A DNA stretch of 64,000 nucleotides, taken from an uncultured Aquimarina sp. GTDB lineage: Bacteria > Bacteroidota > Bacteroidia > Flavobacteriales > Flavobacteriaceae. The stretch's first letter is position 1. Every line of letters starts with the position of its first letter. Positions 1 through 64,000 of this stretch are shown piece after piece. The notes beneath the pieces were generated by a model. It was not told where the DNA came from. It saw only the letters and a program-made list of their open reading frames with translations, and ran no database searches. The stretch is from NCBI GenBank assembly GCA_947497175.1, contig CANMFM010000004.1, forward strand, positions 1-64,000, in the 5' to 3' direction. The position numbers were made by a program, and so were the translations under genes.

Positions 1-3000
1 CTGGATCCGTATTATCATTTCGATCCTAATAACAGTCCGGGTACTGGAGGCAAAAAGGTAATGAAAGAACATCATGCCTATTTACTAGCCAATGGACTGG
101 TGGATGGCGAGCCGGATCTTTTTACCGTCAATGCCGGTGCTTTACACTTCTCCTTTAAGATTGGGATTAACGGCCAGCCTGTACTCTTATCGCATCATAA
201 TGTAGCGATAACCTTTAGTTGGGATCAAATTGAAGTCATCGATGCCGAAGGTGTGAAATACATCTTTGGGGCTAAAGAAGTCTTTGACCCTTATGAGCCT
301 GGTTTGGGTGTTCTTCCACTAATAGGAGTACAAGGAGATTATGAAACCTATACGCGTAGTTGGTATTTAACCAGTATACAACCGCCTAATACCACACAGC
401 AGATTACCTTTGAGTATCAAAACCAAACCGATAGAAGAAAGGCATTTGTACCTAAAATATATTCGTTTAAATCCCTATCCCCTGAGTTTTTATTTAACCA
501 GCCTGAGTCATCAAATCAAAGATTTGATCCCTATATCTATCCGCATGTACGTATGGATGTAGATATCACTACCCCGGTACTCACCAAAATCAACTTTACC
601 GAAGGGTCTTTGGATTTTATCAGTAAACCAGGGACTTCAGGAATATACCACCAGTATCACCGTATTGCTCTCAAAGATTTTCATAACCATACCATTAATA
701 AATACGATTTGTTTACCCAGCGATCCAGGCGTTTGCTTACCGAGATCAAAAAGAACGATCAATTAGAGGTCCGGTTTGAGTATTATGACCAGAATGATCC
801 TTATGACATTCTTGATTATGGGTTTTATGAAGAACCTATTACTAAAGGAATGGATCCTTGGGGATATTTTGCTTATCGAAGTGTGCCTTCAAATGAAACA
901 GATCCTGTAGTAACTAGCCATCCGAGTTTTAGAGGAACCGTACTAGGTGCCTTAAAAACAATTACCAATAAGGCGGGCGGGCAAACTAAGATCGAGTATG
1001 AATTGAACTCATATATTTCAGAGTATGGAGGGATTCGAGTAAAAAGTATCGAAAGTTGTTCAGGAAACACCACGGCATGTACCCAAAAGCAGTATGATTA
1101 TAGTAAAGATGAACTGGGCTCTAGTGCCCAAATTAACTCAGTAGTACAAAATGCAAGTAGTACTAATGCAAACTATGTAGGCCCAGAAGAACCGATTTAT
1201 TATGCACAAGTGAGTGAGCGTATCGTATCTTCAGATCCTACTGCAGAGATTCGTAACGGAAGAACCGTCTATACCTTCGAAGATCCCGAGGTATTTGAAA
1301 ATATAGGAGATTTTAGTGATTCACTGGTTGTACATAATCTTATGCCACGAGGTGAAGTAGAGGGCGATATCAGAATTAAATCCATCCGTACCTATAAGCA
1401 TATTGATGGCAATCCGCAGCCAACAGAACAATTGCTTACCGAACGACGTTACGAATATATCCCTGTGCAAATGAATAGAGATGAATTTGGAAACTCCTTA
1501 GACCCTAATTATCCGTATGGGCTTAAAGTACGTGCTGGAAACGGAGTAAAGCGAAAAAGGCATTTACAGGAATATGTACGATGGCAGCTACAAGATGTTC
1601 AGGGTTCAATAATTACTAATTTAGGTTTACCATATTATTGGATAGATTTTAGCACTTATTATTATAGACGTAATCAGGCAGAATACAAGGCCTGGGCCGA
1701 TGAACTGATTCGTAGAACAGAAGTGCCTGTAGGGAGTTATATGTATAGGCAGTTAATAAAGTATACTTATGGTGTAGGTGAGGCTGGAGAAGACAATGAA
1801 AATGGACAATACGCAATACAGACCTACAAAGAAACCAACATCCAACCCCTACAAAAACGAGTGATCAGCAGGACGTATTCGGATACTGATCCCTCGCAGT
1901 ATTCAGAAAGTAGTACTGAGTATGAGTATGATCAGTATCACCAGATGATCGGGCAAACCCAAACCAACTCTAAGGGAGAGCTGCAACAATCAAACTATTT
2001 CTACCCGTATCATCCTGATATTAACGATACCCAATTAGTAGGAGCACATCGTGTGGCTTCACCCATAAAGACCGAAACCTTTATCGGGCCTACAAAACAA
2101 GCTACAGCGGTAGTAAATTTTGATACGACTACTGGTGGGTATTACTTGCCATCAGTAATACAAGGGGCTAAAGAAGGTGCTCCACTACAAGATCAAACGA
2201 TTTATCATAAATATGATACTAAAGGCAATGCCTTAGAAGTTTCTCAAAACAAAGGCCCGCATACGGTCTATATCTGGGGGTATAATGATCTGTACCCTAT
2301 TGCCAAGATTGGCAATGCCACCTATGATCAGGTTGCCGCTTTTGAGGCAGATCTAAAAGCCAAGTCTAATGCCGATACCGATCGTACTACAGGGTATACC
2401 GGAGCAGAAGGTGCCCTGCGACAAGCCTTAGACGGACTTCGGGATGCGCTGCCTAATGCCATTGTGACCACCTATACCTATGATCCACTGATCGGGATGA
2501 CCAGTACGACTGATCCAAGAGGATATACCACCCATACCGAATATGATGGATTGTACCGTTTATTACACACTCGTGATGCGGACCGTAATATCATCAACAA
2601 ATATTACTACAATGATGGCGGGATACAGTATGACCCTATAGTTGCGAGTATGTCTTCAGAACGTAATTGGTTAGAAACCAATACCAGCTTGCAGATGCAG
2701 TCTACTGCAACAGGAGGGTCAGAACAATTTGCCTACCGTTGGGAGGTAACCAGGCCAGGAGTGACAACACAGTATTTTACTACCAAAGACATTAGCCTAC
2801 AAGCAGGAACAACCGCAGGAATGGCAACCGTAACGCTTACCATTACCGATATCATTACCAGTAAAACCAAGGTGATGAACAAATCGATTAGTATTTATGC
2901 TCCGTTATCGACTGCGTCAAGTCAAATTGTCCGCCCAGCCAATCATGAGGTAAAGAAAATGGCTTCATTTGGGATCAACCCCATCGGGGGATCAGGTAAC

Positions 3001-3531
3001 TTTAGCTATAGCTGGAGAGTATATAAAAGTAATAAAACCCATAGATCCACACAAAAGTCCTTTAGTCTTTATATGGATTATGCGTATTATGGACAAATAC
3101 GTGTAGAATGTATCCTTACCGACCGTACTACAGGAAAAAGCAAGACCATTACCACTACGATGATAGTAGAAGAGTTCCAGTCCTGGTCTGTTTCATTACG
3201 AAGAATGCCAGCGACCACTTCTCCCCCACGAACAGAAAAATTTGAGGTTAGTGCTCATAAAGGAGGAGGCTCAGGCAGCTACAGGCATGCATGGTATGTC
3301 GACGGAACCAGAGTAAGCTCTTCTTCAAAGATCAATGTCACCCTGTATTGTGGTTCTAACGGATCTAAAAGTATACGATGTGAGGTGACCGACCAAATCA
3401 CCGGTAAAGTTAAAAGTATGTTTCCTGTAACATATACTATTAGCAGCGCACGATGCAGCAATAACAATGGCGGCGGTGGCGGAGGTGGTGACGGTGGACC
3501 AGATATTATAGTCCCCGATACCAATCAATAA
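1..3531 (+). CDS. RHS/YD-repeat surface protein, 5' end outside window
   Basis: The reading frame is open to the first base of the window, so the first ATG at 61 is not the true start and the N-terminus is missing. The body contains tyrosine-aspartate (YD) repeats typical of RHS proteins, for example KYDTKGNALEVSQNKG and HTEYDGLYRLLHTRDADRNI. The last 270 residues or so hold three similar PKD/Ig-like modules, each with a GGSGxxxYxW-type core (FAYRWEV, FSYSWRV, YRHAWYV). The protein ends in a glycine-rich tail (GGGGGGGDGG). It sits 18 bp upstream of a second RHS protein. This pairing is common in Bacteroidetes and suggests a two-part shell or surface-displayed toxin carrier. That it is secreted is inferred, because the signal peptide is not visible. 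Confidence 0.85.
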   Translation: MDPYYHFDPNNSPGTGGKKVMKEHHAYLLANGLVDGEPDLFTVNAGALHFSFKIGINGQPVLLSHHNVAITFSWDQIEVIDAEGVKYIFGAKEVFDPYEPGLGVLPLIGVQGDYETYTRSWYLTSIQPPNTTQQITFEYQNQTDRRKAFVPKIYSFKSLSPEFLFNQPESSNQRFDPYIYPHVRMDVDITTPVLTKINFTEGSLDFISKPGTSGIYHQYHRIALKDFHNHTINKYDLFTQRSRRLLTEIKKNDQLEVRFEYYDQNDPYDILDYGFYEEPITKGMDPWGYFAYRSVPSNETDPVVTSHPSFRGTVLGALKTITNKAGGQTKIEYELNSYISEYGGIRVKSIESCSGNTTACTQKQYDYSKDELGSSAQINSVVQNASSTNANYVGPEEPIYYAQVSERIVSSDPTAEIRNGRTVYTFEDPEVFENIGDFSDSLVVHNLMPRGEVEGDIRIKSIRTYKHIDGNPQPTEQLLTERRYEYIPVQMNRDEFGNSLDPNYPYGLKVRAGNGVKRKRHLQEYVRWQLQDVQGSIITNLGLPYYWIDFSTYYYRRNQAEYKAWADELIRRTEVPVGSYMYRQLIKYTYGVGEAGEDNENGQYAIQTYKETNIQPLQKRVISRTYSDTDPSQYSESSTEYEYDQYHQMIGQTQTNSKGELQQSNYFYPYHPDINDTQLVGAHRVASPIKTETFIGPTKQATAVVNFDTTTGGYYLPSVIQGAKEGAPLQDQTIYHKYDTKGNALEVSQNKGPHTVYIWGYNDLYPIAKIGNATYDQVAAFEADLKAKSNADTDRTTGYTGAEGALRQALDGLRDALPNAIVTTYTYDPLIGMTSTTDPRGYTTHTEYDGLYRLLHTRDADRNIINKYYYNDGGIQYDPIVASMSSERNWLETNTSLQMQSTATGGSEQFAYRWEVTRPGVTTQYFTTKDISLQAGTTAGMATVTLTITDIITSKTKVMNKSISIYAPLSTASSQIVRPANHEVKKMASFGINPIGGSGNFSYSWRVYKSNKTHRSTQKSFSLYMDYAYYGQIRVECILTDRTTGKSKTITTTMIVEEFQSWSVSLRRMPATTSPPRTEKFEVSAHKGGGSGSYRHAWYVDGTRVSSSSKINVTLYCGSNGSKSIRCEVTDQITGKVKSMFPVTYTISSARCSNNNGGGGGGGDGGPDIIVPDTNQ

Positions 3532-3579
3532 CCCCAAACCCGCCACAAGATGAAACAACGACATAAAAAACACAGTGTG

Positions 3580-6500
3580 ATGAAAACAACATTCAAAACT
3601 TTCCTATATATCATAGGCATACTCGTCTCTATACAGACAGCCTATGCCCAGGGATTGGTCCCCTCTGAAGATCAGAACTATGTTATGGCCGTACAGGCAC
3701 AAGCGCCTTTTACCACAGCCCATGCCTTAGAGACAGCACCCGAGGATCAAAAAATCCAAACCATCACCTATTATGATGGATTGGGCAGACCCATACAGCA
3801 AAATGCCATCAATGCCTCGACAAATAACAACGATATTATCTCGCATATCGAGTATGATGGGTTGGGGAGACAAACCAAACAATACCTGCCTTTTGAAGCC
3901 ACAGGCGTAACAGGGAGTTACAGAGAAGTGAATATCCACCAGGATATCAACGCCTATTACCAAAACAAATACCCTGATGATTTTGCAGGTGTACCACTAG
4001 AAGAGGTCAATGCCTATAGCGAGACGATCCTTGAAGCCTCACCGCTTAATCGGGTACAAGAACAAGCAGCACCGGGAACTGCCTGGGAGTACAAACGTCA
4101 TAGAGATCCGGTTTATGCCAGTTATCCTGTCGACTTGGTGCATAGCGACGGCTGGGCAGCAACCGATATTTTTTATACCTCTGGCCCGAGATCAACAGCA
4201 CCTATAAATCTGGATAATGGAGTTTCAGTTTATATTAGTAATGCAGAACTTAGGTTATTGATAAACGCAAAACCAGAGCTAAACATCGAAGCACTACCCA
4301 TCGGGAAACTTCGAAAACTAGACGTCTATCCAGAAATTGAATCTGCCGATCTTGGGCAATTAACCGATGTAAACGATGTTCCTATTGATTATAAAATCAG
4401 TATCGAAGATAACTTTGTTACCATTACTCCACTAGGGGATAATCCAAGACCCTTGACTAACGGAGTTAAAGCAAGAAGTATTTATGATCTTAGCCATACT
4501 CAATATATTAAAGAATACAATGAATATGTGACCAACGAGCATACAGTAAAATCTGAATACGACCTTAACAACGCCTCAGAAGTATTACGTTTTGATGTAA
4601 CGATCACAAACGGTGTACCTACACTGATTGCTAATGGCACCTATGAGGCAAGGCAGCTAAGCAAGAGTATCGTTAAAAACGAAAACTGGACCGCTGCCGA
4701 TGGCCATAACAAAACCGCAGAGCGTTTTACCGATAAAAATGGACGTACCCTTTTAAGCCGGTCCTACAATAATGGAGCGTCCATAGATACCTATAATGTC
4801 TACGACGACTATGGTAATCTTACTTTTGTAATCCCACCTAAAGTAAATACTGCTAATGGGATTTCTACCGAAGAACTCAGCGAACTCATCTACCAATACC
4901 GATATGACAACCGCAACCGTTTGATCGAAAAGAAAGATCCAGGCAAAGGCTGGGAATATATCGTCTATAACGAGCTCGACCAACCGATACTCACCCAGGA
5001 TGAGATCATGAATGCAAAGGGGCAATGGCTCTTTACAAAATATGATGGATTGGGTAGAGGGATCTATACCGGGATGTATAGCGATACCAGAGATCGACCA
5101 ACACTACAGCAAGAGGTGAATACCCTAACTACGCTCTGGGAGAAGCGAGGAGTAGCAACCGATATTGCAGGGACTACCCTATATTATACTAATACAGTAT
5201 TCCCAACTACCAATATTGAGCTGCACGGCATCCTCTATTATGATGATTATAATTTTGATATTCCTACAGAACTCGCCAACCCGGGGGCAGTCTACGGCCA
5301 ACCTATAACTGATCGCACCAAAACCCTACTTACTGCAAACAAAATAAGGGTGTTAGGGACTAATGATTGGACCACTATGGTATCGTATTATGATAAAAAA
5401 GCGCAATCGATCTATGCAGCCAGCAAAAATGAGTATTTAAATACCAGAAATATCTTAGCAATCCAATTAGACTTTGCAGGCAAAGTAATCCAAAGCAAAA
5501 CCACTCATATTAAAGGCAGTAATGCAGCGATCATTATAACCGATAGGTTTACCTACGATCATATGGGTAGGGTACTTACTCAAACCCAACAGATCAATGA
5601 TAAGCCTGTAGAAGTAATCACCAGTAATGAGTATGACAGTCTTGGACAATTGGTGGCCAAAAACATAGGAGGTGGCTTGCAACATATAGACTATAAAACG
5701 AACATACGCGGGTGGTTAACTGCGATTAATGATGGAGATACGGCTAATGGAGATCTATTTGGGTACAAAATGGAGTATGCTACTACCCAAAACCCATTAT
5801 ATAATGGAAATATCGCCAAGACCTCATGGAAATCTGCTAATGATCACTTGGAGAGAAGTTATACCTATACCTATGATGCCCAGGATCGATTAACAAGCGC
5901 GACCAGCAATGACACGAGGTACGACCTCTCTGGTATTACCTATGACAAGATGGGTAATATCTTAACCTTAGATAGAAAAGGACATCTGGATACTAATGCC
6001 ACTACTTTTGGGGAGATGGATAAACTATCCTATACCTACGAGCCTACAGGACATAAACTGCTAAGTGTAACCGACGCCGGCAATACCACTTTTGGATTTA
6101 AAGATGGTAATACGGTAGGCAATGATTATCAATATGATACCAATGGAAGCATTACCGTAGACAAAAATAAAGGCATCACGAGTATCGAGCATAACCATCT
6201 GGATTTACCGGTAAAAATTACCTTTGAGGAGGATACCAACAAAACCATCGAATATATCTACGATGCTACAGGTAGCAAACTAAAAAAGATCCTGAATGAT
6301 AGTGGTACGATCACTACGACTGAATATGCTGGGGTTGCCCAATATAAAAATGGCCAGTTAGAGTTTATGGCACAGCCAGAGGGGTATATCGAACCTTCAA
6401 ATGATGGATATCAGTATGTATATCAATATGCTGATCATTTAGGGAACGTTCGCTTAAGCTACAGCGATAAGAACAATGATGGTAGCATTACCCAAGACGA

Positions 6501-7692
6501 AATCATCGAAGAATCGAATTATTATCCTTTTGGGTTAGAACACAAAGGATATAACGGGATGATCAATGGACGATCACATCAATATAAGTACAACAATACA
6601 GAACTAGAAGAAGGTTTAGGACTCAATTGGTACGAGATGCCATTGCGTTCTTACGATCCAACAACCGCAAGATGGAACCGACAAGACCCTGTAGTACATC
6701 ATGGTTTATCTACTTATAATGCCTTTGATAATAACCCAATCTATTACGCTGATCCTAGTGGGGGGAATAGTACAAAAGATGGTGAATCCAGAAATAGAGA
6801 TAATAGAGATGACAATAAAGATAGTAATGCCATATCTATGAGCGGGAATACTATCACTATTAACTGGAGTAGTACTCCTAGCAATGGAGGTACGATTTGG
6901 TTTAACAATAATGCTAATAATGGTGCGGGGCATTCTTGGAATTTTAGTCATGATGTTGCATTAGAAATTTTTAGCCCGAGACAATGGGTAGACCAAGGAG
7001 GTAGAAGTGCTCTTCCAGATACGTATGTAAGTTACAGAAATGGAGATATTGGCGGGAATGCTTTATCTCGTTTCAGAGCAGCCAGAAGAACTATGAGTAA
7101 TATCTATGCTACAAAATGGTATGATAGAAACTATGGAGGGGATGGTAGTGGTAGTTTTATGGATAACACCATGTACGTAATGGATCAGGTTAATCAATAT
7201 AATCCTATTGCAATGTTATGGGATACTGCAAGTTATGCGGCAACTGGTGAAGATCGATTAGGAAATACAATGACTCCTGTCCAAGCTAATTTAAATGCAT
7301 TAAGTATCGTTCCTATTGGTAAAGCAAGTTCAGCCTTTAATACCAGTAGAACAGTTCTTGGAGCAGATGCAATAACTATGAGGAATGCATCAAGAATGAT
7401 CTCTGAAAAAGGAGTTCATCAGCTTTTAGTGCATGGCCATTATGATAATTTTATTATAGATGGAACTGTAACTTCCCCTAAACAAGTTGCAAGATCATTG
7501 CTGAGCGCAGGTTTTAGAAAAGGAACACCGATTAGATGTGTGTCTTGTCATACGGGTAAATTTTCTGATGGAGCTGCTTATCAATTATCAAGGTATTTGA
7601 AATCACCAGTGACCGCTCCAACTGATAAAGTACGGGTTTTAGAAGATGGTACATATGAAATATTTGGAAATGGAGTGTGGAAACAATTCTAA
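3580..7692 (+). CDS. DUF6443/RHS-repeat polymorphic toxin with caspase-like C-terminal domain
   Basis: I prefer the ATG at 3580 (MKTTFKTFLYIIGIL...) over 3550 because it gives a clean signal peptide ending at AYAQG. Order of domains: signal peptide; DUF6443-type N-terminal domain with YYDGLGRPIQQ and EYDGLGRQTKQ; YD repeats; the RHS core signature near YQYADHLGNVRLSYSD, YYPFGLEHKGY and the closing LRSYDPTTARWNRQDP...NPIYYADPSGG. Past the core the sequence changes character. A pre-toxin-like stretch (YNPIAMLWDTASYAATGEDRLGN) leads to a C-terminal domain with VHGHYD (about residue 1295) and VSCHTG (about 1333). That His...Cys spacing resembles caspase-like (clan CD/CHAT-type) peptidases. Cell-surface export and contact-dependent toxicity are known for RHS families; the protease activity is inference. 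Confidence 0.85.
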   Translation: MKTTFKTFLYIIGILVSIQTAYAQGLVPSEDQNYVMAVQAQAPFTTAHALETAPEDQKIQTITYYDGLGRPIQQNAINASTNNNDIISHIEYDGLGRQTKQYLPFEATGVTGSYREVNIHQDINAYYQNKYPDDFAGVPLEEVNAYSETILEASPLNRVQEQAAPGTAWEYKRHRDPVYASYPVDLVHSDGWAATDIFYTSGPRSTAPINLDNGVSVYISNAELRLLINAKPELNIEALPIGKLRKLDVYPEIESADLGQLTDVNDVPIDYKISIEDNFVTITPLGDNPRPLTNGVKARSIYDLSHTQYIKEYNEYVTNEHTVKSEYDLNNASEVLRFDVTITNGVPTLIANGTYEARQLSKSIVKNENWTAADGHNKTAERFTDKNGRTLLSRSYNNGASIDTYNVYDDYGNLTFVIPPKVNTANGISTEELSELIYQYRYDNRNRLIEKKDPGKGWEYIVYNELDQPILTQDEIMNAKGQWLFTKYDGLGRGIYTGMYSDTRDRPTLQQEVNTLTTLWEKRGVATDIAGTTLYYTNTVFPTTNIELHGILYYDDYNFDIPTELANPGAVYGQPITDRTKTLLTANKIRVLGTNDWTTMVSYYDKKAQSIYAASKNEYLNTRNILAIQLDFAGKVIQSKTTHIKGSNAAIIITDRFTYDHMGRVLTQTQQINDKPVEVITSNEYDSLGQLVAKNIGGGLQHIDYKTNIRGWLTAINDGDTANGDLFGYKMEYATTQNPLYNGNIAKTSWKSANDHLERSYTYTYDAQDRLTSATSNDTRYDLSGITYDKMGNILTLDRKGHLDTNATTFGEMDKLSYTYEPTGHKLLSVTDAGNTTFGFKDGNTVGNDYQYDTNGSITVDKNKGITSIEHNHLDLPVKITFEEDTNKTIEYIYDATGSKLKKILNDSGTITTTEYAGVAQYKNGQLEFMAQPEGYIEPSNDGYQYVYQYADHLGNVRLSYSDKNNDGSITQDEIIEESNYYPFGLEHKGYNGMINGRSHQYKYNNTELEEGLGLNWYEMPLRSYDPTTARWNRQDPVVHHGLSTYNAFDNNPIYYADPSGGNSTKDGESRNRDNRDDNKDSNAISMSGNTITINWSSTPSNGGTIWFNNNANNGAGHSWNFSHDVALEIFSPRQWVDQGGRSALPDTYVSYRNGDIGGNALSRFRAARRTMSNIYATKWYDRNYGGDGSGSFMDNTMYVMDQVNQYNPIAMLWDTASYAATGEDRLGNTMTPVQANLNALSIVPIGKASSAFNTSRTVLGADAITMRNASRMISEKGVHQLLVHGHYDNFIIDGTVTSPKQVARSLLSAGFRKGTPIRCVSCHTGKFSDGAAYQLSRYLKSPVTAPTDKVRVLEDGTYEIFGNGVWKQF

Positions 7693-7733
7693 TCCTAAAA
7701 AAGACTTAAATTTGACATTATTAAATTCTAGAA

Positions 7734-8222
7734 ATGATTAATAAAAAAAATAAATTAATTGGAATAGGTTATTGGCATAGTTGCTATGAACCTGATATGC
7801 CAGATCCCGCGAAGTTTATAGATAAAAATTGGGATAACATTGAAAAACAATTCGTTATTAAGTATTTAAAGAAAGGTCTATCAGTAGCTGATTGGATGGG
7901 GATAAGTTGGTGTAGATTTAGGTGTGGTGAAACGAATATGGGCGCTAGATGTTTAACAGATGGGACATATATCTATCCTGAAGGTTTAGTTCATTATATA
8001 GAGAAGCATGGTGTTAGATTACCTAAAAAATTCGTTGAACATGTACTCAATGAAGATGGAAATGACATAGTATTTGATAAAAATCAGAATTATGAAACTG
8101 ATTTTAGTTGGTGGAAAAAAGAAATAGGCTTTGATTTTAGCAAAAATGAAAAATCTTTTTTAGCTTCTACAGATAAGGAAATAGAAAATCATAAAAGAAG
8201 AGCAAATAGAGGATATGATTAG
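7734..8222 (+). CDS. probable immunity protein of the RHS toxin
   Basis: A 162-residue soluble protein without signal peptide, starting 41 bp after the toxin gene and on the same strand. It contains GYWHSCYEPDMPDP near the start, a cysteine-bearing segment SWCRFRCGETNMGARCLTDGTY, and the motif YPEGLVHYIEKHGVRLPKKFVEHV. I recall this LTDGxYxxPEGLxHYxxxHxVRLPxxF pattern from a widespread family of small cytoplasmic proteins in Gram-negative bacteria, but I cannot give it a family accession. The position directly behind a polymorphic toxin is the main argument for an immunity role. AT content is higher than in the RHS body, as is usual for swapped toxin-immunity tips. Confidence 0.6.
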   Translation: MINKKNKLIGIGYWHSCYEPDMPDPAKFIDKNWDNIEKQFVIKYLKKGLSVADWMGISWCRFRCGETNMGARCLTDGTYIYPEGLVHYIEKHGVRLPKKFVEHVLNEDGNDIVFDKNQNYETDFSWWKKEIGFDFSKNEKSFLASTDKEIENHKRRANRGYD

Positions 8223-8349
8223 ATTTATAACCTTTCCCTATATCTTGCGAGGTCATATATGTACTAGGCTCGTTTGCTATGAGTACCAAGCATGATTAAA
8301 TAAATGGAGAGAGCCAGTTACTTTTAGTTGGTTTTATAAAACCCAGTTT

Positions 8350-8961
8350 ATGTTTAGATTAATAGTTGTCACTTTTTTATATACATCTATAATGTTTAGT
8401 CAAAGAGACATAATGATTGATGCTAATATTATTCAATGGAAAGAGGGTGTATTTTTAACACCAAATGATTTTAAAGTTGTTAAAGAAGCCAATCCATTTA
8501 AAGTTAAAAACGCATTAACTACGTATAGAATAGAAATTTTACCTAAAGAAGTAGTAGTGGATGAAAAGAATCATATTGTAAATTATTTAAAAATGAATCT
8601 TGCCACTTATTTTTATAAAAATAAATCATGGTTAGGCGATAAAAAAGATCCTAAGCATTTAGCTCATGAGCAACTACATTTTGATATTGCAGAATTGTTT
8701 ACTAGAAAAATGCGTAAAGCCTTTGAGGAACTTAAGCATAAAAAGGTTAAGGATTTTGATGCATATCAAGAAGTATACAGTACATATTGGAAAGCTTGTA
8801 AAATATATCAAAATACATATGACCGCGAGACTTTTAATGGATCTATGCCTATCCCTAGCAATAACTGGTTATTAAAAGTAGATAAAGAGCTATATGAGCT
8901 TGAGGATTATACTTATGGGAAAGTAAAAAGTCGATGGAGGGAGCAAATTAAGAAGCCCTAA
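8350..8961 (+). CDS. secreted DUF922-like putative zinc metalloprotease
   Basis: A 203-residue protein with a short hydrophobic N-terminus (LIVVTFLYTSIMFSQ) that looks like a signal peptide. It has an HExxH zinc-binding motif, HEQLHFDIAELF, at residues 106-110. An HExxHFDIxE-type site in a 200-residue secreted protein is the pattern of the DUF922 family of predicted zinc proteases. The C-terminal half is lysine-rich and helical. It follows the toxin-immunity pair by 128 bp and may or may not belong with it. Activity is inferred from the motif only. Confidence 0.6.
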   Translation: MFRLIVVTFLYTSIMFSQRDIMIDANIIQWKEGVFLTPNDFKVVKEANPFKVKNALTTYRIEILPKEVVVDEKNHIVNYLKMNLATYFYKNKSWLGDKKDPKHLAHEQLHFDIAELFTRKMRKAFEELKHKKVKDFDAYQEVYSTYWKACKIYQNTYDRETFNGSMPIPSNNWLLKVDKELYELEDYTYGKVKSRWREQIKKP

Positions 8962-9021
8962 TTTCATTGGAAAAGTCCTAATTGCTTGGATTTGCAATAT
9001 GAGATGAGCTATATTGTTTTT

Positions 9022-9055
9022 AAAAGCCACAACATCGTAATATGTTGTGGCTTTT
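9022..9055. terminator. bidirectional hairpin terminator
   Basis: A perfect 14-bp inverted repeat (AAAAGCCACAACAT and its complement) around a 6-base loop, with A-tract before and T-tract after. It closes the RHS toxin region. The following 325 bp up to 9381 are very AT-rich and contain no convincing gene, only an unsupported 35-codon frame from the ATG at 9311. Confidence 0.8.
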
Positions 9056-9380
9056 ATACTTCATTGAAATAGATTAATGCATATTTCTAAATATGATAAT
9101 AACATTCCGGTTTACATAGTTTCTTTAATGAGATGGCTTTAAGTAAATTAATCCTTTTTATGTTTCTATACCTACAATTTTGATTTCTTATTAAAGTCGC
9201 ATTATGAAATTAATATTGATTTATTCAAAAAAATCACTACTCCCGAAAAATGAAACTAATACACTCTATTTTAGCTTTCTAAGAGTAAATGTTTTAACAA
9301 AATACTTATAATGTCAAAAATTAACAACATTGAGGAAAGAGCAACAAGCTGTCTATTAAGTCTTGAGACAATGTGTAGGA

Positions 9381-9824
9381 ATGCAAAGGATAGATGTTCT
9401 AGATCTATTACTAAAAATTGAGATTTTATTATCCTATTCATCGGGACCTCTAACTAAAAACCAAATTAAATATCTTATAGAGATCGATAAAGGTGTCAAA
9501 GAGGATTTAGATACATATTCGTTTACAACCCTTCCTAATGGTAGATTATGCAAGTGCATAGGTACAAACGATTGGCTTTATATCTACAAAGAACAGAAGA
9601 AAGGAATCTATAAATGGAAAATATTTGATACCTATTATTTCAAAATTAAGCACCCTTTCTCAAAAATTGCAAAACTTACTAAAAAGAATTTGTTGGAAAG
9701 CTTTCAAGATACAAGTGAAGAGGTAGACATTAGAGATTTTCTAACAAAAAACAGAAGTATTAAAAAGAAGAAATTCATTAGAAAATTGCTAAAAGTAAAT
9801 CTTCATAATACTAGCAACTATTAA
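9381..9824 (+). CDS. hypothetical protein of mobile-element type
   Basis: The longest open frame begins with TTG at 9363, but the ATG at 9381 (MQRIDVLDLLLKIEILLSY) is the more likely start, giving 147 residues. The protein has a helical N-terminus, a central part rich in Tyr/Lys (DWLYIYKEQKKGIYKWKIFDTYYFK) and a very basic C-terminus (KNRSIKKKKFIRKLLK). I recognise no domain. It lies 70 bp ahead of the RteC-like gene in the same direction, so it may be part of the same regulatory module. Confidence 0.5.
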   Translation: MQRIDVLDLLLKIEILLSYSSGPLTKNQIKYLIEIDKGVKEDLDTYSFTTLPNGRLCKCIGTNDWLYIYKEQKKGIYKWKIFDTYYFKIKHPFSKIAKLTKKNLLESFQDTSEEVDIRDFLTKNRSIKKKKFIRKLLKVNLHNTSNY

Positions 9825-9894
9825 GCCTTAACCGAAATAAACATATGATGTGACTACTACATAAAAAGGGAAAATTAACTTAAACACATCATTT

Positions 9895-11175
9895 ATGGAA
9901 CATATGAATGTATTCCACAGGATATTTCATGGGAATCTACATCCATTAACTAATCAAAAGACAAAAGAATACTATTTAACCTATCTTGAAAATAAAAAGC
10001 ATGATGAATTAGGAAGGTGTGATTTTAGAGATTTGAAGATGACTAACACTAGTACTATCACTTTAAAATTTTGGTATTACCAAAGTTTGTTCAATCATAC
10101 TCTGCAAAATATTAAGTGGGACTTACACAAAAAGTTATTCTCTCTAGATAAAAAAGTTGAGGATATAGATAATCTTATAAAAAATTACCAGAACTATGTT
10201 TTGAACTATATGAGAATTATAGAACAAAACTATCTATCAGTTGAAGATAAGAAATCAATATTTAAAATTTCTGAAGAAAAAACTAATACAGATATTTTTA
10301 AGATTTTATACAAAACATTGGATTCAATATTACTTTTTTTAGAAGAAACTTTTCTTAAGTATATAGATAAATCTTTGGATATTCCATACCAACAAAGAAT
10401 ATGGTTTGCGCATCAAAATCAGGACACAATAAATACTATACAGGGTAAAATCCCCAGTCTCAAGGTTCAAAAAATTGTTAAAGATGAAATACATCAATTA
10501 TTGTCCAAGATAAAGGACAATACAATTTCGGATCTTACTTATGAATCCAAAGAATATTATTCAACCTTTATAAAAGTCTTAGATCATCTTTTTAATAAAG
10601 AAAAACTTCCTTCCAAAGAACAACTATATGAGGTGCTTATTAGTTTGGATTTTAATACGTTTAAGATTTTCTTTTTTATGACTGACGACATTAAAAACAA
10701 GGTCAAAAGTTTAAAAAATAATGAGGATAAACTAAAACTGTATCGAGAATACTTAAAAAAAGTCAAAACCATTGTAAACACTATCCCCTATCGATTAAAT
10801 CCAGAACTGCCTCCATTAAGAAAAAACCTTTTAGATTGGATCACCGAAGAAATAACTTTTTATGAAGAGCTTATAAAGTTTAATAAATCAAGAGTATTAG
10901 AAGAAACTCTCAATAACAGGAAACTTTTAAAGGTTTCGGTACCAGAAGTTTCTTTAATCACAAAATTGCTATATGAATCTAAAGTGATTGATGGCCCCAG
11001 AACTGAGTTGTTTTCATTTCTCTCAAAGACTTTTAGAACAGAAAAAGCAGCTCTAATTTCATCAGAAAGCTTAAGTAACAATTATTATTCGGTAAGTGAA
11101 AGTTCAAAAAGGTCAGTAAAAAAGATACTCAAAGGAATGCTTCTTCAATTGGATCAAATGAAGGGAGAATTATAG
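9895..11175 (+). CDS. RteC-like mobile-element regulator
   Basis: A 426-residue, highly helical, lysine-rich protein with no signal peptide or membrane segment. The C-terminal 100 residues resemble the conserved end of RteC-domain proteins of Bacteroidetes integrative elements: a segment like (K)VSVPEVSLITKLLYESKVI, then ELFSFLSKTFRTEKAALISSESLSNNYYS, then a final helix with VKKILKGMLLQL. RteC proteins control transfer genes of conjugative transposons; that role here is an extrapolation. The gene abuts, tail to tail with no spacer, a minus-strand mini-gene ending at 11176. Confidence 0.55.
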   Translation: MEHMNVFHRIFHGNLHPLTNQKTKEYYLTYLENKKHDELGRCDFRDLKMTNTSTITLKFWYYQSLFNHTLQNIKWDLHKKLFSLDKKVEDIDNLIKNYQNYVLNYMRIIEQNYLSVEDKKSIFKISEEKTNTDIFKILYKTLDSILLFLEETFLKYIDKSLDIPYQQRIWFAHQNQDTINTIQGKIPSLKVQKIVKDEIHQLLSKIKDNTISDLTYESKEYYSTFIKVLDHLFNKEKLPSKEQLYEVLISLDFNTFKIFFFMTDDIKNKVKSLKNNEDKLKLYREYLKKVKTIVNTIPYRLNPELPPLRKNLLDWITEEITFYEELIKFNKSRVLEETLNNRKLLKVSVPEVSLITKLLYESKVIDGPRTELFSFLSKTFRTEKAALISSESLSNNYYSVSESSKRSVKKILKGMLLQLDQMKGEL

Positions 11176-11412
11176 TTATTTTTCTTTAAAAAGGTGTAAA
11201 CAATTGTGATCATGTAAAAAAGCCAATAATTGCTGTAGCATTCGATACGAAAATCCATCCATTTCTAATAATTCGGACCCCTTGATTTCTAATAACTTTT
11301 CGAGTGTGTGAATGTTATGTTTTTGCATGAATGTCTTGATCTCTTTGGACAGATCCAAATTTTCTATGGAATTTTTTAAAATAAGGGGTTGCATTAGGGT
11401 GATACTTATCAA
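11176..11412 (-). CDS. mini-protein resembling the RNA polymerase alpha C-terminal domain
   Basis: A 78-residue protein. The segment IENLDLSKEIKTFMQKHNIHTLEKLLEIKGSELLEMDGFSYRMLQQLLAFL, of which key parts are LDLS, HNIHTLEKLLE and MDGFSYRML, follows the helix-hairpin-helix pattern of the alpha-CTD of RNA polymerase (xLxLSxRxxNxLxxxxIxTxxxLLxxxxxxLxxxxxxGxxxLxEI). There is no N-terminal alpha domain. It is convergent with the RteC-like gene and divergent from the HTH gene cluster that starts at about 11.57 kb, a good place for a regulator. A role as a transcription modulator is inference. Confidence 0.6.
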   Translation of the reverse strand: MISITLMQPLILKNSIENLDLSKEIKTFMQKHNIHTLEKLLEIKGSELLEMDGFSYRMLQQLLAFLHDHNCLHLFKEK

Positions 11413-11568
11413 TGATTATATAGTTATTTTGGATCACAATATACCATTATCTCCCTCAAATATCGAATTTATTTTCAGTTTAATTCATTGTTTTTCAATC
11501 AATTAAAACTTAAACAAAGGGTTGTAAACCCCTTTGTCACTGTTTTAATATGGTCTTAATGATTCTCT

Positions 11569-11754
11569 TTGTCCCAAATAAGTTTTAATCGAGGAAAAGT
11601 GTCAAAAGATAAAAAGATAGACTGGTCTAGAATAGACAGAAATAACCTGCCATATGGTGATTGGATTGTTTCTCATAAAAATTCCAAAAATAGCATCATT
11701 TTAATATCCCGTGATGATTTTCTCGAACAGTTAGAAATTAGAGTTAACAATTAG
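11569..11754 (+). CDS. small hypothetical protein
   Basis: 61 residues from a TTG at 11569, or 51 from a GTG at 11599, which has the purine-rich GAGGAAAA just before it and is a reasonable alternative start. The visible sequence is KIDWSRIDRNNLPYGDWIVSHKNSKNSIILISRDDFLEQLEIRVNN. No domain is recognised. It ends 4 bp before the next HTH gene and reads as the first gene of a short operon with it. Confidence 0.4.
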   Translation: MSQISFNRGKVSKDKKIDWSRIDRNNLPYGDWIVSHKNSKNSIILISRDDFLEQLEIRVNN

Positions 11755-11758
11755 GAAT

Positions 11759-12049
11759 ATGGAAATAATTGTATTTGAATCTGAAGCATATCTCAATTTA
11801 CAACGAGAAATGTTACAAATGGTAAGAACCACCATACGTGAAGCCAAAGAAGAAGCATTAGCGAATATGGATCCCGCAAACGATTGGTTATCTCCCGAAG
11901 AGGCAAAAAGTTTATTAGGAATAAAAAGCAAAACAAAACTACAAGAACTACGAGATTTTGATGAGATTTTATACTCTAAAGCCGGTAAAGTTATTCGCTA
12001 CTCTAAAACCAGCATACTCGAGTATCTAAATCGACACATTGTTAGGTAA
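11759..12049 (+). CDS. helix-turn-helix (excisionase-like) DNA-binding protein
   Basis: 96 residues. The N-terminus (MEIIVFESEAYLNLQREMLQMV) is the leader typical of HTH proteins in Bacteroidetes mobile elements. It is followed by DWLSPEEAKSLLGIKSKTKLQELRDFDEILYSKAGKVIRYSKTSILEYL, with a MerR/excisionase-like winged HTH (SPEEAKSLLGIKSKTKLQELR, wing KVIRYSKTSI). Such proteins serve as excision factors or element repressors. It is paralogous to the protein at 12267-12551, with the same leader, the same spacing and the same (V/I)xYSKxSI wing. Confidence 0.7.
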   Translation: MEIIVFESEAYLNLQREMLQMVRTTIREAKEEALANMDPANDWLSPEEAKSLLGIKSKTKLQELRDFDEILYSKAGKVIRYSKTSILEYLNRHIVR

Positions 12050-12070
12050 ACAACTGTAAATACTACTACT

Positions 12071-12265
12071 ATGCTTACACTTGAGGAACAATTGGTATTT
12101 CTAGAAGAAAAGAAAAAAAGCGATATAGGTCTTCTTACCCATTTACAAAGTCAGTTTGGTGAAATACATAAGGAGATATTTACAGAGCGGATTAGTCATG
12201 TCATTTTTTGCTATGATTCAGTTTTAAAATCTTTGCAAGAATTAATAATTAAAAATCAGGGATGA
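12071..12265 (+). CDS. small helical protein between two HTH genes
   Basis: 64 residues (MLTLEEQLVFLEEKKKSDIGLLTHLQ...), acidic and basic helices only, no recognisable domain. The stop codon lies 1 bp from the ATG of the next gene, so it is likely co-transcribed and translationally coupled with the HTH gene at 12267. Confidence 0.5.
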   Translation: MLTLEEQLVFLEEKKKSDIGLLTHLQSQFGEIHKEIFTERISHVIFCYDSVLKSLQELIIKNQG

Positions 12266-12266
12266 T

Positions 12267-12551
12267 ATGAAACTTATTGTATTTGAAGAAAAGACTTATT
12301 ACAAAATGTACGAGGAAATGTTAAGAAGGATGTATAAAATTGCATCAGAAGAAAAAGCCTTATCCTGTTCAGAAGAAGAACATGATTTCCTTACTACCAC
12401 TGAAGCGCTAAAACTTCTGAAATTAAAGAGTAGAAATCGACTTTATAACCTTCGGGAACAAAAGGAAATTGTTTTCTATCAGCATGGCAGGAGAGTTCTA
12501 TACTCCAAGAAGAGTATCATAGCTTATATAAAAAGACAAAAAATAACATAA
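12267..12551 (+). CDS. second helix-turn-helix (excisionase-like) protein
   Basis: 94 residues with the same layout as the protein at 11759-12049. The leader is MKLIVFEEKTYYKMYEEMLRRM, followed by the HTH segment DFLTTTEALKLLKLKSRNRLYNLREQKEIV and the wing GRRVLYSKKSIIAYIKR. Two diverged copies in one operon suggest a repressor/excisionase pair or two DNA-binding factors for one element. It ends 2 bp before the replication-like gene. Confidence 0.7.
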   Translation: MKLIVFEEKTYYKMYEEMLRRMYKIASEEKALSCSEEEHDFLTTTEALKLLKLKSRNRLYNLREQKEIVFYQHGRRVLYSKKSIIAYIKRQKIT

Positions 12552-12553
12552 AA

Positions 12554-13666
12554 ATGATCTATAAATACAATTGTATGATCAATGAAGAAATTAAACCCTC
12601 AAGATTATATTATAATTTTAGTTCCTTATTTACAGCAACAAAATCCTATATAGATAATTATAATAAAGATAATTTTGAATTAAAGAGTCGCATTAATGCA
12701 AATCATAGGGCAACCGCAGAACTGATTACACGATTATATGCCAAACAATTAAATAAAGCTATATCCCGTGGAGACTCATTTGAAGATGGAATTCCAGGCT
12801 TTAAAACCTTTAATCCTAGTTTAGCGTCATGTAAAGGATGTACAGTGAGAACTATAATTAATCACAAGGATCGATTAAAAGCTGCAGGGTTTATTATTAA
12901 AGAAGTTCATCATGGTAAAACAGGGATAGAATTATGGATTAATCCATTAATTTTTGATGAAAGAGTGAAAAATTTTCACCCATTAGTTCAAGAACATCAA
13001 GAACAAAAGAATAATAATAGTGATGTTAATAGTTTAATAAATGTAACTAGAACACTGCAGGAACATCACAAGAACACGGAGGAAAGTCGGATTTCCAATT
13101 CTGTTAATGCGAAAGCAAATGAATTGGAACCGGCTTTTTTACAACGATTGGTTAATAATTTTTGGAAGTACGCTCGTTCAAAATTGTTTCCCGATAATAT
13201 ATTTTCCAAAGAGGAAGAATTAAAAATACTAGCGAATATTACAACAACTGTTTACAGAAATTTTGAAGTCAAGGGGAGTTACAAAGATTGGAAGGAGTAT
13301 CAAGATAGCTTGTATAAAAGGGTTGAGATGGTAAAACGATGGTTAGACCGAAATCCTTATCGATGGATCCCTACTGCATATCTATATTTTCATCCACATA
13401 ATAAGCGTAATAATTTTAAAAACACGTATCAATGGTATTTAAAACAACAAAATCTCAAACGAAATATCCGAAATCGAATACTTATACAAAAAGCAGAAAA
13501 AGAATGGATTGATCATGATAAAGGAGAAGGTAAACATAAAGATAAAAGTCGTTTACAATTATTTCGTTTACAACTCAAACACCTTGAATCTTATAGAGAT
13601 AAGACATTACTCAAGGCATATGAAAACAGTTTACAAAAAATACTATCCAAAGACTTAATCAAATGA
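12554..13666 (+). CDS. winged-helix, replication-initiator-like protein
   Basis: 370 residues. Residues about 50-140 (INANHRATAELITRLYAKQLNKA...LASCKGCTVRTIINHKDRLKAAGFIIKEVHHGKTGIELWINPLIF) form a winged helix with recognition helix TVRTIINHKDRLKAAGFI. A low-complexity linker follows, then a helical, basic C-terminal half (NPYRWIPTAYLYFHPHNKRNNFKNTYQWYLKQQ). The architecture resembles DnaD/replication-initiator-like proteins carried by Bacteroidetes mobile elements. It overlaps the next gene by 4 bp (ATGA). The role in replication is inferred from the context of two HTH genes ahead and from the architecture; no catalytic motif is visible. Confidence 0.5.
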   Translation: MIYKYNCMINEEIKPSRLYYNFSSLFTATKSYIDNYNKDNFELKSRINANHRATAELITRLYAKQLNKAISRGDSFEDGIPGFKTFNPSLASCKGCTVRTIINHKDRLKAAGFIIKEVHHGKTGIELWINPLIFDERVKNFHPLVQEHQEQKNNNSDVNSLINVTRTLQEHHKNTEESRISNSVNAKANELEPAFLQRLVNNFWKYARSKLFPDNIFSKEEELKILANITTTVYRNFEVKGSYKDWKEYQDSLYKRVEMVKRWLDRNPYRWIPTAYLYFHPHNKRNNFKNTYQWYLKQQNLKRNIRNRILIQKAEKEWIDHDKGEGKHKDKSRLQLFRLQLKHLESYRDKTLLKAYENSLQKILSKDLIK

Positions 13667-13917
13667 TTCCTTCAAACTTACCTAGCGTAGCATTGACCAA
13701 ATGCATAGTCTATTTTAAAGATGGAAATTGTGGAACCTTTTATTCTTTAGATAAAAGCCATAAGAACGCCAGGCCCAATAAAATCTTAGGGTTAAAAAGG
13801 TTGGAAAAAATGCTTCTCCAACGTTTTAAAGGGACATGGGAAACCGCAATAATCTATGAAAATCAACCCAACGGTAGAGAAATTGCTAAATATAGGGGTG
13901 GTGTTAAGGTATATTGA
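13663..13917 (+). CDS. small mobile-element protein
   Basis: 84 residues, translationally coupled to the gene before it by an ATGA overlap. Visible sequence elements are VALTKCIVYFKDGNCGTFYSLDK and KILGLKRLEKMLLQRFKGTWETAIIYEN. The mixture of beta strands and a basic helix is compatible with a small nucleic-acid-binding protein, but I recognise no family. It is the last gene before a terminator hairpin at 13948. Confidence 0.5.
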   Translation: MIPSNLPSVALTKCIVYFKDGNCGTFYSLDKSHKNARPNKILGLKRLEKMLLQRFKGTWETAIIYENQPNGREIAKYRGGVKVY

Positions 13918-13947
13918 ATTGGTTATGAGTTCATGCTTTTTTTAAAA

Positions 13948-13982
13948 AACATCACAGTTTCAATTTTTGAAACTGTGATGTT
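13948..13982. terminator. strong hairpin terminator
   Basis: A perfect 15-bp stem (AACATCACAGTTTCA and its complement) with a 5-base loop, flanked by A-rich DNA before and TTGTAATTT after. It ends the regulatory/replication operon. A shorter hairpin with the same TCAGTTTCA...TGAAACTGA stem core occurs at 17177-17199. Confidence 0.8.
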
Positions 13983-14014
13983 GTAATTTAGCGACAAATT
14001 AACTAAAGATCATA

Positions 14015-14317
14015 TTGAGAAATATAAATTGGACTAAAAAAAGTGGAATTCTAATAATCGCTGTATGTTTGAGTGCTGTGCTATTAAAATATTTAGTTCA
14101 ACCCTACAGGGGAACATGGATTTATCAATATGGCAGTATGATTTCATTACTTGTTTTTTATAGTGGAGTTTTATGGTCATTTACCAATACATTTCTTTTG
14201 GTCTCCAAATACAAATCTGACATTAAAAATAATTTGATTTGGATTTTATTAAGCGCAATTCCATTTTTGTATGTCGGAATAATGATGACGATTGCCATGA
14301 CTCAAACCATTGAATAA
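14015..14317 (+). CDS. small integral membrane protein
   Basis: 100 residues beginning with TTG (no ATG is available in the early frame). Three hydrophobic segments are visible: SGILIIAVCLSAVLLKYLV, MISLLVFYSGVLWSFTNTFLLV and LIWILLSAIPFLYVGIMMTIA. The stop codon overlaps the ATG of the DUF2199 gene, which supports co-transcription. No specific function can be assigned. Confidence 0.55.
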   Translation: MRNINWTKKSGILIIAVCLSAVLLKYLVQPYRGTWIYQYGSMISLLVFYSGVLWSFTNTFLLVSKYKSDIKNNLIWILLSAIPFLYVGIMMTIAMTQTIE

Positions 14318-14865
14318 TGTTCTGGAAAAGAAAGAGAAATAAACCAACGAATTTTAAATGCCCTGAATGCGGGCAAGCTCATTCGGAATGGCCCGCCCTT
14401 ACTTTTAAATCGCCTTCAAATTATCACAACCTTTCTGACCAAGAAAAAGTAAAACTGGGAAAATTGGATTCTGATTTTTGTGAAATTCATTACCAAGATC
14501 AGATTGACCGTTTCATAAGAGTTACTCTAACTCAAAAGGTAAATGATGCTTGTGAAAATTTGGATTACGGACTTTGGGTTTCGTTAAGTGAAAAAAGTTT
14601 TTCTGATTATAAGACAAATTTTGATAGTCAAAATCATGAAGTTTGTTATTTTGGTTGGCTTTGTAGCACTATCCCAGAATATGAAAACACTATGTCAATC
14701 CCTTGTGATGTAATTACCAGAAAGGGGAATCAAAGACCTGAAATTTTTCCTCATCAAGATTTTGATCATCCATTTGTTAGAGATTTTTATGATGGAATTT
14801 CGAAAAGTGAAGCGGAAAATCGAATTAATGAAATGATAAAAACGATGGATGACAATAATATGTAA
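14317..14865 (+). CDS. DUF2199 family protein
   Basis: 182 residues. It starts with a zinc-finger-like knuckle (FKCPECGQAHSEWPAL) and continues with KLDSDFCEIHYQDQIDRFIRVTLT, YGLWVSLSEKSFSDY and ending motifs RPEIFPHQDFDHPFVRDF. The order CxxCGxxH, DxCxI, FIR, GxWVSLSExxF, RPxI and HP is that of DUF2199 proteins. These are small cytoplasmic proteins of unknown function, sometimes found next to toxin genes. It overlaps the preceding membrane-protein gene by one base. Confidence 0.7.
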   Translation: MFWKRKRNKPTNFKCPECGQAHSEWPALTFKSPSNYHNLSDQEKVKLGKLDSDFCEIHYQDQIDRFIRVTLTQKVNDACENLDYGLWVSLSEKSFSDYKTNFDSQNHEVCYFGWLCSTIPEYENTMSIPCDVITRKGNQRPEIFPHQDFDHPFVRDFYDGISKSEAENRINEMIKTMDDNNM

Positions 14866-14991
14866 TCAAAGCAGATCAGTTATACAGCAAAAGGTTAAAG
14901 TATTTTCGAGATGCAATGCGCAGAAAATTGAAAGACAAAGTAATGTTTTACTCGCCTAGAACATATATTTATATTACTATTTACAATCGGA

Positions 14992-15096
14992 ATGATTATT
15001 ACAGAATATCATATTGAACTATATATACGAGTCGGAGGTGATCTAGATCATTTGCAGCGAATAGGAACACCTCTAGAAAAAAGTATTAATAATTAA
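14992..15096 (+). CDS. possible 34-residue ORF in an otherwise empty gap
   Basis: A short frame (MIITEYHIELYIRVGGDLDHLQRIG...) in the gap 14866-15338. The composition looks protein-like, and it is followed 15 bp later by a second short frame in the same direction. Nothing else supports it; it could be a remnant of a longer gene. Confidence 0.2.
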   Translation: MIITEYHIELYIRVGGDLDHLQRIGTPLEKSINN

Positions 15097-15111
15097 GATA
15101 TTATTGTATTG

Positions 15112-15258
15112 ATGGAAGAGATTGTTTCCGATCTAGAGCTTGTAAGAAAAGGAATAATTTCAAGCCAGAATGCAGAAAAAATAAATAGTAAATTAAAGCA
15201 AATATGTGCTAATGATGATGTAATTGCTCAAATAAAAAAGTTAGAATTATATAGGTAG
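15112..15258 (+). CDS. possible 48-residue helical ORF
   Basis: ATG at 15112, reading MEEIVSDLELVRKGIISSQN and ending in KKLELYR. The amphipathic helical composition looks coding. It lies between the DUF2199 gene and the POT-type transporter. No family is recognised, and the two short frames may be separated pieces of one decayed gene. Confidence 0.3.
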   Translation: MEEIVSDLELVRKGIISSQNAEKINSKLKQICANDDVIAQIKKLELYR

Positions 15259-15338
15259 TACTTTAAATACAAGACAACGTAGATAACACCAAACCTCATG
15301 CAATTTATAGCTATAGCAAATATTACAAACAAAATTAA

Positions 15339-16565
15339 ATGGAAAAAATAGTAAATCAAACTCATAATAAATACACTTTCATATACGCATTATCAAGATT
15401 ATTTGAGAGAGCTTCGTATTACGGATTACGTTCGTTATTGGTTCTTTATATGGTTGGAGAAAGCTTAAAAATGCCTACAGAAGAAGCTTTAAGTATTTAT
15501 GGGTGGCTTACAGCTTCGATTGTTTTTTCACAAATCCTAGGAGCTTTCCTTGGCGACCTGGTTATTGGCAATAAAAAATCAATAATTATAGGTGGTATTT
15601 TGCAGGCCATAGGGGCTTTTAGTTTTTGCATACCTTCAACAACAGGATTATATATTGGAATTGTACTTGTTGTTTTAGGTGGAGGATTATATACACCTAA
15701 TATGATTTCTCATTTTGGGAAACTTTACTTAAACAAGACTAAACTCCTAGATTCTGGGTTTATAATATTTTATTTAGCTATTAATATTGGAGCCTTTATC
15801 GGCACTATTCTAATGGGATATTTTGGCGAAAAACTTTGGTGGAACTATGGATTTATAGTAGCTGGACTGCTAATGTTGATTTCTATTATTTTTCCACTGA
15901 TCTCAAAAGAAACAGATACCACGCAAAAAATAGAAAGAGATACTCATATTACTCAAAAAATATTAAAAGTTATTAGTGCATTTATTCTGGTGGCATTATT
16001 TTGGGCAGTTTACGAAATATCTGGTATGAGATTTTTCGATTTAGAGATAAAGTTTAGGGAAATTTCGACTTTGAATATCTCAAAAAGTCTTTGGTCATCC
16101 TTAAACTCAGTTTTTCTAATTCCAATAAGTATTATTGCAATCATTGTTTGGTCTCTTTTTTATAATACCCAGTTTATCAAACTGACAATTGGTTTTATAT
16201 TGGGTGCTATTTCTTTTGGATTGCTCTTATTCATTCCAGAAACTCCTTCAGAACAACATCTTATTTTATATCTGGTTTCATTACTATTTTTAAGTATTTC
16301 AGAGATTCATATTGCTCCAATAATACATTCAATATTAACTCAATATACAAACCCAAAATACCTGGCAATTGTTATCAGCTTAGCATTTATTCCTACTCGG
16401 TTTTTCTCTTACATTGTTGGAATATTTAATGATGATTTATATAACAATCCACTATTTTCTATAAAGCTTGGAATAACTATTTTGAGTGTAACAAGTATTG
16501 CATTAATTACTTATGTTTTCATAAATAAAAAAACATCTATAGTTCAGCATCCAAGCAATTCATAG
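15339..16565 (+). CDS. POT-type (peptide) MFS transporter, variant motif
   Basis: 408 residues with about ten to twelve hydrophobic segments, shorter than usual POT transporters (450-550). The N-terminal signature LFERASYYGLRSLLVLYMV matches the POT ExxERFxYYGMRxxL region. However, the first glutamate of the ExxER proton-coupling motif is replaced by arginine (SRLFER). Other family features are GGGLYTPNMISHFGKLY and the following LDSGFIIFYLAINIGAFIGTILMGYFGE. The role in uptake of small peptides across the inner membrane is inferred from the family; the changed motif makes coupling uncertain. The gene is isolated and may be cargo of the surrounding element. Confidence 0.7.
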   Translation: MEKIVNQTHNKYTFIYALSRLFERASYYGLRSLLVLYMVGESLKMPTEEALSIYGWLTASIVFSQILGAFLGDLVIGNKKSIIIGGILQAIGAFSFCIPSTTGLYIGIVLVVLGGGLYTPNMISHFGKLYLNKTKLLDSGFIIFYLAINIGAFIGTILMGYFGEKLWWNYGFIVAGLLMLISIIFPLISKETDTTQKIERDTHITQKILKVISAFILVALFWAVYEISGMRFFDLEIKFREISTLNISKSLWSSLNSVFLIPISIIAIIVWSLFYNTQFIKLTIGFILGAISFGLLLFIPETPSEQHLILYLVSLLFLSISEIHIAPIIHSILTQYTNPKYLAIVISLAFIPTRFFSYIVGIFNDDLYNNPLFSIKLGITILSVTSIALITYVFINKKTSIVQHPSNS

Positions 16566-16630
16566 TTGTTTTTAGGGAAATTACATCTATTACACTTGAT
16601 AGTAGACTAAGTTAAAGATTATTCCATTCA

Positions 16631-17083
16631 ATGAAATTCCAAAAAGACCTAAAATTTTTAATCGCAAAAATCTTCATAGTTGCATTGGTTGTATTTTGCG
16701 TTTTCTTTTTCGGAAATAAAATCTTAAAAAGGGTTTTATATATTGAACTGAGCGAAACTGAATTAAACATAATTATGTCTTTGGCCTTCTTATTCATTAA
16801 TTATTTCATGGTTTATGCTATTGAGCTGAAAGAAAATTTATTAATTATTAAAAATTTATACGGATTTAAAATTAGGGAATGGGATTTAAAGATTCCTTTT
16901 AAATGAAAAATCAGTCAAAGATCACCAACGTATGAAGGTGAATTTATATTGACATTATTAGGAAAAAAATACTCAAATTTAATCGATATAAAATTTACTT
17001 CCCAAAATAGGAAACTTCATTTGAACGGGCATATTTTATCTAAAAGAGGACTAAAAGATTTTCTTAATAAGACAAAAAAATAA
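16631..17083 (+). pseudogene. membrane/PH-like protein interrupted by an in-frame TGA
   Basis: The first part (91 codons) encodes two hydrophobic segments (FLIAKIFIVALVVFCVFFFG and LNIIMSLAFLFINYFMVYAI) and continues into ELKENLLIIKNLYGFKIREWDLKIPFK. There a TGA stop occurs at 16904-16906. The same frame then stays open for 58 further codons (KISQRSPTYEGEFILTLLGK through KRGLKDFLNKTKK) to a TAA at 17081. The downstream part continues the bacterial PH-like fold with YEGEFILTLLG, so it looks like one 150-codon gene broken by a nonsense mutation. It resembles the intact two-segment PH-like protein at 19669-20193 in design. Confidence 0.55.
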
Positions 17084-17176
17084 GTACACTATTGTTGTTT
17101 ATAATTTGACTATTATGTCACATACCCGAAACTAAGGAAATATCCCTTTCAAAGATTTTTATCCATAAAAACCATT

Positions 17177-17199
17177 TCAGTTTCAAAAAATGAAACTGA
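17177..17199. terminator. weak hairpin, possible terminator
   Basis: A 9-bp perfect stem (TCAGTTTCA / TGAAACTGA) with a 5-A loop, followed by GATATTATATTTT. It lies between the broken gene and the M48 protease gene; the U-tract is weak. Confidence 0.4.
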
Positions 17200-17318
17200 G
17201 ATATTATATTTTCGCAGTCGAATTAGAAGGAAATAAGAATCTATAATAAGTAAGCATAAATTTTAGAATAGTCCCCAAAATTAATCACAAAACGAATACT
17301 ACCTTTTCAAAATAACAT

Positions 17319-19376
17319 ATGGTCTCAAAAGAAATCAAATTATCTTCAGAATTTAAAACCCAAACTACAAAAGCAATAGCTTCGATTATTACTTTCGTAT
17401 TGGTATATATCTTAATTTTTCTATTATCTGTTGCTTTAACAGCAGCATGTGTATATGGCGGTGTAATGATTGCAATTACAATTCCAAGACTTTTTGGAAT
17501 TGCTTTAGGAATCGGGCTGGCAAGTTTAGGATTTATGGTGCTTTTCTTTTTATTGAAGTTTCTATTTAAATCGAATAAAGTAGATCGTTCTAATCTTCAT
17601 GAAATAACGAAGAAAGATGAACCGGAATTATTTAAATTGGTTAGTGAAATTGTAGAAGCTGTAGGAACAAGTTTTCCAAAGAGAGTGTATTTATCAACAG
17701 AAGTTAATGCTTCCGTTTTTTATGATTCAAACTTTTGGAGTATGTTTTTTCCGGTAAAGAAAAATTTACATATAGGACTTGGTTTGGTAAATTCAACACG
17801 AAAAGAAGAATTAAAAGCAATATTAGCTCATGAATTTGGCCATTTTTCACAGCGAACCATGAAGGTAGGAAGTTATGTGTATAATGTAAACCAAGTAATT
17901 TTTAATATGTTATATGATAATGATTCATATAATAAGGTTGTTCAAGAGTGGGCTAGTGCTAGTGGGTATTTCTCAATATTTGTGATCATTGCAATCAAAA
18001 TAGTAGAAGGTATCCAGTGGATTCTACAGATAATGTATGGGGTGGTTAATAAGAGTTATTTAGCATTGTCAAGAGAAATGGAATTTCACGCTGATGAAAT
18101 AGCGGCAAATGTCACAGGTTATGAACCTCTTAAAAGTTCTCTTCTTAGGATGACTTTGGCCGATCATTCTTTTAATACAGTTCTATCTTTTTATGAAGGA
18201 AAAATATCGGAGAACTTAAAAAGTGAAAACATTTTTAAAGAGCATCAATATTTGCAAAACTTTTTGGCAAAAGACGATGAAATTCCAATTGTAAATAACC
18301 TTCCTGAGGTTCCAATAGAAGAATTAAATAGATTTAATAAGTCTAAATTGGTGATCAAAGATCAATGGACATCACATCCAAGTACTGAAGATCGAATCAA
18401 AAAGCTGGAAGCAACCAATATTTTGTCTGAAGAATACACAAACGATTTGGCTAATGAGTTGTTTTATGATATAGAAAAAACTCAAAAACAACTTACACTT
18501 GAACTTTTTAAGAAAGTAAAATATCCAGAAACTCCAACATCAAATTCTCTAGAAAATTTTAAGTTAGAGTTTGAAGAAGAGTTTGAAAAAAATACTTTCT
18601 CTAAGGTGTTTAACGGTTATTATGATAGTAAAAACCCGATACCTTTTGACATTGACGCACATAAAGTTTCAGGATCCAAAAACAGCATTGAAGATTTATT
18701 TTCAGGAAAAATAATTAACTTAATTTATGATGCAATTGCCTTAGAAAATGATATTGAAAGTATTAAAAGAATTGCATACAAAACAGTTAAAATTAAGACT
18801 TTTGATTATGATGGTAAGAAGTATAGGCAAAAAGAAAGCAACGCTTTAATTCTAAAACTTCAGAAAGAACTAGAAGAGGTAAATAACAAAATAAAGCAAA
18901 ACGATATTGATATTTATAACTTCTTTGTAAAGGCTGAAGACAAGAATAATACAAATCGAATAAAAGAACTTTATTCTAAATTCTTTGATTTTGACGAAGA
19001 ATACAATTCTAAGATTGAGATTTATACGAAGTTATCAGATAAACTTCAATTTATTAATTTTAATACTCCATTCGATCAGATTAAATCCAATTTTAGAAAT
19101 ATTAAACCTTTAGAATCTGAATTAAGAGATGGTATCAAACAATTATTAAACGATGATAGTTACACTTCTGAAATAACTAAAGAGATGAAAAGGGCCTTTG
19201 AATCATACATAATAGGAGAAATAGAGTATTTTGGACATGAAAGATATTTTGATGATAATTTAGAAGTTCTATTCACTTCGTTGAATGGTTTTGGATATAT
19301 ATTATCTCGAGGGTATTTTCTCAAGAAAAAAGAATTATTAGATCATAAAGTATCTTTACTGGAAAGCAATAAGTAG
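17319..19376 (+). CDS. M48-family membrane zinc metalloprotease
   Basis: 685 residues. Two N-terminal transmembrane segments (IASIITFVLVYILIFLLSVALTAACVYGG and a following IALGIGLASLGFMVLFFLLKFLF) precede an M48 catalytic domain. The zinc site is AILAHEFGHFSQR (HExxH), with the third ligand in SREMEFHADEIAA. A further hydrophobic segment lies between them. The C-terminal 300 residues are charged and helical and have no recognisable domain. HtpX/CAAX-protease relatives cleave membrane or misfolded proteins at the inner membrane; the substrate here is unknown. Two small membrane-protein genes follow directly. Confidence 0.8.
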   Translation: MVSKEIKLSSEFKTQTTKAIASIITFVLVYILIFLLSVALTAACVYGGVMIAITIPRLFGIALGIGLASLGFMVLFFLLKFLFKSNKVDRSNLHEITKKDEPELFKLVSEIVEAVGTSFPKRVYLSTEVNASVFYDSNFWSMFFPVKKNLHIGLGLVNSTRKEELKAILAHEFGHFSQRTMKVGSYVYNVNQVIFNMLYDNDSYNKVVQEWASASGYFSIFVIIAIKIVEGIQWILQIMYGVVNKSYLALSREMEFHADEIAANVTGYEPLKSSLLRMTLADHSFNTVLSFYEGKISENLKSENIFKEHQYLQNFLAKDDEIPIVNNLPEVPIEELNRFNKSKLVIKDQWTSHPSTEDRIKKLEATNILSEEYTNDLANELFYDIEKTQKQLTLELFKKVKYPETPTSNSLENFKLEFEEEFEKNTFSKVFNGYYDSKNPIPFDIDAHKVSGSKNSIEDLFSGKIINLIYDAIALENDIESIKRIAYKTVKIKTFDYDGKKYRQKESNALILKLQKELEEVNNKIKQNDIDIYNFFVKAEDKNNTNRIKELYSKFFDFDEEYNSKIEIYTKLSDKLQFINFNTPFDQIKSNFRNIKPLESELRDGIKQLLNDDSYTSEITKEMKRAFESYIIGEIEYFGHERYFDDNLEVLFTSLNGFGYILSRGYFLKKKELLDHKVSLLESNK

Positions 19377-19393
19377 TTTAACACAATTAAATT

Positions 19394-19612
19394 ATGAGAT
19401 ATAACCGTGAATTACTAAATCTTGTAATTGTTAAATCGATTCAGTTTATCGTTGGAAACATTATTCTTTATTTAATTTTGTTATTAATTACACAGAAAAC
19501 AGAGTTGCATTTTAGCCTTAGTGCCTATGCAATAGGATATATCTTATTTTTAGCTTTTACTATCGGAGTTTTCTTTTATAAGAAAAATCTTGAGAAGAAT
19601 AAACATAATTGA
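19394..19612 (+). CDS. 72-residue two-helix membrane protein
   Basis: Two hydrophobic segments (IVKSIQFIVGNIILYLILLLIT and LSAYAIGYILFLAFTIGVFFY) separated by a short loop, with a basic tail. It starts 17 bp after the M48 protease gene and is probably co-transcribed with it. Function unknown. Confidence 0.55.
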   Translation: MRYNRELLNLVIVKSIQFIVGNIILYLILLLITQKTELHFSLSAYAIGYILFLAFTIGVFFYKKNLEKNKHN

Positions 19613-19668
19613 ATATATTTATTCTTTTAATAAAAAATGTATGAATCAAGAAATATTGAATTGAATTT

Positions 19669-20193
19669 ATGATTTTAAAAAATCTTTTACCTGTAATTGT
19701 GGTTTCAATGCTCATGGCAATACTTTATGCTGTATCAAAGAAAAAACCCAAAGAAGATGGACATGGAAATATGATTCTACAGCTACCAAAATTCTATCCA
19801 ATATTCGGAATTTTGGTTATTATTGGTGGACTTGGATTATTAATCTTTGCTTTCTTCTTTGGTAAAGAGAATGATGCAATTTTAGCTTCTATTTGTAGCC
19901 TATTAGCATTTCTTACTGATTTGTATTTATTTGCTAAGGGTTATATATCCTATATTAAGGTTACCGATTCAGGAATTATAGAAACCTCTATGTTTGGAAA
20001 ACAAAATGAAATTAAATGGGATGAGATCAATGACTTATCCTTTGGAAAGGTTAGCTTAGAATTGAAAATTGCAGCTTCTGACAAAAATATTAAAGCCCAT
20101 ATGCATTTAATTGGTTTCGATAACTTGATAACTAGATTGGAAGAGAAAACCGGAAAATCAAAATCTGAAATGGGAATTCCTGAATTAAATTAG
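19669..20193 (+). CDS. membrane protein with PH-like soluble domain
   Basis: 174 residues. Three hydrophobic segments (LLPVIVVSMLMAILYAV, FGILVIIGGLGLLIFAFFFG and LASICSLLAFLTDLYLFA) are followed by a beta-rich domain (YIKVTDSGIIETSMFGKQNEIKWDEINDLSFGKVSLELKI). The pattern VTDSGI...FGKQNEIKWDEI is that of bacterial PH-like domains, which sit on the cytoplasmic side of the membrane. It closes the 17.3-20.2 kb cluster. Specific function unknown. Confidence 0.55.
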   Translation: MILKNLLPVIVVSMLMAILYAVSKKKPKEDGHGNMILQLPKFYPIFGILVIIGGLGLLIFAFFFGKENDAILASICSLLAFLTDLYLFAKGYISYIKVTDSGIIETSMFGKQNEIKWDEINDLSFGKVSLELKIAASDKNIKAHMHLIGFDNLITRLEEKTGKSKSEMGIPELN

Positions 20194-20245
20194 CATATAA
20201 GAATTTTTAAGTTACCCCTGGATACAAGTAAAGTGTAAAAACAAT

Positions 20246-20416
20246 TCACTCCTCCACCCCAAAAGCCCTAAACACCATCCGTACCTCATAAGGATATAAT
20301 AATTGTCTACGACCCGTATTTAACCCCTCAATTTCTTTAAGTTTTAATCTCAGGGTTTCTCGGCTTATACCAAACTTTAAAGCGAGCTCGGCTTTACTCC
20401 AAAATCTCATTTCCAT
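20246..20416 (-). CDS. small HTH protein divergent from the virus-like operon
   Basis: 56 residues, translated from the minus strand with ATG at 20416 (a second ATG two codons on): a helix-turn-helix segment (FWSKAELALKFGISRETLRLKLKEIEGL) followed by LLYPYEVRMVFRAFGVEE. The C-terminal L(L/Y)xPxEVxxxFxxxG pattern is shared with the HTH protein at 30771-31001 near the right end of the virus-like block. It faces away from the structural operon across a 190-bp gap, a typical position for an element repressor or early regulator. Confidence 0.55.
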   Translation of the reverse strand: MEMRFWSKAELALKFGISRETLRLKLKEIEGLNTGRRQLLYPYEVRMVFRAFGVEE

Positions 20417-20606
20417 AGTACTATTTTAATTCGTTTTAGACTTTTATAACTTCAAGAACCAAATGTTTACCAGTTTTGTAAACTCGGCCCAGTAACCCCA
20501 CTAAACTACAAGGATTTCAAGTAACAACCATAGCTAAAACAGGCTTATACAATCTCATTTGTATGTTGTTTTCAAACCCTATTTCTTTGATATAAAACAA
20601 AGAATT

Positions 20607-21068
20607 ATGTTCAAATGGATTGCCGGAGGATTGGCCGCATTTTTTTCGATACGATACTTATCCCGGTTACAACGGGCAAGTACTAATATCACCTCTCGTA
20701 TACGAGTGCGTATCCATAAGATCAATCTAACCGGGATTGAACTCAAAGCAGAAGTGCAATTACAAAACCCCAACCCGGTATCCTTAAAGCTACAACATCC
20801 ATTTGTCAAAATTTTATTTAAAGATAAACTGTTAGGCAGTTCCACGATTGAAAACCAGGTTATTGAGATTCCCGAGAACAGCCAAAAGAATTTTGAATTA
20901 CAGATTCAATCCGCAGGATGGCTGACACTCATCCAAATACTGGGAACTAAAGTAGTAAGCGATATTCGATCCGGAGCTCCCATTCAATTAAAGATTCAAA
21001 CACAGGTAACCACCAGGGTCAATGGATTGCCTTATGAAAAAATGGATAACATCATAGTACAACTCTAA
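20607..21068 (+). CDS. LEA/WHy-type membrane-anchored protein, first gene of the virus-like block
   Basis: I choose the ATG at 20607 (MFKWIAGGLAAFFSIRYLSRL) rather than 20559 because it puts a hydrophobic anchor at the very N-terminus. The rest is a LEA14/WHy-like immunoglobulin fold: INLTGIELKAEVQLQNPNPVSLKLQHPFVKILFKDKLLGSS, with the family's LxNPNPxxL signature. 153 residues. It overlaps or abuts the next gene (stop at 21068, next ATG at 21068) and is therefore in one operon with it. A structural or membrane-associated role in the particle is inference. Confidence 0.6.
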   Translation: MFKWIAGGLAAFFSIRYLSRLQRASTNITSRIRVRIHKINLTGIELKAEVQLQNPNPVSLKLQHPFVKILFKDKLLGSSTIENQVIEIPENSQKNFELQIQSAGWLTLIQILGTKVVSDIRSGAPIQLKIQTQVTTRVNGLPYEKMDNIIVQL

Positions 21069-21964
21069 TGCAGGCACAGGCAAAACGACATATCCGTTCG
21101 GGAGCGCAGTTTTCTCATTTGATTCCTCAACGTATCAGCAAGGATACGGTGGTTATAGGTTCCGGGAAAGCGCAACTACAAGATACCCTAAACCTGATGA
21201 AAAAGATCATTCAGGAGACTAAGGAAGATACTGCGACACTTGCTATACACTTAAAAGGACATACTGTGAAAGAGACTTGCAAGAATATCTGGCAGTTTGT
21301 CTATGGCCATATCCAATATACCATGGATAAAACCGGTATAGAGCAAGTACGTCGACCTTCCCGAACATGGGCTGATCGCAATAGCGGAGTGGATTGTGAT
21401 TGTTATACGGTTTTTATCAGTAGTATCCTTTTTAATCTTGGAATCCCCTTTAAAATGAGAATTACCAAGTATGGAGGTAAAAAACACTTTCAACATGTAT
21501 ATCCTATAGTACCCACACCCGGAGGTCATATTACCATGGATTGTGTGACGGACAAATTCAATCACGAAGTCCCATATTCTGAAAAGAAAGACATCGGGAT
21601 TAACGATACTATAGATACTCAAGATATCACCGGGTTAAGTGGTGTGGATACGGCAGATATCAGCCTGGATGGTATAATCCAAGAACGCATTCCATTACGA
21701 GAGATGATTCCCAATAGGACGACAAGGATAAAATGTACACCAAGCCCCATATCTACTCAGGGAAAACGAAAGGTTGTAACCTCAGGAACTCTGGTATCTC
21801 CTTTTCGGTTTAAGGAACATCAAAATGCAAAAACGAGTACCTCTAAAAAGGATTTCAATTTGCTGAATTACCTACTCATCTCGGTGATTTCCGTTTCTGT
21901 GGGAATTGGAGTTATCAAGCTATTGACTAAAAAAGCGCAAAGAGCGAAATACGTAAAAAAATAA
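21068..21964 (+). CDS. transglutaminase-like cysteine protease with C-terminal membrane anchor
   Basis: 298 residues. Catalytic triad candidates of a transglutaminase-like fold are visible: Cys in GVDCDCYTVFISSILFNLGIPF, His in KHFQHVYPIV, and Asp in GHITMDCVTD. The sequence before the Cys (WQFVYGHIQYTMDKTGIEQVRRPSRTWADRNSGVDC) has the family's F(V/I)xxxIxYxxD...P...W pattern. A C-terminal hydrophobic segment (YLLISVISVSVGIGVIKLL) with a basic tail may anchor it in a membrane. Possible roles are capsid-protein maturation or host-wall cleavage; neither can be decided here. Confidence 0.65.
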   Translation: MQAQAKRHIRSGAQFSHLIPQRISKDTVVIGSGKAQLQDTLNLMKKIIQETKEDTATLAIHLKGHTVKETCKNIWQFVYGHIQYTMDKTGIEQVRRPSRTWADRNSGVDCDCYTVFISSILFNLGIPFKMRITKYGGKKHFQHVYPIVPTPGGHITMDCVTDKFNHEVPYSEKKDIGINDTIDTQDITGLSGVDTADISLDGIIQERIPLREMIPNRTTRIKCTPSPISTQGKRKVVTSGTLVSPFRFKEHQNAKTSTSKKDFNLLNYLLISVISVSVGIGVIKLLTKKAQRAKYVKK

Positions 21965-21986
21965 ATCGGGCTTATGACCCTTAAAA

Positions 21987-23306
21987 ATGACACCTATGGA
22001 ATTACACCGATTGGATGGCTTTGATGCCAGCGGACTAGATCATATGGAGATCACAGGAAGCCTTTCCCAACAGGAACCTGATCTGATGCTAAAAGGCGTT
22101 AATGACGCCCCTGATATCGCCTATGAAATTTTAGATAAAGATGGAAATGTGATCTTATATGCCGATAGCGAAGAGAATATTTATGTGATCGATGGCTTGG
22201 GAGGTTTCTTTAAAAAGATTGGACGTGGATTAAAGAAGTTTACCCGAAAAGTAGGTAAGTATGTAATTAAACCTGTGGTCAGGACCTTAAATCGTTTTAT
22301 TAATCCTGTGACCATTTTACTTCGTAATGGATTTTTACTAGCCATGAAGTCTGACATGATGAAGGTTGCCAGCCGACTTCGCTTTGGGTATCTCAGTACC
22401 ACCCAGGCCAAGAAAATGGGAGTCGATATGCGCAAGTTTGGTAAGCTTCGAAAAGCGGTAGAAAAAGCAGAGAAAATTTATCGCGTGGCCGGAGGAAGAG
22501 GTAGAAACCTTAGAAAAGCTATTCTTACCGGAAAAGGGAACAGGGATCGAAAAGTACCATTAAGTGGTTTTACCATTGGAAGTATTGATGAGGAACCGAT
22601 CTTTTATAGTGATCCTTTTGAAAAATTCGTGGTAGAATCAGATGTGGACACTTTTGAAGCATTTTTAAATAATGAAGGACACCTGGATGGATTAGGAGCA
22701 GTTGCTACCGGAACTGCAGTTGCTGCTGCCAGTGGCGCGGTTGCTAGTGTGGCTAAGGTACTCAGCAAAATTGGAAACATTTTCGGGAAGGCAAATAATG
22801 TAGTGAACCAGGTGAGCCAGGTCAAACAACAAGCACAAACCTTGTTTCAAAAACCAAGGAGATTTCCAAGACCTCCTGCGCCCCGACCCTTGCCACAACC
22901 TCTACCACGTTCTATACCAAGAACGAGCGTACGACCTACCCGGATTTCAAGAGGACCTGCAAGGTCTGTGCCTGCAGTGATTTCAAGAAATAAACCGCTA
23001 CCCGCTAAAACCAATACGACAACATCAGCTGAAAAGAAAAGCTGGATCGAACGAAATAAAACCCCGTTACTTATAGGAGCAGGTGTTTTGGTGGCTGGAA
23101 GTGCCATTGCCATAGCGGTAAAATCGAATACTAAGAAAGCTTCGAGACCAGTTTCCGGAGTTCCGAGAAAACGCCTCAAGCAAGGGAAGCAAAAAAATAC
23201 TGGTAGAGATGCACTTGGACGATTTACTAAAGGGCATACTGTAAAAAAGAAAAGAACAGTAAAACGAAAAGCCCCAGAAAAACTAATCCCCAAGGCTCTG
23301 CTATGA
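21987..23306 (+). CDS. long basic putative internal/minor virion protein
   Basis: 439 residues, no recognised family. Visible parts: acidic N-terminus; amphipathic basic helix (GGFFKKIGRGLKKFTRKVGKYVIKPVVRTLNRFI); a second IGSIDEEPIFYSDPFEKF segment; an Ala/Val/Gly-rich hydrophobic helix (GLGAVATGTAVAAASGAVAS); a proline/arginine-rich linker (PRRFPRPPAPRPLPQPLPR); a transmembrane helix (PLLIGAGVLVAGSAIAIAV); and a very basic tail containing GRDALGRFTKGH. Membrane-lytic-looking and DNA-condensing-looking segments in one protein recall internal minor proteins of lipid-containing or tailless viruses. This is an analogy by composition, not homology. Confidence 0.5.
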   Translation: MTPMELHRLDGFDASGLDHMEITGSLSQQEPDLMLKGVNDAPDIAYEILDKDGNVILYADSEENIYVIDGLGGFFKKIGRGLKKFTRKVGKYVIKPVVRTLNRFINPVTILLRNGFLLAMKSDMMKVASRLRFGYLSTTQAKKMGVDMRKFGKLRKAVEKAEKIYRVAGGRGRNLRKAILTGKGNRDRKVPLSGFTIGSIDEEPIFYSDPFEKFVVESDVDTFEAFLNNEGHLDGLGAVATGTAVAAASGAVASVAKVLSKIGNIFGKANNVVNQVSQVKQQAQTLFQKPRRFPRPPAPRPLPQPLPRSIPRTSVRPTRISRGPARSVPAVISRNKPLPAKTNTTTSAEKKSWIERNKTPLLIGAGVLVAGSAIAIAVKSNTKKASRPVSGVPRKRLKQGKQKNTGRDALGRFTKGHTVKKKRTVKRKAPEKLIPKALL

Positions 23307-23423
23307 TTTTTAGTAATTGAAATTAGATCGTCAGATAATTCCAATACAAAATCTCCTTAATAAACAGGATAAATATAGTGCGCTGACAAGGCAAAGAAAT
23401 GAACTAAACATTATTAAATAATT

Positions 23424-24023
23424 ATGAAAACAAAAGCAAATGTAAAAGATAGTCTCCTGGAAGTAGGACAACACCTGAGTACAGGAGTATTAGGAATGGT
23501 AGCTGGTTCTGCCGTAGGTAGGTATTCCCTCGCCCTTGGTGCGCTGACCATATTCGGGGGAGCCTACTACGGTAAAGATTGGATTACTTCGGCAGGAGTC
23601 GGAATGGCATTCTCTAATGGATTTGGAGGGAAGTCGAAAACCACCAATGGTATTGATGGTATCCAAGACAATCTGGAAGAAGCTAAAGACAGGGCAGTCA
23701 ACTCTTTAAAGGCCATTGGTAAAAAACTATACCTTGATAAGCTATCGCCTTCCATGGCACAGAAACTTTCTCTAGGGAATTTAGAAGATCGTCCCCTGGT
23801 ATTTATGGGATCGGATATGGTGGATGAAGGTGACTTTAATACCGATGAGATTGATGATGTGATCCAAAGGATAGAAGCCGGAGAACCTATTCCCACAGCT
23901 GACATACAAGAAGATTTCACCCAGGGTGTGGACGGTGATATGGGGGCAATACATTTTGGAAATCTTGACATGACCGAATTACAAGGGTCAGAAGATATCA
24001 CAGAACTCAACGCAGTAGCCTAA
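23424..24023 (+). CDS. small membrane protein of the virus-like block
   Basis: 199 residues. A glycine-rich hydrophobic region (STGVLGMVAGSAVGRYSLALGALTIFGGAYYGKDWITSAGVGMAFSNGFGG, whose clear core is LALGALTIFGGAYYG) is followed by a helical and then strongly acidic C-terminal half (DEGDFNTDEIDDVIQRIEAGE). Composition suits a membrane-associated virion or assembly component. No database family can be named by eye. Confidence 0.5.
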   Translation: MKTKANVKDSLLEVGQHLSTGVLGMVAGSAVGRYSLALGALTIFGGAYYGKDWITSAGVGMAFSNGFGGKSKTTNGIDGIQDNLEEAKDRAVNSLKAIGKKLYLDKLSPSMAQKLSLGNLEDRPLVFMGSDMVDEGDFNTDEIDDVIQRIEAGEPIPTADIQEDFTQGVDGDMGAIHFGNLDMTELQGSEDITELNAVA

Positions 24024-24140
24024 GTCGCAAGGCGATGGCTATAAATTATTAGAGTCGTTAGTACAAGATATTGAGTTTTCAATACTACTGTAAAAGATAT
24101 TCTAATTACTCATTACTAAATACTTAATACTAATAATACA

Positions 24141-24773
24141 ATGAATACCATGAAAAAAAGTTCAAGAGCACAATTTTTAGAAATTGTCAATGCTCATATC
24201 TCCCTTAGAGACCAGGCAAAAAAGTACGATCCTGCTATGGTCAAGGTAGCTATGGATATTAAAGATGGAAGATTACAACTGGCGGATGCTGCCTATTACT
24301 CTATCAAGTTTGCAGGCAACCGGGCTAATATTGATATGTTCGAAACCCAGGATGCCAAGGAGATTGGGATCACTAATGTCACCCAATCCAAGTTACAGAA
24401 AGATAGATTGTTTTTATGCAACCGTATTATCCTGTTAGCAGCTGAGATTGATGGCGATCTGCCTGATAGTGATTCCCAACTAAAAAAGACGATCAAGCAA
24501 ACCAACTTTGATAGTATTAAAAAGGTAGCAGGCCTACAAAATGGAGTATTTTCCCTGGTGGCCAATAAAAAGACCATCATTGATGAGCGTCCGATGCAGG
24601 AATTTGTGACCGATAATAATCTGATGACCAATCTAGGAACCTACTACCTGGAGAGTCCACGATTTATTCGCGATGATGAAGAGTTTGAATTCAATATCGA
24701 ATTGGGTGATGATGCCCCGGAGAAAACGTTGGTTAAGGTAGTTCTGGCAGGAACAGTGACCATTCCGGCATAA
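24141..24773 (+). CDS. candidate major capsid-type protein
   Basis: 210 residues, one of the most regular proteins of the block and preceded by a 117-bp leader. N-terminal helices (SSRAQFLEIVNAHISLRDQ) lead into a beta-rich part. The C-terminus reads YYLESPRFIRDDEEFEFNIELGDD, then VKVVLAGTVTIPA, which looks like the BIDG/CHEF strands and edge strand of a viral jelly roll. An invariant-looking LAGTVTIP ending and lack of signal peptide fit a coat protein. It is followed 8 bp later by another beta-rich protein. The capsid assignment is inference from composition and context. Confidence 0.4.
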   Translation: MNTMKKSSRAQFLEIVNAHISLRDQAKKYDPAMVKVAMDIKDGRLQLADAAYYSIKFAGNRANIDMFETQDAKEIGITNVTQSKLQKDRLFLCNRIILLAAEIDGDLPDSDSQLKKTIKQTNFDSIKKVAGLQNGVFSLVANKKTIIDERPMQEFVTDNNLMTNLGTYYLESPRFIRDDEEFEFNIELGDDAPEKTLVKVVLAGTVTIPA

Positions 24774-24781
24774 TTCATTGG

Positions 24782-25177
24782 ATGATGGAAAATAGTACCA
24801 AAGAAACGCGCGTAACCTTCTCTTTTAGGATTCCTGAGGCCAATAAGCTGATTACTGTAGATAACCTGGAGCTGCCTAAACACACCAAAATGGTCAAAGG
24901 GCTTCAGCTGATCTCGGATTATCCCGATAAGCTCTACTACAGGGGAAGTCAACGTATCGAGATTGGTGGTGAGGAACTCTTCCCCGACGGGTTTGATAGT
25001 AAGATCTTGATGTCTTCTTTAAGTGTTGCTCCTAAAGAACGATTCTTTGATTTAGGAGCGGTATTACCGGGAGACCTATCGGTGAAAGTGCGCTACCAAG
25101 ATACTGATCATCCCAGTACGGATTTTCGAGAAGGATATAAGGTAAGCCTAATTATACTCATCCACGAAGCCGTATAG
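24782..25177 (+). CDS. small beta-rich protein, candidate capsid/penton component
   Basis: 131 residues. Alternating hydrophobic strands are visible: TRVTFSFRIPEANKLITVDN, YYRGSQRIEIGGEELFPDGF and DLSVKVRYQDTDHP, then YKVSLIILIHEAV. The C-terminal VSLIILIHEA strand parallels the VKVVLAGTV strand of the neighbour. No signal peptide or membrane segment. I recognise no family, but the fold looks like a single jelly roll. Confidence 0.4.
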   Translation: MMENSTKETRVTFSFRIPEANKLITVDNLELPKHTKMVKGLQLISDYPDKLYYRGSQRIEIGGEELFPDGFDSKILMSSLSVAPKERFFDLGAVLPGDLSVKVRYQDTDHPSTDFREGYKVSLIILIHEAV

Positions 25178-25197
25178 CGGCATTTAAAAATGAAAAA

Positions 25198-25722
25198 ATG
25201 AAATGTAAGATTGAGACATACAATAAAGAAGACGGTAAGAGTGTTATAGTTCGCAGGAAGTTTGTGCCTATACAATTTAAAATAACAAAGGAAAACCAAT
25301 TTGTAAACGCCTCGGCCAAACTTCCTTTTACTACATCTAAAGTGATTGGAGTGCTTACCGTTAAAAAGGTAAACACCTGTAATAAAGCCATCTTTGCACC
25401 CAGATATTATACCGGAGTTACCGACAATCAAATACAGGATGCTTCTTTTTTAGAAACCAATCCGGGGGAAGAGTATGCCCAACCCTACCCGCCTGATCTT
25501 ACATTCGATATTTTTTCTGATTTCAAGTGGTGGTACTTTGCACATCCTATCCTGGATCGAAAGCCGATCATCACCTTAAATGGGTTTGATTTAGAAATAG
25601 TACCCAAAACAATTACTATCAATTTGGAGGGGTACTGTGATCCGCAGGACTACTATCTCTGGAGCGGGATTCTTCCTCTGGAGGGAACCGGGCTATCGAT
25701 CTCATTTACTGATTCCATATAA
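25198..25722 (+). CDS. beta-rich virion-type protein
   Basis: 174 residues without signal peptide. Strands include KSVIVRRKFVPIQFKITK, KVIGVLTVKKV, FKWWYFAHPILDRKPIITLNG and the final CDPQDYYLWSGILPLEGTGLSISFTDSI. It starts 20 bp after the preceding gene and ends 13 bp before the next. Context makes it another surface or capsid-vertex component; no direct homology can be claimed. Confidence 0.4.
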   Translation: MKCKIETYNKEDGKSVIVRRKFVPIQFKITKENQFVNASAKLPFTTSKVIGVLTVKKVNTCNKAIFAPRYYTGVTDNQIQDASFLETNPGEEYAQPYPPDLTFDIFSDFKWWYFAHPILDRKPIITLNGFDLEIVPKTITINLEGYCDPQDYYLWSGILPLEGTGLSISFTDSI

Positions 25723-25733
25723 ACGAATGAATT

Positions 25734-26033
25734 ATGATACTAGGAACACTCACCCTTCAGCAAAAAAGAGGGGTGTTTTATAAAGAGATACACATCGCTT
25801 GTGCAGATCAGTTTTCCAATATAGAAAACAACGAATTAAACGGTAATGCTGCTCTTTCAGATCAAAATGCTCATGAAAGCTTCAGAGTAAACCCAGTGGA
25901 TGAATCGGGTACTACAGATTATATCTCAGCCACCTTTGAAGATGATGGAAAAGCCAACTATCCCTATGAGATTACCGTATGGCTTCTTATCGAAAGTCAA
26001 TTCAGTCCGGTCCAGCCCATCATGGGCATTTGA
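25734..26033 (+). CDS. 99-residue beta-rich protein of the virus-like block
   Basis: Reads MILGTLTLQQKRGVFYKEIHIACADQ, then HESFRVNPVDESGTTDYISATFEDDGKANYPYEITVWLLIESQF. A compact beta protein without cysteines beyond one and without signal. It sits in the run of small beta proteins between 24.1 and 26.5 kb and is probably co-transcribed with them. Confidence 0.45.
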   Translation: MILGTLTLQQKRGVFYKEIHIACADQFSNIENNELNGNAALSDQNAHESFRVNPVDESGTTDYISATFEDDGKANYPYEITVWLLIESQFSPVQPIMGI

Positions 26034-26131
26034 AATCATACGAATCACGTGTGATAAAAGGATAGAGTATGCATAGGAATAATATAATAAATCACGCTTT
26101 GCGTGTGAGACAATAAAATATAAGAGGTGTT

Positions 26132-26467
26132 ATGCAGGAAGAATTTGCAATACAATATGCCGATAGAAGGGCCAAAGAGAGAGGATACGATTCGTACCGA
26201 ATTGTTTATCGGGAATTTGTGATTCCTGCCAAAGGAATGCTCAAATTCCAGGCAAACAATGAGCTTTGGCTCATCACCCATATCGGGTGGGGACTGATTG
26301 TAAAATCAGACTATGGCCGACATGAACATTGGTACACCCAGGGGATTGTAGAAAACTCTTATGAGCATGGGGATCATATCGAGATTCGAAATGCCAGGGA
26401 TGAGCAGGCTACTATTCGTTTTTTACAGGTGATCTTAAAAACTAAAGATGATGGAAGTAAGACATAA
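26132..26467 (+). CDS. 111-residue beta-rich protein of the virus-like block
   Basis: Contains FVIPAKGMLKFQANNELWLITHIGWGLIVKSDYGRHEHW and HIEIRNARDEQATIRFLQVILKTKD, alternating strands with charged turns. The last 20 bp overlap the start of the coiled-coil gene in another frame, so the two are likely translationally coupled. No family is recognised. Confidence 0.45.
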   Translation: MQEEFAIQYADRRAKERGYDSYRIVYREFVIPAKGMLKFQANNELWLITHIGWGLIVKSDYGRHEHWYTQGIVENSYEHGDHIEIRNARDEQATIRFLQVILKTKDDGSKT

Positions 26468-27290
26468 AAAACCCGGATCTGTTCGATTAAACGACAGGCA
26501 ATACCAGGAAATGGAACAACTAGGTTTTCAAAGTGAAAGTGCCTATGTAAAATACAAAATGGAACAAGGGCAATCCAAGCTTGAGGTATTAAAATCACCT
26601 TCTGAAAATGTGGTAAGAACACTACCGGTGGTCAGTGAAAAAAGATCGCATCCTGGTGTTATGGAAGATCAGCTCACCATACAACGATTGACTCTTGAAA
26701 ACCGAAAGCTTCAGGAGAAATTGGAAGAAGTTAGTAAGCATTCTGAAGAAACCTTAAGTGGTGTACATCATAAAGTACATTCCATGCTTCAGGAGGAGTT
26801 ACAAAAAAGAGATTATGAAAATCTCAAAGAGGCATTTGTAAAAAGTGAAACTAAAATAGAACAACTACAGAAAAGCCTCCATGAGTCAAAGAAAGAAACG
26901 GAAGCCAAGCAGCAGGAAATCGAAGCTTTAGTTAAAAAATTAGGATTTGTAGAATTAGGCAAGGCCCTACTTCCCGGAGCGATTTCCGGCTTAGCCAAAC
27001 AATATCCTAAACAAATGCAGGGGATCGCAGGTACTCTGGGAAGTCTGGGACTCAGCCACCATATAGCGGATGAACATATAGACGAAGCACATAAGGATAA
27101 TGAACATCTTTTGCACATTTTACATTATCTCAAAGAAGTATGTACTGAAGAACAGTTCGAACAGCTTATTGCCCTTATGATGGAGATAGCAGAGCAAATT
27201 AAACAGGATAATAAGCTGATCCAAAAAATAGGGTACTACCTGAATCAATTAAAAAATGATACCCCACAAAGTGAGAAAGCTACAAAGTAG
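26448..27290 (+). CDS. coiled-coil protein with RHH-like N-terminus
   Basis: 280 residues. The start (KKPGSVRLNDRQYQEMEQLGFQSESAYVKYKMEQG) resembles a ribbon-helix-helix DNA-binding segment. Residues about 75-165 form a long coiled coil rich in Glu/Gln/Lys. A short hydrophobic stretch follows (GKALLPGAISGLAKQY), then helices near the C-terminus (EEQFEQLIALMMEIAEQIKQ). It overlaps the preceding gene by 20 bp. A scaffold or accessory DNA-binding role is possible but unproven. Confidence 0.5.
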   Translation: MMEVRHKKPGSVRLNDRQYQEMEQLGFQSESAYVKYKMEQGQSKLEVLKSPSENVVRTLPVVSEKRSHPGVMEDQLTIQRLTLENRKLQEKLEEVSKHSEETLSGVHHKVHSMLQEELQKRDYENLKEAFVKSETKIEQLQKSLHESKKETEAKQQEIEALVKKLGFVELGKALLPGAISGLAKQYPKQMQGIAGTLGSLGLSHHIADEHIDEAHKDNEHLLHILHYLKEVCTEEQFEQLIALMMEIAEQIKQDNKLIQKIGYYLNQLKNDTPQSEKATK

Positions 27291-27333
27291 CATAATACTC
27301 CTTGATTCTTTGAAAATCAGAAACTTAAAAAAA

Positions 27334-27510
27334 ATGAATACACAAATCACCATAGGATTAGAAGTACAGGACAAAACAGAAGCACACCAGGTTAAAAAAG
27401 CTTTTGAGACGATGAACAAACATTTTGGTGCCAAAGGGATTATTCGAATGGAACAGCTATTCCTGAAAGATGCTTTTATACGAAACCTGGTCAAAATGAA
27501 ACTGGCATAG
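27334..27510 (+). CDS. 58-residue protein of the virus-like block
   Basis: I take the ATG at 27334 (MNTQITIGLEVQDKTEAHQVKKAFETMNK); the upstream extension to 27256 overlaps the previous gene and has no support. The rest reads HFGAKGIIRMEQLFLKDAFIRNLVKMKLA. A small alpha/beta protein, no family known to me. Confidence 0.5.
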   Translation: MNTQITIGLEVQDKTEAHQVKKAFETMNKHFGAKGIIRMEQLFLKDAFIRNLVKMKLA

Positions 27511-27539
27511 CCAGAGATTAATTGTAAAAAAATGAAACT

Positions 27540-27968
27540 ATGGCATTACCCGCAGCAGCGCTTGCAATGCAAGCAATAAAAAACAAGCCAAAAGCAAGGA
27601 TTACTTCTAAAGTGACCACGGTGTTATTGACAGCGGGATTGGGATTAGGAGCTTTTTTTGGAGTACGGGCTTTGATTGGGAAGTTTAAGCGCAATAATCG
27701 GGAACGTCTGGCTTTACAAGAAGGCAATCCAGCCAGTTTTGCTACCCAGCTTAAAATGGCCTTTGAAAATGATAATGCTTTTGGATGGGGAACCGATGAA
27801 GAAGCTATTTACCGAATATTAGAACAAATATCATCTGCCTCATTGATGCGAAGGGTACTTCGAGCCTACAAAGATTTATATACTAGTAATCTTTCTGCTG
27901 ATTTAAAGAATGAACTAACCACGCAAGAATATTTGATTGCCCTGGATATTATTAATTCAAAAACATAA
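27540..27968 (+). CDS. membrane protein with an annexin-like repeat
   Basis: 142 residues. One transmembrane helix at about residues 24-45 (KVTTVLLTAGLGLGAFFGVRALI) precedes a C-terminal domain with the annexin-repeat pattern: GWGTDEEAIYRILEQIS (GxGTDExAIxxIL), then RRVLRAYKDLYTSNLSADLKNELT (AYKxLYxxxLxxDLKxELT). Bacterial annexin-like proteins are known but rare. Annexins bind calcium and acidic membranes, so a role at a lipid membrane of the host or particle can be imagined; that is inference. Confidence 0.6.
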   Translation: MALPAAALAMQAIKNKPKARITSKVTTVLLTAGLGLGAFFGVRALIGKFKRNNRERLALQEGNPASFATQLKMAFENDNAFGWGTDEEAIYRILEQISSASLMRRVLRAYKDLYTSNLSADLKNELTTQEYLIALDIINSKT

Positions 27969-27971
27969 ATC

Positions 27972-28970
27972 ATGAACACACAAACCGTCGTAAAGCGACC
28001 GACCAAAAATAAAACACAAAAAAAAGATGGTACTCAAAAGAAATACGTCATGTACGGTCTTGGGATTGCTGCCCTTATTGGTGGTGGATACCTGGCGTAT
28101 AATTACCTTAGAAACCGCAGGGTCACAGCCAGAGGAACCATAGCCCCGATCACTCCACCAACACCTAGAGGTATCGTGACTACTCCTATACTTCCTGTGG
28201 CTTCTTCCAGTAGTTTTCCACTTCGAAGAGGAGCCAGAGGTTCTTTAGTACAACTAGTGCAAAAGGCTCTGTTACAAAAAGGAGGGCAAGCAGCACTGAT
28301 CATTAAAGAAACCAGTTTTAGAAATGGCAAACCCGATGGGATATTTGGCACAGGAACCCAGCGTGCTCTGCGAGCTGCCGGATTCCCTTCAGTGATAACA
28401 CAAAGTACGTTTACCTCACTGGTGGGCAAGAATACGAATGCTTCCTTTGGGAGTTGGGGAGCTGTTGCCAAAGAATTGATCGATGCAGCCAACAAACGAA
28501 ATCTGTTTGGGGTTCTTAATGGACTTAAGAAGATAAGCTCTCCTAATCAATATAAACAGGTGAGTATATTTTTTCAAAATGTAAGGATCCTTGGAACTCG
28601 GGTAACCTCATTAGTCAATGCACTACTGAGCGTAGCGTTTAAATCCAAAGAACTGGAGAAAGTTAAAATAAGAGCAGAGTTTAGAAGAATGGGACTCAAA
28701 CAAAATGTACGTGGGGTATGGTTTATTCCCAATTTAGGTACTCTTGGAAATTTTAATCACATGAGTGATCAAATTGAACAGGAATGGAATCTGGCTATAG
28801 TAGAAAGGCCAACCTTACTCAAAGCTGAAGATGGATCCCTTATTGTTCCTGAACTAGTACCCAATACTGTAGTGGGTTATATTACTGGCATTCATGATGA
28901 AATGACACAAATTCTTACTCAATCGGGAGAGACCGTCTATGCGCCTACCAAGAACCTATCGTCAATGTAA
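27972..28970 (+). CDS. membrane-anchored peptidoglycan-binding protein
   Basis: 332 residues. A lysine-rich N-terminus and one transmembrane helix (YVMYGLGIAALIGGGYLAYNYL) are followed by a proline-rich linker. A peptidoglycan-binding domain of the PG_binding_1 type comes next (FPLRRGARGSLVQLVQKALL ... NGKPDGIFGTGTQRALRAAG). The C-terminal 170 residues are not recognised. The DGxFGxxTxxALxxxG pattern is the hallmark. It sits just upstream of holin-like and endolysin-like genes, so a cell-wall function in entry or exit is likely. Confidence 0.65.
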   Translation: MNTQTVVKRPTKNKTQKKDGTQKKYVMYGLGIAALIGGGYLAYNYLRNRRVTARGTIAPITPPTPRGIVTTPILPVASSSSFPLRRGARGSLVQLVQKALLQKGGQAALIIKETSFRNGKPDGIFGTGTQRALRAAGFPSVITQSTFTSLVGKNTNASFGSWGAVAKELIDAANKRNLFGVLNGLKKISSPNQYKQVSIFFQNVRILGTRVTSLVNALLSVAFKSKELEKVKIRAEFRRMGLKQNVRGVWFIPNLGTLGNFNHMSDQIEQEWNLAIVERPTLLKAEDGSLIVPELVPNTVVGYITGIHDEMTQILTQSGETVYAPTKNLSSM

Positions 28971-28996
28971 ACGTAAAATTGAAAAAATAAAAAATA

Positions 28997-29389
28997 ATGA
29001 AGACAATAACCGAATGGATTAAAAAGACGCTTAACAAACTAAATCCACTGTGTGGATACTTTGTTGTATGGAGAGAATTATCTTCATTGGCAGTAGGCCT
29101 TATTCTTTGGATTCATAGTGCGGTATTCCTGCGCTGGATCGATCCAACAGCAGGAATGTATGATGCAGGGGTATTCCAGGTCTATCTCTTTGCCATCATT
29201 GGGATCTTTATACTTCATGGGATTGTTCGTATCCTTATGAAACTTATCTGGCCCACTTCAGAACAGTATCTGGACCATCATTTTCGAGAAGACTTTAAAA
29301 CCATAACCCCATGGCAAAAACTAAAACTATCCACCTCTATATTCTTTGCGTTTTTATTTGCAGTAGCCTTTTTAGCCAGGACACTGTAG
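28997..29389 (+). CDS. holin-like three-helix membrane protein
   Basis: 130 residues with three hydrophobic segments (LSSLAVGLILWIHSAVFL, VYLFAIIGIFILHGIVRILM and STSIFFAFLFAVAFLAR). The gene overlaps the start of the endolysin-like gene by 79 bp in another frame. Size, three segments and this overlap match a holin-endolysin cassette. No specific holin family is recognised. Confidence 0.5.
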   Translation: MKTITEWIKKTLNKLNPLCGYFVVWRELSSLAVGLILWIHSAVFLRWIDPTAGMYDAGVFQVYLFAIIGIFILHGIVRILMKLIWPTSEQYLDHHFREDFKTITPWQKLKLSTSIFFAFLFAVAFLARTL

Positions 29390-29901
29390 ATTCCCTAACC
29401 TCCAACAAGGAAACTTTAGAAGAAATGGAGCTAAGAAAATGTGTCAAAGAATTGTATGATTCCCAGGTGGGAGTGCGTGAAACTGGTGGAGATAATCAAG
29501 GAGCCCATGTAGCGATGTATTTGGCCAGCATTGGGCTTGATCCGGGCTATGCGTGGTGTGCAGCTTTTGTAAGCTGGTGTTACCAAAACGCTGGGGTCGA
29601 TGCCCCAACAAGCGGCTGGGTTCCCAGCTATGCTTTAATAAGCAATCGTATTTATGAGCGAGGAAAATTTTTAAAGAAAAAGCCACAAACGGGCGATGTT
29701 TTTATGATCTGGTATCCTAACCTTAATCGACCGGCTCATATTGGTTTTGTCGATCAATGGGGGGCAACATGGATTACCACTGTAGAAGGGAATACCAATA
29801 TCAATGGATCAAGAGAAGGTGATGGGGTATATAGAAAACGTCGATTAAAAAAACAGGTATGGGCAGTATCTGACTTCATCGGTAGCACCGACAAGCATTA
29901 A
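29311..29901 (+). CDS. exported CHAP-type endolysin (TIGR02594-like)
   Basis: 196 residues with a signal peptide (TIHLYILCVFICSSLFSQ). A CHAP-like papain-type fold is visible: Cys in GYAWCAAFVSWCYQNAG, His in RPAHIGFVDQWG and Asn in TVEGNTNINGS; the N-terminal GVRETGGDNQGAHVAMYL segment also fits phage amidases of the TIGR02594 type. The product would cut peptidoglycan after export to the periplasm. The start lies within the holin-like gene; the ATG at 29311 is favoured by the signal peptide. Confidence 0.75.
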   Translation: MAKTKTIHLYILCVFICSSLFSQDTVDSLTSNKETLEEMELRKCVKELYDSQVGVRETGGDNQGAHVAMYLASIGLDPGYAWCAAFVSWCYQNAGVDAPTSGWVPSYALISNRIYERGKFLKKKPQTGDVFMIWYPNLNRPAHIGFVDQWGATWITTVEGNTNINGSREGDGVYRKRRLKKQVWAVSDFIGSTDKH

Positions 29902-29923
29902 ATTATCAATGAACAACTAAAGA

Positions 29924-30583
29924 ATGTTATCAAAGAGCTTACAAATATTACAAAGCAAAGGGTACGAAATTTACAGACAACCCTATCGGTTAAATATTGT
30001 AGGCTATAGAAGTCGGTATGTTCGCAGTAATCAATTTGATGATGAGATTCATGTATTCTATACCAATGATCAGGGAAAATGGGTATACCATATCTTTAAA
30101 GCTACTACAGATCCAGGACAGTATTGGTTAGAAAATCCAATACATCCACAAGGGACGGCATTTTTAAAGAAAGGTCAATATAAAGGTGCCTATAGTGTAG
30201 GTCTGCATAGAGGAGTTTACCCTGCACTGATACAAAAAGCTCCGGTAACGATTATAAGGGATTATCAGCGCAAAGGATTATTTAAATGGTTTGAGTCTGG
30301 CATTACGGATACCGGAAGGTTTGGAATCAATATTCATAGAGCAAGAAAACAAGGGATCACCAATGTGATTGATGACTTCTCTGCTGGGTGTTTAGTATTT
30401 GCCAATGCTGAAGATTTTAATCGTTTTATGAATATGGCTAAGGAACATCGTCATCGTTACGGGAATTCTTACACGATAACTCTAGTGGATTTTAGGGATG
30501 AGCGTCGAAGACGATTTCGTTATATAGCCTGGGGAGTATTAGTCACTACAGGTGGGTTATTGTTATTGAATCGAATGAATTAG
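29924..30583 (+). CDS. L,D-transpeptidase-like cell-wall enzyme, tail-anchored
   Basis: 219 residues without signal peptide. The C-terminal part carries FGINIHRARKQGITNVIDDFSAGCLVFANAEDF, an HxxxxxxxxxxxxDxxSxGCxxF pattern like the catalytic His/Cys of YkuD-type L,D-transpeptidases and of related phage proteins. A single transmembrane helix (YIAWGVLVTTGGLLLL) ends the chain. Together with the endolysin and the peptidoglycan-binding protein it makes three cell-wall-related proteins in a row. Enzymatic activity is inferred. Confidence 0.5.
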   Translation: MLSKSLQILQSKGYEIYRQPYRLNIVGYRSRYVRSNQFDDEIHVFYTNDQGKWVYHIFKATTDPGQYWLENPIHPQGTAFLKKGQYKGAYSVGLHRGVYPALIQKAPVTIIRDYQRKGLFKWFESGITDTGRFGINIHRARKQGITNVIDDFSAGCLVFANAEDFNRFMNMAKEHRHRYGNSYTITLVDFRDERRRRFRYIAWGVLVTTGGLLLLNRMN

Positions 30584-30586
30584 AAC

Positions 30587-30784
30587 ATGAAGCTATCAAA
30601 AAATACAAAAAAGGCAGGATTAGCATTAATAGGGAGTATGTTAGGGTTTATCATTGCCAAAAAATACTCCCCAAAAGAAACTTATCCTTTTATTTTGATC
30701 GGTGGATTTATTGGAAACTGTCTCGGAGAAGAATTGATTAATGAAGATACGTTTAAAAAAACTAATGATTATGAAGGAAACTAA
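30587..30784 (+). CDS. 65-residue glycine-zipper membrane protein
   Basis: Two short hydrophobic segments with regularly spaced glycines (AGLALIGSMLGFIIAKKY and YPFILIGGFIGNCLGEEL). It follows the transpeptidase-like gene by 3 bp and overlaps the next gene by 14 bp. It could be an additional holin/antiholin or virion membrane protein; no family assignment. Confidence 0.5.
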   Translation: MKLSKNTKKAGLALIGSMLGFIIAKKYSPKETYPFILIGGFIGNCLGEELINEDTFKKTNDYEGN

Positions 30785-31001
30785 ATTACAATCCATTTAT
30801 TTTGAAGGAGAAGAGCCCGTAAAAATCAGGGCATATTATAAATATGAACTTGCAGCATTATACAATATTTGTACTAAAACCTTCTCTTCCTGGATTCATA
30901 TTTACCTAGAGGAATTAGAACAGTTTGGATATAAAAAAAGCACTAAGCTTCTTAGACCTGAAGTCGTACGTTTTTTGTTTGAGCGGTTGGGAGAGCCTTA
31001 A
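30771..31001 (+). CDS. HTH regulator of mobile-element type
   Basis: I prefer the ATG at 30771 (MKETKLQSIYFEGEEPVKI) over 30741, because the former starts the conserved part. The remaining sequence is a helix-turn-helix protein: AYYKYELAALYNICTKTFSSWIHIYLEELEQFGYKKSTKLLRPEVVRFLFERLGEP. The KxELAxxxxIxxxTFxxWI...LLxPxVVRFxFxxLG pattern recurs in Bacteroidetes phage-like elements, and the minus-strand protein at 20246-20416 has the same layout. It likely controls early or late genes of the block. Confidence 0.6.
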   Translation: MKETKLQSIYFEGEEPVKIRAYYKYELAALYNICTKTFSSWIHIYLEELEQFGYKKSTKLLRPEVVRFLFERLGEP

Positions 31002-31033
31002 AGAAGTTTATATTTTCTGGGGTATTTATTCCC

Positions 31034-31076
31034 TATATTTGATAAGCCAACTTTCATTAGATTATTTATAATCTAA
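31034..31076 (+). promoter_or_regulatory. promoter -7 box with palindromic operator
   Basis: TATATTTG at 31034-31041 fits the flavobacterial -7 consensus TAnnTTTG. It is followed at 31057-31076 by TTAGATTATTTATAATCTAA, a 9-bp perfect inverted repeat around 2 bases, just ahead of the nuclease-like gene at 31102. A dimeric HTH regulator (for example the product of 30771-31001) could bind there. No clear -33 TTTG is visible at the usual distance, so the promoter is tentative. Confidence 0.45.
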
Positions 31077-31101
31077 TTTAATAGAAAATATAGTACACAT
31101 T

Positions 31102-32028
31102 ATGAGTTATTTAGATTTTGATTACGAATCCAATTCGATATTGGTTTGTAAGGGTAGCGCTAAAAACAAGGATAAAATAAAACCTTTAAAGAAGCATGAT
31201 TCTTTTATAGAATTTTATTTAAATGATGAATTTAATGGAGTTAAAATTCCGCAATTTCTTTCTAAATATGAGCAAGATGGAATAAAAGGAGAATTGAAAT
31301 TCAAAGAGCTTTTAGATAAAAACAGCATTCCTTTTTTGTACATAGGTCAAGGTCCATTTGGAATAGAACGTTCTGGAATTTTAATAGATGAAATGAAATC
31401 TAAAAGAGCAGATTTTCTTGTAAATATTAAGGATATGGGAACTATACTCTTTGATGCTAAATGTCGAAGAAGAATAGGTTTTCATAATTCAGGTGAAAAT
31501 TATTTTTCACTATTTACAGAAGAAATTGAACGATTAAGAAATTTACAGGATTCAATTTTAATGCCAGTCTGGCTTGCATTTACTGATAGAGATTTAATAG
31601 ACTCTACCTCCAATCCGGTATTTTATTTTATTTCTATTTCAACTATTGTTCAATATTGGTCAGGGTTATTTAATTATTTTTCTTCAGAAAATGAGTTTAA
31701 GAATGTAAAAGTAATTCGTATACCCAATTCTCTATTAACAAAAATCGAAGATAAAATCATCTTCGAGGTTGGGCATTTAAGGATTGAAGAAGAACTTCTT
31801 AATGAGTATGCTAAAAAGTGTATAGGTTTTAGCAGGCTCGTAAAGGACAAAATAAAGGAGGTTATTCGAAATAAGAATTGTTATAAGTCTAGAATGTATG
31901 AAGAATTAAAATCTGTTAGAATAGACTTCTGCTATCCTTATGAAGTAAATTCCTTTATTGAAACAATGATTTCTCAGAATATCATCAAATACGAACCCAA
32001 AAAATATCTTAAATTGGTCGGAGAATAA
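31102..32028 (+). CDS. PD-(D/E)XK nuclease-like protein
   Basis: 308 residues. The central part has the arrangement of a PD-(D/E)XK nuclease: Glu in the helix DGIKGELKFKELL, Asp in KSKRADFLVNIK, and DAK in MGTILFDAKCRRR. The C-terminal third is helical, ending in a winged-helix-like segment (NSFIETMISQNIIKYEPKKYLKLVGE). This gene is AT-richer than the structural genes to its left. Possible roles are DNA resection in recombination or defence; the substrate cannot be told. Confidence 0.5.
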   Translation: MSYLDFDYESNSILVCKGSAKNKDKIKPLKKHDSFIEFYLNDEFNGVKIPQFLSKYEQDGIKGELKFKELLDKNSIPFLYIGQGPFGIERSGILIDEMKSKRADFLVNIKDMGTILFDAKCRRRIGFHNSGENYFSLFTEEIERLRNLQDSILMPVWLAFTDRDLIDSTSNPVFYFISISTIVQYWSGLFNYFSSENEFKNVKVIRIPNSLLTKIEDKIIFEVGHLRIEEELLNEYAKKCIGFSRLVKDKIKEVIRNKNCYKSRMYEELKSVRIDFCYPYEVNSFIETMISQNIIKYEPKKYLKLVGE

Positions 32029-32137
32029 TATTTTCTTTATTTTGAATTCGAATCTATCATTACTAGGAAGTATCCAGAAATAAGATTATTGCTTTTCAAT
32101 ATAATTGCTGAGATTATAGAATAAGAGAAGTAAAAAA

Positions 32138-33040
32138 ATGATCGCCCCTCCTTTAAACGGACTAAGAAAAACCACAAAAACTCCAATCACATATTATGGA
32201 GGTAAGCAAGCATTAACTAAGCTTATTCTTTCTTTAATTCCCAAGCATAATTTGTATTGCGAACCTTTTGTTGGTGGTGGAGCAGTATTCTTTGCAAAGG
32301 AGCCTGGTGCTGCAGAAGTGATTAATGACCTCAATGGTAATGTGGTCAACTTTTACCAGGTATGTAAACGAGATTTTCCGAAACTTAATAAACTAATCCA
32401 GGCCACACCCCATAGTCGAAAATTACATAAGGAAGCTGCAGAGATTCTTAGAAGGGATAAGGAAAAGGATAAAATAAAAAGAGCCTGGGCATTTTGGGTA
32501 CAAACCAATATGAGTTTTTCTGCAAGAATATTTGGTGGCTATGCTTACGAGAGACAATCTAATGGAATTTCAAAAACAATTTTTAATAAAAAGCAGACAT
32601 TTACCAAAGAGATATGTAATCGTCTGGATCTTGTCGATATAGAATGTAATGATGCTCTAAAGGTTATTGAGAGCCGCGACACTCCTGAAAGTTTCTTTTA
32701 TATCGATCCACCCTATTTTAATTCCGATATGGGGCATTATAAAGGATATTCGGAACACGACTTTAAAGAACTATTAGAGGTTATAAGTAAAATCAAGGGA
32801 GAGTTTTTATTGAGTAGCTACCCCTCAGATATACTTGAGGAGTACAGAAAGAAAAACAAATGGTTTCAACATTCGATAGAAAAAAAGATTGCGGTAACCA
32901 AACAAACAAAAAAGAAGAAAACTGAAGTACTTACAGCAAATTATGATATCCAAAAAATAGTATCAAACCTATCTGGTATTCCGGATTTAGAAAGAATTAG
33001 GATAAGATCAAGGGCCTTAAAACTACATCTACAAAATTAG
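32138..33040 (+). CDS. DNA adenine methyltransferase (Dam/D12 class)
   Basis: 300 residues with the class-alpha N6-adenine methyltransferase motifs in the D12 order: TPITYYGGKQALTKLI (AdoMet-binding), EPFVGGGAVFFAKE, target-recognition region, and catalytic DPPYF (residues about 190). The family's usual length is 260-300. There is no restriction endonuclease partner in the block, so it is a solitary phage-type methylase, which may protect the element's DNA or affect gene control. Confidence 0.85.
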   Translation: MIAPPLNGLRKTTKTPITYYGGKQALTKLILSLIPKHNLYCEPFVGGGAVFFAKEPGAAEVINDLNGNVVNFYQVCKRDFPKLNKLIQATPHSRKLHKEAAEILRRDKEKDKIKRAWAFWVQTNMSFSARIFGGYAYERQSNGISKTIFNKKQTFTKEICNRLDLVDIECNDALKVIESRDTPESFFYIDPPYFNSDMGHYKGYSEHDFKELLEVISKIKGEFLLSSYPSDILEEYRKKNKWFQHSIEKKIAVTKQTKKKKTEVLTANYDIQKIVSNLSGIPDLERIRIRSRALKLHLQN

Positions 33041-33105
33041 TTCTCATCCAGAACGAAACAGAACGATCCCGAAACTGGGAAAGCTACAGGCATTAGTATT
33101 GTTTT

Positions 33106-34314
33106 ATGAAAAAACAAGCCATTTCATTTGAGAATTATAATCAAGAGATTATTCATATAAATGTTACGCAACTCCCTAAAATTTTACAAGAAGGTCATCA
33201 ATTTTTTATGGATGCCAGGGACTTTTATCAAAGTGAACCTATTATAAAAGAAACTATTGATATTTATCTAGAGAAATTAAATGCTCATCTACCTGAAGGG
33301 GATGATATGGATACTTTACATGGGATTTCAGTAATCGAAATTGATTTTATAAAACGATTTCTGGATATACATAGAACTATTCAAACCAGAGAGGAATTGA
33401 AACGCTACATTTTTGATCTACAGAAAGCAATTTCTAAAAAAGAGATTAGTAAGGACTCACCGGTAGCAGATCATTTGATGCAAATTCAGGATAGATTGAT
33501 TATACAGCATAATAAGCTAATTCTAAAAGAAGAAATTAAAATTGTAATTAATAGAAAATGGCTAAGGCAGCTTAGAAAGATTGTTAAAACTTTATCCGGA
33601 TTAAATGGCGCGAATTTAAAATTAGATATACGTCCTATAGAAACAACATCTTTATTTTCTCCTATGAATGAGCAATCTCAGGGAACCAATAAAAATACCT
33701 TCAGGCTTAATGGGGCTTTGGGAGAACTATTAGGTGATCTGGAGAAGTTTGAACTAGCCATAACCGTCGAAGGAGATCAAGGAGGCGGAAAAACAAGGTT
33801 TACTTATCAACTAGCAGATACATTTGCGGAGATTGGGCATAAGATTGCTATTTTCTCTTTAGAAATAGGTAGTAAATCTGACCTGATTACCCGAATGAAA
33901 AAAGAGTACCTTAAGTCAGAAAACCAACACCAGATTTTTATAGCAGACCAGTTACCTGAAGGATATAAAACGATTCAAGATACTACCAAAAGTTTTGATG
34001 TGATTATAATTGATAGTTGGAACAAAACGGGGTTACCCTCGCAAGATTTTGACAAACTACGAAAGGAGAATCCCGATACCATTTTCATCGTGATTTTTCA
34101 ACGTACTACTCAAAAGACAATCCGAGGAGGTACTGCTCCCCTTTTTGATGCTGGTATTAATCTCGAAGTGGTAAGAGCCGATGATTCCTTCAGAAATAAC
34201 TATGCGGTTACTTCTAAAAACCGCTATGGTATTACAGGAATCAAATACAATATATTCAGTAAAGAAATTAAGGGTGCTGTAGAGATAAATTCTGAATCAG
34301 TCGCAGATTATTAA
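33106..34314 (+). CDS. RecA-superfamily (RadA/DnaB-like) ATPase
   Basis: 402 residues. The N-terminal 200 residues are helical and unassigned. Walker A is GDQGGGKTRFTYQLADTF, Walker B is DVIIIDSW, and a KNRYG motif near SKNRYGITGIKYNIF matches the KNRFG box of RadA-type ATPases. This ties it to the RecA/DnaB-RadA branch rather than to the HerA/FtsK packaging ATPases. A role in DNA replication or recombination of the element is more likely than packaging, but packaging cannot be excluded. Last gene of the block, followed by a hairpin. Confidence 0.65.
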   Translation: MKKQAISFENYNQEIIHINVTQLPKILQEGHQFFMDARDFYQSEPIIKETIDIYLEKLNAHLPEGDDMDTLHGISVIEIDFIKRFLDIHRTIQTREELKRYIFDLQKAISKKEISKDSPVADHLMQIQDRLIIQHNKLILKEEIKIVINRKWLRQLRKIVKTLSGLNGANLKLDIRPIETTSLFSPMNEQSQGTNKNTFRLNGALGELLGDLEKFELAITVEGDQGGGKTRFTYQLADTFAEIGHKIAIFSLEIGSKSDLITRMKKEYLKSENQHQIFIADQLPEGYKTIQDTTKSFDVIIIDSWNKTGLPSQDFDKLRKENPDTIFIVIFQRTTQKTIRGGTAPLFDAGINLEVVRADDSFRNNYAVTSKNRYGITGIKYNIFSKEIKGAVEINSESVADY

Positions 34315-34339
34315 ATCTAAGGAAAAGATACCATCTATA

Positions 34340-34356
34340 TGGTGGTTTTATTGAAC
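34340..34356 (-). repeat. inverted copy of the cassette repeat, right of the ATPase gene
   Basis: TGGTGGTTTTATTGAAC contains the reverse complement of the repeat core GTTCAATAAAAC. The same 17-bp sequence recurs at 35492-35508. The two copies flank the lipoprotein gene at 34453-35211, which is itself on the minus strand, so that gene may be a cassette in reverse orientation. Confidence 0.55.
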
Positions 34357-34358
34357 CT

Positions 34359-34392
34359 AAAAACCCTGTATCATTTGTACTACAGGGTTTTT
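34359..34392. terminator. hairpin terminator after the virus-like block
   Basis: A 12-bp perfect stem (AAAAACCCTGTA and its complement) with a 10-base loop and a T-run, effective in both directions. It marks the end of the RadA-like gene's transcript and serves the convergent lipoprotein gene as well. Confidence 0.75.
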
Positions 34393-34452
34393 ATAAAATA
34401 AAAGGTGTATGGATTTCAATCTGATTGAAATCTTTCAACTTAGAATGCTAAT

Positions 34453-35211
34453 TTATTGTTCGTGATCTCCAACACCATTTATACATTCTAGACGTTTACT
34501 ATTACTTATTCGGCAGGTAGAACCATCTTTAAGGGTTATATTAGCATCTACTCTTAATATAGAATTATTCCAATTACCATTCGGTACAGATAATGATTTA
34601 ATTATTGAAGTACTTTCAGATAAGTTATATGAAGTGCCAAAATATACATTCTGATGTGGTCCTAAATAATATGTCCATATTACAGAAGCTACATCTTTTG
34701 CGCAATCAAGATAGGCATAGCCGTTCTTACAATCATCTATAGTAGTAGTATAAAGACAAGATGTTCTAGGACAAACAGGTGAAGTATTCGGAAGACAATC
34801 AAGATTATCAGCTGTAGCTACCGCTAAATTATATCTACAACCATTGCCATCAGCAAAGTTAATGGTTAAACATGTAAAAGCTGATTCGAAAATAACCTGA
34901 TACACCCAATTACCATTTTCATCAATATAGCCATCTCCAAAAGATGCATGTGGAGAATCCCCATTATCTAGAGCAAATAAAGTAGGGTTATCAGATGTAA
35001 AGAAAGTATATTCTACGGTTGAACCAGGTGTTACTATTGTAGGTCCTGAGATAGAACAACTAGATATAGATATTGGATTAATACCACGGTTTTTAGAGCT
35101 GGATTCTTCAATGGTTATCAGATCTTTATTATTGATTTCTTGCTTAAGATTGTCTTTTTCACAAGAAATAAATAAAATAGTTAAGCTTAATAAATAAAAC
35201 AGTTTTTTCAT
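34453..35211 (-). CDS. lipoprotein of unknown function
   Basis: 252 residues beginning with a lipoprotein signal (LFYLLSLTILFISCEKD, lipobox LFISC). The mature part is rich in Asn, Asp and Cys: a PGSTVEYTFFTSDNPTLFALD segment, then four or more cysteine-containing loops (CLTINFADGNGC, CPRTSCLY). It looks like an exported beta-sandwich protein with disulphides. No family can be named. It is flanked by two 17-bp inverted copies of the cassette repeat. Confidence 0.55.
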   Translation of the reverse strand: MKKLFYLLSLTILFISCEKDNLKQEINNKDLITIEESSSKNRGINPISISSCSISGPTIVTPGSTVEYTFFTSDNPTLFALDNGDSPHASFGDGYIDENGNWVYQVIFESAFTCLTINFADGNGCRYNLAVATADNLDCLPNTSPVCPRTSCLYTTTIDDCKNGYAYLDCAKDVASVIWTYYLGPHQNVYFGTSYNLSESTSIIKSLSVPNGNWNNSILRVDANITLKDGSTCRISNSKRLECINGVGDHEQ

Positions 35212-35729
35212 GTTTAATGATATTTAGGATTAATAATTTTACTCAAGAAATTGTATTAACCTCTACGTTACCAGTTTTAAAATTTAATTGTTTATCCATT
35301 TCTAGTTATCTAATCAAAACATAGTCTTATAATATTCATGATGTAGCAGAGAATTTTTTCGTAATATTAATCAAAAAATAGCTTCAAAAGTCCTGGATCT
35401 GTATGTAGTTGAAGATCCAGAACTAAGTTTTTAATAAAAATCAGCTACTCCTCTGTTATTTTAGAGCAACGCATAAGGCTTCTCTTTGAACTGGTGGTTT
35501 TATTGAACTTTTGCCTAGAAACCTTGAATAAAACCTATTAAGTTCAATAATACGGTTCATTTTATAAGTTTAAGAAATAGCACTTAAATGAACTATTATT
35601 TTATTCGGCTATGTTCCCTTTTGCAACCCATCTCAATATTTAATGTTAAGAATCATATAACAAAAAACGTGTAAAAAGTGGCCTTTTAATTTTATTTTCC
35701 TAACTTAGAAGCTACATAAATAATAAATT
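35212..35729. other. gene-free left shoulder of the cassette array
   Basis: About 520 bp without a credible gene. It contains the inverted repeat copy at 35492-35508 and a direct copy at 35539-35557 (TAAGTTCAATAATACGGTT). These two face each other about 30 bp apart and can pair over 14-15 bases (GGTTTTATTGAACTT / AAGTTCAATAATAC, one mismatch), so a hairpin of about 65 bases can form. Nothing similar precedes the other copies. It could be the founding site of the array. Confidence 0.5.
35492..35508 (-). repeat. second inverted copy of the cassette repeat
   Basis: Identical over 17 bp (TGGTGGTTTTATTGAAC) to the copy at 34340-34356, in the same orientation, 280 bp upstream of the lipoprotein gene start. 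Confidence 0.55.
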
Positions 35730-35763
35730 ACCCCATATCTGAAGATTTCTTCAGGTATGGGGT
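35730..35763. terminator. hairpin terminator ahead of the first cassette
   Basis: A 16-bp stem with one G-T pair (ACCCCATATCTGAAGA / TCTTCAGGTATGGGGT), followed by GTTTTGTTT. It lies directly before the first ORF of the array (35790). A hairpin of very similar sequence (AACCCCATGTCC...) stands at 47261, directly behind the last repeat. Confidence 0.75.
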
Positions 35764-35789
35764 GTTTTGTTTAGAGTATTAAATAAACG

Positions 35790-36140
35790 ATGAAAAATGC
35801 ATATGAAGATTTTGAGGTTGGAATGATTGTCTATTTAGAAAATGAATATGGGGTAGTAATAGAGTCAGAAGAAATTGGAAATTCTTATGGGTTAATTAGA
35901 TGGGATACCAATAAAAATCAAGATTTAGAAGATTGGAGGGGATTATTTGGTTCTTTTATCTCAAGCGGAGGTAAAATAATTGAAAAACCATATGATTTTA
36001 AACATATAGATAATATCGGAAACTTAAAAGTTCAAATAAACGATTGCAATGGATCAAGAAAAATTAATAAAAGACACCTCTATAAGGGCGGTCAAGGACA
36101 CATTAAGGCAAAGAATTTTCAAATGGTCCGATACGGATGA
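35790..36140 (+). CDS. first cassette protein, probably run-on at its C-terminus
   Basis: 116 residues as read. The first 80 (MKNAYEDFEVGMIVYLENEYG ... SGGKIIEKPYDFKHI) look like a compact small beta domain of unknown family. From about residue 84 the frame runs through the 20-bp repeat at 36027 and on through the start of the next gene in another frame (KVQINDCNGSRKINKRHLYKGG), so the tail is not natural. The original stop was probably lost when the next cassette was joined. The ATG includes the final AT of a partial repeat. Confidence 0.45.
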   Translation: MKNAYEDFEVGMIVYLENEYGVVIESEEIGNSYGLIRWDTNKNQDLEDWRGLFGSFISSGGKIIEKPYDFKHIDNIGNLKVQINDCNGSRKINKRHLYKGGQGHIKAKNFQMVRYG

Positions 36141-36270
36141 GTTTGTTACATATGATGAGTTATTAAATGTTTTAGGTTTTGAAGAACCTCTTTCACTGGA
36201 AGAGGCTAAAAGAATGTATTCTTCTTTATCTAATGATTCAAGAATTTTTAACAGTTTAAGTAAACGATGA
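36049..36270 (+). CDS. small cassette protein of unknown function
   Basis: 73 residues, starting 4 bp after the repeat at 36027-36045 (MDQEKLIKDTSIRAVKDTLRQRI). It is mostly helical with an acidic centre (EEPLSLEEAKRMYSSLSND). Its stop codon TGA lies inside the next repeat (AGT AAA CGA TGA), so the last residues SKR come from the repeat. No domain recognised. Confidence 0.5.
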   Translation: MDQEKLIKDTSIRAVKDTLRQRIFKWSDTDEFVTYDELLNVLGFEEPLSLEEAKRMYSSLSNDSRIFNSLSKR

Positions 36271-36277
36271 AATAGAA

Positions 36278-36838
36278 ATGTCGGAAGAACTACGTCATTT
36301 TCTTGAAAACAAACTTAATGAAGTAGGTGTTTTAAAAAAGACAATTACGGCTTATGATAATGTAGTTTTACAAGAATTTAAAACTCATTATCCTAATGGT
36401 AATATATTAAAACATTCTAATGGTGAAGCATATGGAATTGCCGTTTTTAATGCAATAGCAGAGAAAAGTTTGGATAAAATGGTTGAATTAATGAACAGTA
36501 GAGATTTTACTTATTGGAAGGTTGAACAATTAATAGATCAAATTAAACTAAAAAAATATGTTCATGGAAAAACCAAGGCTTACAAGTATTGGTGCTCTGG
36601 AGATATTGGTGTTGCCTCTATGATATATGACACGGTTAAAAAAACTTACAAAATGAGTACTTTTTCAAATCAAACCGCAAGAGAAAGAAATAAAATTATA
36701 AGGGAAACACCTGATGATTTTAATATTAACAGAAAATCTCATATAATTAAAGATGTAGAGAACTATTTTGGAAATGAATATTATAATGATCCTTTAGATC
36801 TTGATCAGCAAGATCCAGAATTTTGGGATAACATATAA
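36278..36838 (+). CDS. hypothetical cassette protein
   Basis: 186 residues, starting 8 bp behind the stop of the previous cassette and ending one base before the next repeat. Sequence features: helical N-terminus (MSEELRHFLENKLNEVGVLKK), a central KVEQLIDQIKLKKYVHGKTKAYKYW and an acidic C-terminus ending in DPLDLDQQDPEFWDNI. No signal peptide, no membrane segment, no family recognised. Confidence 0.5.
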   Translation: MSEELRHFLENKLNEVGVLKKTITAYDNVVLQEFKTHYPNGNILKHSNGEAYGIAVFNAIAEKSLDKMVELMNSRDFTYWKVEQLIDQIKLKKYVHGKTKAYKYWCSGDIGVASMIYDTVKKTYKMSTFSNQTARERNKIIRETPDDFNINRKSHIIKDVENYFGNEYYNDPLDLDQQDPEFWDNI

Positions 36839-36859
36839 AAGTTCAATTAAACGATTAAG

Positions 36860-37015
36860 TTGGTTGATATCAATTCCAAAGCTACTTTGTACAAATATTT
36901 AACCCATCGAGGTCGAAGGAATTGTGTTGTTTGCAAAGTCATATTTTGGGACAGAGATCAAAATATAGATATCGCTTACTGCAAAAGACATATGAGGATC
37001 AAAAAGAAAAAGTAA
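36860..37015 (+). CDS. small CxxC...CxxH zinc-finger-like protein
   Basis: 51 residues from TTG at 36860, just after the repeat at 36838-36857; an ATT at 36854 is the only other start. The sequence contains RNCVVCKVIFWDRDQNIDIAYCKRHMRIKKKK, i.e. CxxC, 16 residues, CxxH and a basic tail. The pattern suits a single treble-clef or zinc-ribbon finger that could bind nucleic acid. The gap 36839-37058 holds nothing else. Confidence 0.4.
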   Translation: MVDINSKATLYKYLTHRGRRNCVVCKVIFWDRDQNIDIAYCKRHMRIKKKK

Positions 37016-37058
37016 TTAACTGTTTTATATTCTAAAGTATCTATATTTCATATATTTA

Positions 37059-37700
37059 TCATTTGTTGGGTGAATATTTTTTCCCAAAATCTTTACTCTC
37101 AAAAATAGTTTCGTCCATAGATGCTTTACCATTTACCGAAGTAATCGAAGCTCGTATTCTACTGAGTTGAACCTGAGTAACCCCTATGAATGAAGCGATA
37201 TGCCCCAGTTTGACACGTTGCAAAATCTCAGGTTTAGATTTGATAAGATTTAGGTAGCGTTTTTTTGCAGTAAGCATCTGGAAGGAACGGCTACGTTCAT
37301 TTTCTTCTAAATAGCATTGAATGGTAAGTTGCCTTCCACAAGACTCTAAATCGTGATACTTTTTGTAGAGTGTTTCTAAATTATGGTAATCTACTTTGAT
37401 GAGTTCACAGTCTTCTAAAAGCTCTATATTGTAAAAGCTTGGTTTTTTAGAATATAGACTTTCCATAGCGGCAACACCTTCGCCTTCAGAAAAAAAGTAG
37501 TTCGTAATATCATTGCCATTGCGATAGTAAAAGGTACGGGCAATACCCTTTTTCATTAAATACACAGTATGACTTACCTGTCCTGCACGGTGGATCAGGT
37601 ACCCTCTAGGGTAAGAGACATCCATCGATAAGGAATCCAGTGCTTCACTGGACTTCTTACTTAATGGACTATATTGATTAAAATACGTTGATAATACCAT
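37059..37700 (-). CDS. Crp/Fnr-family transcription regulator
   Basis: 213 residues: cyclic-nucleotide-binding-like N-terminal barrel (RGYLIHRAGQVSHTVYLMKKGIARTFYYRNG ... YFFSEGEGVAAMESLYSKKPS), a long helix and a C-terminal HTH (LGHIASFIGVTQVQLSRIRASI). This is the flavobacterial subtype common in Bacteroidetes, without the strict cAMP-contact residues. It is transcribed opposite to the cassettes and is paired with the RidA-like gene 13 bp upstream; both interrupt the cassette array. Confidence 0.85.
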   Translation of the reverse strand: MVLSTYFNQYSPLSKKSSEALDSLSMDVSYPRGYLIHRAGQVSHTVYLMKKGIARTFYYRNGNDITNYFFSEGEGVAAMESLYSKKPSFYNIELLEDCELIKVDYHNLETLYKKYHDLESCGRQLTIQCYLEENERSRSFQMLTAKKRYLNLIKSKPEILQRVKLGHIASFIGVTQVQLSRIRASITSVNGKASMDETIFESKDFGKKYSPNK

Positions 37701-37713
37701 TCATAGTTTAAAA

Positions 37714-38184
37714 TTAGTTTACAGCTATTGCTTCTATCTCAATTAACTGCTCAGGCTCAGCTAAACCAGTGACACCTACCATCGTCATCGACGATTCAAT
37801 CTTTTCCCCTAGTTTTTCTTTAAAAATAGGAAGAAATTGTTGCCAATCATCATAATAATTGGGTTTTGCTACATACAATCTCACAGAGACCAGGTTTTGG
37901 GGTGAAAGGTCTTTTGATTTTAATAAGTCTACCAAATTATCAAGAGTATGGCCTAACTGCTCGTTGATATCATTGCTCATAAGCTTCATCTCTTTGTTCC
38001 AGGGTGTCATTCCTGATAGATAATAGGTTTTTCCACCTGTTGCCTCTATCATTTGTGCGTAGCCCATTGTATCTTTGGTGTTATATACTGCATCTGTATT
38101 GTGCACATTTTTAACTACGGACTTTAATGTCGTCAATTGCTTTTCTAACGTTTCTAACTTTTTAATTAATTCAACTTGTTCCAT
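37714..38184 (-). CDS. RidA/YjgF-family protein
   Basis: 156 residues. A helical N-terminus (VELIKKLETLEKQLTTLKSVV) precedes a RidA-type domain: GYAQMIEATGGKTYYLSGMTPWNKE, then LDNLVDLLKSKDLSPQNLVSVRLYVAK and VGVTGLAEPEQLIEIEAIAVN. The usual RidA is about 130 residues, so this one has an added N-terminal helix. RidA proteins remove reactive enamines. The strict Arg of active RidA (near position 105) is in SVRLYV. It likely shares an operon with the Crp-type regulator gene. Confidence 0.8.
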   Translation of the reverse strand: MEQVELIKKLETLEKQLTTLKSVVKNVHNTDAVYNTKDTMGYAQMIEATGGKTYYLSGMTPWNKEMKLMSNDINEQLGHTLDNLVDLLKSKDLSPQNLVSVRLYVAKPNYYDDWQQFLPIFKEKLGEKIESSMTMVGVTGLAEPEQLIEIEAIAVN

Positions 38185-38298
38185 AAGTTTAAAATTTTAG
38201 ACTATAAATTTCTGGAATGGAACTATCAAATCCTTTTACATATGATAAAAAATAATTTTAAGTATCATTATTTTAAATCAATGTAAAATATACAAATC

Positions 38299-38331
38299 AC
38301 CCCTTATCAGGATTATTCACAGATAAGGGGT
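38299..38331. terminator. hairpin terminator
   Basis: A 10-bp perfect stem (ACCCCTTATC / GATAAGGGGT) with a 13-base loop, then CCTTTATTTT. It lies in the gap 38185-38466, which holds no other gene but a degenerate repeat (AGTCCAATAAACTGAT) at 38445-38462. Confidence 0.65.
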
Positions 38332-38466
38332 CCTTTATTTTAAAGAAATTAAAACATAGAATGAAAATCCTATAAACAAAAAAAGCATTCCTGTGGAAAA
38401 CCGTAATTATCACATTGGTAAATTATCGATATTGTAAGACAATATAGTCCAATAAACTGATATATT

Positions 38467-38589
38467 ATGAAAGATTCAACAGATAACTGTATTTTATGTG
38501 GTAAGCCATTATCAGAAGAAGAGAAACTAGATCCAACAGGATATTGTAGTAGTCAAAAGTGTCAAGATAAAGCTTACGGGTTAGATTAA
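38467..38589 (+). CDS. 40-residue zinc-ribbon-like protein
   Basis: Reads MKDSTDNCILCGKPLSEEEK, then LDPTGYCSSQKCQDKAYGLD: CxxC and CxxxxC separated by 19 residues, the pattern of a small zinc ribbon. It starts just behind the degenerate repeat at 38445-38462 and ends 2 bp before the repeat at 38592. One of several very small cassette genes. Confidence 0.5.
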   Translation: MKDSTDNCILCGKPLSEEEKLDPTGYCSSQKCQDKAYGLD

Positions 38590-38604
38590 TCGAAGTCCAA
38601 ATAA

Positions 38605-38733
38605 ATGATGATTGAAGAGCTACTTGATCTGATTGTAGAGTATATTACGGGAGATAAGAAATTGTCAGTAATACTTTCAATTTTAGTTCTACTTTTATTT
38701 ACAGGACATTTAATTTACGCTAAAGTTCAATAA
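38605..38733 (+). CDS. 42-residue single-helix membrane protein
   Basis: One transmembrane helix (LSVILSILVLLLFTGHLIYA) after a short acidic N-terminus. The ATG lies in the repeat at 38592 (AAATGATG). The last codons AAA GTT CAA TAA come from the next repeat (38722), so the protein ends AKVQ. A start-to-stop gene delimited by repeats on both sides. Confidence 0.5.
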   Translation: MMIEELLDLIVEYITGDKKLSVILSILVLLLFTGHLIYAKVQ

Positions 38734-38744
38734 AACGATTAAAA

Positions 38745-39281
38745 ATGATAACCAATTTACCGCCTTTAACTAAAAAAGATCTAAAAGAGTTCAATCAGGT
38801 TGAAGCACAAGGATGGATAATTAACTCTGCCATAAAAATTGAGGAATATTTAGACTACATAATATTTCAATATTTTGATCCAAAGAGACCGAAATTTTTC
38901 AGAAGTCATGTCCTGAATAGTTCTATTATGAGTTTTGGAAGTAAATTGAAAGTCCTAAACGCAATTTTAGATTATTCCAAAGAAACAAATAGCTTAATAT
39001 CAAACATTCAAAAGATAGCAGCTATCAGAAATGCTTTTGCACATAACAATATAAAACACAGTTTGAAATTCAATTTAGAAAATAATGGAGAGTATAAAAC
39101 AAAATTATGGGCTGAAGATATTATTAACGTTATGAATAGCCAGGGTAAAATAATAGCAAAGAATAATTTTGAGTATATGATTGAATTTCTGAAATTATAT
39201 GAAGAAGTAGAGCCAATACTAAAAAAAATATTAGAAGGTTTGGTGAATTTAGCAAAATCTCAAAACGAAAAAGTTCAATAA
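38745..39281 (+). CDS. HEPN-motif protein, copy 1
   Basis: 178 residues, helical. It has the HEPN RNase-type motif RNAFAHN (Rx4H) in IQKIAAIRNAFAHNNIKHSL, preceded by the helices AIKIEEYLDYIIFQYFD and SFGSKLKVLNAILDYSKE. HEPN proteins are metal-independent RNases or scaffolds, often in toxin-antitoxin and defence systems; no antitoxin gene is obvious next to it. It ends in EKVQ, the last three residues from the repeat. A duplicate with six amino-acid differences lies at 42070-42606. Confidence 0.65.
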   Translation: MITNLPPLTKKDLKEFNQVEAQGWIINSAIKIEEYLDYIIFQYFDPKRPKFFRSHVLNSSIMSFGSKLKVLNAILDYSKETNSLISNIQKIAAIRNAFAHNNIKHSLKFNLENNGEYKTKLWAEDIINVMNSQGKIIAKNNFEYMIEFLKLYEEVEPILKKILEGLVNLAKSQNEKVQ

Positions 39282-39292
39282 AACGATTAATT

Positions 39293-39550
39293 ATGGCTAA
39301 AAGAAGAGAACTAATGCATGCAATCGAGGGAATAACTAATCCTTTTTTTGTTCAAGAAAATATTGATCCTGATAAAGTTTATTTAACAGATCAAGAAAGG
39401 TTTGATAATGCAGATTCTGATGAATTTATAAACTGTCAAGTGTTAGAATTTGAGGTGCTTGAAAATAAGCTAATTTATAGAAGAAAAGTGCCCGAAATGT
39501 TTGTTGACCTGAAAAGGTCGCTATTATCAGGTTTATTAATAACCGATTAA
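39293..39550 (+). CDS. hypothetical cassette protein
   Basis: 85 residues, ATG 4 bp behind the repeat at 39270-39289. Sequence: MAKRRELMHAIEGITNPFFV, then ADSDEFINCQVLEFEVLENKLIYRRKVPEMFVDLKRSLLSGLL. Helical start and a short beta hairpin; no known domain. It ends 3 bp before the next repeat. Confidence 0.5.
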   Translation: MAKRRELMHAIEGITNPFFVQENIDPDKVYLTDQERFDNADSDEFINCQVLEFEVLENKLIYRRKVPEMFVDLKRSLLSGLLITD

Positions 39551-39606
39551 ACTAAAGTTCAATAAAACGATTATTTATCAAAAATAATAACTAAAATTTA
39601 TAAAGG

Positions 39607-39936
39607 ATGAAATCAATAATATTTACTTCATTTTTATTCTTAAGTACAATATGTTTTTCACAAAACGATGTTGGTGTTGAGCAACGAAATGTTTATAATT
39701 CTTCTGACGGTAGAACGGCGACTTGGTATGCTGTTAATAATACTGATAAGGGGGTTAATTTAGAAATAAAAGTAATTCTAACGGGATGTGATGTTAAATC
39801 TAAAACAGAAATCAAAAAGATATACGTAAGCAAAAGAAGTAAAGTTAATTTAGGCTATAACAAAACAACATGCTTCGGAAAAAATAAGGGATTTAGACAT
39901 AAATCAGTTAGTGTTATTTCCAAAAAATTTAATTAA
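39607..39936 (+). CDS. small secreted protein
   Basis: 109 residues with a clear signal peptide (MKSIIFTSFLFLSTICFSQ). The mature part is a small beta domain (RTATWYAVNNTDKGVNLEIKVILTGC) with two cysteines (TGCDVK, TTCFGK) that may form a disulphide, and a basic C-terminus. It is a cassette gene behind the exact repeat at 39554. Function unknown. Confidence 0.55.
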   Translation: MKSIIFTSFLFLSTICFSQNDVGVEQRNVYNSSDGRTATWYAVNNTDKGVNLEIKVILTGCDVKSKTEIKKIYVSKRSKVNLGYNKTTCFGKNKGFRHKSVSVISKKFN

Positions 39937-39952
39937 AGTATCTGCTATTTAT

Positions 39953-40783
39953 ATGGAAGATATTAAGGACACTAAGAAAACAAGTTTTTGGATATGGATA
40001 ATTGTTGCTATTATTATCGTCTTTCTTATTTATTTAGGATTTTGGAAATTAAATGAAATCTGGTTTCCAATTCCTAAGAATGCAGCAGAATTTGGAGACA
40101 GTTTTGGAGGGATAAATGCCCTTTTTTCTGCATTAGCATTTGCTTTCTTAATTGTAACCGCTTTAATGCAAAAAAAAGAACTTCAATATCAAAGAGAAGA
40201 ACTAATTCAAACACGAAAAGAATTAAGTAGGACGGCAAGCGCCCAAGAAAATTCATTTGAGATTTCGAAAAGCCAAATGTTAGAGCATAAACATGACAGA
40301 AATTTTCAAATTAATTCTGATATGTTTAATGAGTTAAAACAAGATATTTCTAATGTAAGTTTAGGCGAATTTAAAGGCATCGATGCAATTGATCAATTTT
40401 TAAAACTCCATGCTAGATATCACAATGCACAGAATAAGAAGGTTTTGCTAGCAAAGGACTATTTCAATAGAGAACTACTTTATATTTTAAAACACTACGA
40501 GCTCCTACAATTGTCATTATTGGAAGTGGATATGGACACTTCCCGACAAAAAGTAATTTCCTACTTAGTTCTTAGTTTTTATAGAACACACTTATTAACA
40601 ACAGAGGAATATATTATGGTTTGGATTGAGCAAACTTTAAAAGTTGAAAAGTTTGGAAAGATTAAATTCTTTCAAGATCATTATGAATTATTAAAAAGAA
40701 TAAGAACAAAGAACAGAGAAATAGAAAAACATGTAGAATTTAACTTTATAAGAGGAGGAGATTCTTTATTAGCAAAAGGTTAA
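39953..40783 (+). CDS. membrane-anchored coiled-coil protein, resembling putative abortive-infection proteins
   Basis: 276 residues from the ATG at 39953 (the extension to 39911 overlaps the previous gene). Two transmembrane helices (WIWIIVAIIIVFLIYLGFW and NALFSALAFAFLIVTALM) are followed by a coiled coil (KKELQYQREELIQTRKELS) and a helical cytoplasmic part. The order TM, FGDxFGGxNxxFSxLAFxxLI, coiled coil resembles the putAbiC type of putative phage abortive-infection proteins, but I am not sure of the C-terminal half. No repeat separates it from the secreted protein upstream, so the two may travel as one cassette. Confidence 0.5.
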   Translation: MEDIKDTKKTSFWIWIIVAIIIVFLIYLGFWKLNEIWFPIPKNAAEFGDSFGGINALFSALAFAFLIVTALMQKKELQYQREELIQTRKELSRTASAQENSFEISKSQMLEHKHDRNFQINSDMFNELKQDISNVSLGEFKGIDAIDQFLKLHARYHNAQNKKVLLAKDYFNRELLYILKHYELLQLSLLEVDMDTSRQKVISYLVLSFYRTHLLTTEEYIMVWIEQTLKVEKFGKIKFFQDHYELLKRIRTKNREIEKHVEFNFIRGGDSLLAKG

Positions 40784-40852
40784 GCTCTCAATTTAACAAT
40801 AATGTATAAAACCAAAATGGTAAAACTAAATAGTATGAAGTTCAATAAAACG

Positions 40853-41053
40853 ATGGAAAATGGCAAACCAAAAAATAATAGAGGATGTACAATTTTGTTT
40901 GTAGCGATTGGAATTCTTATTATGTGGGGTTTGCCAGAATTATTGAGAGGAGGAAGTTTTTTTGATGGAATAGAAAGTAATATTAAAGCTATTCCATACG
41001 TACTTGGAGTTGTTGCTATTGGGTATGTAGTATTGAAATATATGGATAGTTAA
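40853..41053 (+). CDS. 66-residue two-helix membrane protein
   Basis: The ATG at 40853 is formed by the last bases of the repeat (CGATGG); the longer frame from 40802 runs through the repeat and is not supported. Two hydrophobic segments (GCTILFVAIGILIMWGLPELL and IPYVLGVVAIGYVVLKYM). Function unknown. Confidence 0.5.
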   Translation: MENGKPKNNRGCTILFVAIGILIMWGLPELLRGGSFFDGIESNIKAIPYVLGVVAIGYVVLKYMDS

Positions 41054-41085
41054 AACCAATCAAAAGTTTATATAAACAACACGAT

Positions 41086-41346
41086 ATGGAAAAAGATCAA
41101 GCCATAATAATTGCGCAGGAGCATATAGATAAATTGAATCAGGAAAATACTTATTCCAGTAAAATGTTTTGGATTTTGACAGAACCTATCCTTGTAAGTT
41201 TTGGATTTTTCTTCAATTACCGATATGAACTTAAAAATCCCTATGATCAATTTGCAATTGGCGGATCACCTGGCTTTGTAGTTGATAACGAAACTGGAGA
41301 GATTAATTCGTTAAGTTGGGAAGAGTACAGAAAACTTAACTTATAA
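41086..41346 (+). CDS. Imm35/YrhB-like small protein
   Basis: 86 residues. It contains FNYRYELKNPYDQFAIGGSPGFVVDNETGEINSLSWEEYRKL, with the GGxPGxxVDxxTGxI pattern of Imm35/YrhB-type immunity-like domains. It is preceded by a degenerate repeat (41062-41085). In the family these proteins neutralise toxins; here no toxin partner is adjacent, so it may be an orphan immunity gene captured as a cassette. Confidence 0.6.
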   Translation: MEKDQAIIIAQEHIDKLNQENTYSSKMFWILTEPILVSFGFFFNYRYELKNPYDQFAIGGSPGFVVDNETGEINSLSWEEYRKLNL

Positions 41347-41379
41347 ATTCAAAGTTCAATAAAACGATAATTTTCAAAT

Positions 41380-42048
41380 ATGATGAGTTCTAAAAGAAAA
41401 CAATATATTATTATTTTAGTAATATCTATTATTGTTGTTGTGTTACCATTTATTCTATCTGAAGATTACAAGGATAAAATGAATATTAGTTTTGGCCTTA
41501 TTGCTGGATTGTCATCTCTAATAACATTAATTATAGCTATACAACTAAATGATCGGTTTGATTCTGAAAAAAATCTTCAACAAAAGCGTAGTGAAGAAGT
41601 TTTTAAACTAATTGAGCTGGTTAACAAGGACTTTATTATTTTTTCTCTAAAAAGAAAAGATTATCATTTATCAATAAACCCTTTTAACTATGATATCAAA
41701 AAGGTTGAAGAATATTATGGTAAAAAAATTAGGATTTCAACTCATTATCTTGATTTTATTAGACCTATTCTCTCTTCAGGAGCTCAAATTTATTTACCAA
41801 AGAGCATAGCCGAAAAGGTGAAAAAACTTGATGTTATTGGATTGACTTATCTTAGTGATCATATCAATGAAAATGAAATAGTGGTAACAGCTCGTCCCAC
41901 TAACTTCCCACAAGATTCTATAGGCAAGCCTTTTGGACCAGAACAAAATCTACTGGAGTTTATTAATCAATGGAATAATCTAAGTGAAGAAATTAAAAAT
42001 TGGATTAAGAGCAACTACGAAAGCTATAATGAATTAAATATAAATTAA
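41380..42048 (+). CDS. two-helix membrane protein with helical soluble domain
   Basis: 222 residues. Two transmembrane helices (IIILVISIIVVVLPFILS and SFGLIAGLSSLITLIIAIQL) are followed by a cytoplasmic region (FKLIELVNKDFIIFSLKRKDYHLSINPFN). The layout is a membrane anchor plus sensor or effector domain, as in many putative abortive-infection proteins; no family is recognised. Confidence 0.5.
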   Translation: MMSSKRKQYIIILVISIIVVVLPFILSEDYKDKMNISFGLIAGLSSLITLIIAIQLNDRFDSEKNLQQKRSEEVFKLIELVNKDFIIFSLKRKDYHLSINPFNYDIKKVEEYYGKKIRISTHYLDFIRPILSSGAQIYLPKSIAEKVKKLDVIGLTYLSDHINENEIVVTARPTNFPQDSIGKPFGPEQNLLEFINQWNNLSEEIKNWIKSNYESYNELNIN

Positions 42049-42069
42049 AGTCTAAATAAACGATTAAAA

Positions 42070-42606
42070 ATGATAACCAATTTACCGCCTTTAATTAAAA
42101 AAGATCTAAAAGAGTTCAATCAGGTTGAAGCACAAGGATGGATAATTAACTCAGCCATAAAAATTGAGGAATATTTAGACTACATAATATTTCAATATTT
42201 TGATCCAAAGAGACCGAAATTTTTCAGAAGTCATGTCCTGAATAGTTCTATTATGAGTTTTGGAAGTAAATTGAAAGTCCTAAACGCAATTTTAGATTAT
42301 TCCAAAGAAACAAATAGCTTAATAACAAACATTCAAAAGATAGCAGCTATCAGAAATGCTTTTGCGCATAACAATACAAAACACAGTTTGAAATTCAATT
42401 TAGAAAATAATGGAGAGTATAAAACAAAATTATGGGCTGAAGATGTTATTAACGTTATGAATAGCCAAGGTAAAATAATAGCAAAGAATAATTTTGAGTA
42501 TATGTGTGAATTTCTGAAATTATATGAAGAAGTAGAGCCAATACTAAAAAAAATATTAGAAAGTTTGGTGAATTTAGCAAAATCTCAAAATGAAAAAGTT
42601 CAATAA
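42070..42606 (+). CDS. HEPN-motif protein, copy 2 (duplicated cassette)
   Basis: 178 residues, differing from the product of 38745-39281 at about six positions (T9I and changes in SLIT, NNTKH, EDVIN, YMCEF and LESLV). It keeps the HEPN motif RNAFAHN and the KVQ ending contributed by the next repeat. The surrounding repeats (42047 and 42595) are slightly divergent. Such a recent duplication at two places of the array is the best evidence that these units move or duplicate as cassettes. Confidence 0.65.
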   Translation: MITNLPPLIKKDLKEFNQVEAQGWIINSAIKIEEYLDYIIFQYFDPKRPKFFRSHVLNSSIMSFGSKLKVLNAILDYSKETNSLITNIQKIAAIRNAFAHNNTKHSLKFNLENNGEYKTKLWAEDVINVMNSQGKIIAKNNFEYMCEFLKLYEEVEPILKKILESLVNLAKSQNEKVQ

Positions 42607-42616
42607 AACGTAATAA

Positions 42617-44890
42617 ATGATTTTACCAGAGATTGATAATATAATAGAAATTTGTATAGCCCTTGATATTGCTATAATTGGTATTGCATATCCAATAATA
42701 ATTGATAAGATATCAAATATTGGGAGCAAATATTCATCTGAGTATTTATCTGAACTATTCGAAAACGAATTTCCTCAAAAAAAATTAGGGTTTAAGATTT
42801 TTGGCAAAACAGTTTCTTACTTTATTTTCTTTCTGTACTCAACTATTATTTCATTTATCCCCCAAATATTTAAATTTAAACCTTTATACGATTGGGATAA
42901 GTTTTGGATTATTCGAAATTCAGCTGATTTAATAGTTTTTCTTTTTTCTGTACTTCTTTTAATATTCTTTTTTAAATGGTTGAATAAAGTATCAATCTAC
43001 AACCATAAATCCACAAGATTATTAAATTACTTAATAAAAAAACATCATCAAATAACTGATGAAAAAGATGGAAACTACCATTTAAAAACTATAAATGAAT
43101 TTGGCTATTATGCAATAAAAAGTCAAGATGCACACATTCAAAAAACTCTAGTTAACTTCTACTTTGAAGAATTTTCTAAATATCAAAAGAATCAAAAGGC
43201 TGGAGAACCTTTAGTTTTTGAATCTGATCTATATCAATTCATATATAATGTTACTTTGGAATTAGTTACGAATGAAAAAAACAAGTTAAGAGCATTAGAA
43301 CATAGAGCCGTTAGCGGAGTATGGATTTTGGGAGAAGGATTTAGTGCCGTTCAAATTTCTAACGAATCGTATACTTGGCTCTGGAGAAATCTTAATTTAA
43401 TAGCTAACAAGACCGATTTCATAAAAATGTATTGGTCGAGAGCATCACAACATTATGACACTAAGTTAAGATCAATAATGGGTATTGATTACAATCTAGA
43501 AAATGGAACTTATGCTAATCAAGAGGAAATATCACAAAGAGAAAAAGAAAGACTCGAGTTTTTAGAATTTAATTTTGCTTTCGGAGGGTTACTAATGTTT
43601 AAACAAAATTACTCCGCAATTAAGTACTTATTTAATTATTCATCAAGTTTACCTCCTAAATATGTATTACTTCCATCAAGCATAACAGAAATATTTAATA
43701 TTCTACATTTGTTTTCTGACAATAATTATCTTTTAGAAAATAATATTGAATTTAAGTACCCTTTTTCTGGCCTTGATGATTATTGGGGACAAAATATTCG
43801 TAAGCATATTAATGATTATATTGCTCTTTTATTTATACGAGAATATTCACTCACGAGAATTTATACATACCAGGATTTCACATCACAACAACAATTACCA
43901 GATAGTAATACTGAATTAAACTATTGGTTAAAAAACATTTTATTATTTGAGAACGTGGTAGAAGGTGTTGCTAAAAATGAAAATTTAATTGAATTACTAA
44001 ATTTCTCCAACATTATAGATAAGAATAACAATGAGAACACTTTTTTAAACTTCTTTGTTGAACTTAAAGAGAGTATTGAAAACAAAATAGAAGATAATCA
44101 AATAAATGTTCCTTTGTATGATCCCAAAATTGAGAGTTTTGTTGAAAAAACTGATCAAATAATAAATCGAGCTTTTGACAAGTATGAAGTAATACAAAAT
44201 GCAAAAGATTTATCAAGTATTGAAGACACTACCAAATTTGGTGTAAATGGTTCAAGTACCCTATATCCAAAAGTTGGCTTTACTGAAGATGATTCGCATA
44301 TAAACTATGATACATTTTTAGCAAACTCGGTTGTAACTAATAAAATAGATTACTTTATTCCTAATTCTTTTCTCACTGCAAGAACTAAAAGATATTTATT
44401 CAAAGAACAAGAATTAAAATTAGCAGTAAAAAAGCTAAGACTTAATGATGAATATATAATAGTAGCCATTAATCCGACTTATGGTAAATTAGAGCTGTTA
44501 AATGAGTATAAAAGGTACATTATAGAAATTAATTCTACTAACAATAGAGTAAGCGATACATTTTTTATCTTGAAAAAAATCGATTTACCTACAATCAAAA
44601 ATATTGAATTCAAAGAGGAGGAAATAGCTTTAGATAAATTAACAACAAAAGGAAACAATATATATACATCTGTTCTGGATTTAAACTTAGAGGAGAATGA
44701 TCAAATTCGGGAAAGATGGTTAGATAGAGAAGCTGAAATTGATTTAAGAAAAAAAGTAGTTCTTACAATTGCTTTCAAAACAATAATAATTTGGAAAAAT
44801 GTAAGGAATGTTATTCAAATAAATATCTTTTCACCCTATAGTGAACAAGGTATTTTAAATAATCTGGATGACATTGAACCATTAGAATAG
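42617..44890 (+). CDS. large membrane protein of unknown function
   Basis: 757 residues. The N-terminal 130 residues hold three hydrophobic segments (IEICIALDIAIIGIAYPIII, GKTVSYFIFFLYSTIISFIPQIF and SADLIVFLFSVLLLIFFFKWL). The remaining 620 are cytoplasmic and helical at first, then beta-rich at the C-terminus (YIIVAINPTYGKLELLNEYK ... KVVLTIAFKTIIIWKNVRNVIQI). This anchor-plus-large-soluble-part design occurs in many phage-defence proteins, but I recognise no domain. It is the largest gene of the array and has its own 3' tail sequence (44891-44934), unlike most cassettes. Confidence 0.55.
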   Translation: MILPEIDNIIEICIALDIAIIGIAYPIIIDKISNIGSKYSSEYLSELFENEFPQKKLGFKIFGKTVSYFIFFLYSTIISFIPQIFKFKPLYDWDKFWIIRNSADLIVFLFSVLLLIFFFKWLNKVSIYNHKSTRLLNYLIKKHHQITDEKDGNYHLKTINEFGYYAIKSQDAHIQKTLVNFYFEEFSKYQKNQKAGEPLVFESDLYQFIYNVTLELVTNEKNKLRALEHRAVSGVWILGEGFSAVQISNESYTWLWRNLNLIANKTDFIKMYWSRASQHYDTKLRSIMGIDYNLENGTYANQEEISQREKERLEFLEFNFAFGGLLMFKQNYSAIKYLFNYSSSLPPKYVLLPSSITEIFNILHLFSDNNYLLENNIEFKYPFSGLDDYWGQNIRKHINDYIALLFIREYSLTRIYTYQDFTSQQQLPDSNTELNYWLKNILLFENVVEGVAKNENLIELLNFSNIIDKNNNENTFLNFFVELKESIENKIEDNQINVPLYDPKIESFVEKTDQIINRAFDKYEVIQNAKDLSSIEDTTKFGVNGSSTLYPKVGFTEDDSHINYDTFLANSVVTNKIDYFIPNSFLTARTKRYLFKEQELKLAVKKLRLNDEYIIVAINPTYGKLELLNEYKRYIIEINSTNNRVSDTFFILKKIDLPTIKNIEFKEEEIALDKLTTKGNNIYTSVLDLNLEENDQIRERWLDREAEIDLRKKVVLTIAFKTIIIWKNVRNVIQINIFSPYSEQGILNNLDDIEPLE

Positions 44891-44986
44891 AACACAGATA
44901 GCGAAAATGTTTTCAGTGCGGAATTAAAAAACTCAAAGTTCAAAAAAACGATTGTTGTGGTACATTTTAAGTGACAAACCGACCAA

Positions 44987-45799
44987 ATGATAAGAAAAGA
45001 AGAATTTAGACAAATCAAATTTGAAGTTGATACTGCAATTGAAGAGGCTTTTCAATTTGCGAAACAGAATGAGAATAACGAAAATGATTATCTGCTATTT
45101 TTAAGCAATGCCGAATACATAGAAAAATATGTCGGGACAAATGTTAATCCACACTTAGTTGACTATCGAGTTAACGGTTATCGTGACGAAGAAAGACTGA
45201 AATTTCTTGTTGAGTACTTAAACAATGCATACTCATTTCACGCTGAAAACACAATGGACTCGAAAACATCAATCACAATTGAATTGATGATTTATACTCA
45301 CATTTGGGAATCTAAACCTTTTTTAAGGCAATTAAAAAAATTAGCGAACCTTTGCAATTCGGAAAACTATGATTGGAATGTGGAAGTTCCAGATTACACA
45401 AAGCACACTTTTATAAGACAGCAAATACGAGATATTTTTGGCGTAAAAAATTTAAAAATTGAAAATGTTATTTCAAAAGGTTATCATTCATCATTAAGAA
45501 ATGCTTTTGCCCATTCAGAATATGTTTTTGATATGAACAGACCAGAATTGATTTTAACAAACTACAAAGGAGAAAATTGGGAAATAGAGAAAATATCTTA
45601 TGACGATTGGACAATCCGATTTTGCTATTCTTTTCTGTTGTCTTATGGTTTTCAAGAGAGGTTTGAAAAGGAAAAAGCAAAAATATTGGATGGAGAACCT
45701 GGATACAATGTTTCATTGAAAGAAACAGACGGAACTGACCGAAATGGAATTATGAAATATGATAAGGAACGTAACGCTTTTACAGCACGACTGATATAA
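44987..45799 (+). CDS. HEPN-like protein
   Basis: 270 residues. HEPN-type motif RNAFAHS in KGYHSSLRNAFAHSEYVFDM, preceded by a helical N-terminal half (FRQIKFEVDTAIEEAFQFAKQN ... ITIELMIYTHIWESKPFLRQLKKLANL). It is a third, unrelated HEPN-motif protein in the array. Behind its stop there is a 60-bp tail (CACAACAATGCTATAA ... AAACGTT, 45808-45862) resembling the 3' tail of the gene at 51840, before the next repeat. Confidence 0.55.
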   Translation: MIRKEEFRQIKFEVDTAIEEAFQFAKQNENNENDYLLFLSNAEYIEKYVGTNVNPHLVDYRVNGYRDEERLKFLVEYLNNAYSFHAENTMDSKTSITIELMIYTHIWESKPFLRQLKKLANLCNSENYDWNVEVPDYTKHTFIRQQIRDIFGVKNLKIENVISKGYHSSLRNAFAHSEYVFDMNRPELILTNYKGENWEIEKISYDDWTIRFCYSFLLSYGFQERFEKEKAKILDGEPGYNVSLKETDGTDRNGIMKYDKERNAFTARLI

Positions 45800-45884
45800 A
45801 AAACGACACCACAACAATGCTATAATACATACCCTTCAGGATACGCACCATACATAAACGTTAAAAGTTCAATAAAGCGATTCG

Positions 45885-46520
45885 ATGCATAAAATTACAT
45901 TTGTTAGTACTGTACATAAGGAAATTGGAAAATGCAATGCTGATGAATTGTGCAAAATTCTGCATACAAAAAACCCCGATGTTATATTTCTAGAGGCTTT
46001 AGAAGAGACTTATACAAATTATCAACATCTTACATTTTCTTCTTTTGGGGTATTTCATGAAAAACTGGAGATTAAAGCAATTCAGAAATACAATAGTATA
46101 TGTTCGTTCGAATATATTCCTGTACTTGAAAAAGGGTTATCTTATTCGTTTGATAAATGGTTCAACCTAGTCTGCGAAAACACTCAATTTCAAAAAATGA
46201 TTGACAATATTAATTCGCAAGCTAGTGTGAATGGTTTTGATTTTCTAAATAGTTTAGAAAGTATAACTCTTCATACAGAAATGCGCGAATATGGATACAT
46301 GATTTTAGATGGTAAGAAGTTAAATGAAAAGTTCAACAATGATATAGAAAAATATGAAAATTCTATGTTACGTAGTATTTATAGGTATAGTAAAAAAACT
46401 CAATTTGAAAATGCCATTTTTATGTGTGGTGTCGCTCACAGGCAGTCTATTATAAATAAAATAAAAAAATTTAAAAGGACTGAAAGCATAGACCTTGATT
46501 GGAAAATTTACGGAAAGTAA
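45885..46520 (+). CDS. TraB/ChaN-like protein
   Basis: 211 residues. The start ITFVSTVHKEIGKCNADELCKILHTKNPDVIFLEALEETY and the ending FENAIFMCGVAHRQSIINKIKKF fit the TraB/PrgY/TIKI-type fold (GTxHxx...PDxxxxE...GxxH). These proteins include putative metalloproteases and pheromone-shutdown factors; the activity is not known for this branch. A tail sequence (46530-46590, with GAAAATGTTTTCC) precedes the next repeat. Confidence 0.5.
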   Translation: MHKITFVSTVHKEIGKCNADELCKILHTKNPDVIFLEALEETYTNYQHLTFSSFGVFHEKLEIKAIQKYNSICSFEYIPVLEKGLSYSFDKWFNLVCENTQFQKMIDNINSQASVNGFDFLNSLESITLHTEMREYGYMILDGKKLNEKFNNDIEKYENSMLRSIYRYSKKTQFENAIFMCGVAHRQSIINKIKKFKRTESIDLDWKIYGK

Positions 46521-46607
46521 AACCTCAATCAGAGAACAAGGTATAATACCTAAATAATATGAAAATGTTTTCCGCACAGAATGGTAAATTAAAAGTTCAA
46601 AAAAGCG

Positions 46608-47162
46608 ATGCATAAGACAATATATGATCAAGAATTTATGGTGGTTTCAGAAGACCACAAATTTGAGTATCAAAAAGAACTCACTCATAAGCTTGATAAT
46701 TTCAAAGAAGATTTCGATCAAAATACTTTAAATGAAATTGTTTTATGGAAAGTAAATAGGTTTGCTTCGTTTTCTAATGATGTAATTGAACTAATCAACT
46801 CAATTGACCCAAGTGAAAAAAAACTGGATAATGAGAAAGTAAGGAATATTCTAACTCAAATGCTAAAAACCAAAGGTGTTCAATTGCCAATGGCATCAAC
46901 TATTCTAAGATATAGAAATCCAAATCTATTTCAAATAATTGATCAGCGCGTATTTCGTATTATTTATCCGAAAGAAACTTTGAAATTGAGTACTTATAAT
47001 TCCGATAAGAATATTAAATCTCAAATAGACCTATACCTAAAATATTTGGAAGACCTTCAAGATGTTTGTGTCAAACTGGAGATTCCCTTTGAAAAATCAG
47101 ATCGTATTTTGTTTATGGCAGATCGTAGAATAAACAAAGGACATAAACTTAATAATTACTAA
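46608..47162 (+). CDS. HhH/DNA-glycosylase-like protein
   Basis: 184 residues, ATG formed with the repeat at 46592 (AGCGATG). The C-terminal part contains ILTQMLKTKGVQLPMASTILRYRNPNLFQIIDQRVFRIIY, the pattern of a helix-hairpin-helix glycosylase fold (GVxLPMAStIL ... FxIxDxRVxR). The N-terminal 80 residues are helical. The catalytic Lys/Asp of active glycosylases is not clearly visible, so it may be a DNA-binding relative. Last cassette gene; the last repeat begins 2 bp behind it. Confidence 0.5.
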   Translation: MHKTIYDQEFMVVSEDHKFEYQKELTHKLDNFKEDFDQNTLNEIVLWKVNRFASFSNDVIELINSIDPSEKKLDNEKVRNILTQMLKTKGVQLPMASTILRYRNPNLFQIIDQRVFRIIYPKETLKLSTYNSDKNIKSQIDLYLKYLEDLQDVCVKLEIPFEKSDRILFMADRRINKGHKLNNY

Positions 47163-47260
47163 TTAAAGTTCAATAAAACGATACAAAAATTAATTAAACA
47201 CCTGATAGTCAAAAAATTAATATTTTTTTTGTAATTTTATAAACAACGTAAAAATTCAGT

Positions 47261-47293
47261 AACCCCATGTCCAAATCATTTGGATATGGGGTT
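47261..47293. terminator. hairpin terminator behind the cassette array
   Basis: Stem AACCCCATGTCCA / TGGATATGGGGTT (one G-T pair) with a short loop and GTTTGT after. It matches the hairpin at 35730 in its CCCCAT...ATGGGG core. The two hairpins thus bracket the array. Confidence 0.75.
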
Positions 47294-47409
47294 GTTTGTC
47301 TACTAAAGAAAATTTGTCTTATCTATTATCCCTATCACAATTAATCAAATGGGTATTAGAAATGAATTAAAATTCAACAAATTGTAGAATAATATAATTT
47401 AAAAAATCT

Positions 47410-48336
47410 ATGGACTTTCTTGATGCTTTATTTGACAAGAATTCATTGGATAATAACCATGAATACTCTCTTAAATCTTTTGACAAAAACCAAGGTATAA
47501 CCAATCTAGATATTAATGGTATGCATATAAATTTATACGGTGATATAAATCATGATAAATATCCAAAATTTATTCCTGGTAATATACCAATCAAAGAAAT
47601 TCCTGAAAGAGTAGAAAAGTTAGCTAAAATTAATGATACTGCCAGATTTAAGTTAAAAAATATTGAACTAATGTTACAGGCAGCTTTTGAGGCCTCAAAG
47701 AATCAAAAAAATAGTAAAAAAAGTAATTATGCTTTTTTAAAAATAAAAGAAAGTGTTCAAGATTTACTAAGAAGAAAAGTATTATTTATTGGTGCTGAAA
47801 ATGAAAATAAAAGTAAAATAAATGTGGAAGGTGAATTTGACTTTTTAAAAATACTTTCAGAAAATAAAAGAATAGGTTTAAAGAGAGTGAAACCCGCATC
47901 TATCAAAAATATTTTTGGCATATGGGATGAATTCAGACCTGGTATTGTGTTTTTTTCTTGCCATGGACAAGAAACATCATTATTTCTAGAGGATGATAAT
48001 GGAAATAGTAAAGAAATTCCAGCAATCGAATTAAAGAAATTTTTCTATGAGAGATCTGAATATACCGAATGTGTGATTTTGAGTGCGTGCTCATCAAGTA
48101 AAATAGGACATCTTCTAAAAGATTCTTGTAAAAACATTATTGCAACTACAGAAAATGTTGATATAAAAACAGCTAGAGAATTTACTGATTGTTTTTTTAG
48201 TTACATAGAAAGAAATAGTGATTCATTAAGCGTTATCTATGAAAATGCACACAAACACGCTATAAAACTTATACAAAGCTTAGGACTACCAAATAGTTAT
48301 TCTTTCGAGTTTTATAAGGCTGACAAAAAAATGTAA
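47410..48336 (+). CDS. CHAT-domain (caspase-like) protease
   Basis: 308 residues. The C-terminal half has the CHAT/caspase-like signature: His in RPGIVFFSCHGQETSLFLED and Cys in TECVILSACSSSKIGHLL, followed by NIIATTENVDIKTAREFTDCFFSYI. The N-terminal 130 residues contain an INGMHINLYGDINHDKYPKF segment and a helical region and are not recognised; they may be a sensor or adaptor domain. CHAT proteases act in prokaryotic conflict systems. The amidohydrolase gene starts 9 bp behind, so the two form an operon. Confidence 0.7.
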   Translation: MDFLDALFDKNSLDNNHEYSLKSFDKNQGITNLDINGMHINLYGDINHDKYPKFIPGNIPIKEIPERVEKLAKINDTARFKLKNIELMLQAAFEASKNQKNSKKSNYAFLKIKESVQDLLRRKVLFIGAENENKSKINVEGEFDFLKILSENKRIGLKRVKPASIKNIFGIWDEFRPGIVFFSCHGQETSLFLEDDNGNSKEIPAIELKKFFYERSEYTECVILSACSSSKIGHLLKDSCKNIIATTENVDIKTAREFTDCFFSYIERNSDSLSVIYENAHKHAIKLIQSLGLPNSYSFEFYKADKKM

Positions 48337-48345
48337 ATACGTATT

Positions 48346-49689
48346 ATGTACAAGGAGAGGTTTAATAGTATAATTGATAAAGATTCTTTTTATAAACAAT
48401 CAATTGACAGGGCTTCACAAGCTGTATCGGATATATTAAATAAAGATTTTGTCATAGACGTACATATGCATATTTTCGATATTAAATGTATTAATAAAAG
48501 TTATTTTATTATAAGATTATTAAAAGATTTTATTGGCTTAAAGGGAACTGATGAATCGTTTGTTGATTATGATGTAGAAACTCTTTACAATAATAATTCT
48601 CAATATATAGAAGGGTGGGAAGAAGAGTTAGAAAAAGAATTATTAATGAGACAAGAGAGTGGAGAGGTTCATCTGGATGGGAAAAAAGGAATAATTGATC
48701 TAATAAAAGCTAGAAAATTTCTAGGATTTAAGTTTATGAATGATGTGTATGAGCATTACATTGAAAATTTCTCACTTGCAAAATACTTTAATCTGCCCAA
48801 AAGAAATGTAATTTCGACGGCTTTAATGATGGATTTAGAAATGGGATGGGGAGTTAAGACAAAAAAAAGTTTTTATGATCAAGTACTAGAACTAAAAGAA
48901 TTAAGCAAAGTAAAGCCTATTTTACCTTTCCTTTATTGTGATCCGAGAAGGGCTGATTTAACTGGGAAAAAGGATAATCTTTACGAATTATTTAATTTAG
49001 CTTTCAAGGGTAATTCGAGTTTTTTTGGGGTTAAAATTTATCCTGCTTTAGGATATGATCCATCAGATTATAGACTATGGCCTATTTATGAATTGTGTGA
49101 AGAACTTAACATTCCTGTTCTAACACATTGCGGAGGAGAATCTGTTTCAACTGATATTCTAGACTTAGACATTTATGAAGGAGAAAAAAAAGTTAGGATT
49201 ACTGCTAAAAAAAGAAGGGAAATTGCATATATCTTAAATAATCCCAATAGATGGCGTTTAGTTTTAGAAAAATTTCCTAATTTAAGATTAAATTTTGCTC
49301 ACTTCGGAGGGTATGAAACTTGGTCATCTAGCTCACCCGCAAACACAGATATTGACCCTCAAAGACGAAAAGAAACTATTTTTGATTTCATGAATGATTA
49401 TCCAAATGTTTATGCTGATTTTTCGTATAACCTTATTGAAGTTAATCTAAGTAATAATTTAAAGAATGTTCTATACTTTAAAGATCATATAAGATCAAGA
49501 ACATTATTTGGGACAGATTATTGGGTTGTTAACAAGGCGGGAAATTTAATGAAAAGTCAAAATGATTTTCTAAAGAATATGGATGAAAGAACAGAAGGGT
49601 TAAATTTATCAAAAGTCCTTTGTATTACTAATACTATGAACTACCTTTTCACTAAAGAGGAAGTTTTAAGAATACTTAAAAAGAAATAA
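48346..49689 (+). CDS. amidohydrolase (metal-dependent hydrolase) partner of the CHAT protease
   Basis: 447 residues. Metal-ligand motifs of the amidohydrolase_2 type: HxH in FVIDVHMHIFDI, His in IPVLTHCGGES, His in LNFAHFGGYE and Asp in LFGTDYWVV. The insertion between the first and second ligands (about 200 residues) is longer than usual. The family includes decarboxylases and lactonases; the substrate cannot be told. It lies 9 bp behind the CHAT gene, with the same strand and composition, which suggests a functional pair. Confidence 0.7.
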   Translation: MYKERFNSIIDKDSFYKQSIDRASQAVSDILNKDFVIDVHMHIFDIKCINKSYFIIRLLKDFIGLKGTDESFVDYDVETLYNNNSQYIEGWEEELEKELLMRQESGEVHLDGKKGIIDLIKARKFLGFKFMNDVYEHYIENFSLAKYFNLPKRNVISTALMMDLEMGWGVKTKKSFYDQVLELKELSKVKPILPFLYCDPRRADLTGKKDNLYELFNLAFKGNSSFFGVKIYPALGYDPSDYRLWPIYELCEELNIPVLTHCGGESVSTDILDLDIYEGEKKVRITAKKRREIAYILNNPNRWRLVLEKFPNLRLNFAHFGGYETWSSSSPANTDIDPQRRKETIFDFMNDYPNVYADFSYNLIEVNLSNNLKNVLYFKDHIRSRTLFGTDYWVVNKAGNLMKSQNDFLKNMDERTEGLNLSKVLCITNTMNYLFTKEEVLRILKKK

Positions 49690-49774
49690 AATTTGCGTTA
49701 TTACAAAAAAAGGAAATAATCTCTTGATTTAGCACTAAATTGCTTTGACTTCGCATAAAATATTAGAGTAAATA

Positions 49775-50377
49775 TCATTTGAAAATACTATCATTATTTA
49801 TCAGTATAATATCTGTGAAATTCACAAAGTAATTTTTGCTTAACGTCCCTTGAAAATTAAAAGAAGTGCTTCCATCGTTCCATTGTCTTTTATCATAGTC
49901 ATATTTTCCGGAAATAGGAGGATGGGTAATTCCATAACTTGGTTTAACCATTAACCATCTATGTCCTTTATATTCTCCAGCGTTTGTAATCGATGAATCT
50001 TTACCAATACATATACCAACAAATGATGTATTGTTTCTATAAAAATACTTTTTTGGCACATTATTTTTTTTGATAAAATTCAAAGTATCTTCTCTTTTGT
50101 ACTTAATTTTTCTTTGGTCATATTGGGTCATTTTTTGTCTTCCTTTTTTATAAAAACCAATATAGTATATATTTTCTTTTATAAATACTGAGTCTCCCAC
50201 CGAGAGGTTTTCCCATTGTTTATCCAATTCGACTTTCTCCTCATAATCTATGCTACTACTCCAAACAATTAATATGAAAAACAAAAATGAAGTAGCTATA
50301 AAAATTGTTAATATTGTTTTTTTATATTTTAAAGCAATTTCTAATAGTTCTTTTATTAACAGAATTTGATCAAGCAT
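49775..50377 (-). CDS. membrane-anchored protein of unknown function
   Basis: 200 residues with one N-terminal transmembrane helix (ILTIFIATSFLFFILIVW). The remainder is presumably exported and beta-rich (DKQWENLSVGDSVFIKENIYYIGFYKKGRQ ... HRWLMVKPSYGITHPPISGKYDYDKRQWND). No family is recognised. It is transcribed toward the amidohydrolase gene. Confidence 0.5.
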   Translation of the reverse strand: MLDQILLIKELLEIALKYKKTILTIFIATSFLFFILIVWSSSIDYEEKVELDKQWENLSVGDSVFIKENIYYIGFYKKGRQKMTQYDQRKIKYKREDTLNFIKKNNVPKKYFYRNNTSFVGICIGKDSSITNAGEYKGHRWLMVKPSYGITHPPISGKYDYDKRQWNDGSTSFNFQGTLSKNYFVNFTDIILINNDSIFK

Positions 50378-50560
50378 TGTGGATTTTTATAATTGTTCAA
50401 ATATGAAAAGTAAGAATAATATTTAAGTATTGACTTTTCGTTTAAGTACGAAACTGTTATTTTTTGTATGTGTCTATTTTTATTGTTGCTAACGGTCTTA
50501 AATGGTGTTTCCTGCATAGAGTGCGTGAACATTTTATGATTTGTCTATAGGATTTTCAGG

Positions 50561-51700
50561 TTAAAAAATCATTAAGTTTATTTCTTCATCTGAGTTAACT
50601 CCAAATTCATATTCATCATTGGTTAAATTTAAGGTGAATTGACTTGGTATTTCTTCTCGAATATTAACTTTTCTATTTCTACCTCTTTGATTAAAGAAAT
50701 TATAAACTCTTTCAAATACTCTATATCTCCAATTGAATTGTCCTGTATTATTTGATTTACCAAAAATTGAAGTGAAATTTTCATTTCTATTTTTCTCAGT
50801 TTTATCAAAATAAGTATTTAAATCTTTTCTGTTAAATCGCGGAATTATCCTATCGAAATCGACTATATTTTCTGGATTTATTTTTAAATAATCCGCAAGC
50901 ATTAAAGACAATTCTTCATCCAAAAACTCATATGGGAAATAGGGTCTAATTTGATTTCTATAATGAGATATTTTTACTAATAAGATTTCGAAAATGATGT
51001 CTTCCACATTACTTTTTCCATCAAGTAAAAATGGTGTTGAGGCAATTTCTCTTTTATTTTCGTCAAAATAACATGTTCTAAAATGATGTGTATTACCATC
51101 ATAAAGGTTCACATTATTGTTTCTTGATTCGCTATCAATTTCTGGCATGGTCAAAAAAGTGGTATATAATATTAAGTCCTCTTCCAGTTTTTCAAATTGT
51201 TCTAATTCTGTGACTCTTGGAAAAGCATACATTACCGATTTTGAAGAAAAACCTTTTGATAGGAGATTATCAGATAATGTTTTTAAGGTTTGATGTTGAT
51301 TGTTATTTGTATTGTCATTGAATTTAAATTCTGCATGTAAATTTGGATTAGACTTATTTATATTAAATGCACTATTTGAGACAGTATTGCCATTACTATG
51401 TTTACCGCTTTTGAATTGAATAAAAATTGCTCTTCTCTCATTCCTACCTCTAGGGATTACTATCTTAGTATCCCATCCGCCTCCTTTATTTTCTTCAATT
51501 GGAGTAAGTCTATAAAGTTTTGTTTTTCTCTTTCGAAAAGAGTTGAAATTTATTCGATCAAATTCAAAAAGCCATCTTAATCTACTGGGGTACCCAAAAT
51601 TAAAAGGAGAGTTGAATATAGAAGCTATTTCGCTTGCAATATTTGTTTCAAGAGTACTCTCATTAAGTGATACAGGTTCTGTTCTTATTCTATTTGCCAT
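50561..51700 (-). CDS. PD-(D/E)XK-like putative nuclease
   Basis: 379 residues. Near residues 80-105, GGGWDTKIVIPRGRNERRAIFIQFKSGKHS gives Asp in the first strand and Gln-x-Lys (QFKSG) in the next. With an upstream Glu in NIASEIASIFNSP this resembles the E...D...(D/E/Q)xK core of PD-(D/E)XK enzymes. The rest (IRPYFPYEFLDEELSLMLADYL ... RVYNFFNQRGRNRKV) is unrecognised. Restriction or defence function would fit the neighbourhood, but the motif reading is tentative. Confidence 0.45.
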   Translation of the reverse strand: MANRIRTEPVSLNESTLETNIASEIASIFNSPFNFGYPSRLRWLFEFDRINFNSFRKRKTKLYRLTPIEENKGGGWDTKIVIPRGRNERRAIFIQFKSGKHSNGNTVSNSAFNINKSNPNLHAEFKFNDNTNNNQHQTLKTLSDNLLSKGFSSKSVMYAFPRVTELEQFEKLEEDLILYTTFLTMPEIDSESRNNNVNLYDGNTHHFRTCYFDENKREIASTPFLLDGKSNVEDIIFEILLVKISHYRNQIRPYFPYEFLDEELSLMLADYLKINPENIVDFDRIIPRFNRKDLNTYFDKTEKNRNENFTSIFGKSNNTGQFNWRYRVFERVYNFFNQRGRNRKVNIREEIPSQFTLNLTNDEYEFGVNSDEEINLMIF

Positions 51701-51791
51701 AGATTTGACTTAATATAATTTCTTTTTATTTCTTGCTACCAAAGGCCTCGGCTAGGATTAGTTAAGTGTGTTAGCACTTAACTTTACAAGT

Positions 51792-51831
51792 ACACAACAA
51801 GTTGTAGCAATTACTTATAGCATTGTTGTGT
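51792..51831. repeat. cassette-tail hairpin (ACACAACAA...TTGTTGTGT)
   Basis: A 9-bp perfect inverted repeat 22 bases apart, just behind the stop of the minus-strand gene at 51840. Read on the minus strand it begins CACAACAATGCTATAA, the same words as the tail behind the gene at 44987 (45808-45825). Similar tails occur behind single-gene inserts in Bacteroidetes. It may be an attC-like recombination site; the R-box sequences are not canonical. Confidence 0.4.
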
Positions 51832-51839
51832 GTTCGTTT

Positions 51840-52718
51840 TTAAAGCCCAAGTCCAAGTCCAAACCCTAACCAAAGTTGATTTTTAAAGTCCCAATCCTTG
51901 CCATACTTACTCAAAGGGTTATCAATTCCGCTCGCTATATATGCTCCAATTTTACGATATTGATAGCCAAAAGCAAATCCAGTTGAAATAGCTGGTACTG
52001 AAATATCTCCTTTGGTCAAATCTGGTGTAGTATTATTCTTTTTTAAGTCTATTTTACTCATTCCAATAAGAAAGTTTATGCTCCAAGAATTTTCATATGA
52101 AGAACCTTCTTCCTCATTAGGTAGCTGAGAATACTTCTTAACACCCCATTTGTGACCAATCATAAAATTCAAGTTAATATCAGTTTGAACATTATTGACT
52201 AAGCTGTCAGCTTTAGAGGATAAATAAATTTTAACTGGTAAAGTCAATGCTCCAAATTGATAAGAATGAAATTTTACTTTTAAAACCGTTCTTTCCGGGA
52301 TATCCAAGAAATAAGAGTTTTTACTTAATTCTTGATTTAAATTAGAGTCTTCTACTGCTGAAAACTTCCAGGGATAGAAAACTAGTTTTTTCTTTTCAAT
52401 TTTAAAATTACCTCTAAATTTTGATGTTCTAAGCCCAGTAAAGTCTGACTGTAAAAAAGGTTTTACAATATAATCGTCAACTTCTTTATACTTATAAATT
52501 GTGTCACTATTGGATATTAGAACTTCAGCTTTTTCAAGTTTTTTCCCATTTTTGGTTTTTACTTTTAAAAATACACTTGAGTCTTTTTCCTGAGTTAAAT
52601 ATTTTCCGTCTTTTAGAACTAAATATTGCTTTTCTTTAAAATTCTTCTGCTTTTGTCCATATCCTATTGATATTGTAAATATTGTTAGAAAATTCAGAAT
52701 CAGTATTTTCAAATTCAT
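51840..52718 (-). CDS. exported outer-membrane-type protein
   Basis: 292 residues with a signal peptide (LKILILNFLTIFTISIGYG). The C-terminal half alternates hydrophobic strands with aromatic and glycine residues (SWSINFLIGMSKIDL ... ISVPAISTGFAFGYQYRKIGAYIASG) and ends in LWLGFGLGLGL, as small outer-membrane beta-barrels do. Function unknown. Confidence 0.55.
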   Translation of the reverse strand: MNLKILILNFLTIFTISIGYGQKQKNFKEKQYLVLKDGKYLTQEKDSSVFLKVKTKNGKKLEKAEVLISNSDTIYKYKEVDDYIVKPFLQSDFTGLRTSKFRGNFKIEKKKLVFYPWKFSAVEDSNLNQELSKNSYFLDIPERTVLKVKFHSYQFGALTLPVKIYLSSKADSLVNNVQTDINLNFMIGHKWGVKKYSQLPNEEEGSSYENSWSINFLIGMSKIDLKKNNTTPDLTKGDISVPAISTGFAFGYQYRKIGAYIASGIDNPLSKYGKDWDFKNQLWLGFGLGLGL

Positions 52719-52968
52719 ATATTCTATTTTGATTAGTTAAATATTATCATCTCGAAATGACGCGCAACAATTGTATAATCACCCAGGTAGTTATATCCCA
52801 TAAATATTAAATATATAGTTACTTTTTGTAATCATATATAATTTTGCTAAAATCGGAAATATTTCATTTCGAGAATTATGGTTTTCCACAATTGCGATTT
52901 TATTTATTCAATATGTAAGCATAAATCTTTGAAAAAGTTACATTTGGAGATGAAAATTTACGCATACA

Positions 52969-53547
52969 ATGAATACTCTAAAAAATAAATACAATTTTCA
53001 ACTACGCCTATCTACCAAAGGCGAAATAGCGACTCTTGTTGAATTCTTAGCCAAGAAAAACTGGCAAGATAGTCTTAAATATAAAAAACCATCAACATCT
53101 AAGAAGGCTAAACTAGAAGCAGAAAATTTTATTAAAAAAGAACAGCTGATTATCCAAGAGCTTATAGGAGAAAAAGTATTGGTACAAGATTATAAAAAGT
53201 TTGAGGTTTCGATTTTTGTCTATAACTATATCGAGGAGCATGACAAAAACACTGTTGCTTCTTTAACCTCTAGGGTACTCAAAACTAAAAAAGGGATGGA
53301 GCTTTTGGAAAATGAAGATATCCTTTTTAATATAAAAGGCTTAAAAAATAGAAGGTACCATACTAAGAAAGTGAAATCAGGCAGACCAGGTAGACCCAAA
53401 AATGAATCCATCCAAAAAACCCTTGAGATTAAAAATTACATAAAAACAAATCCAGGATTAAGAATGGATGATGTTTGTCAAAAATTTGGTTTCTCTAAAA
53501 CAACCTACTATTGGGCGATTAAATGGTTAGAGCATAGAGAAAACTAA
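52969..53547 (+). CDS. AT-hook/HTH DNA-binding protein
   Basis: 192 residues. The N-terminal part (FQLRLSTKGEIATLVEFLAKKNW) is helical. The C-terminus has an AT-hook-like SGRPGRPK segment followed by a resolvase-type HTH (IKTNPGLRMDDVCQKFGFSKTTYYWAIKWL). A DNA-binding regulator is likely. A TAATTTTG at 52839-52846 could be its -7 box. The following gene is preceded by a degenerate cassette repeat. Confidence 0.6.
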   Translation: MNTLKNKYNFQLRLSTKGEIATLVEFLAKKNWQDSLKYKKPSTSKKAKLEAENFIKKEQLIIQELIGEKVLVQDYKKFEVSIFVYNYIEEHDKNTVASLTSRVLKTKKGMELLENEDILFNIKGLKNRRYHTKKVKSGRPGRPKNESIQKTLEIKNYIKTNPGLRMDDVCQKFGFSKTTYYWAIKWLEHREN

Positions 53548-53561
53548 AATTCAATACATCG

Positions 53562-53735
53562 ATGAATTGGATTAAAGTGTTTGGAGTACTATTCATTATC
53601 CTTGGGATACTACTTTTCTTCTTAGGTGTTATGTTTAAAATATTGCATTGGCCAGGTCTATATGTATTACTGTTTTCTGGACCTGTAGTATTTATATTAG
53701 GGTTGGCCCTACTTTCAATTACGTCAAAGAAGTGA
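53562..53735 (+). CDS. 57-residue GldL-like two-helix membrane protein
   Basis: Reads WIKVFGVLFIILGILLFFLGVMFKILHWPG, then LYVLLFSGPVVFILGLALLSI. Two transmembrane helices joined by the FKILHWPG motif that is conserved in the gliding motor protein GldL. The soluble part of GldL is absent, so this is a stand-alone relative. The ATG follows a degenerate repeat (AAAATTCAATACATCGATG, 53545-53564). Confidence 0.5.
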   Translation: MNWIKVFGVLFIILGILLFFLGVMFKILHWPGLYVLLFSGPVVFILGLALLSITSKK

Positions 53736-53884
53736 TAAAACTATCAGAATTTATTGTGAAAAGAAGAACTCAAGAATCTTTCCCTCTACATCATAAACTA
53801 TTGAATAAGCCTGTTTAGACCCGTATTAAACCATAAAAACCGAGCAAAAACCGAGCAAATTGTTTCAAAATAGTACAAAAACAA

Positions 53885-53918
53885 AAAGAGTTACGAAAAT
53901 AGTTTATCGTAACTCTTT
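53885..53918. terminator. hairpin terminator next to the tRNA fragment
   Basis: An 11-bp perfect stem (AAAGAGTTACG / CGTAACTCTTT) with a 12-base loop. Between 53735 and this hairpin there is no gene, only the tandem repeat AAACCGAGCAAA at 53837 and 53848. Confidence 0.65.
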
Positions 53919-53929
53919 GAAAATTAAGG

Positions 53930-53977
53930 TGGTCCCACTTGGGCTCGAACCAAGGACCCCCTGATTATGAGTCAGGG
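53930..53977 (-). tRNA. 3' fragment of a tRNA-Met(CAT) gene, probable att scar
   Basis: On the minus strand the sequence has an intact anticodon arm CCTGA-CTCATAA-TCAGG (anticodon CAT), variable region, T arm CTTGG-TTCGAGC-CCAAG and the 3' half of the acceptor stem (TGGGACC, discriminator A). The D arm and 5' acceptor half are missing: upstream of the anticodon arm the sequence (GATGTTAC...) no longer fits a tRNA. Exactly this 3' part is what tyrosine recombinases leave as a duplicated attachment site. It is not a functional tRNA gene. Confidence 0.7.
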
Positions 53978-54103
53978 TAACATCTTGCATTACTTTTTTA
54001 ATTGGGATGAGTACATATAATAGAATAAAAGAAATTTCACTAAAGAAAATATTCCCTTCCTCACTCTATTTTCAAAAACTAACTCAAATACTATTTAGAA
54101 TAA

Positions 54104-54144
54104 GTTGAAACCAAAGTTAATTTTGTTGAAACCATGTTGAAACC
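54104..54144 (+). repeat. three direct copies of GTTGAAACC near the tRNA fragment
   Basis: GTTGAAACC at 54104-54112, 54125-54133 and 54136-54144, spaced 21 and 11 bp (start to start). Together with the tandem AAACCGAGCAAA on the other side of the tRNA fragment they look like arm-type recombinase-binding sites. The function is inferred from the location. The remaining DNA from 53978 to 54197 holds no gene. Confidence 0.45.
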
Positions 54145-54197
54145 GTAAGAAAACACCAAGGATTAAAACTACGATTAAGAAAAGTCTAAAAACAAAG

Positions 54198-54223
54198 AAA
54201 CCCCTTGATGTATCAAGGGGTTT
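54198..54223. terminator. bidirectional hairpin terminator
   Basis: Stem AAACCCCTTGA / TCAAGGGGTTT with a 4-base loop, flanked by AAAG and TCTT. It lies directly behind the minus-strand tRNA-Leu gene and ends its transcript. Confidence 0.8.
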
Positions 54224-54230
54224 TCTTAAG

Positions 54231-54315
54231 TACTGAAGGCGGGACTTGAACCCGCACGGCCATAATGGCCATTGGATTTTAAGTCCAACGTGTCTACCAA
54301 TTCCACCACTTCAGC
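54231..54315 (-). tRNA. tRNA-Leu (TAA)
   Basis: 85 bases. Acceptor GCTGAAG / CTTCAGT with discriminator A, anticodon arm TTGGA-CTTAAAA-TCCAA (anticodon TAA), a long variable arm (TGGCCATTATGGCC) and T arm GCGGG-TTCAAGT-CCCGC. The long variable arm confirms class II. No CCA is encoded. Confidence 0.95.
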
Positions 54316-54332
54316 ATGGTATATTATCTCAG

Positions 54333-54404
54333 AGCGAAAGACGGGATTTGAACCCGCGACCCTCACCTTGGCAAGGTGATGCTCTACCCCTGAGCTACTT
54401 TCGC
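54333..54404 (-). tRNA. tRNA-Gly (GCC)
   Basis: 72 bases. Acceptor GCGAAAG / CTTTCGC with discriminator T, D arm GCTC...GAGC, anticodon arm TCACC-TTGCCAA-GGTGA (anticodon GCC) and T arm GCGGG-TTCAAAT-CCCGT. It lies 17 bp upstream of tRNA-Leu on the same strand; both are probably processed from one transcript. Confidence 0.95.
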
Positions 54405-54500
54405 AGTTTTTTAAAGAACTTCGCAATGCGTTATTGCGGATGCAAATTTAAAACAATTCTAGTAATACCAAAGTCTTTTTTACAAAAAGAATAAAAAAAA

Positions 54501-57128
54501 TTACACCTTTGATGCTTTCTTCCTGGTTAACATGCGTTTAATCTCATTAAGTTTCATTAATGCTTCTACAGGAGTTAGTGTATTGATGTCAATATCTAAA
54601 ATTTCTTCTTTGATCTGTTCTAATAAAGGATCATCTAAATTAAAGAAACTCAACTGCAACTCGTCATCTTCCTGCATTCCTTTAATTTTATCGGTAAGCT
54701 CCTCGCTACTATGAGATTTTTCCAATTTTTTAAGCATTTTATTAGCTCTGTGCAATACTTGTTGAGGCATCCCCGCCATTTTAGCTACATGAATACCAAA
54801 ACTATGCTCACTACCCCCGGGAACAAGCTTACGCAAGAATAGTACCGTATCCTTAAGTTCTTTGACCGACACATTATAATTTTTGATGCGTTCAAAGGTT
54901 TCGCACATCTCATTTAATTCGTGATAATGCGTTGCAAATAACGTCTTTGGTCTTCCTGGGTGCTCATGCAAAAATTCACTAATCGCCCATGCGATAGAAA
55001 TCCCGTCATAGGTGCTGGTCCCGCGGCCAATTTCATCCAATAGTACTAAACTTCTATCGGATAAATTATTAAGAATACTAGCCGTTTCATTCATTTCAAC
55101 CATAAAAGTAGATTCTCCCATAGATATATTATCGCTTGCTCCTACTCTGGTAAATATTTTATCCACTACTCCAATCTTAGCTTCTTCGGCAGGAACAAAA
55201 CATCCCATTTGCGCTAATAATACTATTAATGCTGTTTGTCGAAGTATTGCCGATTTACCACTCATATTGGGCCCTGTAATCATAATCATTTGTTGATGAT
55301 TACGATCTAACAATACATCATTAGCAATATACTGCTCTCCTGGTGGTAACTGTTTTTCGATTACAGGATGACGACCATTTTTAATTTCTAAATCAAATGA
55401 CTCATCTATCAATGGTCTGGAATACTGATTTTCTTGAGCCAATTGAGCAAACGAGCACAAGCAATCTAATTGACCGATCAAAGATGCATTTAATTGCACT
55501 GGTTTAATATATTCGTTCATCCAAACAACCAGATCATTGAATAACTGCTGTTCTAGTGCTAAAATCTTTTCTTCTGCACCAAGGATTTTTGCTTCATATT
55601 CTTTAAGCTCTTCGGTAATGTATCGCTCGGCACTAACCAGAGTTTGTTTACGAATCCAGGTATCTGGTACTTTATCTTTATGAGTATTTCTAACCTCTAT
55701 ATAATATCCAAATACATTATTTGATGCTATTTTTAGTGACGTAATCCCCGTGGCTTCAGTCTCACGAGCTAACATCTTATCCAGGTAATCTTTTCCAGAA
55801 AAAGCAATAGAACGCAATTCGTCTAATTCATCCAGATATCCATTCGCAATGGTATTTCCTTTCAGGATGTTTACCGGGGCTTCTTCGTTTAATGTTTCCT
55901 TTATTTTAGCCCGCAACAATTCGCAATCATGAAGTGTATCTCCGATCACTTTTAAGGCTTCGTTTTCGCTATGTGATGCTTGTGCTTTAATAGGCACAAT
56001 GGCTTCTAACGAGTTTTTAAGTTGAATCACTTCTCGAGGGCAGACTTTACCCGTAGCCACCTTAGAGATTAAGCGCTCTATATCACTTATTTGTTTAATT
56101 TGATGTAAAATCTTTTGGTGCAATGCATCATTATCCAGAAAATACTGTACGACTTCGTGTCGCTTTTGTATAGCAATACTATTTTTTAGTGGTAAGGCCA
56201 GCCAACGTTTTAAAGTACGCCCCCCCATTGGTGAGATTGTTTTATCAATAACATCCAATAAGGTTACAGCATTTGTTGCATTGGCATGATATAGCTCGAG
56301 ATTACGAATCGTAAATCGATCCATCCAGATGTATTGATCTTCAGCAATACGATGGATTGCGGTGATATGTTTTAATTTATGGTGCTGTGTTTCACCCAAA
56401 TAATGAAGAATTACACCTGCCGCAATAATGCCTTCGTGCAAATGATCTACTCCAAATCCTTTGAGCGATGATGTATTAAAGTGATCTTGTAACGTCTCAT
56501 TGGCATAATCGGTTTTAAACACCCAATCTTCAAGAAAAAACGTATGATTATCTTGCCCAAAATCTTGATAAAACGTTTGCTTTTTAGGTTTTGTAACAAG
56601 GATTTCACTTGGCCTGAAGTTTTGCATTAACTTATCCATATGTGCTGCATCGCCCTGAGCGGTCAAAAATTCTCCTGTGGATACATCTAAAAAAGCTATT
56701 CCCAGTTCTTTTTTTCCATAATGGAGTGCACACAAGAAGTTATTGGTTTTACTCTGTAAAACCTCATCATTTAACGCTACCCCAGGAGTTACCAATTCGG
56801 TTACTCCTCTTTTTACGATGGTTTTGGTTTGCTTGGGATCTTCGAGCTGATCGCAAATAGCAACACGCTCACCGGCTTTTACCAATTTTGGCAAGTACGT
56901 GTTTAGAGAGTGGTGCGGAAAACCTGCTAAAGCCGTCTCCTGATCGCTCCCGTTGCCTCTTTTGGTTTGAACAATATTGAGTATAGCAGCAGCTTTAACA
57001 GCATCTTTACCAAAAGTCTCATAAAAATCTCCTACTCTAAACAATAATAAAGCATCAGGATATTTCGCCTTAATTGCATTGTATTGCTTCATCAACGGGG
57101 TTACTTTCTTAGCGGTTTTTGCTGCCAT
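54501..57128 (-). CDS. mutS: DNA mismatch repair protein MutS
   Basis: 875 residues, the usual MutS length. Domain I begins [31 protein letters not shown] with the mismatch-contacting FYE (Phe-x-Glu) motif. The ATPase domain has Walker [31 protein letters not shown], Walker [17 protein letters not shown] and ATHYHEL. The start [15 protein letters not shown] is good. MutS recognises mismatches and works with MutL at the replication fork. The gene is core chromosome and gives the right-hand anchor of the window; the tRNA genes follow it on the same strand. Confidence 0.98.
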
Positions 57129-57340
57129 TAAGCCTAAAATTTATCAATCAGGCTAAAGTAGCTATTCTTCTATTTTTTTTGAAATATCACAACCGGGAGT
57201 TATTCAAATTTATTCACAATTCTTTGAAGTGGGCAGTTCTTAGTTTGCAGTGAGCAGTAGATAATTTTGAAATTAGAACTTATTCAAAAAAAGAAGCCTT
57301 CCTTAATTACTGTATCTAGCAATTAATAATGAGAAAATTA

Positions 57341-57348
57341 TACCTTTG
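57341..57348 (+). promoter_or_regulatory. -7 promoter box
   Basis: TACCTTTG agrees with the flavobacterial -7 consensus TAnnTTTG and lies 21 bp ahead of the ATG at 57369. A clear -33 box was not found. Confidence 0.4.
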
Positions 57349-57368
57349 ACAACAGATATGAATACCAT

Positions 57369-57737
57369 ATGGATTTTAAGGACTTATTAGCTTATAAAAA
57401 ATCATTTGATTTAGCAATGAAACTTTTTGAAGTCACTAAAAGCTTTCCTAAAGAAGAAACTTACGCTCTAACGGATCAAATAAGAAGATCTTCACGAAGT
57501 GTTACTGCAAACATTTCAGAATCGTATAGAAAAAAAAATTACCCTAAACACGTTGTAAGTAAACCTACAGATAGTGATGCAGAAAATTCTGAAACTCAAA
57601 CTTGGCTTGAATTTTCATTAGCATGTAAATATATAGATCAAACAACATTTGAAGAACGTAATTCATTAAGTCTTGAAGTTGGAAATTTAATAAACTATAT
57701 GATCCATAATCCGGGTAAATTTGGCGTCAATGAATAA
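57369..57737 (+). CDS. four-helix-bundle (S23/IVS-type) protein
   Basis: 122 residues. The start MDFKDLLAYKKSFDLAMKLFEVTKSFPKEETYALTDQIRRSSRSVTANISES is the S23/four-helix-bundle signature (LxxYKKSxxLAxxxYxxTxxFPxxExYxLxxQIRRSSxSVxxNIxEG), here with S in place of the final G. The family includes proteins encoded in 23S rRNA intervening sequences and Avd-like factors. It is flanked by 30-bp inverted repeats (57229-57803), which suggests an independent insertion between mutS and the methylase gene. Confidence 0.85.
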   Translation: MDFKDLLAYKKSFDLAMKLFEVTKSFPKEETYALTDQIRRSSRSVTANISESYRKKNYPKHVVSKPTDSDAENSETQTWLEFSLACKYIDQTTFEERNSLSLEVGNLINYMIHNPGKFGVNE

Positions 57738-57807
57738 TTAATCAAATAGCAGTAAGTAGTCCTCTACAACTAAACTGCATACTGCAAACTAAAAACTGCC
57801 TACTAAA

Positions 57808-58350
57808 ATGTCCAGAAAACTCAAAAACAGCGAACTTGATCGCAAAACGATAGCAGAATTTAAAGCTTCAGAAAAAACACGACTCCTTATTATTTTAGAT
57901 AATATTAGAAGTTTAAATAACATCGGGTCGGTTTTTAGAACTGCTGATGCATTTTTGATAGAAAAAATATATCTCTGCGGTATTACTGCGACACCACCTC
58001 ATAAAGATATTCAGAAAACCGCTCTGGGCGCTACCGATACAGTAAGCTGGGAACACAAAAAAGATACCTTAGAATTAGTACACGAATTACGATCAAAGAA
58101 TGTTAAAATCATTTCTATTGAGCAGGCTGAAAATGCAGCGATGCTCAATGATTTTATCCCTGAAACCCACCAAAGGTATGCGATCATTTTTGGTAACGAA
58201 GTCAAAGGAGTACAACAAGAAGTGGTTTCAGAAAGTGATGTTGTTATAGAAATACCACAATTTGGAAGCAAACACTCTTTAAATATTTCGGTAAGTGCCG
58301 GGATCGTCGTATGGGATTTGTTTTGCAAACTGAACCCTAATGAGGTATAG
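57808..58350 (+). CDS. SpoU/TrmH-family RNA 2'-O-methyltransferase
   Basis: 180 residues with the SPOUT knot motifs: LLIILDNIRSLNNIGSVFRTADAF (motif 1 with N and R), AIIFGNEVKGVQQEVV (motif 2, GNExxGV) and IEIPQFGSKHSLNISVSAGIVVWDLF (motif 3, IPxxGxxxSLNVSxA). It lacks the extra N-terminal substrate-binding domain of RlmB, so it is the short TrmL/TrmH-like type. It methylates ribose of a tRNA or rRNA; the exact target is unknown. Confidence 0.9.
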   Translation: MSRKLKNSELDRKTIAEFKASEKTRLLIILDNIRSLNNIGSVFRTADAFLIEKIYLCGITATPPHKDIQKTALGATDTVSWEHKKDTLELVHELRSKNVKIISIEQAENAAMLNDFIPETHQRYAIIFGNEVKGVQQEVVSESDVVIEIPQFGSKHSLNISVSAGIVVWDLFCKLNPNEV

Positions 58351-58369
58351 CACTTACAACGTAAGTGCT
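58349..58369. terminator. hairpin at the end of the methyltransferase gene
   Basis: A 9-bp perfect stem (AGCACTTAC / GTAAGTGCT) around AAC, overlapping the stop codon. There is no T-run behind it, so its terminator role is unsure. Confidence 0.4.
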
Positions 58370-58500
58370 TAGGAAACAGCAAACAATACACATACGTGGT
58401 GTATAATAAGCAAGTGTCAATTAAGCAGTGCATTATTGATGGCTTTTAATTTTAGTTAGTTAGTGCCCAAGATTCTGTTCTAGCGATTTAAATTAAATTT

Positions 58501-58683
58501 TTAAACAAATAACATAGCTAGAGCCTTAACTACAACATCAAAATTATCAAATACCACAGCTTTTACTTCAGCTAACACATTTTTTTTATCTAAAAACATC
58601 TTATTATAACCTTCTGTAACCTCAAAAATACCATTTACAACATTAAAATAATCATATAACATCTCTTTATTATCACCCAACAC
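58501..58683 (-). pseudogene. possible remnant of a short-repeat protein
   Basis: An open frame of 60 codons reads DYFNVVNGIFEVTEGYNKMF and continues upstream, past the nominal ATG, as EVAEGYNEVLGDNKEML, before a stop and then EVIDDN. Units of the type EVxEGYN(K/E)x recur about every 25 residues, so this may be a decaying tandem-repeat protein. The composition is odd and no homologue comes to mind. The rest of the gap 58370-58817 holds nothing else. Confidence 0.25.
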
Positions 58684-58817
58684 CTCATTATAACCTTCTG
58701 CGACCTCTTAATTATCATCTATAACTTCGATATCATCATTCTAGACATATTTTTAATTAATGAGTACATTTTTTTGCTTAGATTTATAGTACTTAAATCA
58801 AAAATTCATAGTGTATT

Positions 58818-59177
58818 ATGTTGAAGTATAATTTTGAGCCTATTATTTTTGCTCGTGGCATAGAAAGACCATATACGTATTTTGTGAATGCCGGATTTTC
58901 TACACAATTAGCTACCAAACTGAAAAACAATCAGGTAAAAATCCTAAGGCCAAAAACAATCGAAAAGCTATGTCTTTTGCTTAATTGTACGCCAAACGAC
59001 ATCATGGAATGGCACCCAACGCAACACCAACTCGGAGATAACACTCATGCTCTTCATGCTATAAAGGCTAATAATTTGGACAAAATAGAACATCTTACCG
59101 ATTTGCTACGCAAAGTTCCGTTGGATAAGATTGAGGATATTCAGACATTTATAAAAACACAGCAAGAAAAGAAGTAA
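58818..59177 (+). CDS. Cro/C1-type HTH regulator
   Basis: 119 residues. The N-terminal HTH (ERPYTYFVNAGFSTQLATKLKNNQVKILRPKTIEKLCLLLNCTPNDIMEW) is of the Cro/C1 type (HTH_26-like), with LLNCTPNDIxEW as its usual end. The C-terminal part is a short helical tail (LTDLLRKVPLDKIEDIQTFIK). Small flavobacterial regulator of unknown target. Confidence 0.75.
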   Translation: MLKYNFEPIIFARGIERPYTYFVNAGFSTQLATKLKNNQVKILRPKTIEKLCLLLNCTPNDIMEWHPTQHQLGDNTHALHAIKANNLDKIEHLTDLLRKVPLDKIEDIQTFIKTQQEKK

Positions 59178-59241
59178 TTTTTTTCAGCAGGTAGTGTTCA
59201 GGGATTTGTTAGAAATTGAGACAGTTTCGAATAATCAACTC

Positions 59242-60366
59242 CTAACCAACCTCTTCTAGAATTGAAATATAATCAGTTCGATTGGCTATAAAATCCTTAT
59301 CAGACACATCAATAATTTTGACATTAAACTCGTTCTGCGATTTTATAAATTGAAGATACCCTTTATTGATTTTATCTAAATACTCTGCAGGAATTTTTTG
59401 TTCATACTCGCGCCCCCTTTTTTTTATGTGTTCTAAAAGACGCTCCGTATTTTGATAGAGATAGACATACAGCCCTGGTTTTGGCAAGTTAATGTACATT
59501 AAATCAAATACTTTTTTATAGAGTTTATACTCTTCTTCTTGCAGCGTAACTTTGGCAAAGATTAATGATTTAAATACATCATAATCACTAACTACAAAAT
59601 CTTTGAATAAGTCAAACTGGGCAATATCATCCTGCATTCGTTGGTAACGATCTGCCAAAAAGGACATTTCTAACGGAAATGCATAACGCTCCATATCATC
59701 ATAAAACTTGGGTAAAAAAGGATTATCGGCAAAACGTTCAAGAATTAATTTAGCATTAAATTCTTTAGAAATCAATTTGGCCAGACTTGTTTTTCCGGCT
59801 CCGATATTGCCTTCAATAGTAAGGTATTCAAATCGTGATAAATTATATCGCTCTTTTGGATCCACGATACCCATATCAAGTTGAGTTACTTGCGACGAAT
59901 CTTTTGTTACTTTTAATAATTGTGATACGGTTTGTTTCAATTTAGGATGCACTACTTCTGATGCAATATCAGATAGTGGTTCTAAAACAAACTTTCGATG
60001 TTCTAATGCTGGATGCGGAACGATCAACTTTTTTGTATGGATTTCTCCTTCAGAAGAAAAAACAATATCCAAATCAATAGTTCTGGCTGCATATCCCGCT
60101 GCCGTATTACGATGTCTACCCAACATATTTTCAATTTCCAAAAGAGTATCCAAAACCTGTTCTGTGGTGTAGAATGTTTCAATTAAAACACAAGCGTTAT
60201 AAAAATCATCACTCTCAAAACCCCAGGCTGGTGTTTGATATACTTTAGAAATCAGAACAACATCTCCAAGTGTTTTATAGATTTGATCGACCGCTTTTTG
60301 AAGATAATCTAAGCGATCTCCGATATTACTACCTAGCGAAATGTATATATGATGTGATGTTTTCAA
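59242..60366 (-). CDS. folK: FolK-deoxynucleoside kinase fusion protein
   Basis: 374 residues. Residues about 1-145 are 2-amino-4-hydroxy-6-hydroxymethyldihydropteridine pyrophosphokinase: ISLGSNIGDRLDYLQKAV, VYQTPAWGFESDDFYNACVLIET and the signature RTIDLDIVF. Residues about 165-374 are a deoxynucleoside kinase: Walker-type GNIGAGKTSLAKLI, ADRYQRMQDD and the ERL/ R-rich lid region HIKKRGREYEQ. The first activity belongs to folate synthesis, the second to nucleoside salvage. This fusion is characteristic of Bacteroidetes. Confidence 0.95.
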   Translation of the reverse strand: MKTSHHIYISLGSNIGDRLDYLQKAVDQIYKTLGDVVLISKVYQTPAWGFESDDFYNACVLIETFYTTEQVLDTLLEIENMLGRHRNTAAGYAARTIDLDIVFSSEGEIHTKKLIVPHPALEHRKFVLEPLSDIASEVVHPKLKQTVSQLLKVTKDSSQVTQLDMGIVDPKERYNLSRFEYLTIEGNIGAGKTSLAKLISKEFNAKLILERFADNPFLPKFYDDMERYAFPLEMSFLADRYQRMQDDIAQFDLFKDFVVSDYDVFKSLIFAKVTLQEEEYKLYKKVFDLMYINLPKPGLYVYLYQNTERLLEHIKKRGREYEQKIPAEYLDKINKGYLQFIKSQNEFNVKIIDVSDKDFIANRTDYISILEEVG

Positions 60367-60475
60367 GGTTGGGTATTTATAATCTGGTCAGAACTCCTTA
60401 TTTTTAAGAGCAAATTAAGCAAAACAAAATCACATCACCTTATTTTTGGGTGAACTATTATTAACGATATCTATT

Positions 60476-61183
60476 TTGAACGAACCCTCTCTTACCCCAA
60501 AAGATAAAAAGTCTGCATATAGAATTTATTTGATTTTAGGCGCATTATTTATCTCATCACTGGTTGCATCTAACTTAATTTTTCAAAAATTCTTTTATTG
60601 GGATTTTTTCGGAATTTATACATTCGAGATTTCTGTAGGCATTCTACCCTACCCTATCACGTTTTTGATTACCGATATTATTAGCGAAATTTTCGGGAAA
60701 AGAAAAGCCAATCAGATTGTTACTGCAGGTATCTTTGCCTCCTTTTTCTCGTTACTCATTGTATGGGCGTCTGCCGCTGTACCCGCTACCTCATGGTCGC
60801 CCATAAGCGACGAACTATTTAGCAAGGTTTTTGGCGCTACCGCCATAGCTGTTTTTGCATCAATGATCGCCTACCTTTTTGCACAATATATTGATATTCA
60901 GGTTTTTCATTTTTGGAAGCGTGTAACTAGAGGAAAACACCTATGGTTGCGCAATAATTTCTCTACCTTCACTTCGCAATTTATAGACACACTAACTGTG
61001 CTTTTATTACTTTGTTTTTCAGGCATTATTAATTGGGATCGTTTTGGAGTATTATTACTTAACGGATTCTTATTTAAAGTACTGGTAGCCGCTCTGGATA
61101 CTCCAATTTTATATCTTGGAGTATATATTTTAAGAAGAAGATTTAGATTACGACAAGGAGGTGAATTAACACTTGAAATTTAA
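60476..61183 (+). CDS. queuosine-precursor transporter (YhhQ family)
   Basis: The frame is open from 60446, but the TTG at 60476 (MNEPSLTPKDKKSAYRIYLILG) gives the start usual for this family, about 235 residues. Six hydrophobic segments, with family features NLIFQKFFYWDFFGIYTFEISVGILPYPITFLITDIISEIFGKRKA and FSTFTSQFIDTLTVLLLLCF. It imports a precursor of queuosine (preQ0/preQ1) across the inner membrane. The start codon choice is uncertain. Confidence 0.85.
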   Translation: MNEPSLTPKDKKSAYRIYLILGALFISSLVASNLIFQKFFYWDFFGIYTFEISVGILPYPITFLITDIISEIFGKRKANQIVTAGIFASFFSLLIVWASAAVPATSWSPISDELFSKVFGATAIAVFASMIAYLFAQYIDIQVFHFWKRVTRGKHLWLRNNFSTFTSQFIDTLTVLLLLCFSGIINWDRFGVLLLNGFLFKVLVAALDTPILYLGVYILRRRFRLRQGGELTLEI

Positions 61184-61219
61184 AATCTAACAAATAGTTA
61201 ACTAAAAAAAACTAACATA

Positions 61220-61227
61220 TATCTTTG
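61220..61227 (+). promoter_or_regulatory. -7 promoter box
   Basis: TATCTTTG matches the flavobacterial -7 consensus TAnnTTTG and lies about 68 bp ahead of the AsmA-like gene. No good -33 TTTG is seen at 17-19 bp. Confidence 0.45.
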
Positions 61228-61294
61228 TAATCCTTTATTTTACAAAAAAGCCTGATCACCATTGGAAAGTGATCAAAAAAATAAAAATAAACAC

Positions 61295-63958
61295 ATGAAA
61301 AAAGCCCTCAAAATTTTAGGTGTCGTTTTACTACTCTTTAGTATTACGATTGTTTCTATACCCTTCTTATTTAAGGGAACCTTACAAGATAAAGTACGTT
61401 ATTTGGTAAATGAACATGTACATGCAAAAGTTGACTTTGCCAATATTGACATCAGCCTTTTTAGGAGTTTTCCAAAAGCTTCTGTAATCATCGATGAGCT
61501 ATCTATACTAAACTATGCCCCTTTTGAAGGAGACACCTTAGCATATGCAAAAAAAATTGCCCTTGATATGTCTATTAATGAATTATTCAAAGATGCAACG
61601 GAAGCGGTTAGTGTTCAAAAAATAATCATAGATCAGGCTAATATTGTTATAAAAACAGATTCTCTAGGCAACTCAAACTTTGACATCGCCCAAAAACAGG
61701 AAAGTGGTATTGAAACTAAGCCCGAAGAAGAAGGCAGTTCTTTTACTTTTGCTTTAGAACATTATGAGATTAATGATAGCAACATCGTATTTAGTGATGA
61801 TGTAAGTAAGACATTTTTAATGCTTACTCATCTTAATCATAGTGGTGACGGATCGGTATCGGGCGATAAAGTAATCCTGGATACTCAAACCAATTCTGAA
61901 GCTTCTTTTAGTTTTGACGACACTAAATATTTAAACAAAAACAAATTACAGTTAGATGCACAAATAGAATTAGATCTCAAAAACCAACGGTACTCTTTTA
62001 ACGAAAATAAAGCATTGATCAATAGATTACCGCTAGAATTTGCGGGCTTTGTTCAATTACAAGAAAAATATACCGATATAGACCTAAGCTTTAAAACCCC
62101 CACTTCAGATTTTAAGAACTTTTTGGCCGTTATACCAGAAACATATGCTAAAAATCTGGATGGAGTGCAAACTAGTGGAGATTTCTCTATCGATGGACAA
62201 ATAATAGGTAAATCGGATGATACCTATATCCCTAAAATGGATATTAAAATTGTATCTCACAATGCATCTTTTAAGTATCCGGATTTACCCAAAGGAGTAA
62301 AGAATATCAATATTGACACACAAATTAAAAATGAAACCGGTTTAGCCGATGATACCTACATCAAAATCGGTAATCTTACATTTAAGATAGATGAAGATTC
62401 TTTTGCCGCAAATGGCAGCCTTAGAAATCTCACCAAAAATATGATTGTAGATATGGCATTAAAAGGCACCTTAAACCTTGCCAATCTAAATCAAGCCTAT
62501 CCTTTAGAGCTTGAAGAAAAAATAAATGGTATTGTTCTGGCAGACGTCAAAACTCGTTTTGATATGCAATCTTTGGAAAGAGAGCAATATCAAAATGTAA
62601 AAAGTTCTGGAACTGCAAGTATTTCAGAATTTGCCTATGCATCTCCAGAATTACCTAATGAAATACGTATTGAAAAAGCCAACGTGAGTTTTAACCCTCA
62701 GACCATATCTCTGGATCAAATGCAAGCTACCACAGGAAAATCAGACCTGTCTGCATCGGGTACTATCGATAATCTTATGGGGTTCTTATTCGCAAAACAA
62801 GACCTTAAAGGAAATTTTGATGTTACTTCTAATGTTTTTGCAGTAAGCGATTTTATGATCGATGAGCCAGAGGGTGAGGATGAAGAAGAAGAAAAAACAA
62901 ATACTACTAGTGACCTTAAAGAAGAAACCATGAAAATCCCTTCTTTTTTAGACGCTACACTAAATTTTGATACCAAAAAAGTAGTGTATGATAATCTGGT
63001 TCTTCAAAACACAAAGGGTACGGTTAAAATAAAAGACGAAACAGCATATTTACAAAATGTAACTTCTAACATCTTTAATGGAGGCTTGGCATTTGATGGC
63101 AACATTTCTACTAAATCTAAAGTTCCAACCTTTGCTATGGCATTAGACCTGAGTAAAATTGATATCGCTCAATCGTTTAACAATCTCGAACTTATAAAGG
63201 GTCTGGCACCAATCGCAAGAGCGCTTACCGGAAACCTTACTACACAGATAAATTTGAATGGTAATTTAAATGAAAGTCTTACGCCCGTATTGACCTCATT
63301 GAAAGGAAAAGCACTTGCCGAAATTTTAGATGCAAAAGTATCTACTTCAAAGACACCACTACTATCAAGCCTTAATAATAAACTAAACTTTGTAGAGATA
63401 GACAAACTTGATCTTAAAGACATAAAAACAAACTTAAGTTTTGATGATGGTAAAATCAATGTAACACCTTTTGAATTTGATGTAAAAGGAATAAAAATTA
63501 AAGCGGGCGGTAGTCATAGTTTTGACAGAAGCATGAACTATAATGTCTCCTTAGATTTACCGGCAAAGTACTTAGGAGATCAAGTTGGAGGATTAATGGC
63601 TCAACTTAATGAAGAAGAAGCGAATAGCATGACCGTAGCAGTTCCCATTGGGATAACAGGAAATTTTACCAATCCCAAAATCGATTTAGAAATGGGATCA
63701 GCAATAAAACAATTATCACAGCAAATCTTAAGCAAACAAAAAGCAAAAGCGAAAGATAAAATCGTAGATAAAGGAAAAGAAGCTCTAACAGACTTATTAG
63801 GAGGCGGTTCTACAAAAGACGCAGATACGAATTCAGATACAAAGAAAGAGGACGCACAAAATAACACAGAAGAAACATTAAAAAATACGGCTAAGAATAT
63901 CTTGGGTGGTTTCCTTGGAAAGAAAAAGAAGAAAGACACTATAAAAAGCGGAAACTAA
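61295..63958 (+). CDS. AsmA-family membrane protein
   Basis: 887 residues from the ATG at 61295 (MKKALKILGVVLLLFSITIVSIPFLF); the frame from 61262 adds 11 unlikely residues. One N-terminal transmembrane helix, then an AsmA-like N-terminal domain (VDFANIDISLFRSFPKASVIIDELSI) and a C-terminal AsmA_2-type repeat region (TLNFDTKKVVYDNLVLQNTKGTVKIKDETAYLQNV ... LNGNLNESLTPVLTSLKGKALAEILDAKV). The tail is lysine-rich. AsmA proteins bridge inner and outer membrane and are linked to lipid transport and outer-membrane assembly. Length and layout suit the Bacteroidetes form. Confidence 0.9.
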   Translation: MKKALKILGVVLLLFSITIVSIPFLFKGTLQDKVRYLVNEHVHAKVDFANIDISLFRSFPKASVIIDELSILNYAPFEGDTLAYAKKIALDMSINELFKDATEAVSVQKIIIDQANIVIKTDSLGNSNFDIAQKQESGIETKPEEEGSSFTFALEHYEINDSNIVFSDDVSKTFLMLTHLNHSGDGSVSGDKVILDTQTNSEASFSFDDTKYLNKNKLQLDAQIELDLKNQRYSFNENKALINRLPLEFAGFVQLQEKYTDIDLSFKTPTSDFKNFLAVIPETYAKNLDGVQTSGDFSIDGQIIGKSDDTYIPKMDIKIVSHNASFKYPDLPKGVKNINIDTQIKNETGLADDTYIKIGNLTFKIDEDSFAANGSLRNLTKNMIVDMALKGTLNLANLNQAYPLELEEKINGIVLADVKTRFDMQSLEREQYQNVKSSGTASISEFAYASPELPNEIRIEKANVSFNPQTISLDQMQATTGKSDLSASGTIDNLMGFLFAKQDLKGNFDVTSNVFAVSDFMIDEPEGEDEEEEKTNTTSDLKEETMKIPSFLDATLNFDTKKVVYDNLVLQNTKGTVKIKDETAYLQNVTSNIFNGGLAFDGNISTKSKVPTFAMALDLSKIDIAQSFNNLELIKGLAPIARALTGNLTTQINLNGNLNESLTPVLTSLKGKALAEILDAKVSTSKTPLLSSLNNKLNFVEIDKLDLKDIKTNLSFDDGKINVTPFEFDVKGIKIKAGGSHSFDRSMNYNVSLDLPAKYLGDQVGGLMAQLNEEEANSMTVAVPIGITGNFTNPKIDLEMGSAIKQLSQQILSKQKAKAKDKIVDKGKEALTDLLGGGSTKDADTNSDTKKEDAQNNTEETLKNTAKNILGGFLGKKKKKDTIKSGN

Positions 63959-64000
63959 TATAATAACTAATTAATTATATGTATATAGCATAAAATCTGA

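Follow-up and report, generated by a model that had tools for sequence, protein, structure and literature searches.

Arrays of one-gene cassettes are known with tyrosine recombinases, as in integrons and in rAID (recombinase-associated acquired interbacterial defence) arrays, the hosts of the latter belonging to a different order of bacteria from that considered here. The array described in this study lies in a 64,000-nucleotide stretch of DNA from an uncultured Aquimarina sp., the whole of which is referred to as the window. It shares with integrons one-gene cassettes in a single orientation, with changing neighbours, behind a recombinase, a leader site and a promoter, as well as the occurrence of arrays without a working recombinase and of cassettes that carry only a promoter. 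Gene-less cassettes with promoters have been reported from the superintegrons of Vibrio (PMC11014356). The array differs from integrons in that a serine recombinase, instead of an IntI tyrosine integrase, is found at the array head, in that its site is 18 bp long and has no fold, whereas attC sites fold (about 57-141 bp, RYYYAAC...GTTRRRY), and in that the site overlaps start and stop codons. As reported (PMC12247911), the rAID arrays of gut Bacteroidales have a tyrosine recombinase upstream; they share with the present array co-oriented short genes of low GC content (below 41% in rAID, 28.6% here), a conserved intergenic motif (compared for its presence), an upstream recombinase gene and perhaps immunity-type genes among the contents. 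The recombinase of the present array, by contrast, is of the serine class, and its leader is res-like. With the Tn3/gamma-delta resolvases and their res sites the array has in common the enzyme family and a site-containing control region ahead of the gene, but here the site is repeated behind array genes and one branch of the recombinases has an extra C-terminal CxxC...CxxH stretch. Shufflons, invertible loci and p-dif modules also hold genes bounded by short recombination sites; however, the Rci and XerCD enzymes of shufflons and p-dif modules differ in class from the serine recombinase linked to the present array, and the sites here are nearly all co-directed. In its working the array resembles an integron, yet it has neither the enzyme nor the site by which integrons and rAID arrays are defined. 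A search of the open literature returned no serine-recombinase cassette array among the matches listed.

The core of the cassette site is an 18-bp sequence, AAAGTYYAAWWAAACGAT, a near-palindrome in which 10 of the 18 positions equal its own reverse complement. When up to three mismatches were allowed, 11 matches were found in the window (10 direct and one inverted) against 0.05 expected in shuffled sequence. A position-weight matrix identified 13 strong copies on the + strand (36027, 36838, 38592, 38722, 39270, 39554, 40837, 41351, 42047, 44935, 45864, 46592 and 47165) and three weaker direct copies inside the array (36251, 38444 and 42595), the direct copies together spanning 36027 to 47182. 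No strong + strand copy was detected outside 35000-48000 in the rest of the window or in the next 20 kb, and single weak matches lie at 53546 and within those 20 kb. Chance repeats are ruled out by the excess over shuffles and by the matrix-defined copies, and the repeat array reported in the earlier note is real, its copies being clustered in this interval. In the leader region a forward copy lies at 35539 and one of inverse orientation at 35494; a further, weaker inverted copy at 34342 marks the start of the interval originally delimited. The 16 direct copies in the array correspond to about 17 units; the former count of about 19 copies is too high for the array proper, and holds only if the leader and inverted copies are included. 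Genome-wide, 18 matches at up to three mismatches comprise the 10 array copies, the inverted leader copy and seven others, and since the pattern read backwards yields 11 matches, these seven represent background; beyond background the repeat is therefore not common elsewhere in this genome, as it would be under the shared-leader operon that the earlier note had contemplated. The site supplies the codons KVQ-stop to three genes (ORFs ending at 39281, 42606 and 38733), as had been correctly described, and extends into start codons, for example at 46608.

The left end of the leader is formed by the inverted site copy, site I (35494-35511, - strand), recognised by the position-weight matrix; all features below lie on the + strand. 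The leader itself (35539-35613), which is res-like and attI-like, comprises the forward site copy, an inverted repeat and the first codons of a lost recombinase gene. It was recognised from a comparison of 27 leaders and from its likeness to the G044 leader, whose recombinase is intact and to which 35540-35613 is 84% identical. There follows a promoter-like stretch (35680-35762), defined by its fold and by similar units elsewhere, which ends in a strong hairpin, CCCCATATC...GGTATGGGG (-13.1 kcal/mol, z -7.3), and then the right half-site AAACGATG; a pattern search located promoter-hairpin-like units in 20 regions, the promoter being a reading by eye. Cassettes were delimited from the ORF list, site positions and, where given, homologues. 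Cassette 1 (35785-36026) has an ORF (35790-36140) that extends into the next cassette; cassette 2 (36027-36250, ORF 36049-36270) has a homologue in region L046, as has the cassette at 39270-39553 (85-aa protein); and cassette 3 (36251-36837, ORF 36278-36838) has a weak left site. The stretch 36838-37015 consists of a site and, behind it, a 3' serine recombinase gene remnant (aa 170-226; 68% identity, E 4e-23), with one stop within the match. Further along lie a cassette with a weak left site and a very short ORF recognised by eye (38444-38591), and one encoding a 42-aa peptide with its KVQ-stop in the next site (38592-38721; homologues in L031, L032, L036, L039 and L125). The cassettes at 38722-39269 and 42047-42594 encode two copies of a 178-aa protein; they are 98% identical and extend from site to site. 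Between them, besides the 85-aa cassette, are a cassette with two ORFs (39554-40836; ORF 39607-39936 and another ending at 40783), one or two cassettes with ORFs ending at 41053 and 41346 (40837-41350; homologue in L122), and a cassette for a 222-aa protein (41351-42046). A degenerate site was seen by eye between the ORFs ending at 41053 and 41346. The remaining cassettes encode proteins of 757 aa (42595-44934; weak left site, no Pfam family), 270 aa (44935-45863), 211 aa (45864-46591) and 184 aa (46592-47164), the last with homologues in L037, L040 and L124, of which those in L037 and L040 have other neighbour genes. At the end of the array (47165-47291) stand the final strong site and another promoter-hairpin unit, the latter found by the pattern search.

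Many arrays begin with a conserved leader, with site copies inside it, ahead of a small serine recombinase gene that is intact or broken. The linked recombinase that the earlier note had proposed to look for at other loci is found at array heads and belongs to the resolvase family (Pfam Resolvase PF00239, 6e-40; gamma-delta resolvase, 9e-35). Residues R7, S9, D66, R67, R70, E124 and R125, which we take to be catalytic, are invariant in six homologues, and the array-linked recombinases cluster in a tree; structure prediction was too poor (mean pLDDT 56.7, six sequences) to be drawn on. Only 14 of 27 Aquimarina leaders have a recognisable inverted site copy; in eight of 12 loci of other genera, such a copy begins 104-110 bp ahead of the recombinase start. 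In the window the leader and the 3' remnant are kept and the gene is broken, so that the former statement that the window lacks an integrase is accurate for an intact gene but overlooks two serine recombinase gene remnants. This genome contains two other resolvase-domain genes, and no intact member of the array-linked family was found in it; given the broken gene, the window array has most likely become frozen or depends on an enzyme supplied in trans.

The sites are strongly polarised with respect to the leader. In the 42 leader-bearing regions among 68, 236 same-strand sites were counted downstream and none upstream, with three sites on the opposite strand, and 37 of the 42 have at least one downstream site. 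In the 16 of these regions that were reached via leader matches, 45 sites are downstream and none upstream (at least one site in 11 of 16), while 12 recombinase homologues in other genera, out of 13 places, are associated with 41 downstream sites, none upstream and one on the opposite strand, at least one site being present at 10 homologues and none nearby at two. Sixteen control serine recombinases yielded one site overall, 12 kb off, and no site was detected in a longer stretch of control L181 (L186). Across 50 regions, the majority strand holds 461 of 480 sites. The arrays were found in the marine genus Aquimarina and some relatives. A class-wide search for the recombinase (E 1e-45) returned one of 395 genomes, without a site in 19.9 kb, and the system therefore looks confined to one family. 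Recombinase matches were obtained in 623 plasmid and 103 phage records, with identities below 60% among the matches listed (15 of each); leader DNA was not found on plasmids, and searches of viral contigs with short patterns recovered no recombinase homologue, while the exact site is present on four viral contigs, once in each.

When homologous cassettes of full length were paired across 51 regions of sister Aquimarina genomes, pairs between three overlapping region pairs being dropped, the neighbour was the same in nine cases, different in 55 and unknown in 34, i.e. a changed neighbour in 55 of 64 informative comparisons; a larger set gave nine, 67 and 40, respectively. Gene order is thus not kept in relatives. 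Alignments end within 30 bp of a site in 162 of 318 instances, against 8.8% at random, the other 156 not being near a site. Site bases 5, 6, 9 and 10 (counted from 0) track the upstream cassette (kappa 0.88, 0.83, 0.58 and 0.61; 52 pairs) but show no such agreement with the downstream one (kappa -0.30, 0.01, 0.07 and -0.19; 36 pairs), and from base 18 onward the pattern is reversed, the downstream cassette being tracked. This comparison places the exchange point inside the site, to the right of its 11th base (base 10 from 0), which is not the centre of the 18-mer, although that centre may differ from the centre of the true site. Evidence of recent movement comes from a 2663-bp block, 99.89% identical, which occupies two places in A. 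algiphila and an uncultured Aquimarina and ends on the left in site I and on the right at a site, and at 12 loci the left flank is common while the cassettes mostly differ. A search for the exact gain or loss of one cassette between arrays equal in all other respects found no case, and an order swap between L044 and L125 was set aside because it rests on partial matches. The changed neighbours, the breakpoints at the site and the exchange point inside it bear out the earlier proposal that recombination at a short sequence joined the cassettes. That genes are captured from beyond the array is indicated only indirectly.

Based on these findings, we consider, with a probability of roughly 0.7, that this is a mobile array of small genes, each ending in an 18-bp recombination site, behind a leader that has, or once had, a serine recombinase gene, a res-like control region and an outward promoter. 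The small serine recombinase would pair a leader or array site with that of an excised cassette and exchange strands. As the comparisons show, exchange falls in the right part of the site, so that the 3' end of a cassette holds the left part of the site and its 5' end brings the last bases, often the AT of ATG; cassettes come to lie in a single orientation behind the leader. Expression may proceed from the leader promoter or from promoter-only cassettes within the array. Catalysis by the serine recombinase is the inferred element of this reading, which is weakened by an exchange off the 18-mer centre, since a resolvase cuts its site in the middle. Stops in several recombinase copies, the tracking of neither neighbour by bases 13-14 and the fact that known resolvases mostly delete DNA also count against it.

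It is conceivable, if unlikely, that the cassette array is real and is moved by a tyrosine recombinase, in the manner of rAID arrays, or by another enzyme, the serine recombinase being a passenger resolvase of a carrier element. Of 80 regions, 15 contain mutually related tyrosine recombinase genes; in 13 the gene (about 406-422 aa) lies beyond the last site, and in five regions (L037, L038 as a fragment, L050, L195 and L198) they lie 2-8 bp from the last site and are convergent with the array; in other genera, such genes lie 331-455 bp from the last site in L169 and L164. The site may moreover be read as GTT-N6-AAC, and an off-centre exchange near AAC resembles tyrosine-recombinase sites. However, 65 of the 80 regions, the window included, have no match to these enzymes, two of the 15 are not at the tail (one, of 24% identity, is on the head side), and orientation varies (nine convergent, six along the array). 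Tails are undersampled, however, many regions being cut off short of the array end. Against a tyrosine mover stand also the site within the serine recombinase's own leader, at near-fixed spacing across genera, and the polarity of sites around that recombinase (236 to 0 and 41 to 0).

An operon-like region, with a conserved translation or leader sequence common to its genes and with shuffling by general recombination, would account for the co-orientation of the genes and for stop and start codons overlapped by the site, but is very improbable: it was rejected on the changing neighbours, it is at odds with an exchange point fixed in one part of the site, it has no place for the linkage to leader and recombinase, and 18 bp is short for homologous recombination. 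The repeat region behaves as a cassette array and not as an operon. A divergent or decayed integron, which is less credible still, has the same logic of recombinase, leader site, outward promoter and cassettes, and the AAC at the exchange resembles the integron core site, but the linked head gene is a Resolvase-family serine recombinase, phage-integrase matches near arrays in 10 genomes inspected by eye were on the tail side only, the stop codon overlaps the site in 44% of cassettes, leaving no room for attC outside the gene, and attC is excluded, in line with the earlier note, by a site without a fold and by the lack of any Rfam family in 33000-50000 at E 0.5.

On balance, we favour the view that the Flavobacteriaceae have in the serine recombinase arrays a second integron-like platform for gene capture, one of independent evolutionary origin, in which a small serine recombinase and a res-like leader, serving as attachment site and promoter platform, would act on 18-bp-site cassettes stocked with defence and immunity genes. 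If so, cassette gene capture arose more than once, from different enzyme chemistry, and the question is raised how a resolvase-type enzyme, of a kind that mostly deletes DNA, would integrate cassettes. The arrays would represent a little-known store of small genes in marine bacteria, for phage defence, immunity and mostly unknown functions, and the 18-bp site may perhaps provide a simple tool for gene stacking.

In 315 of 329 cassettes the site strand carries the longest ORF, and among the 319 cassettes with an ORF 38% have their start no more than 2 nt from the site, the stop overlap quoted above referring to the next site in the same set; the encoded proteins have a median length of 118 aa. 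The gene pool consists mostly of unknown small proteins together with phage-defence and immunity-type families: SUKH was detected in two and Imm7 in one of 130 cassette representatives scanned, most being without a family. In the window's array proper no curated family passed its cut-off and PADLOC returned weak matches only, while a CHAT-like gene, with a match below Pfam's cut-off, follows the last unit at 47410-48336.

The cassette-joining repeat is represented here by the 18-bp site AAAGTYYAAWWAAACGAT, the core that was left after a weight matrix derived from relatives was applied to the original 20-mer. Allowing up to three mismatches, the 20-mer has 11 matches in the window (0.05 expected) and 18 in the whole genome, 11 of them at the array locus, while the same search with the reversed pattern, as a background control, returned 11 matches genome-wide. 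By weight matrix, 13 strong and three weaker direct copies lie at 36027-47182, with further copies in the leader, a res-like stretch before the recombinase gene (35539), and, inverted, at 35494. The KVQ-stop endings reported for three genes in the earlier note were confirmed, each terminating within the site. A search of relatives for the repeat, which that note had proposed, was performed with a 19-mer at one mismatch, and was positive for 28 of 91 genomes: 28 of the 52 from the same genus (Aquimarina, according to the titles of records from the recombinase search) and none of the 39 from other genera of the order. The reversed 19-mer matched 3/91 genomes, once in each.

Across 51 regions, 427 sites delimit 339 stretches, overlapping regions having been excluded from counts of pairs or cassettes. 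The longest ORF lies on the site strand in 315 of 329 stretches, and among the 319 with an ORF of at least 30 aa (median 118 aa) the ORF starts within 30 nt of a site in 69% and its stop codon overlaps the next site in 44%. Cassette GC content is 28.6% as against 31.5% for whole regions, and 461 of 480 sites lie on one strand in the 50 regions with at least four sites. A Pfam match is absent for the majority of cassette proteins: a scan of 195 representatives (130 longer, 65 shorter) gave matches for at most 59 longer and 8 shorter proteins, these being upper bounds from family counts. For the longer proteins 25 of 50 families are listed, among them SUKH (2 members), Imm7, Abi_alpha (2), PIN (2 and 2), a DpnII-type nuclease, a cytosine methylase, NYN and Schlafen domains, and a reverse transcriptase identified as Drt2 by NCBIfam and PADLOC. 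Certain long stretches may contain non-cassette genes. In the window, the array is interrupted at 37059-38184 by two minus-strand genes, one resembling a cNMP-binding regulator and one RidA-like. Promoter-hairpin units without a gene, resembling promoter cassettes, occur within arrays, between or behind sites, in the window (47165-47291) and in two regions from relatives (L040:5847-5981; L138:254-284, minus-strand frame).

An operon with a shared leader sequence, the alternative raised in the earlier note, would keep its gene order in relatives, and this is not the case: when full-length homologous cassettes were compared, the neighbour was the same in 9 cases, different in 55 and unknown in 34 (9, 67 and 40 in a larger set of 404 stretches). 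Families, 34 in number, account for 79 of the 339 stretches, the majority having no homologue within the set; a 178-aa gene is present in two window copies that are 98% identical and both span site to site. Alignment ends fall within 30 bp of a site in 162 of 318 cases, compared to 8.8% at random; ends in the leader, the hairpin or partly homologous genes are among the remaining 156. Numbering site bases from 0, pairs with only the upstream cassette in common agree at bases 5, 6, 9 and 10, and pairs with only the downstream cassette in common show no agreement at these bases but do so from base 18 onward, while bases 13-14 track neither cassette. Since bases to 10 are upstream-linked and those from 18 downstream-linked, exchange is placed between bases 11 and 17, and the first set of pairs probably narrows this to bases 11-14, off-centre in a near-palindromic site. 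A fixed exchange point of this sort favours a site-specific enzyme.

The leader is common to many array heads (27 compared) and consists of a forward site copy, an inverted repeat and the start of a recombinase gene of approximately 226 aa. In 14 of these leaders an inverted site copy (site I) could be recognised approximately 27-46 bp farther out; the left context of the others is different. The encoded protein belongs to the small serine recombinases (Pfam Resolvase, 6e-40; gamma-delta resolvase, 9e-35). Its gene is intact in certain genomes and carries an internal stop in others; in several, only approximately the first 18 codons are left, and a promoter-like stretch and a hairpin come after them. 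The window is of this truncated type, and part of the gene's 3' end follows the site at 36838. Recombinase 3' fragments with differing break points lie at or just behind sites in the window (36842-37012) and in two other regions (L031:9822-10301; L032:7264-7326, minus-strand frame). Leader DNA is present in 28 of 66 genus genomes, and the recombinase search matches 22 of 66, lower-identity other resolvases included. The predicted recombinase structure was too poor to contribute to any conclusion.

With up to seven mismatches allowed, the leader is present in 42 of 68 Aquimarina regions; the majority of regions had been picked by site. Over summed stretches of 256 kb upstream and 561 kb downstream, strong sites numbered 236 downstream on the same strand, none upstream and three on the opposite strand (all in L043), and 37 of the 42 regions had at least one. 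Seventeen regions had been picked through leader matches (L195 also had a known site), of which 16 carry the leader within this mismatch limit and L203 does not; 11 of these 16 have sites, 45 downstream and none upstream, and among the five that are site-free L188, L189 and L200 reach the contig end soon after the leader. On the minus strand at 34342-35511 in the window, a gene (34453-35211, lipoprotein-like by eye) is flanked by two inverted site copies, an arrangement that resembles reverse insertion of a cassette at site I.

The same polarity extends to other genera, where a recombinase homologue was identified at E 1e-45 in 11 of 299 family genomes. Around the 12 of 13 places analysed (G200 left out), 41 sites lie downstream on the same strand, none upstream and one on the opposite strand, with at least one site at 10 of the 12. 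Sixteen other serine recombinases, serving as controls, gave one site in total; these comprised five Aquimarina recombinases, L181 and 10 of 28 non-Aquimarina loci, certain stretches being short and L180 being dropped for want of a match, and a longer stretch of the L181 genome contained no sites. The inverted site copy begins 104-110 bp upstream of the start codon at 8 of the 12 loci, the corresponding spacing being approximately 106 in L037 and L038. In the tree, array-linked recombinases cluster, with 2 label changes as against 12.1 in shuffles; L163, site-free and nearly identical to L164, was labelled array, L171 control, and two genes were entered twice. A C-terminal CxxC...CxxH stretch (residues 198-221 of the reference recombinase P0001) is present in recombinases of Aquimarina and five genomes of other genera, and missing in a branch at 47-58%, most of which has sites.

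From linkage, leader and phylogeny, we infer that the serine recombinase performs the exchange. We know of no cassette system that uses this enzyme class, and for that reason the system is counted as new in kind, on condition that the enzyme assignment holds; the open-access literature matches listed contain no description of a cassette system of this type. The array operates like an integron but is without the integron's defining enzyme and its site, and it operates like the rAID arrays of gut Bacteroidales (features as given in PMC12247911) but lacks their defining enzyme.

Of 80 regions, 15 contain a tyrosine recombinase, the enzymes being related to one another. In 13 of the 15 it lies beyond the last site (two in other genera), in one on the array's head side (24% identity) and in one beside a lone site. 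In five regions the gene is convergent and ends 2-8 bp from the last site (L037:3363-4628; L038:14277-14561, a fragment; L050:3753-5018; L195:13305-14570; L198:6907-8172). The tyrosine recombinases could be part of the carrier element or could act on the array.

A recent move is indicated by 2663 bp common to L038 (A. algiphila) and L136 (uncultured Aquimarina), with two mismatches and a one-base gap; this block comprises the leader, two cassettes and the recombinase gene, which carries a stop. At the left end the flanks beyond site I are unrelated, both differences at that end lying within site I, and at the right end the match stops just past the third site. Twelve loci in 10 genomes, the window included, have a common left flank, which holds genes of a mobile element for an adenine methylase and an ATPase, and mostly different cassettes; a few pairs of them have in common a recombinase-adjacent piece, individual cassettes at other positions or a segment of the tail. 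ATPase homologues lie at most 2.6 kb before the leader at 11 loci, the window among them, where the upstream carrier element (20559-34314) contains CHAP endolysin-like, peptidoglycan-binding, adenine methylase and ATPase genes. Further upstream on the same contig, 61-8222 contains two long genes, Rhs-like by eye, with a small gene behind them, and is perhaps a toxin-immunity region.
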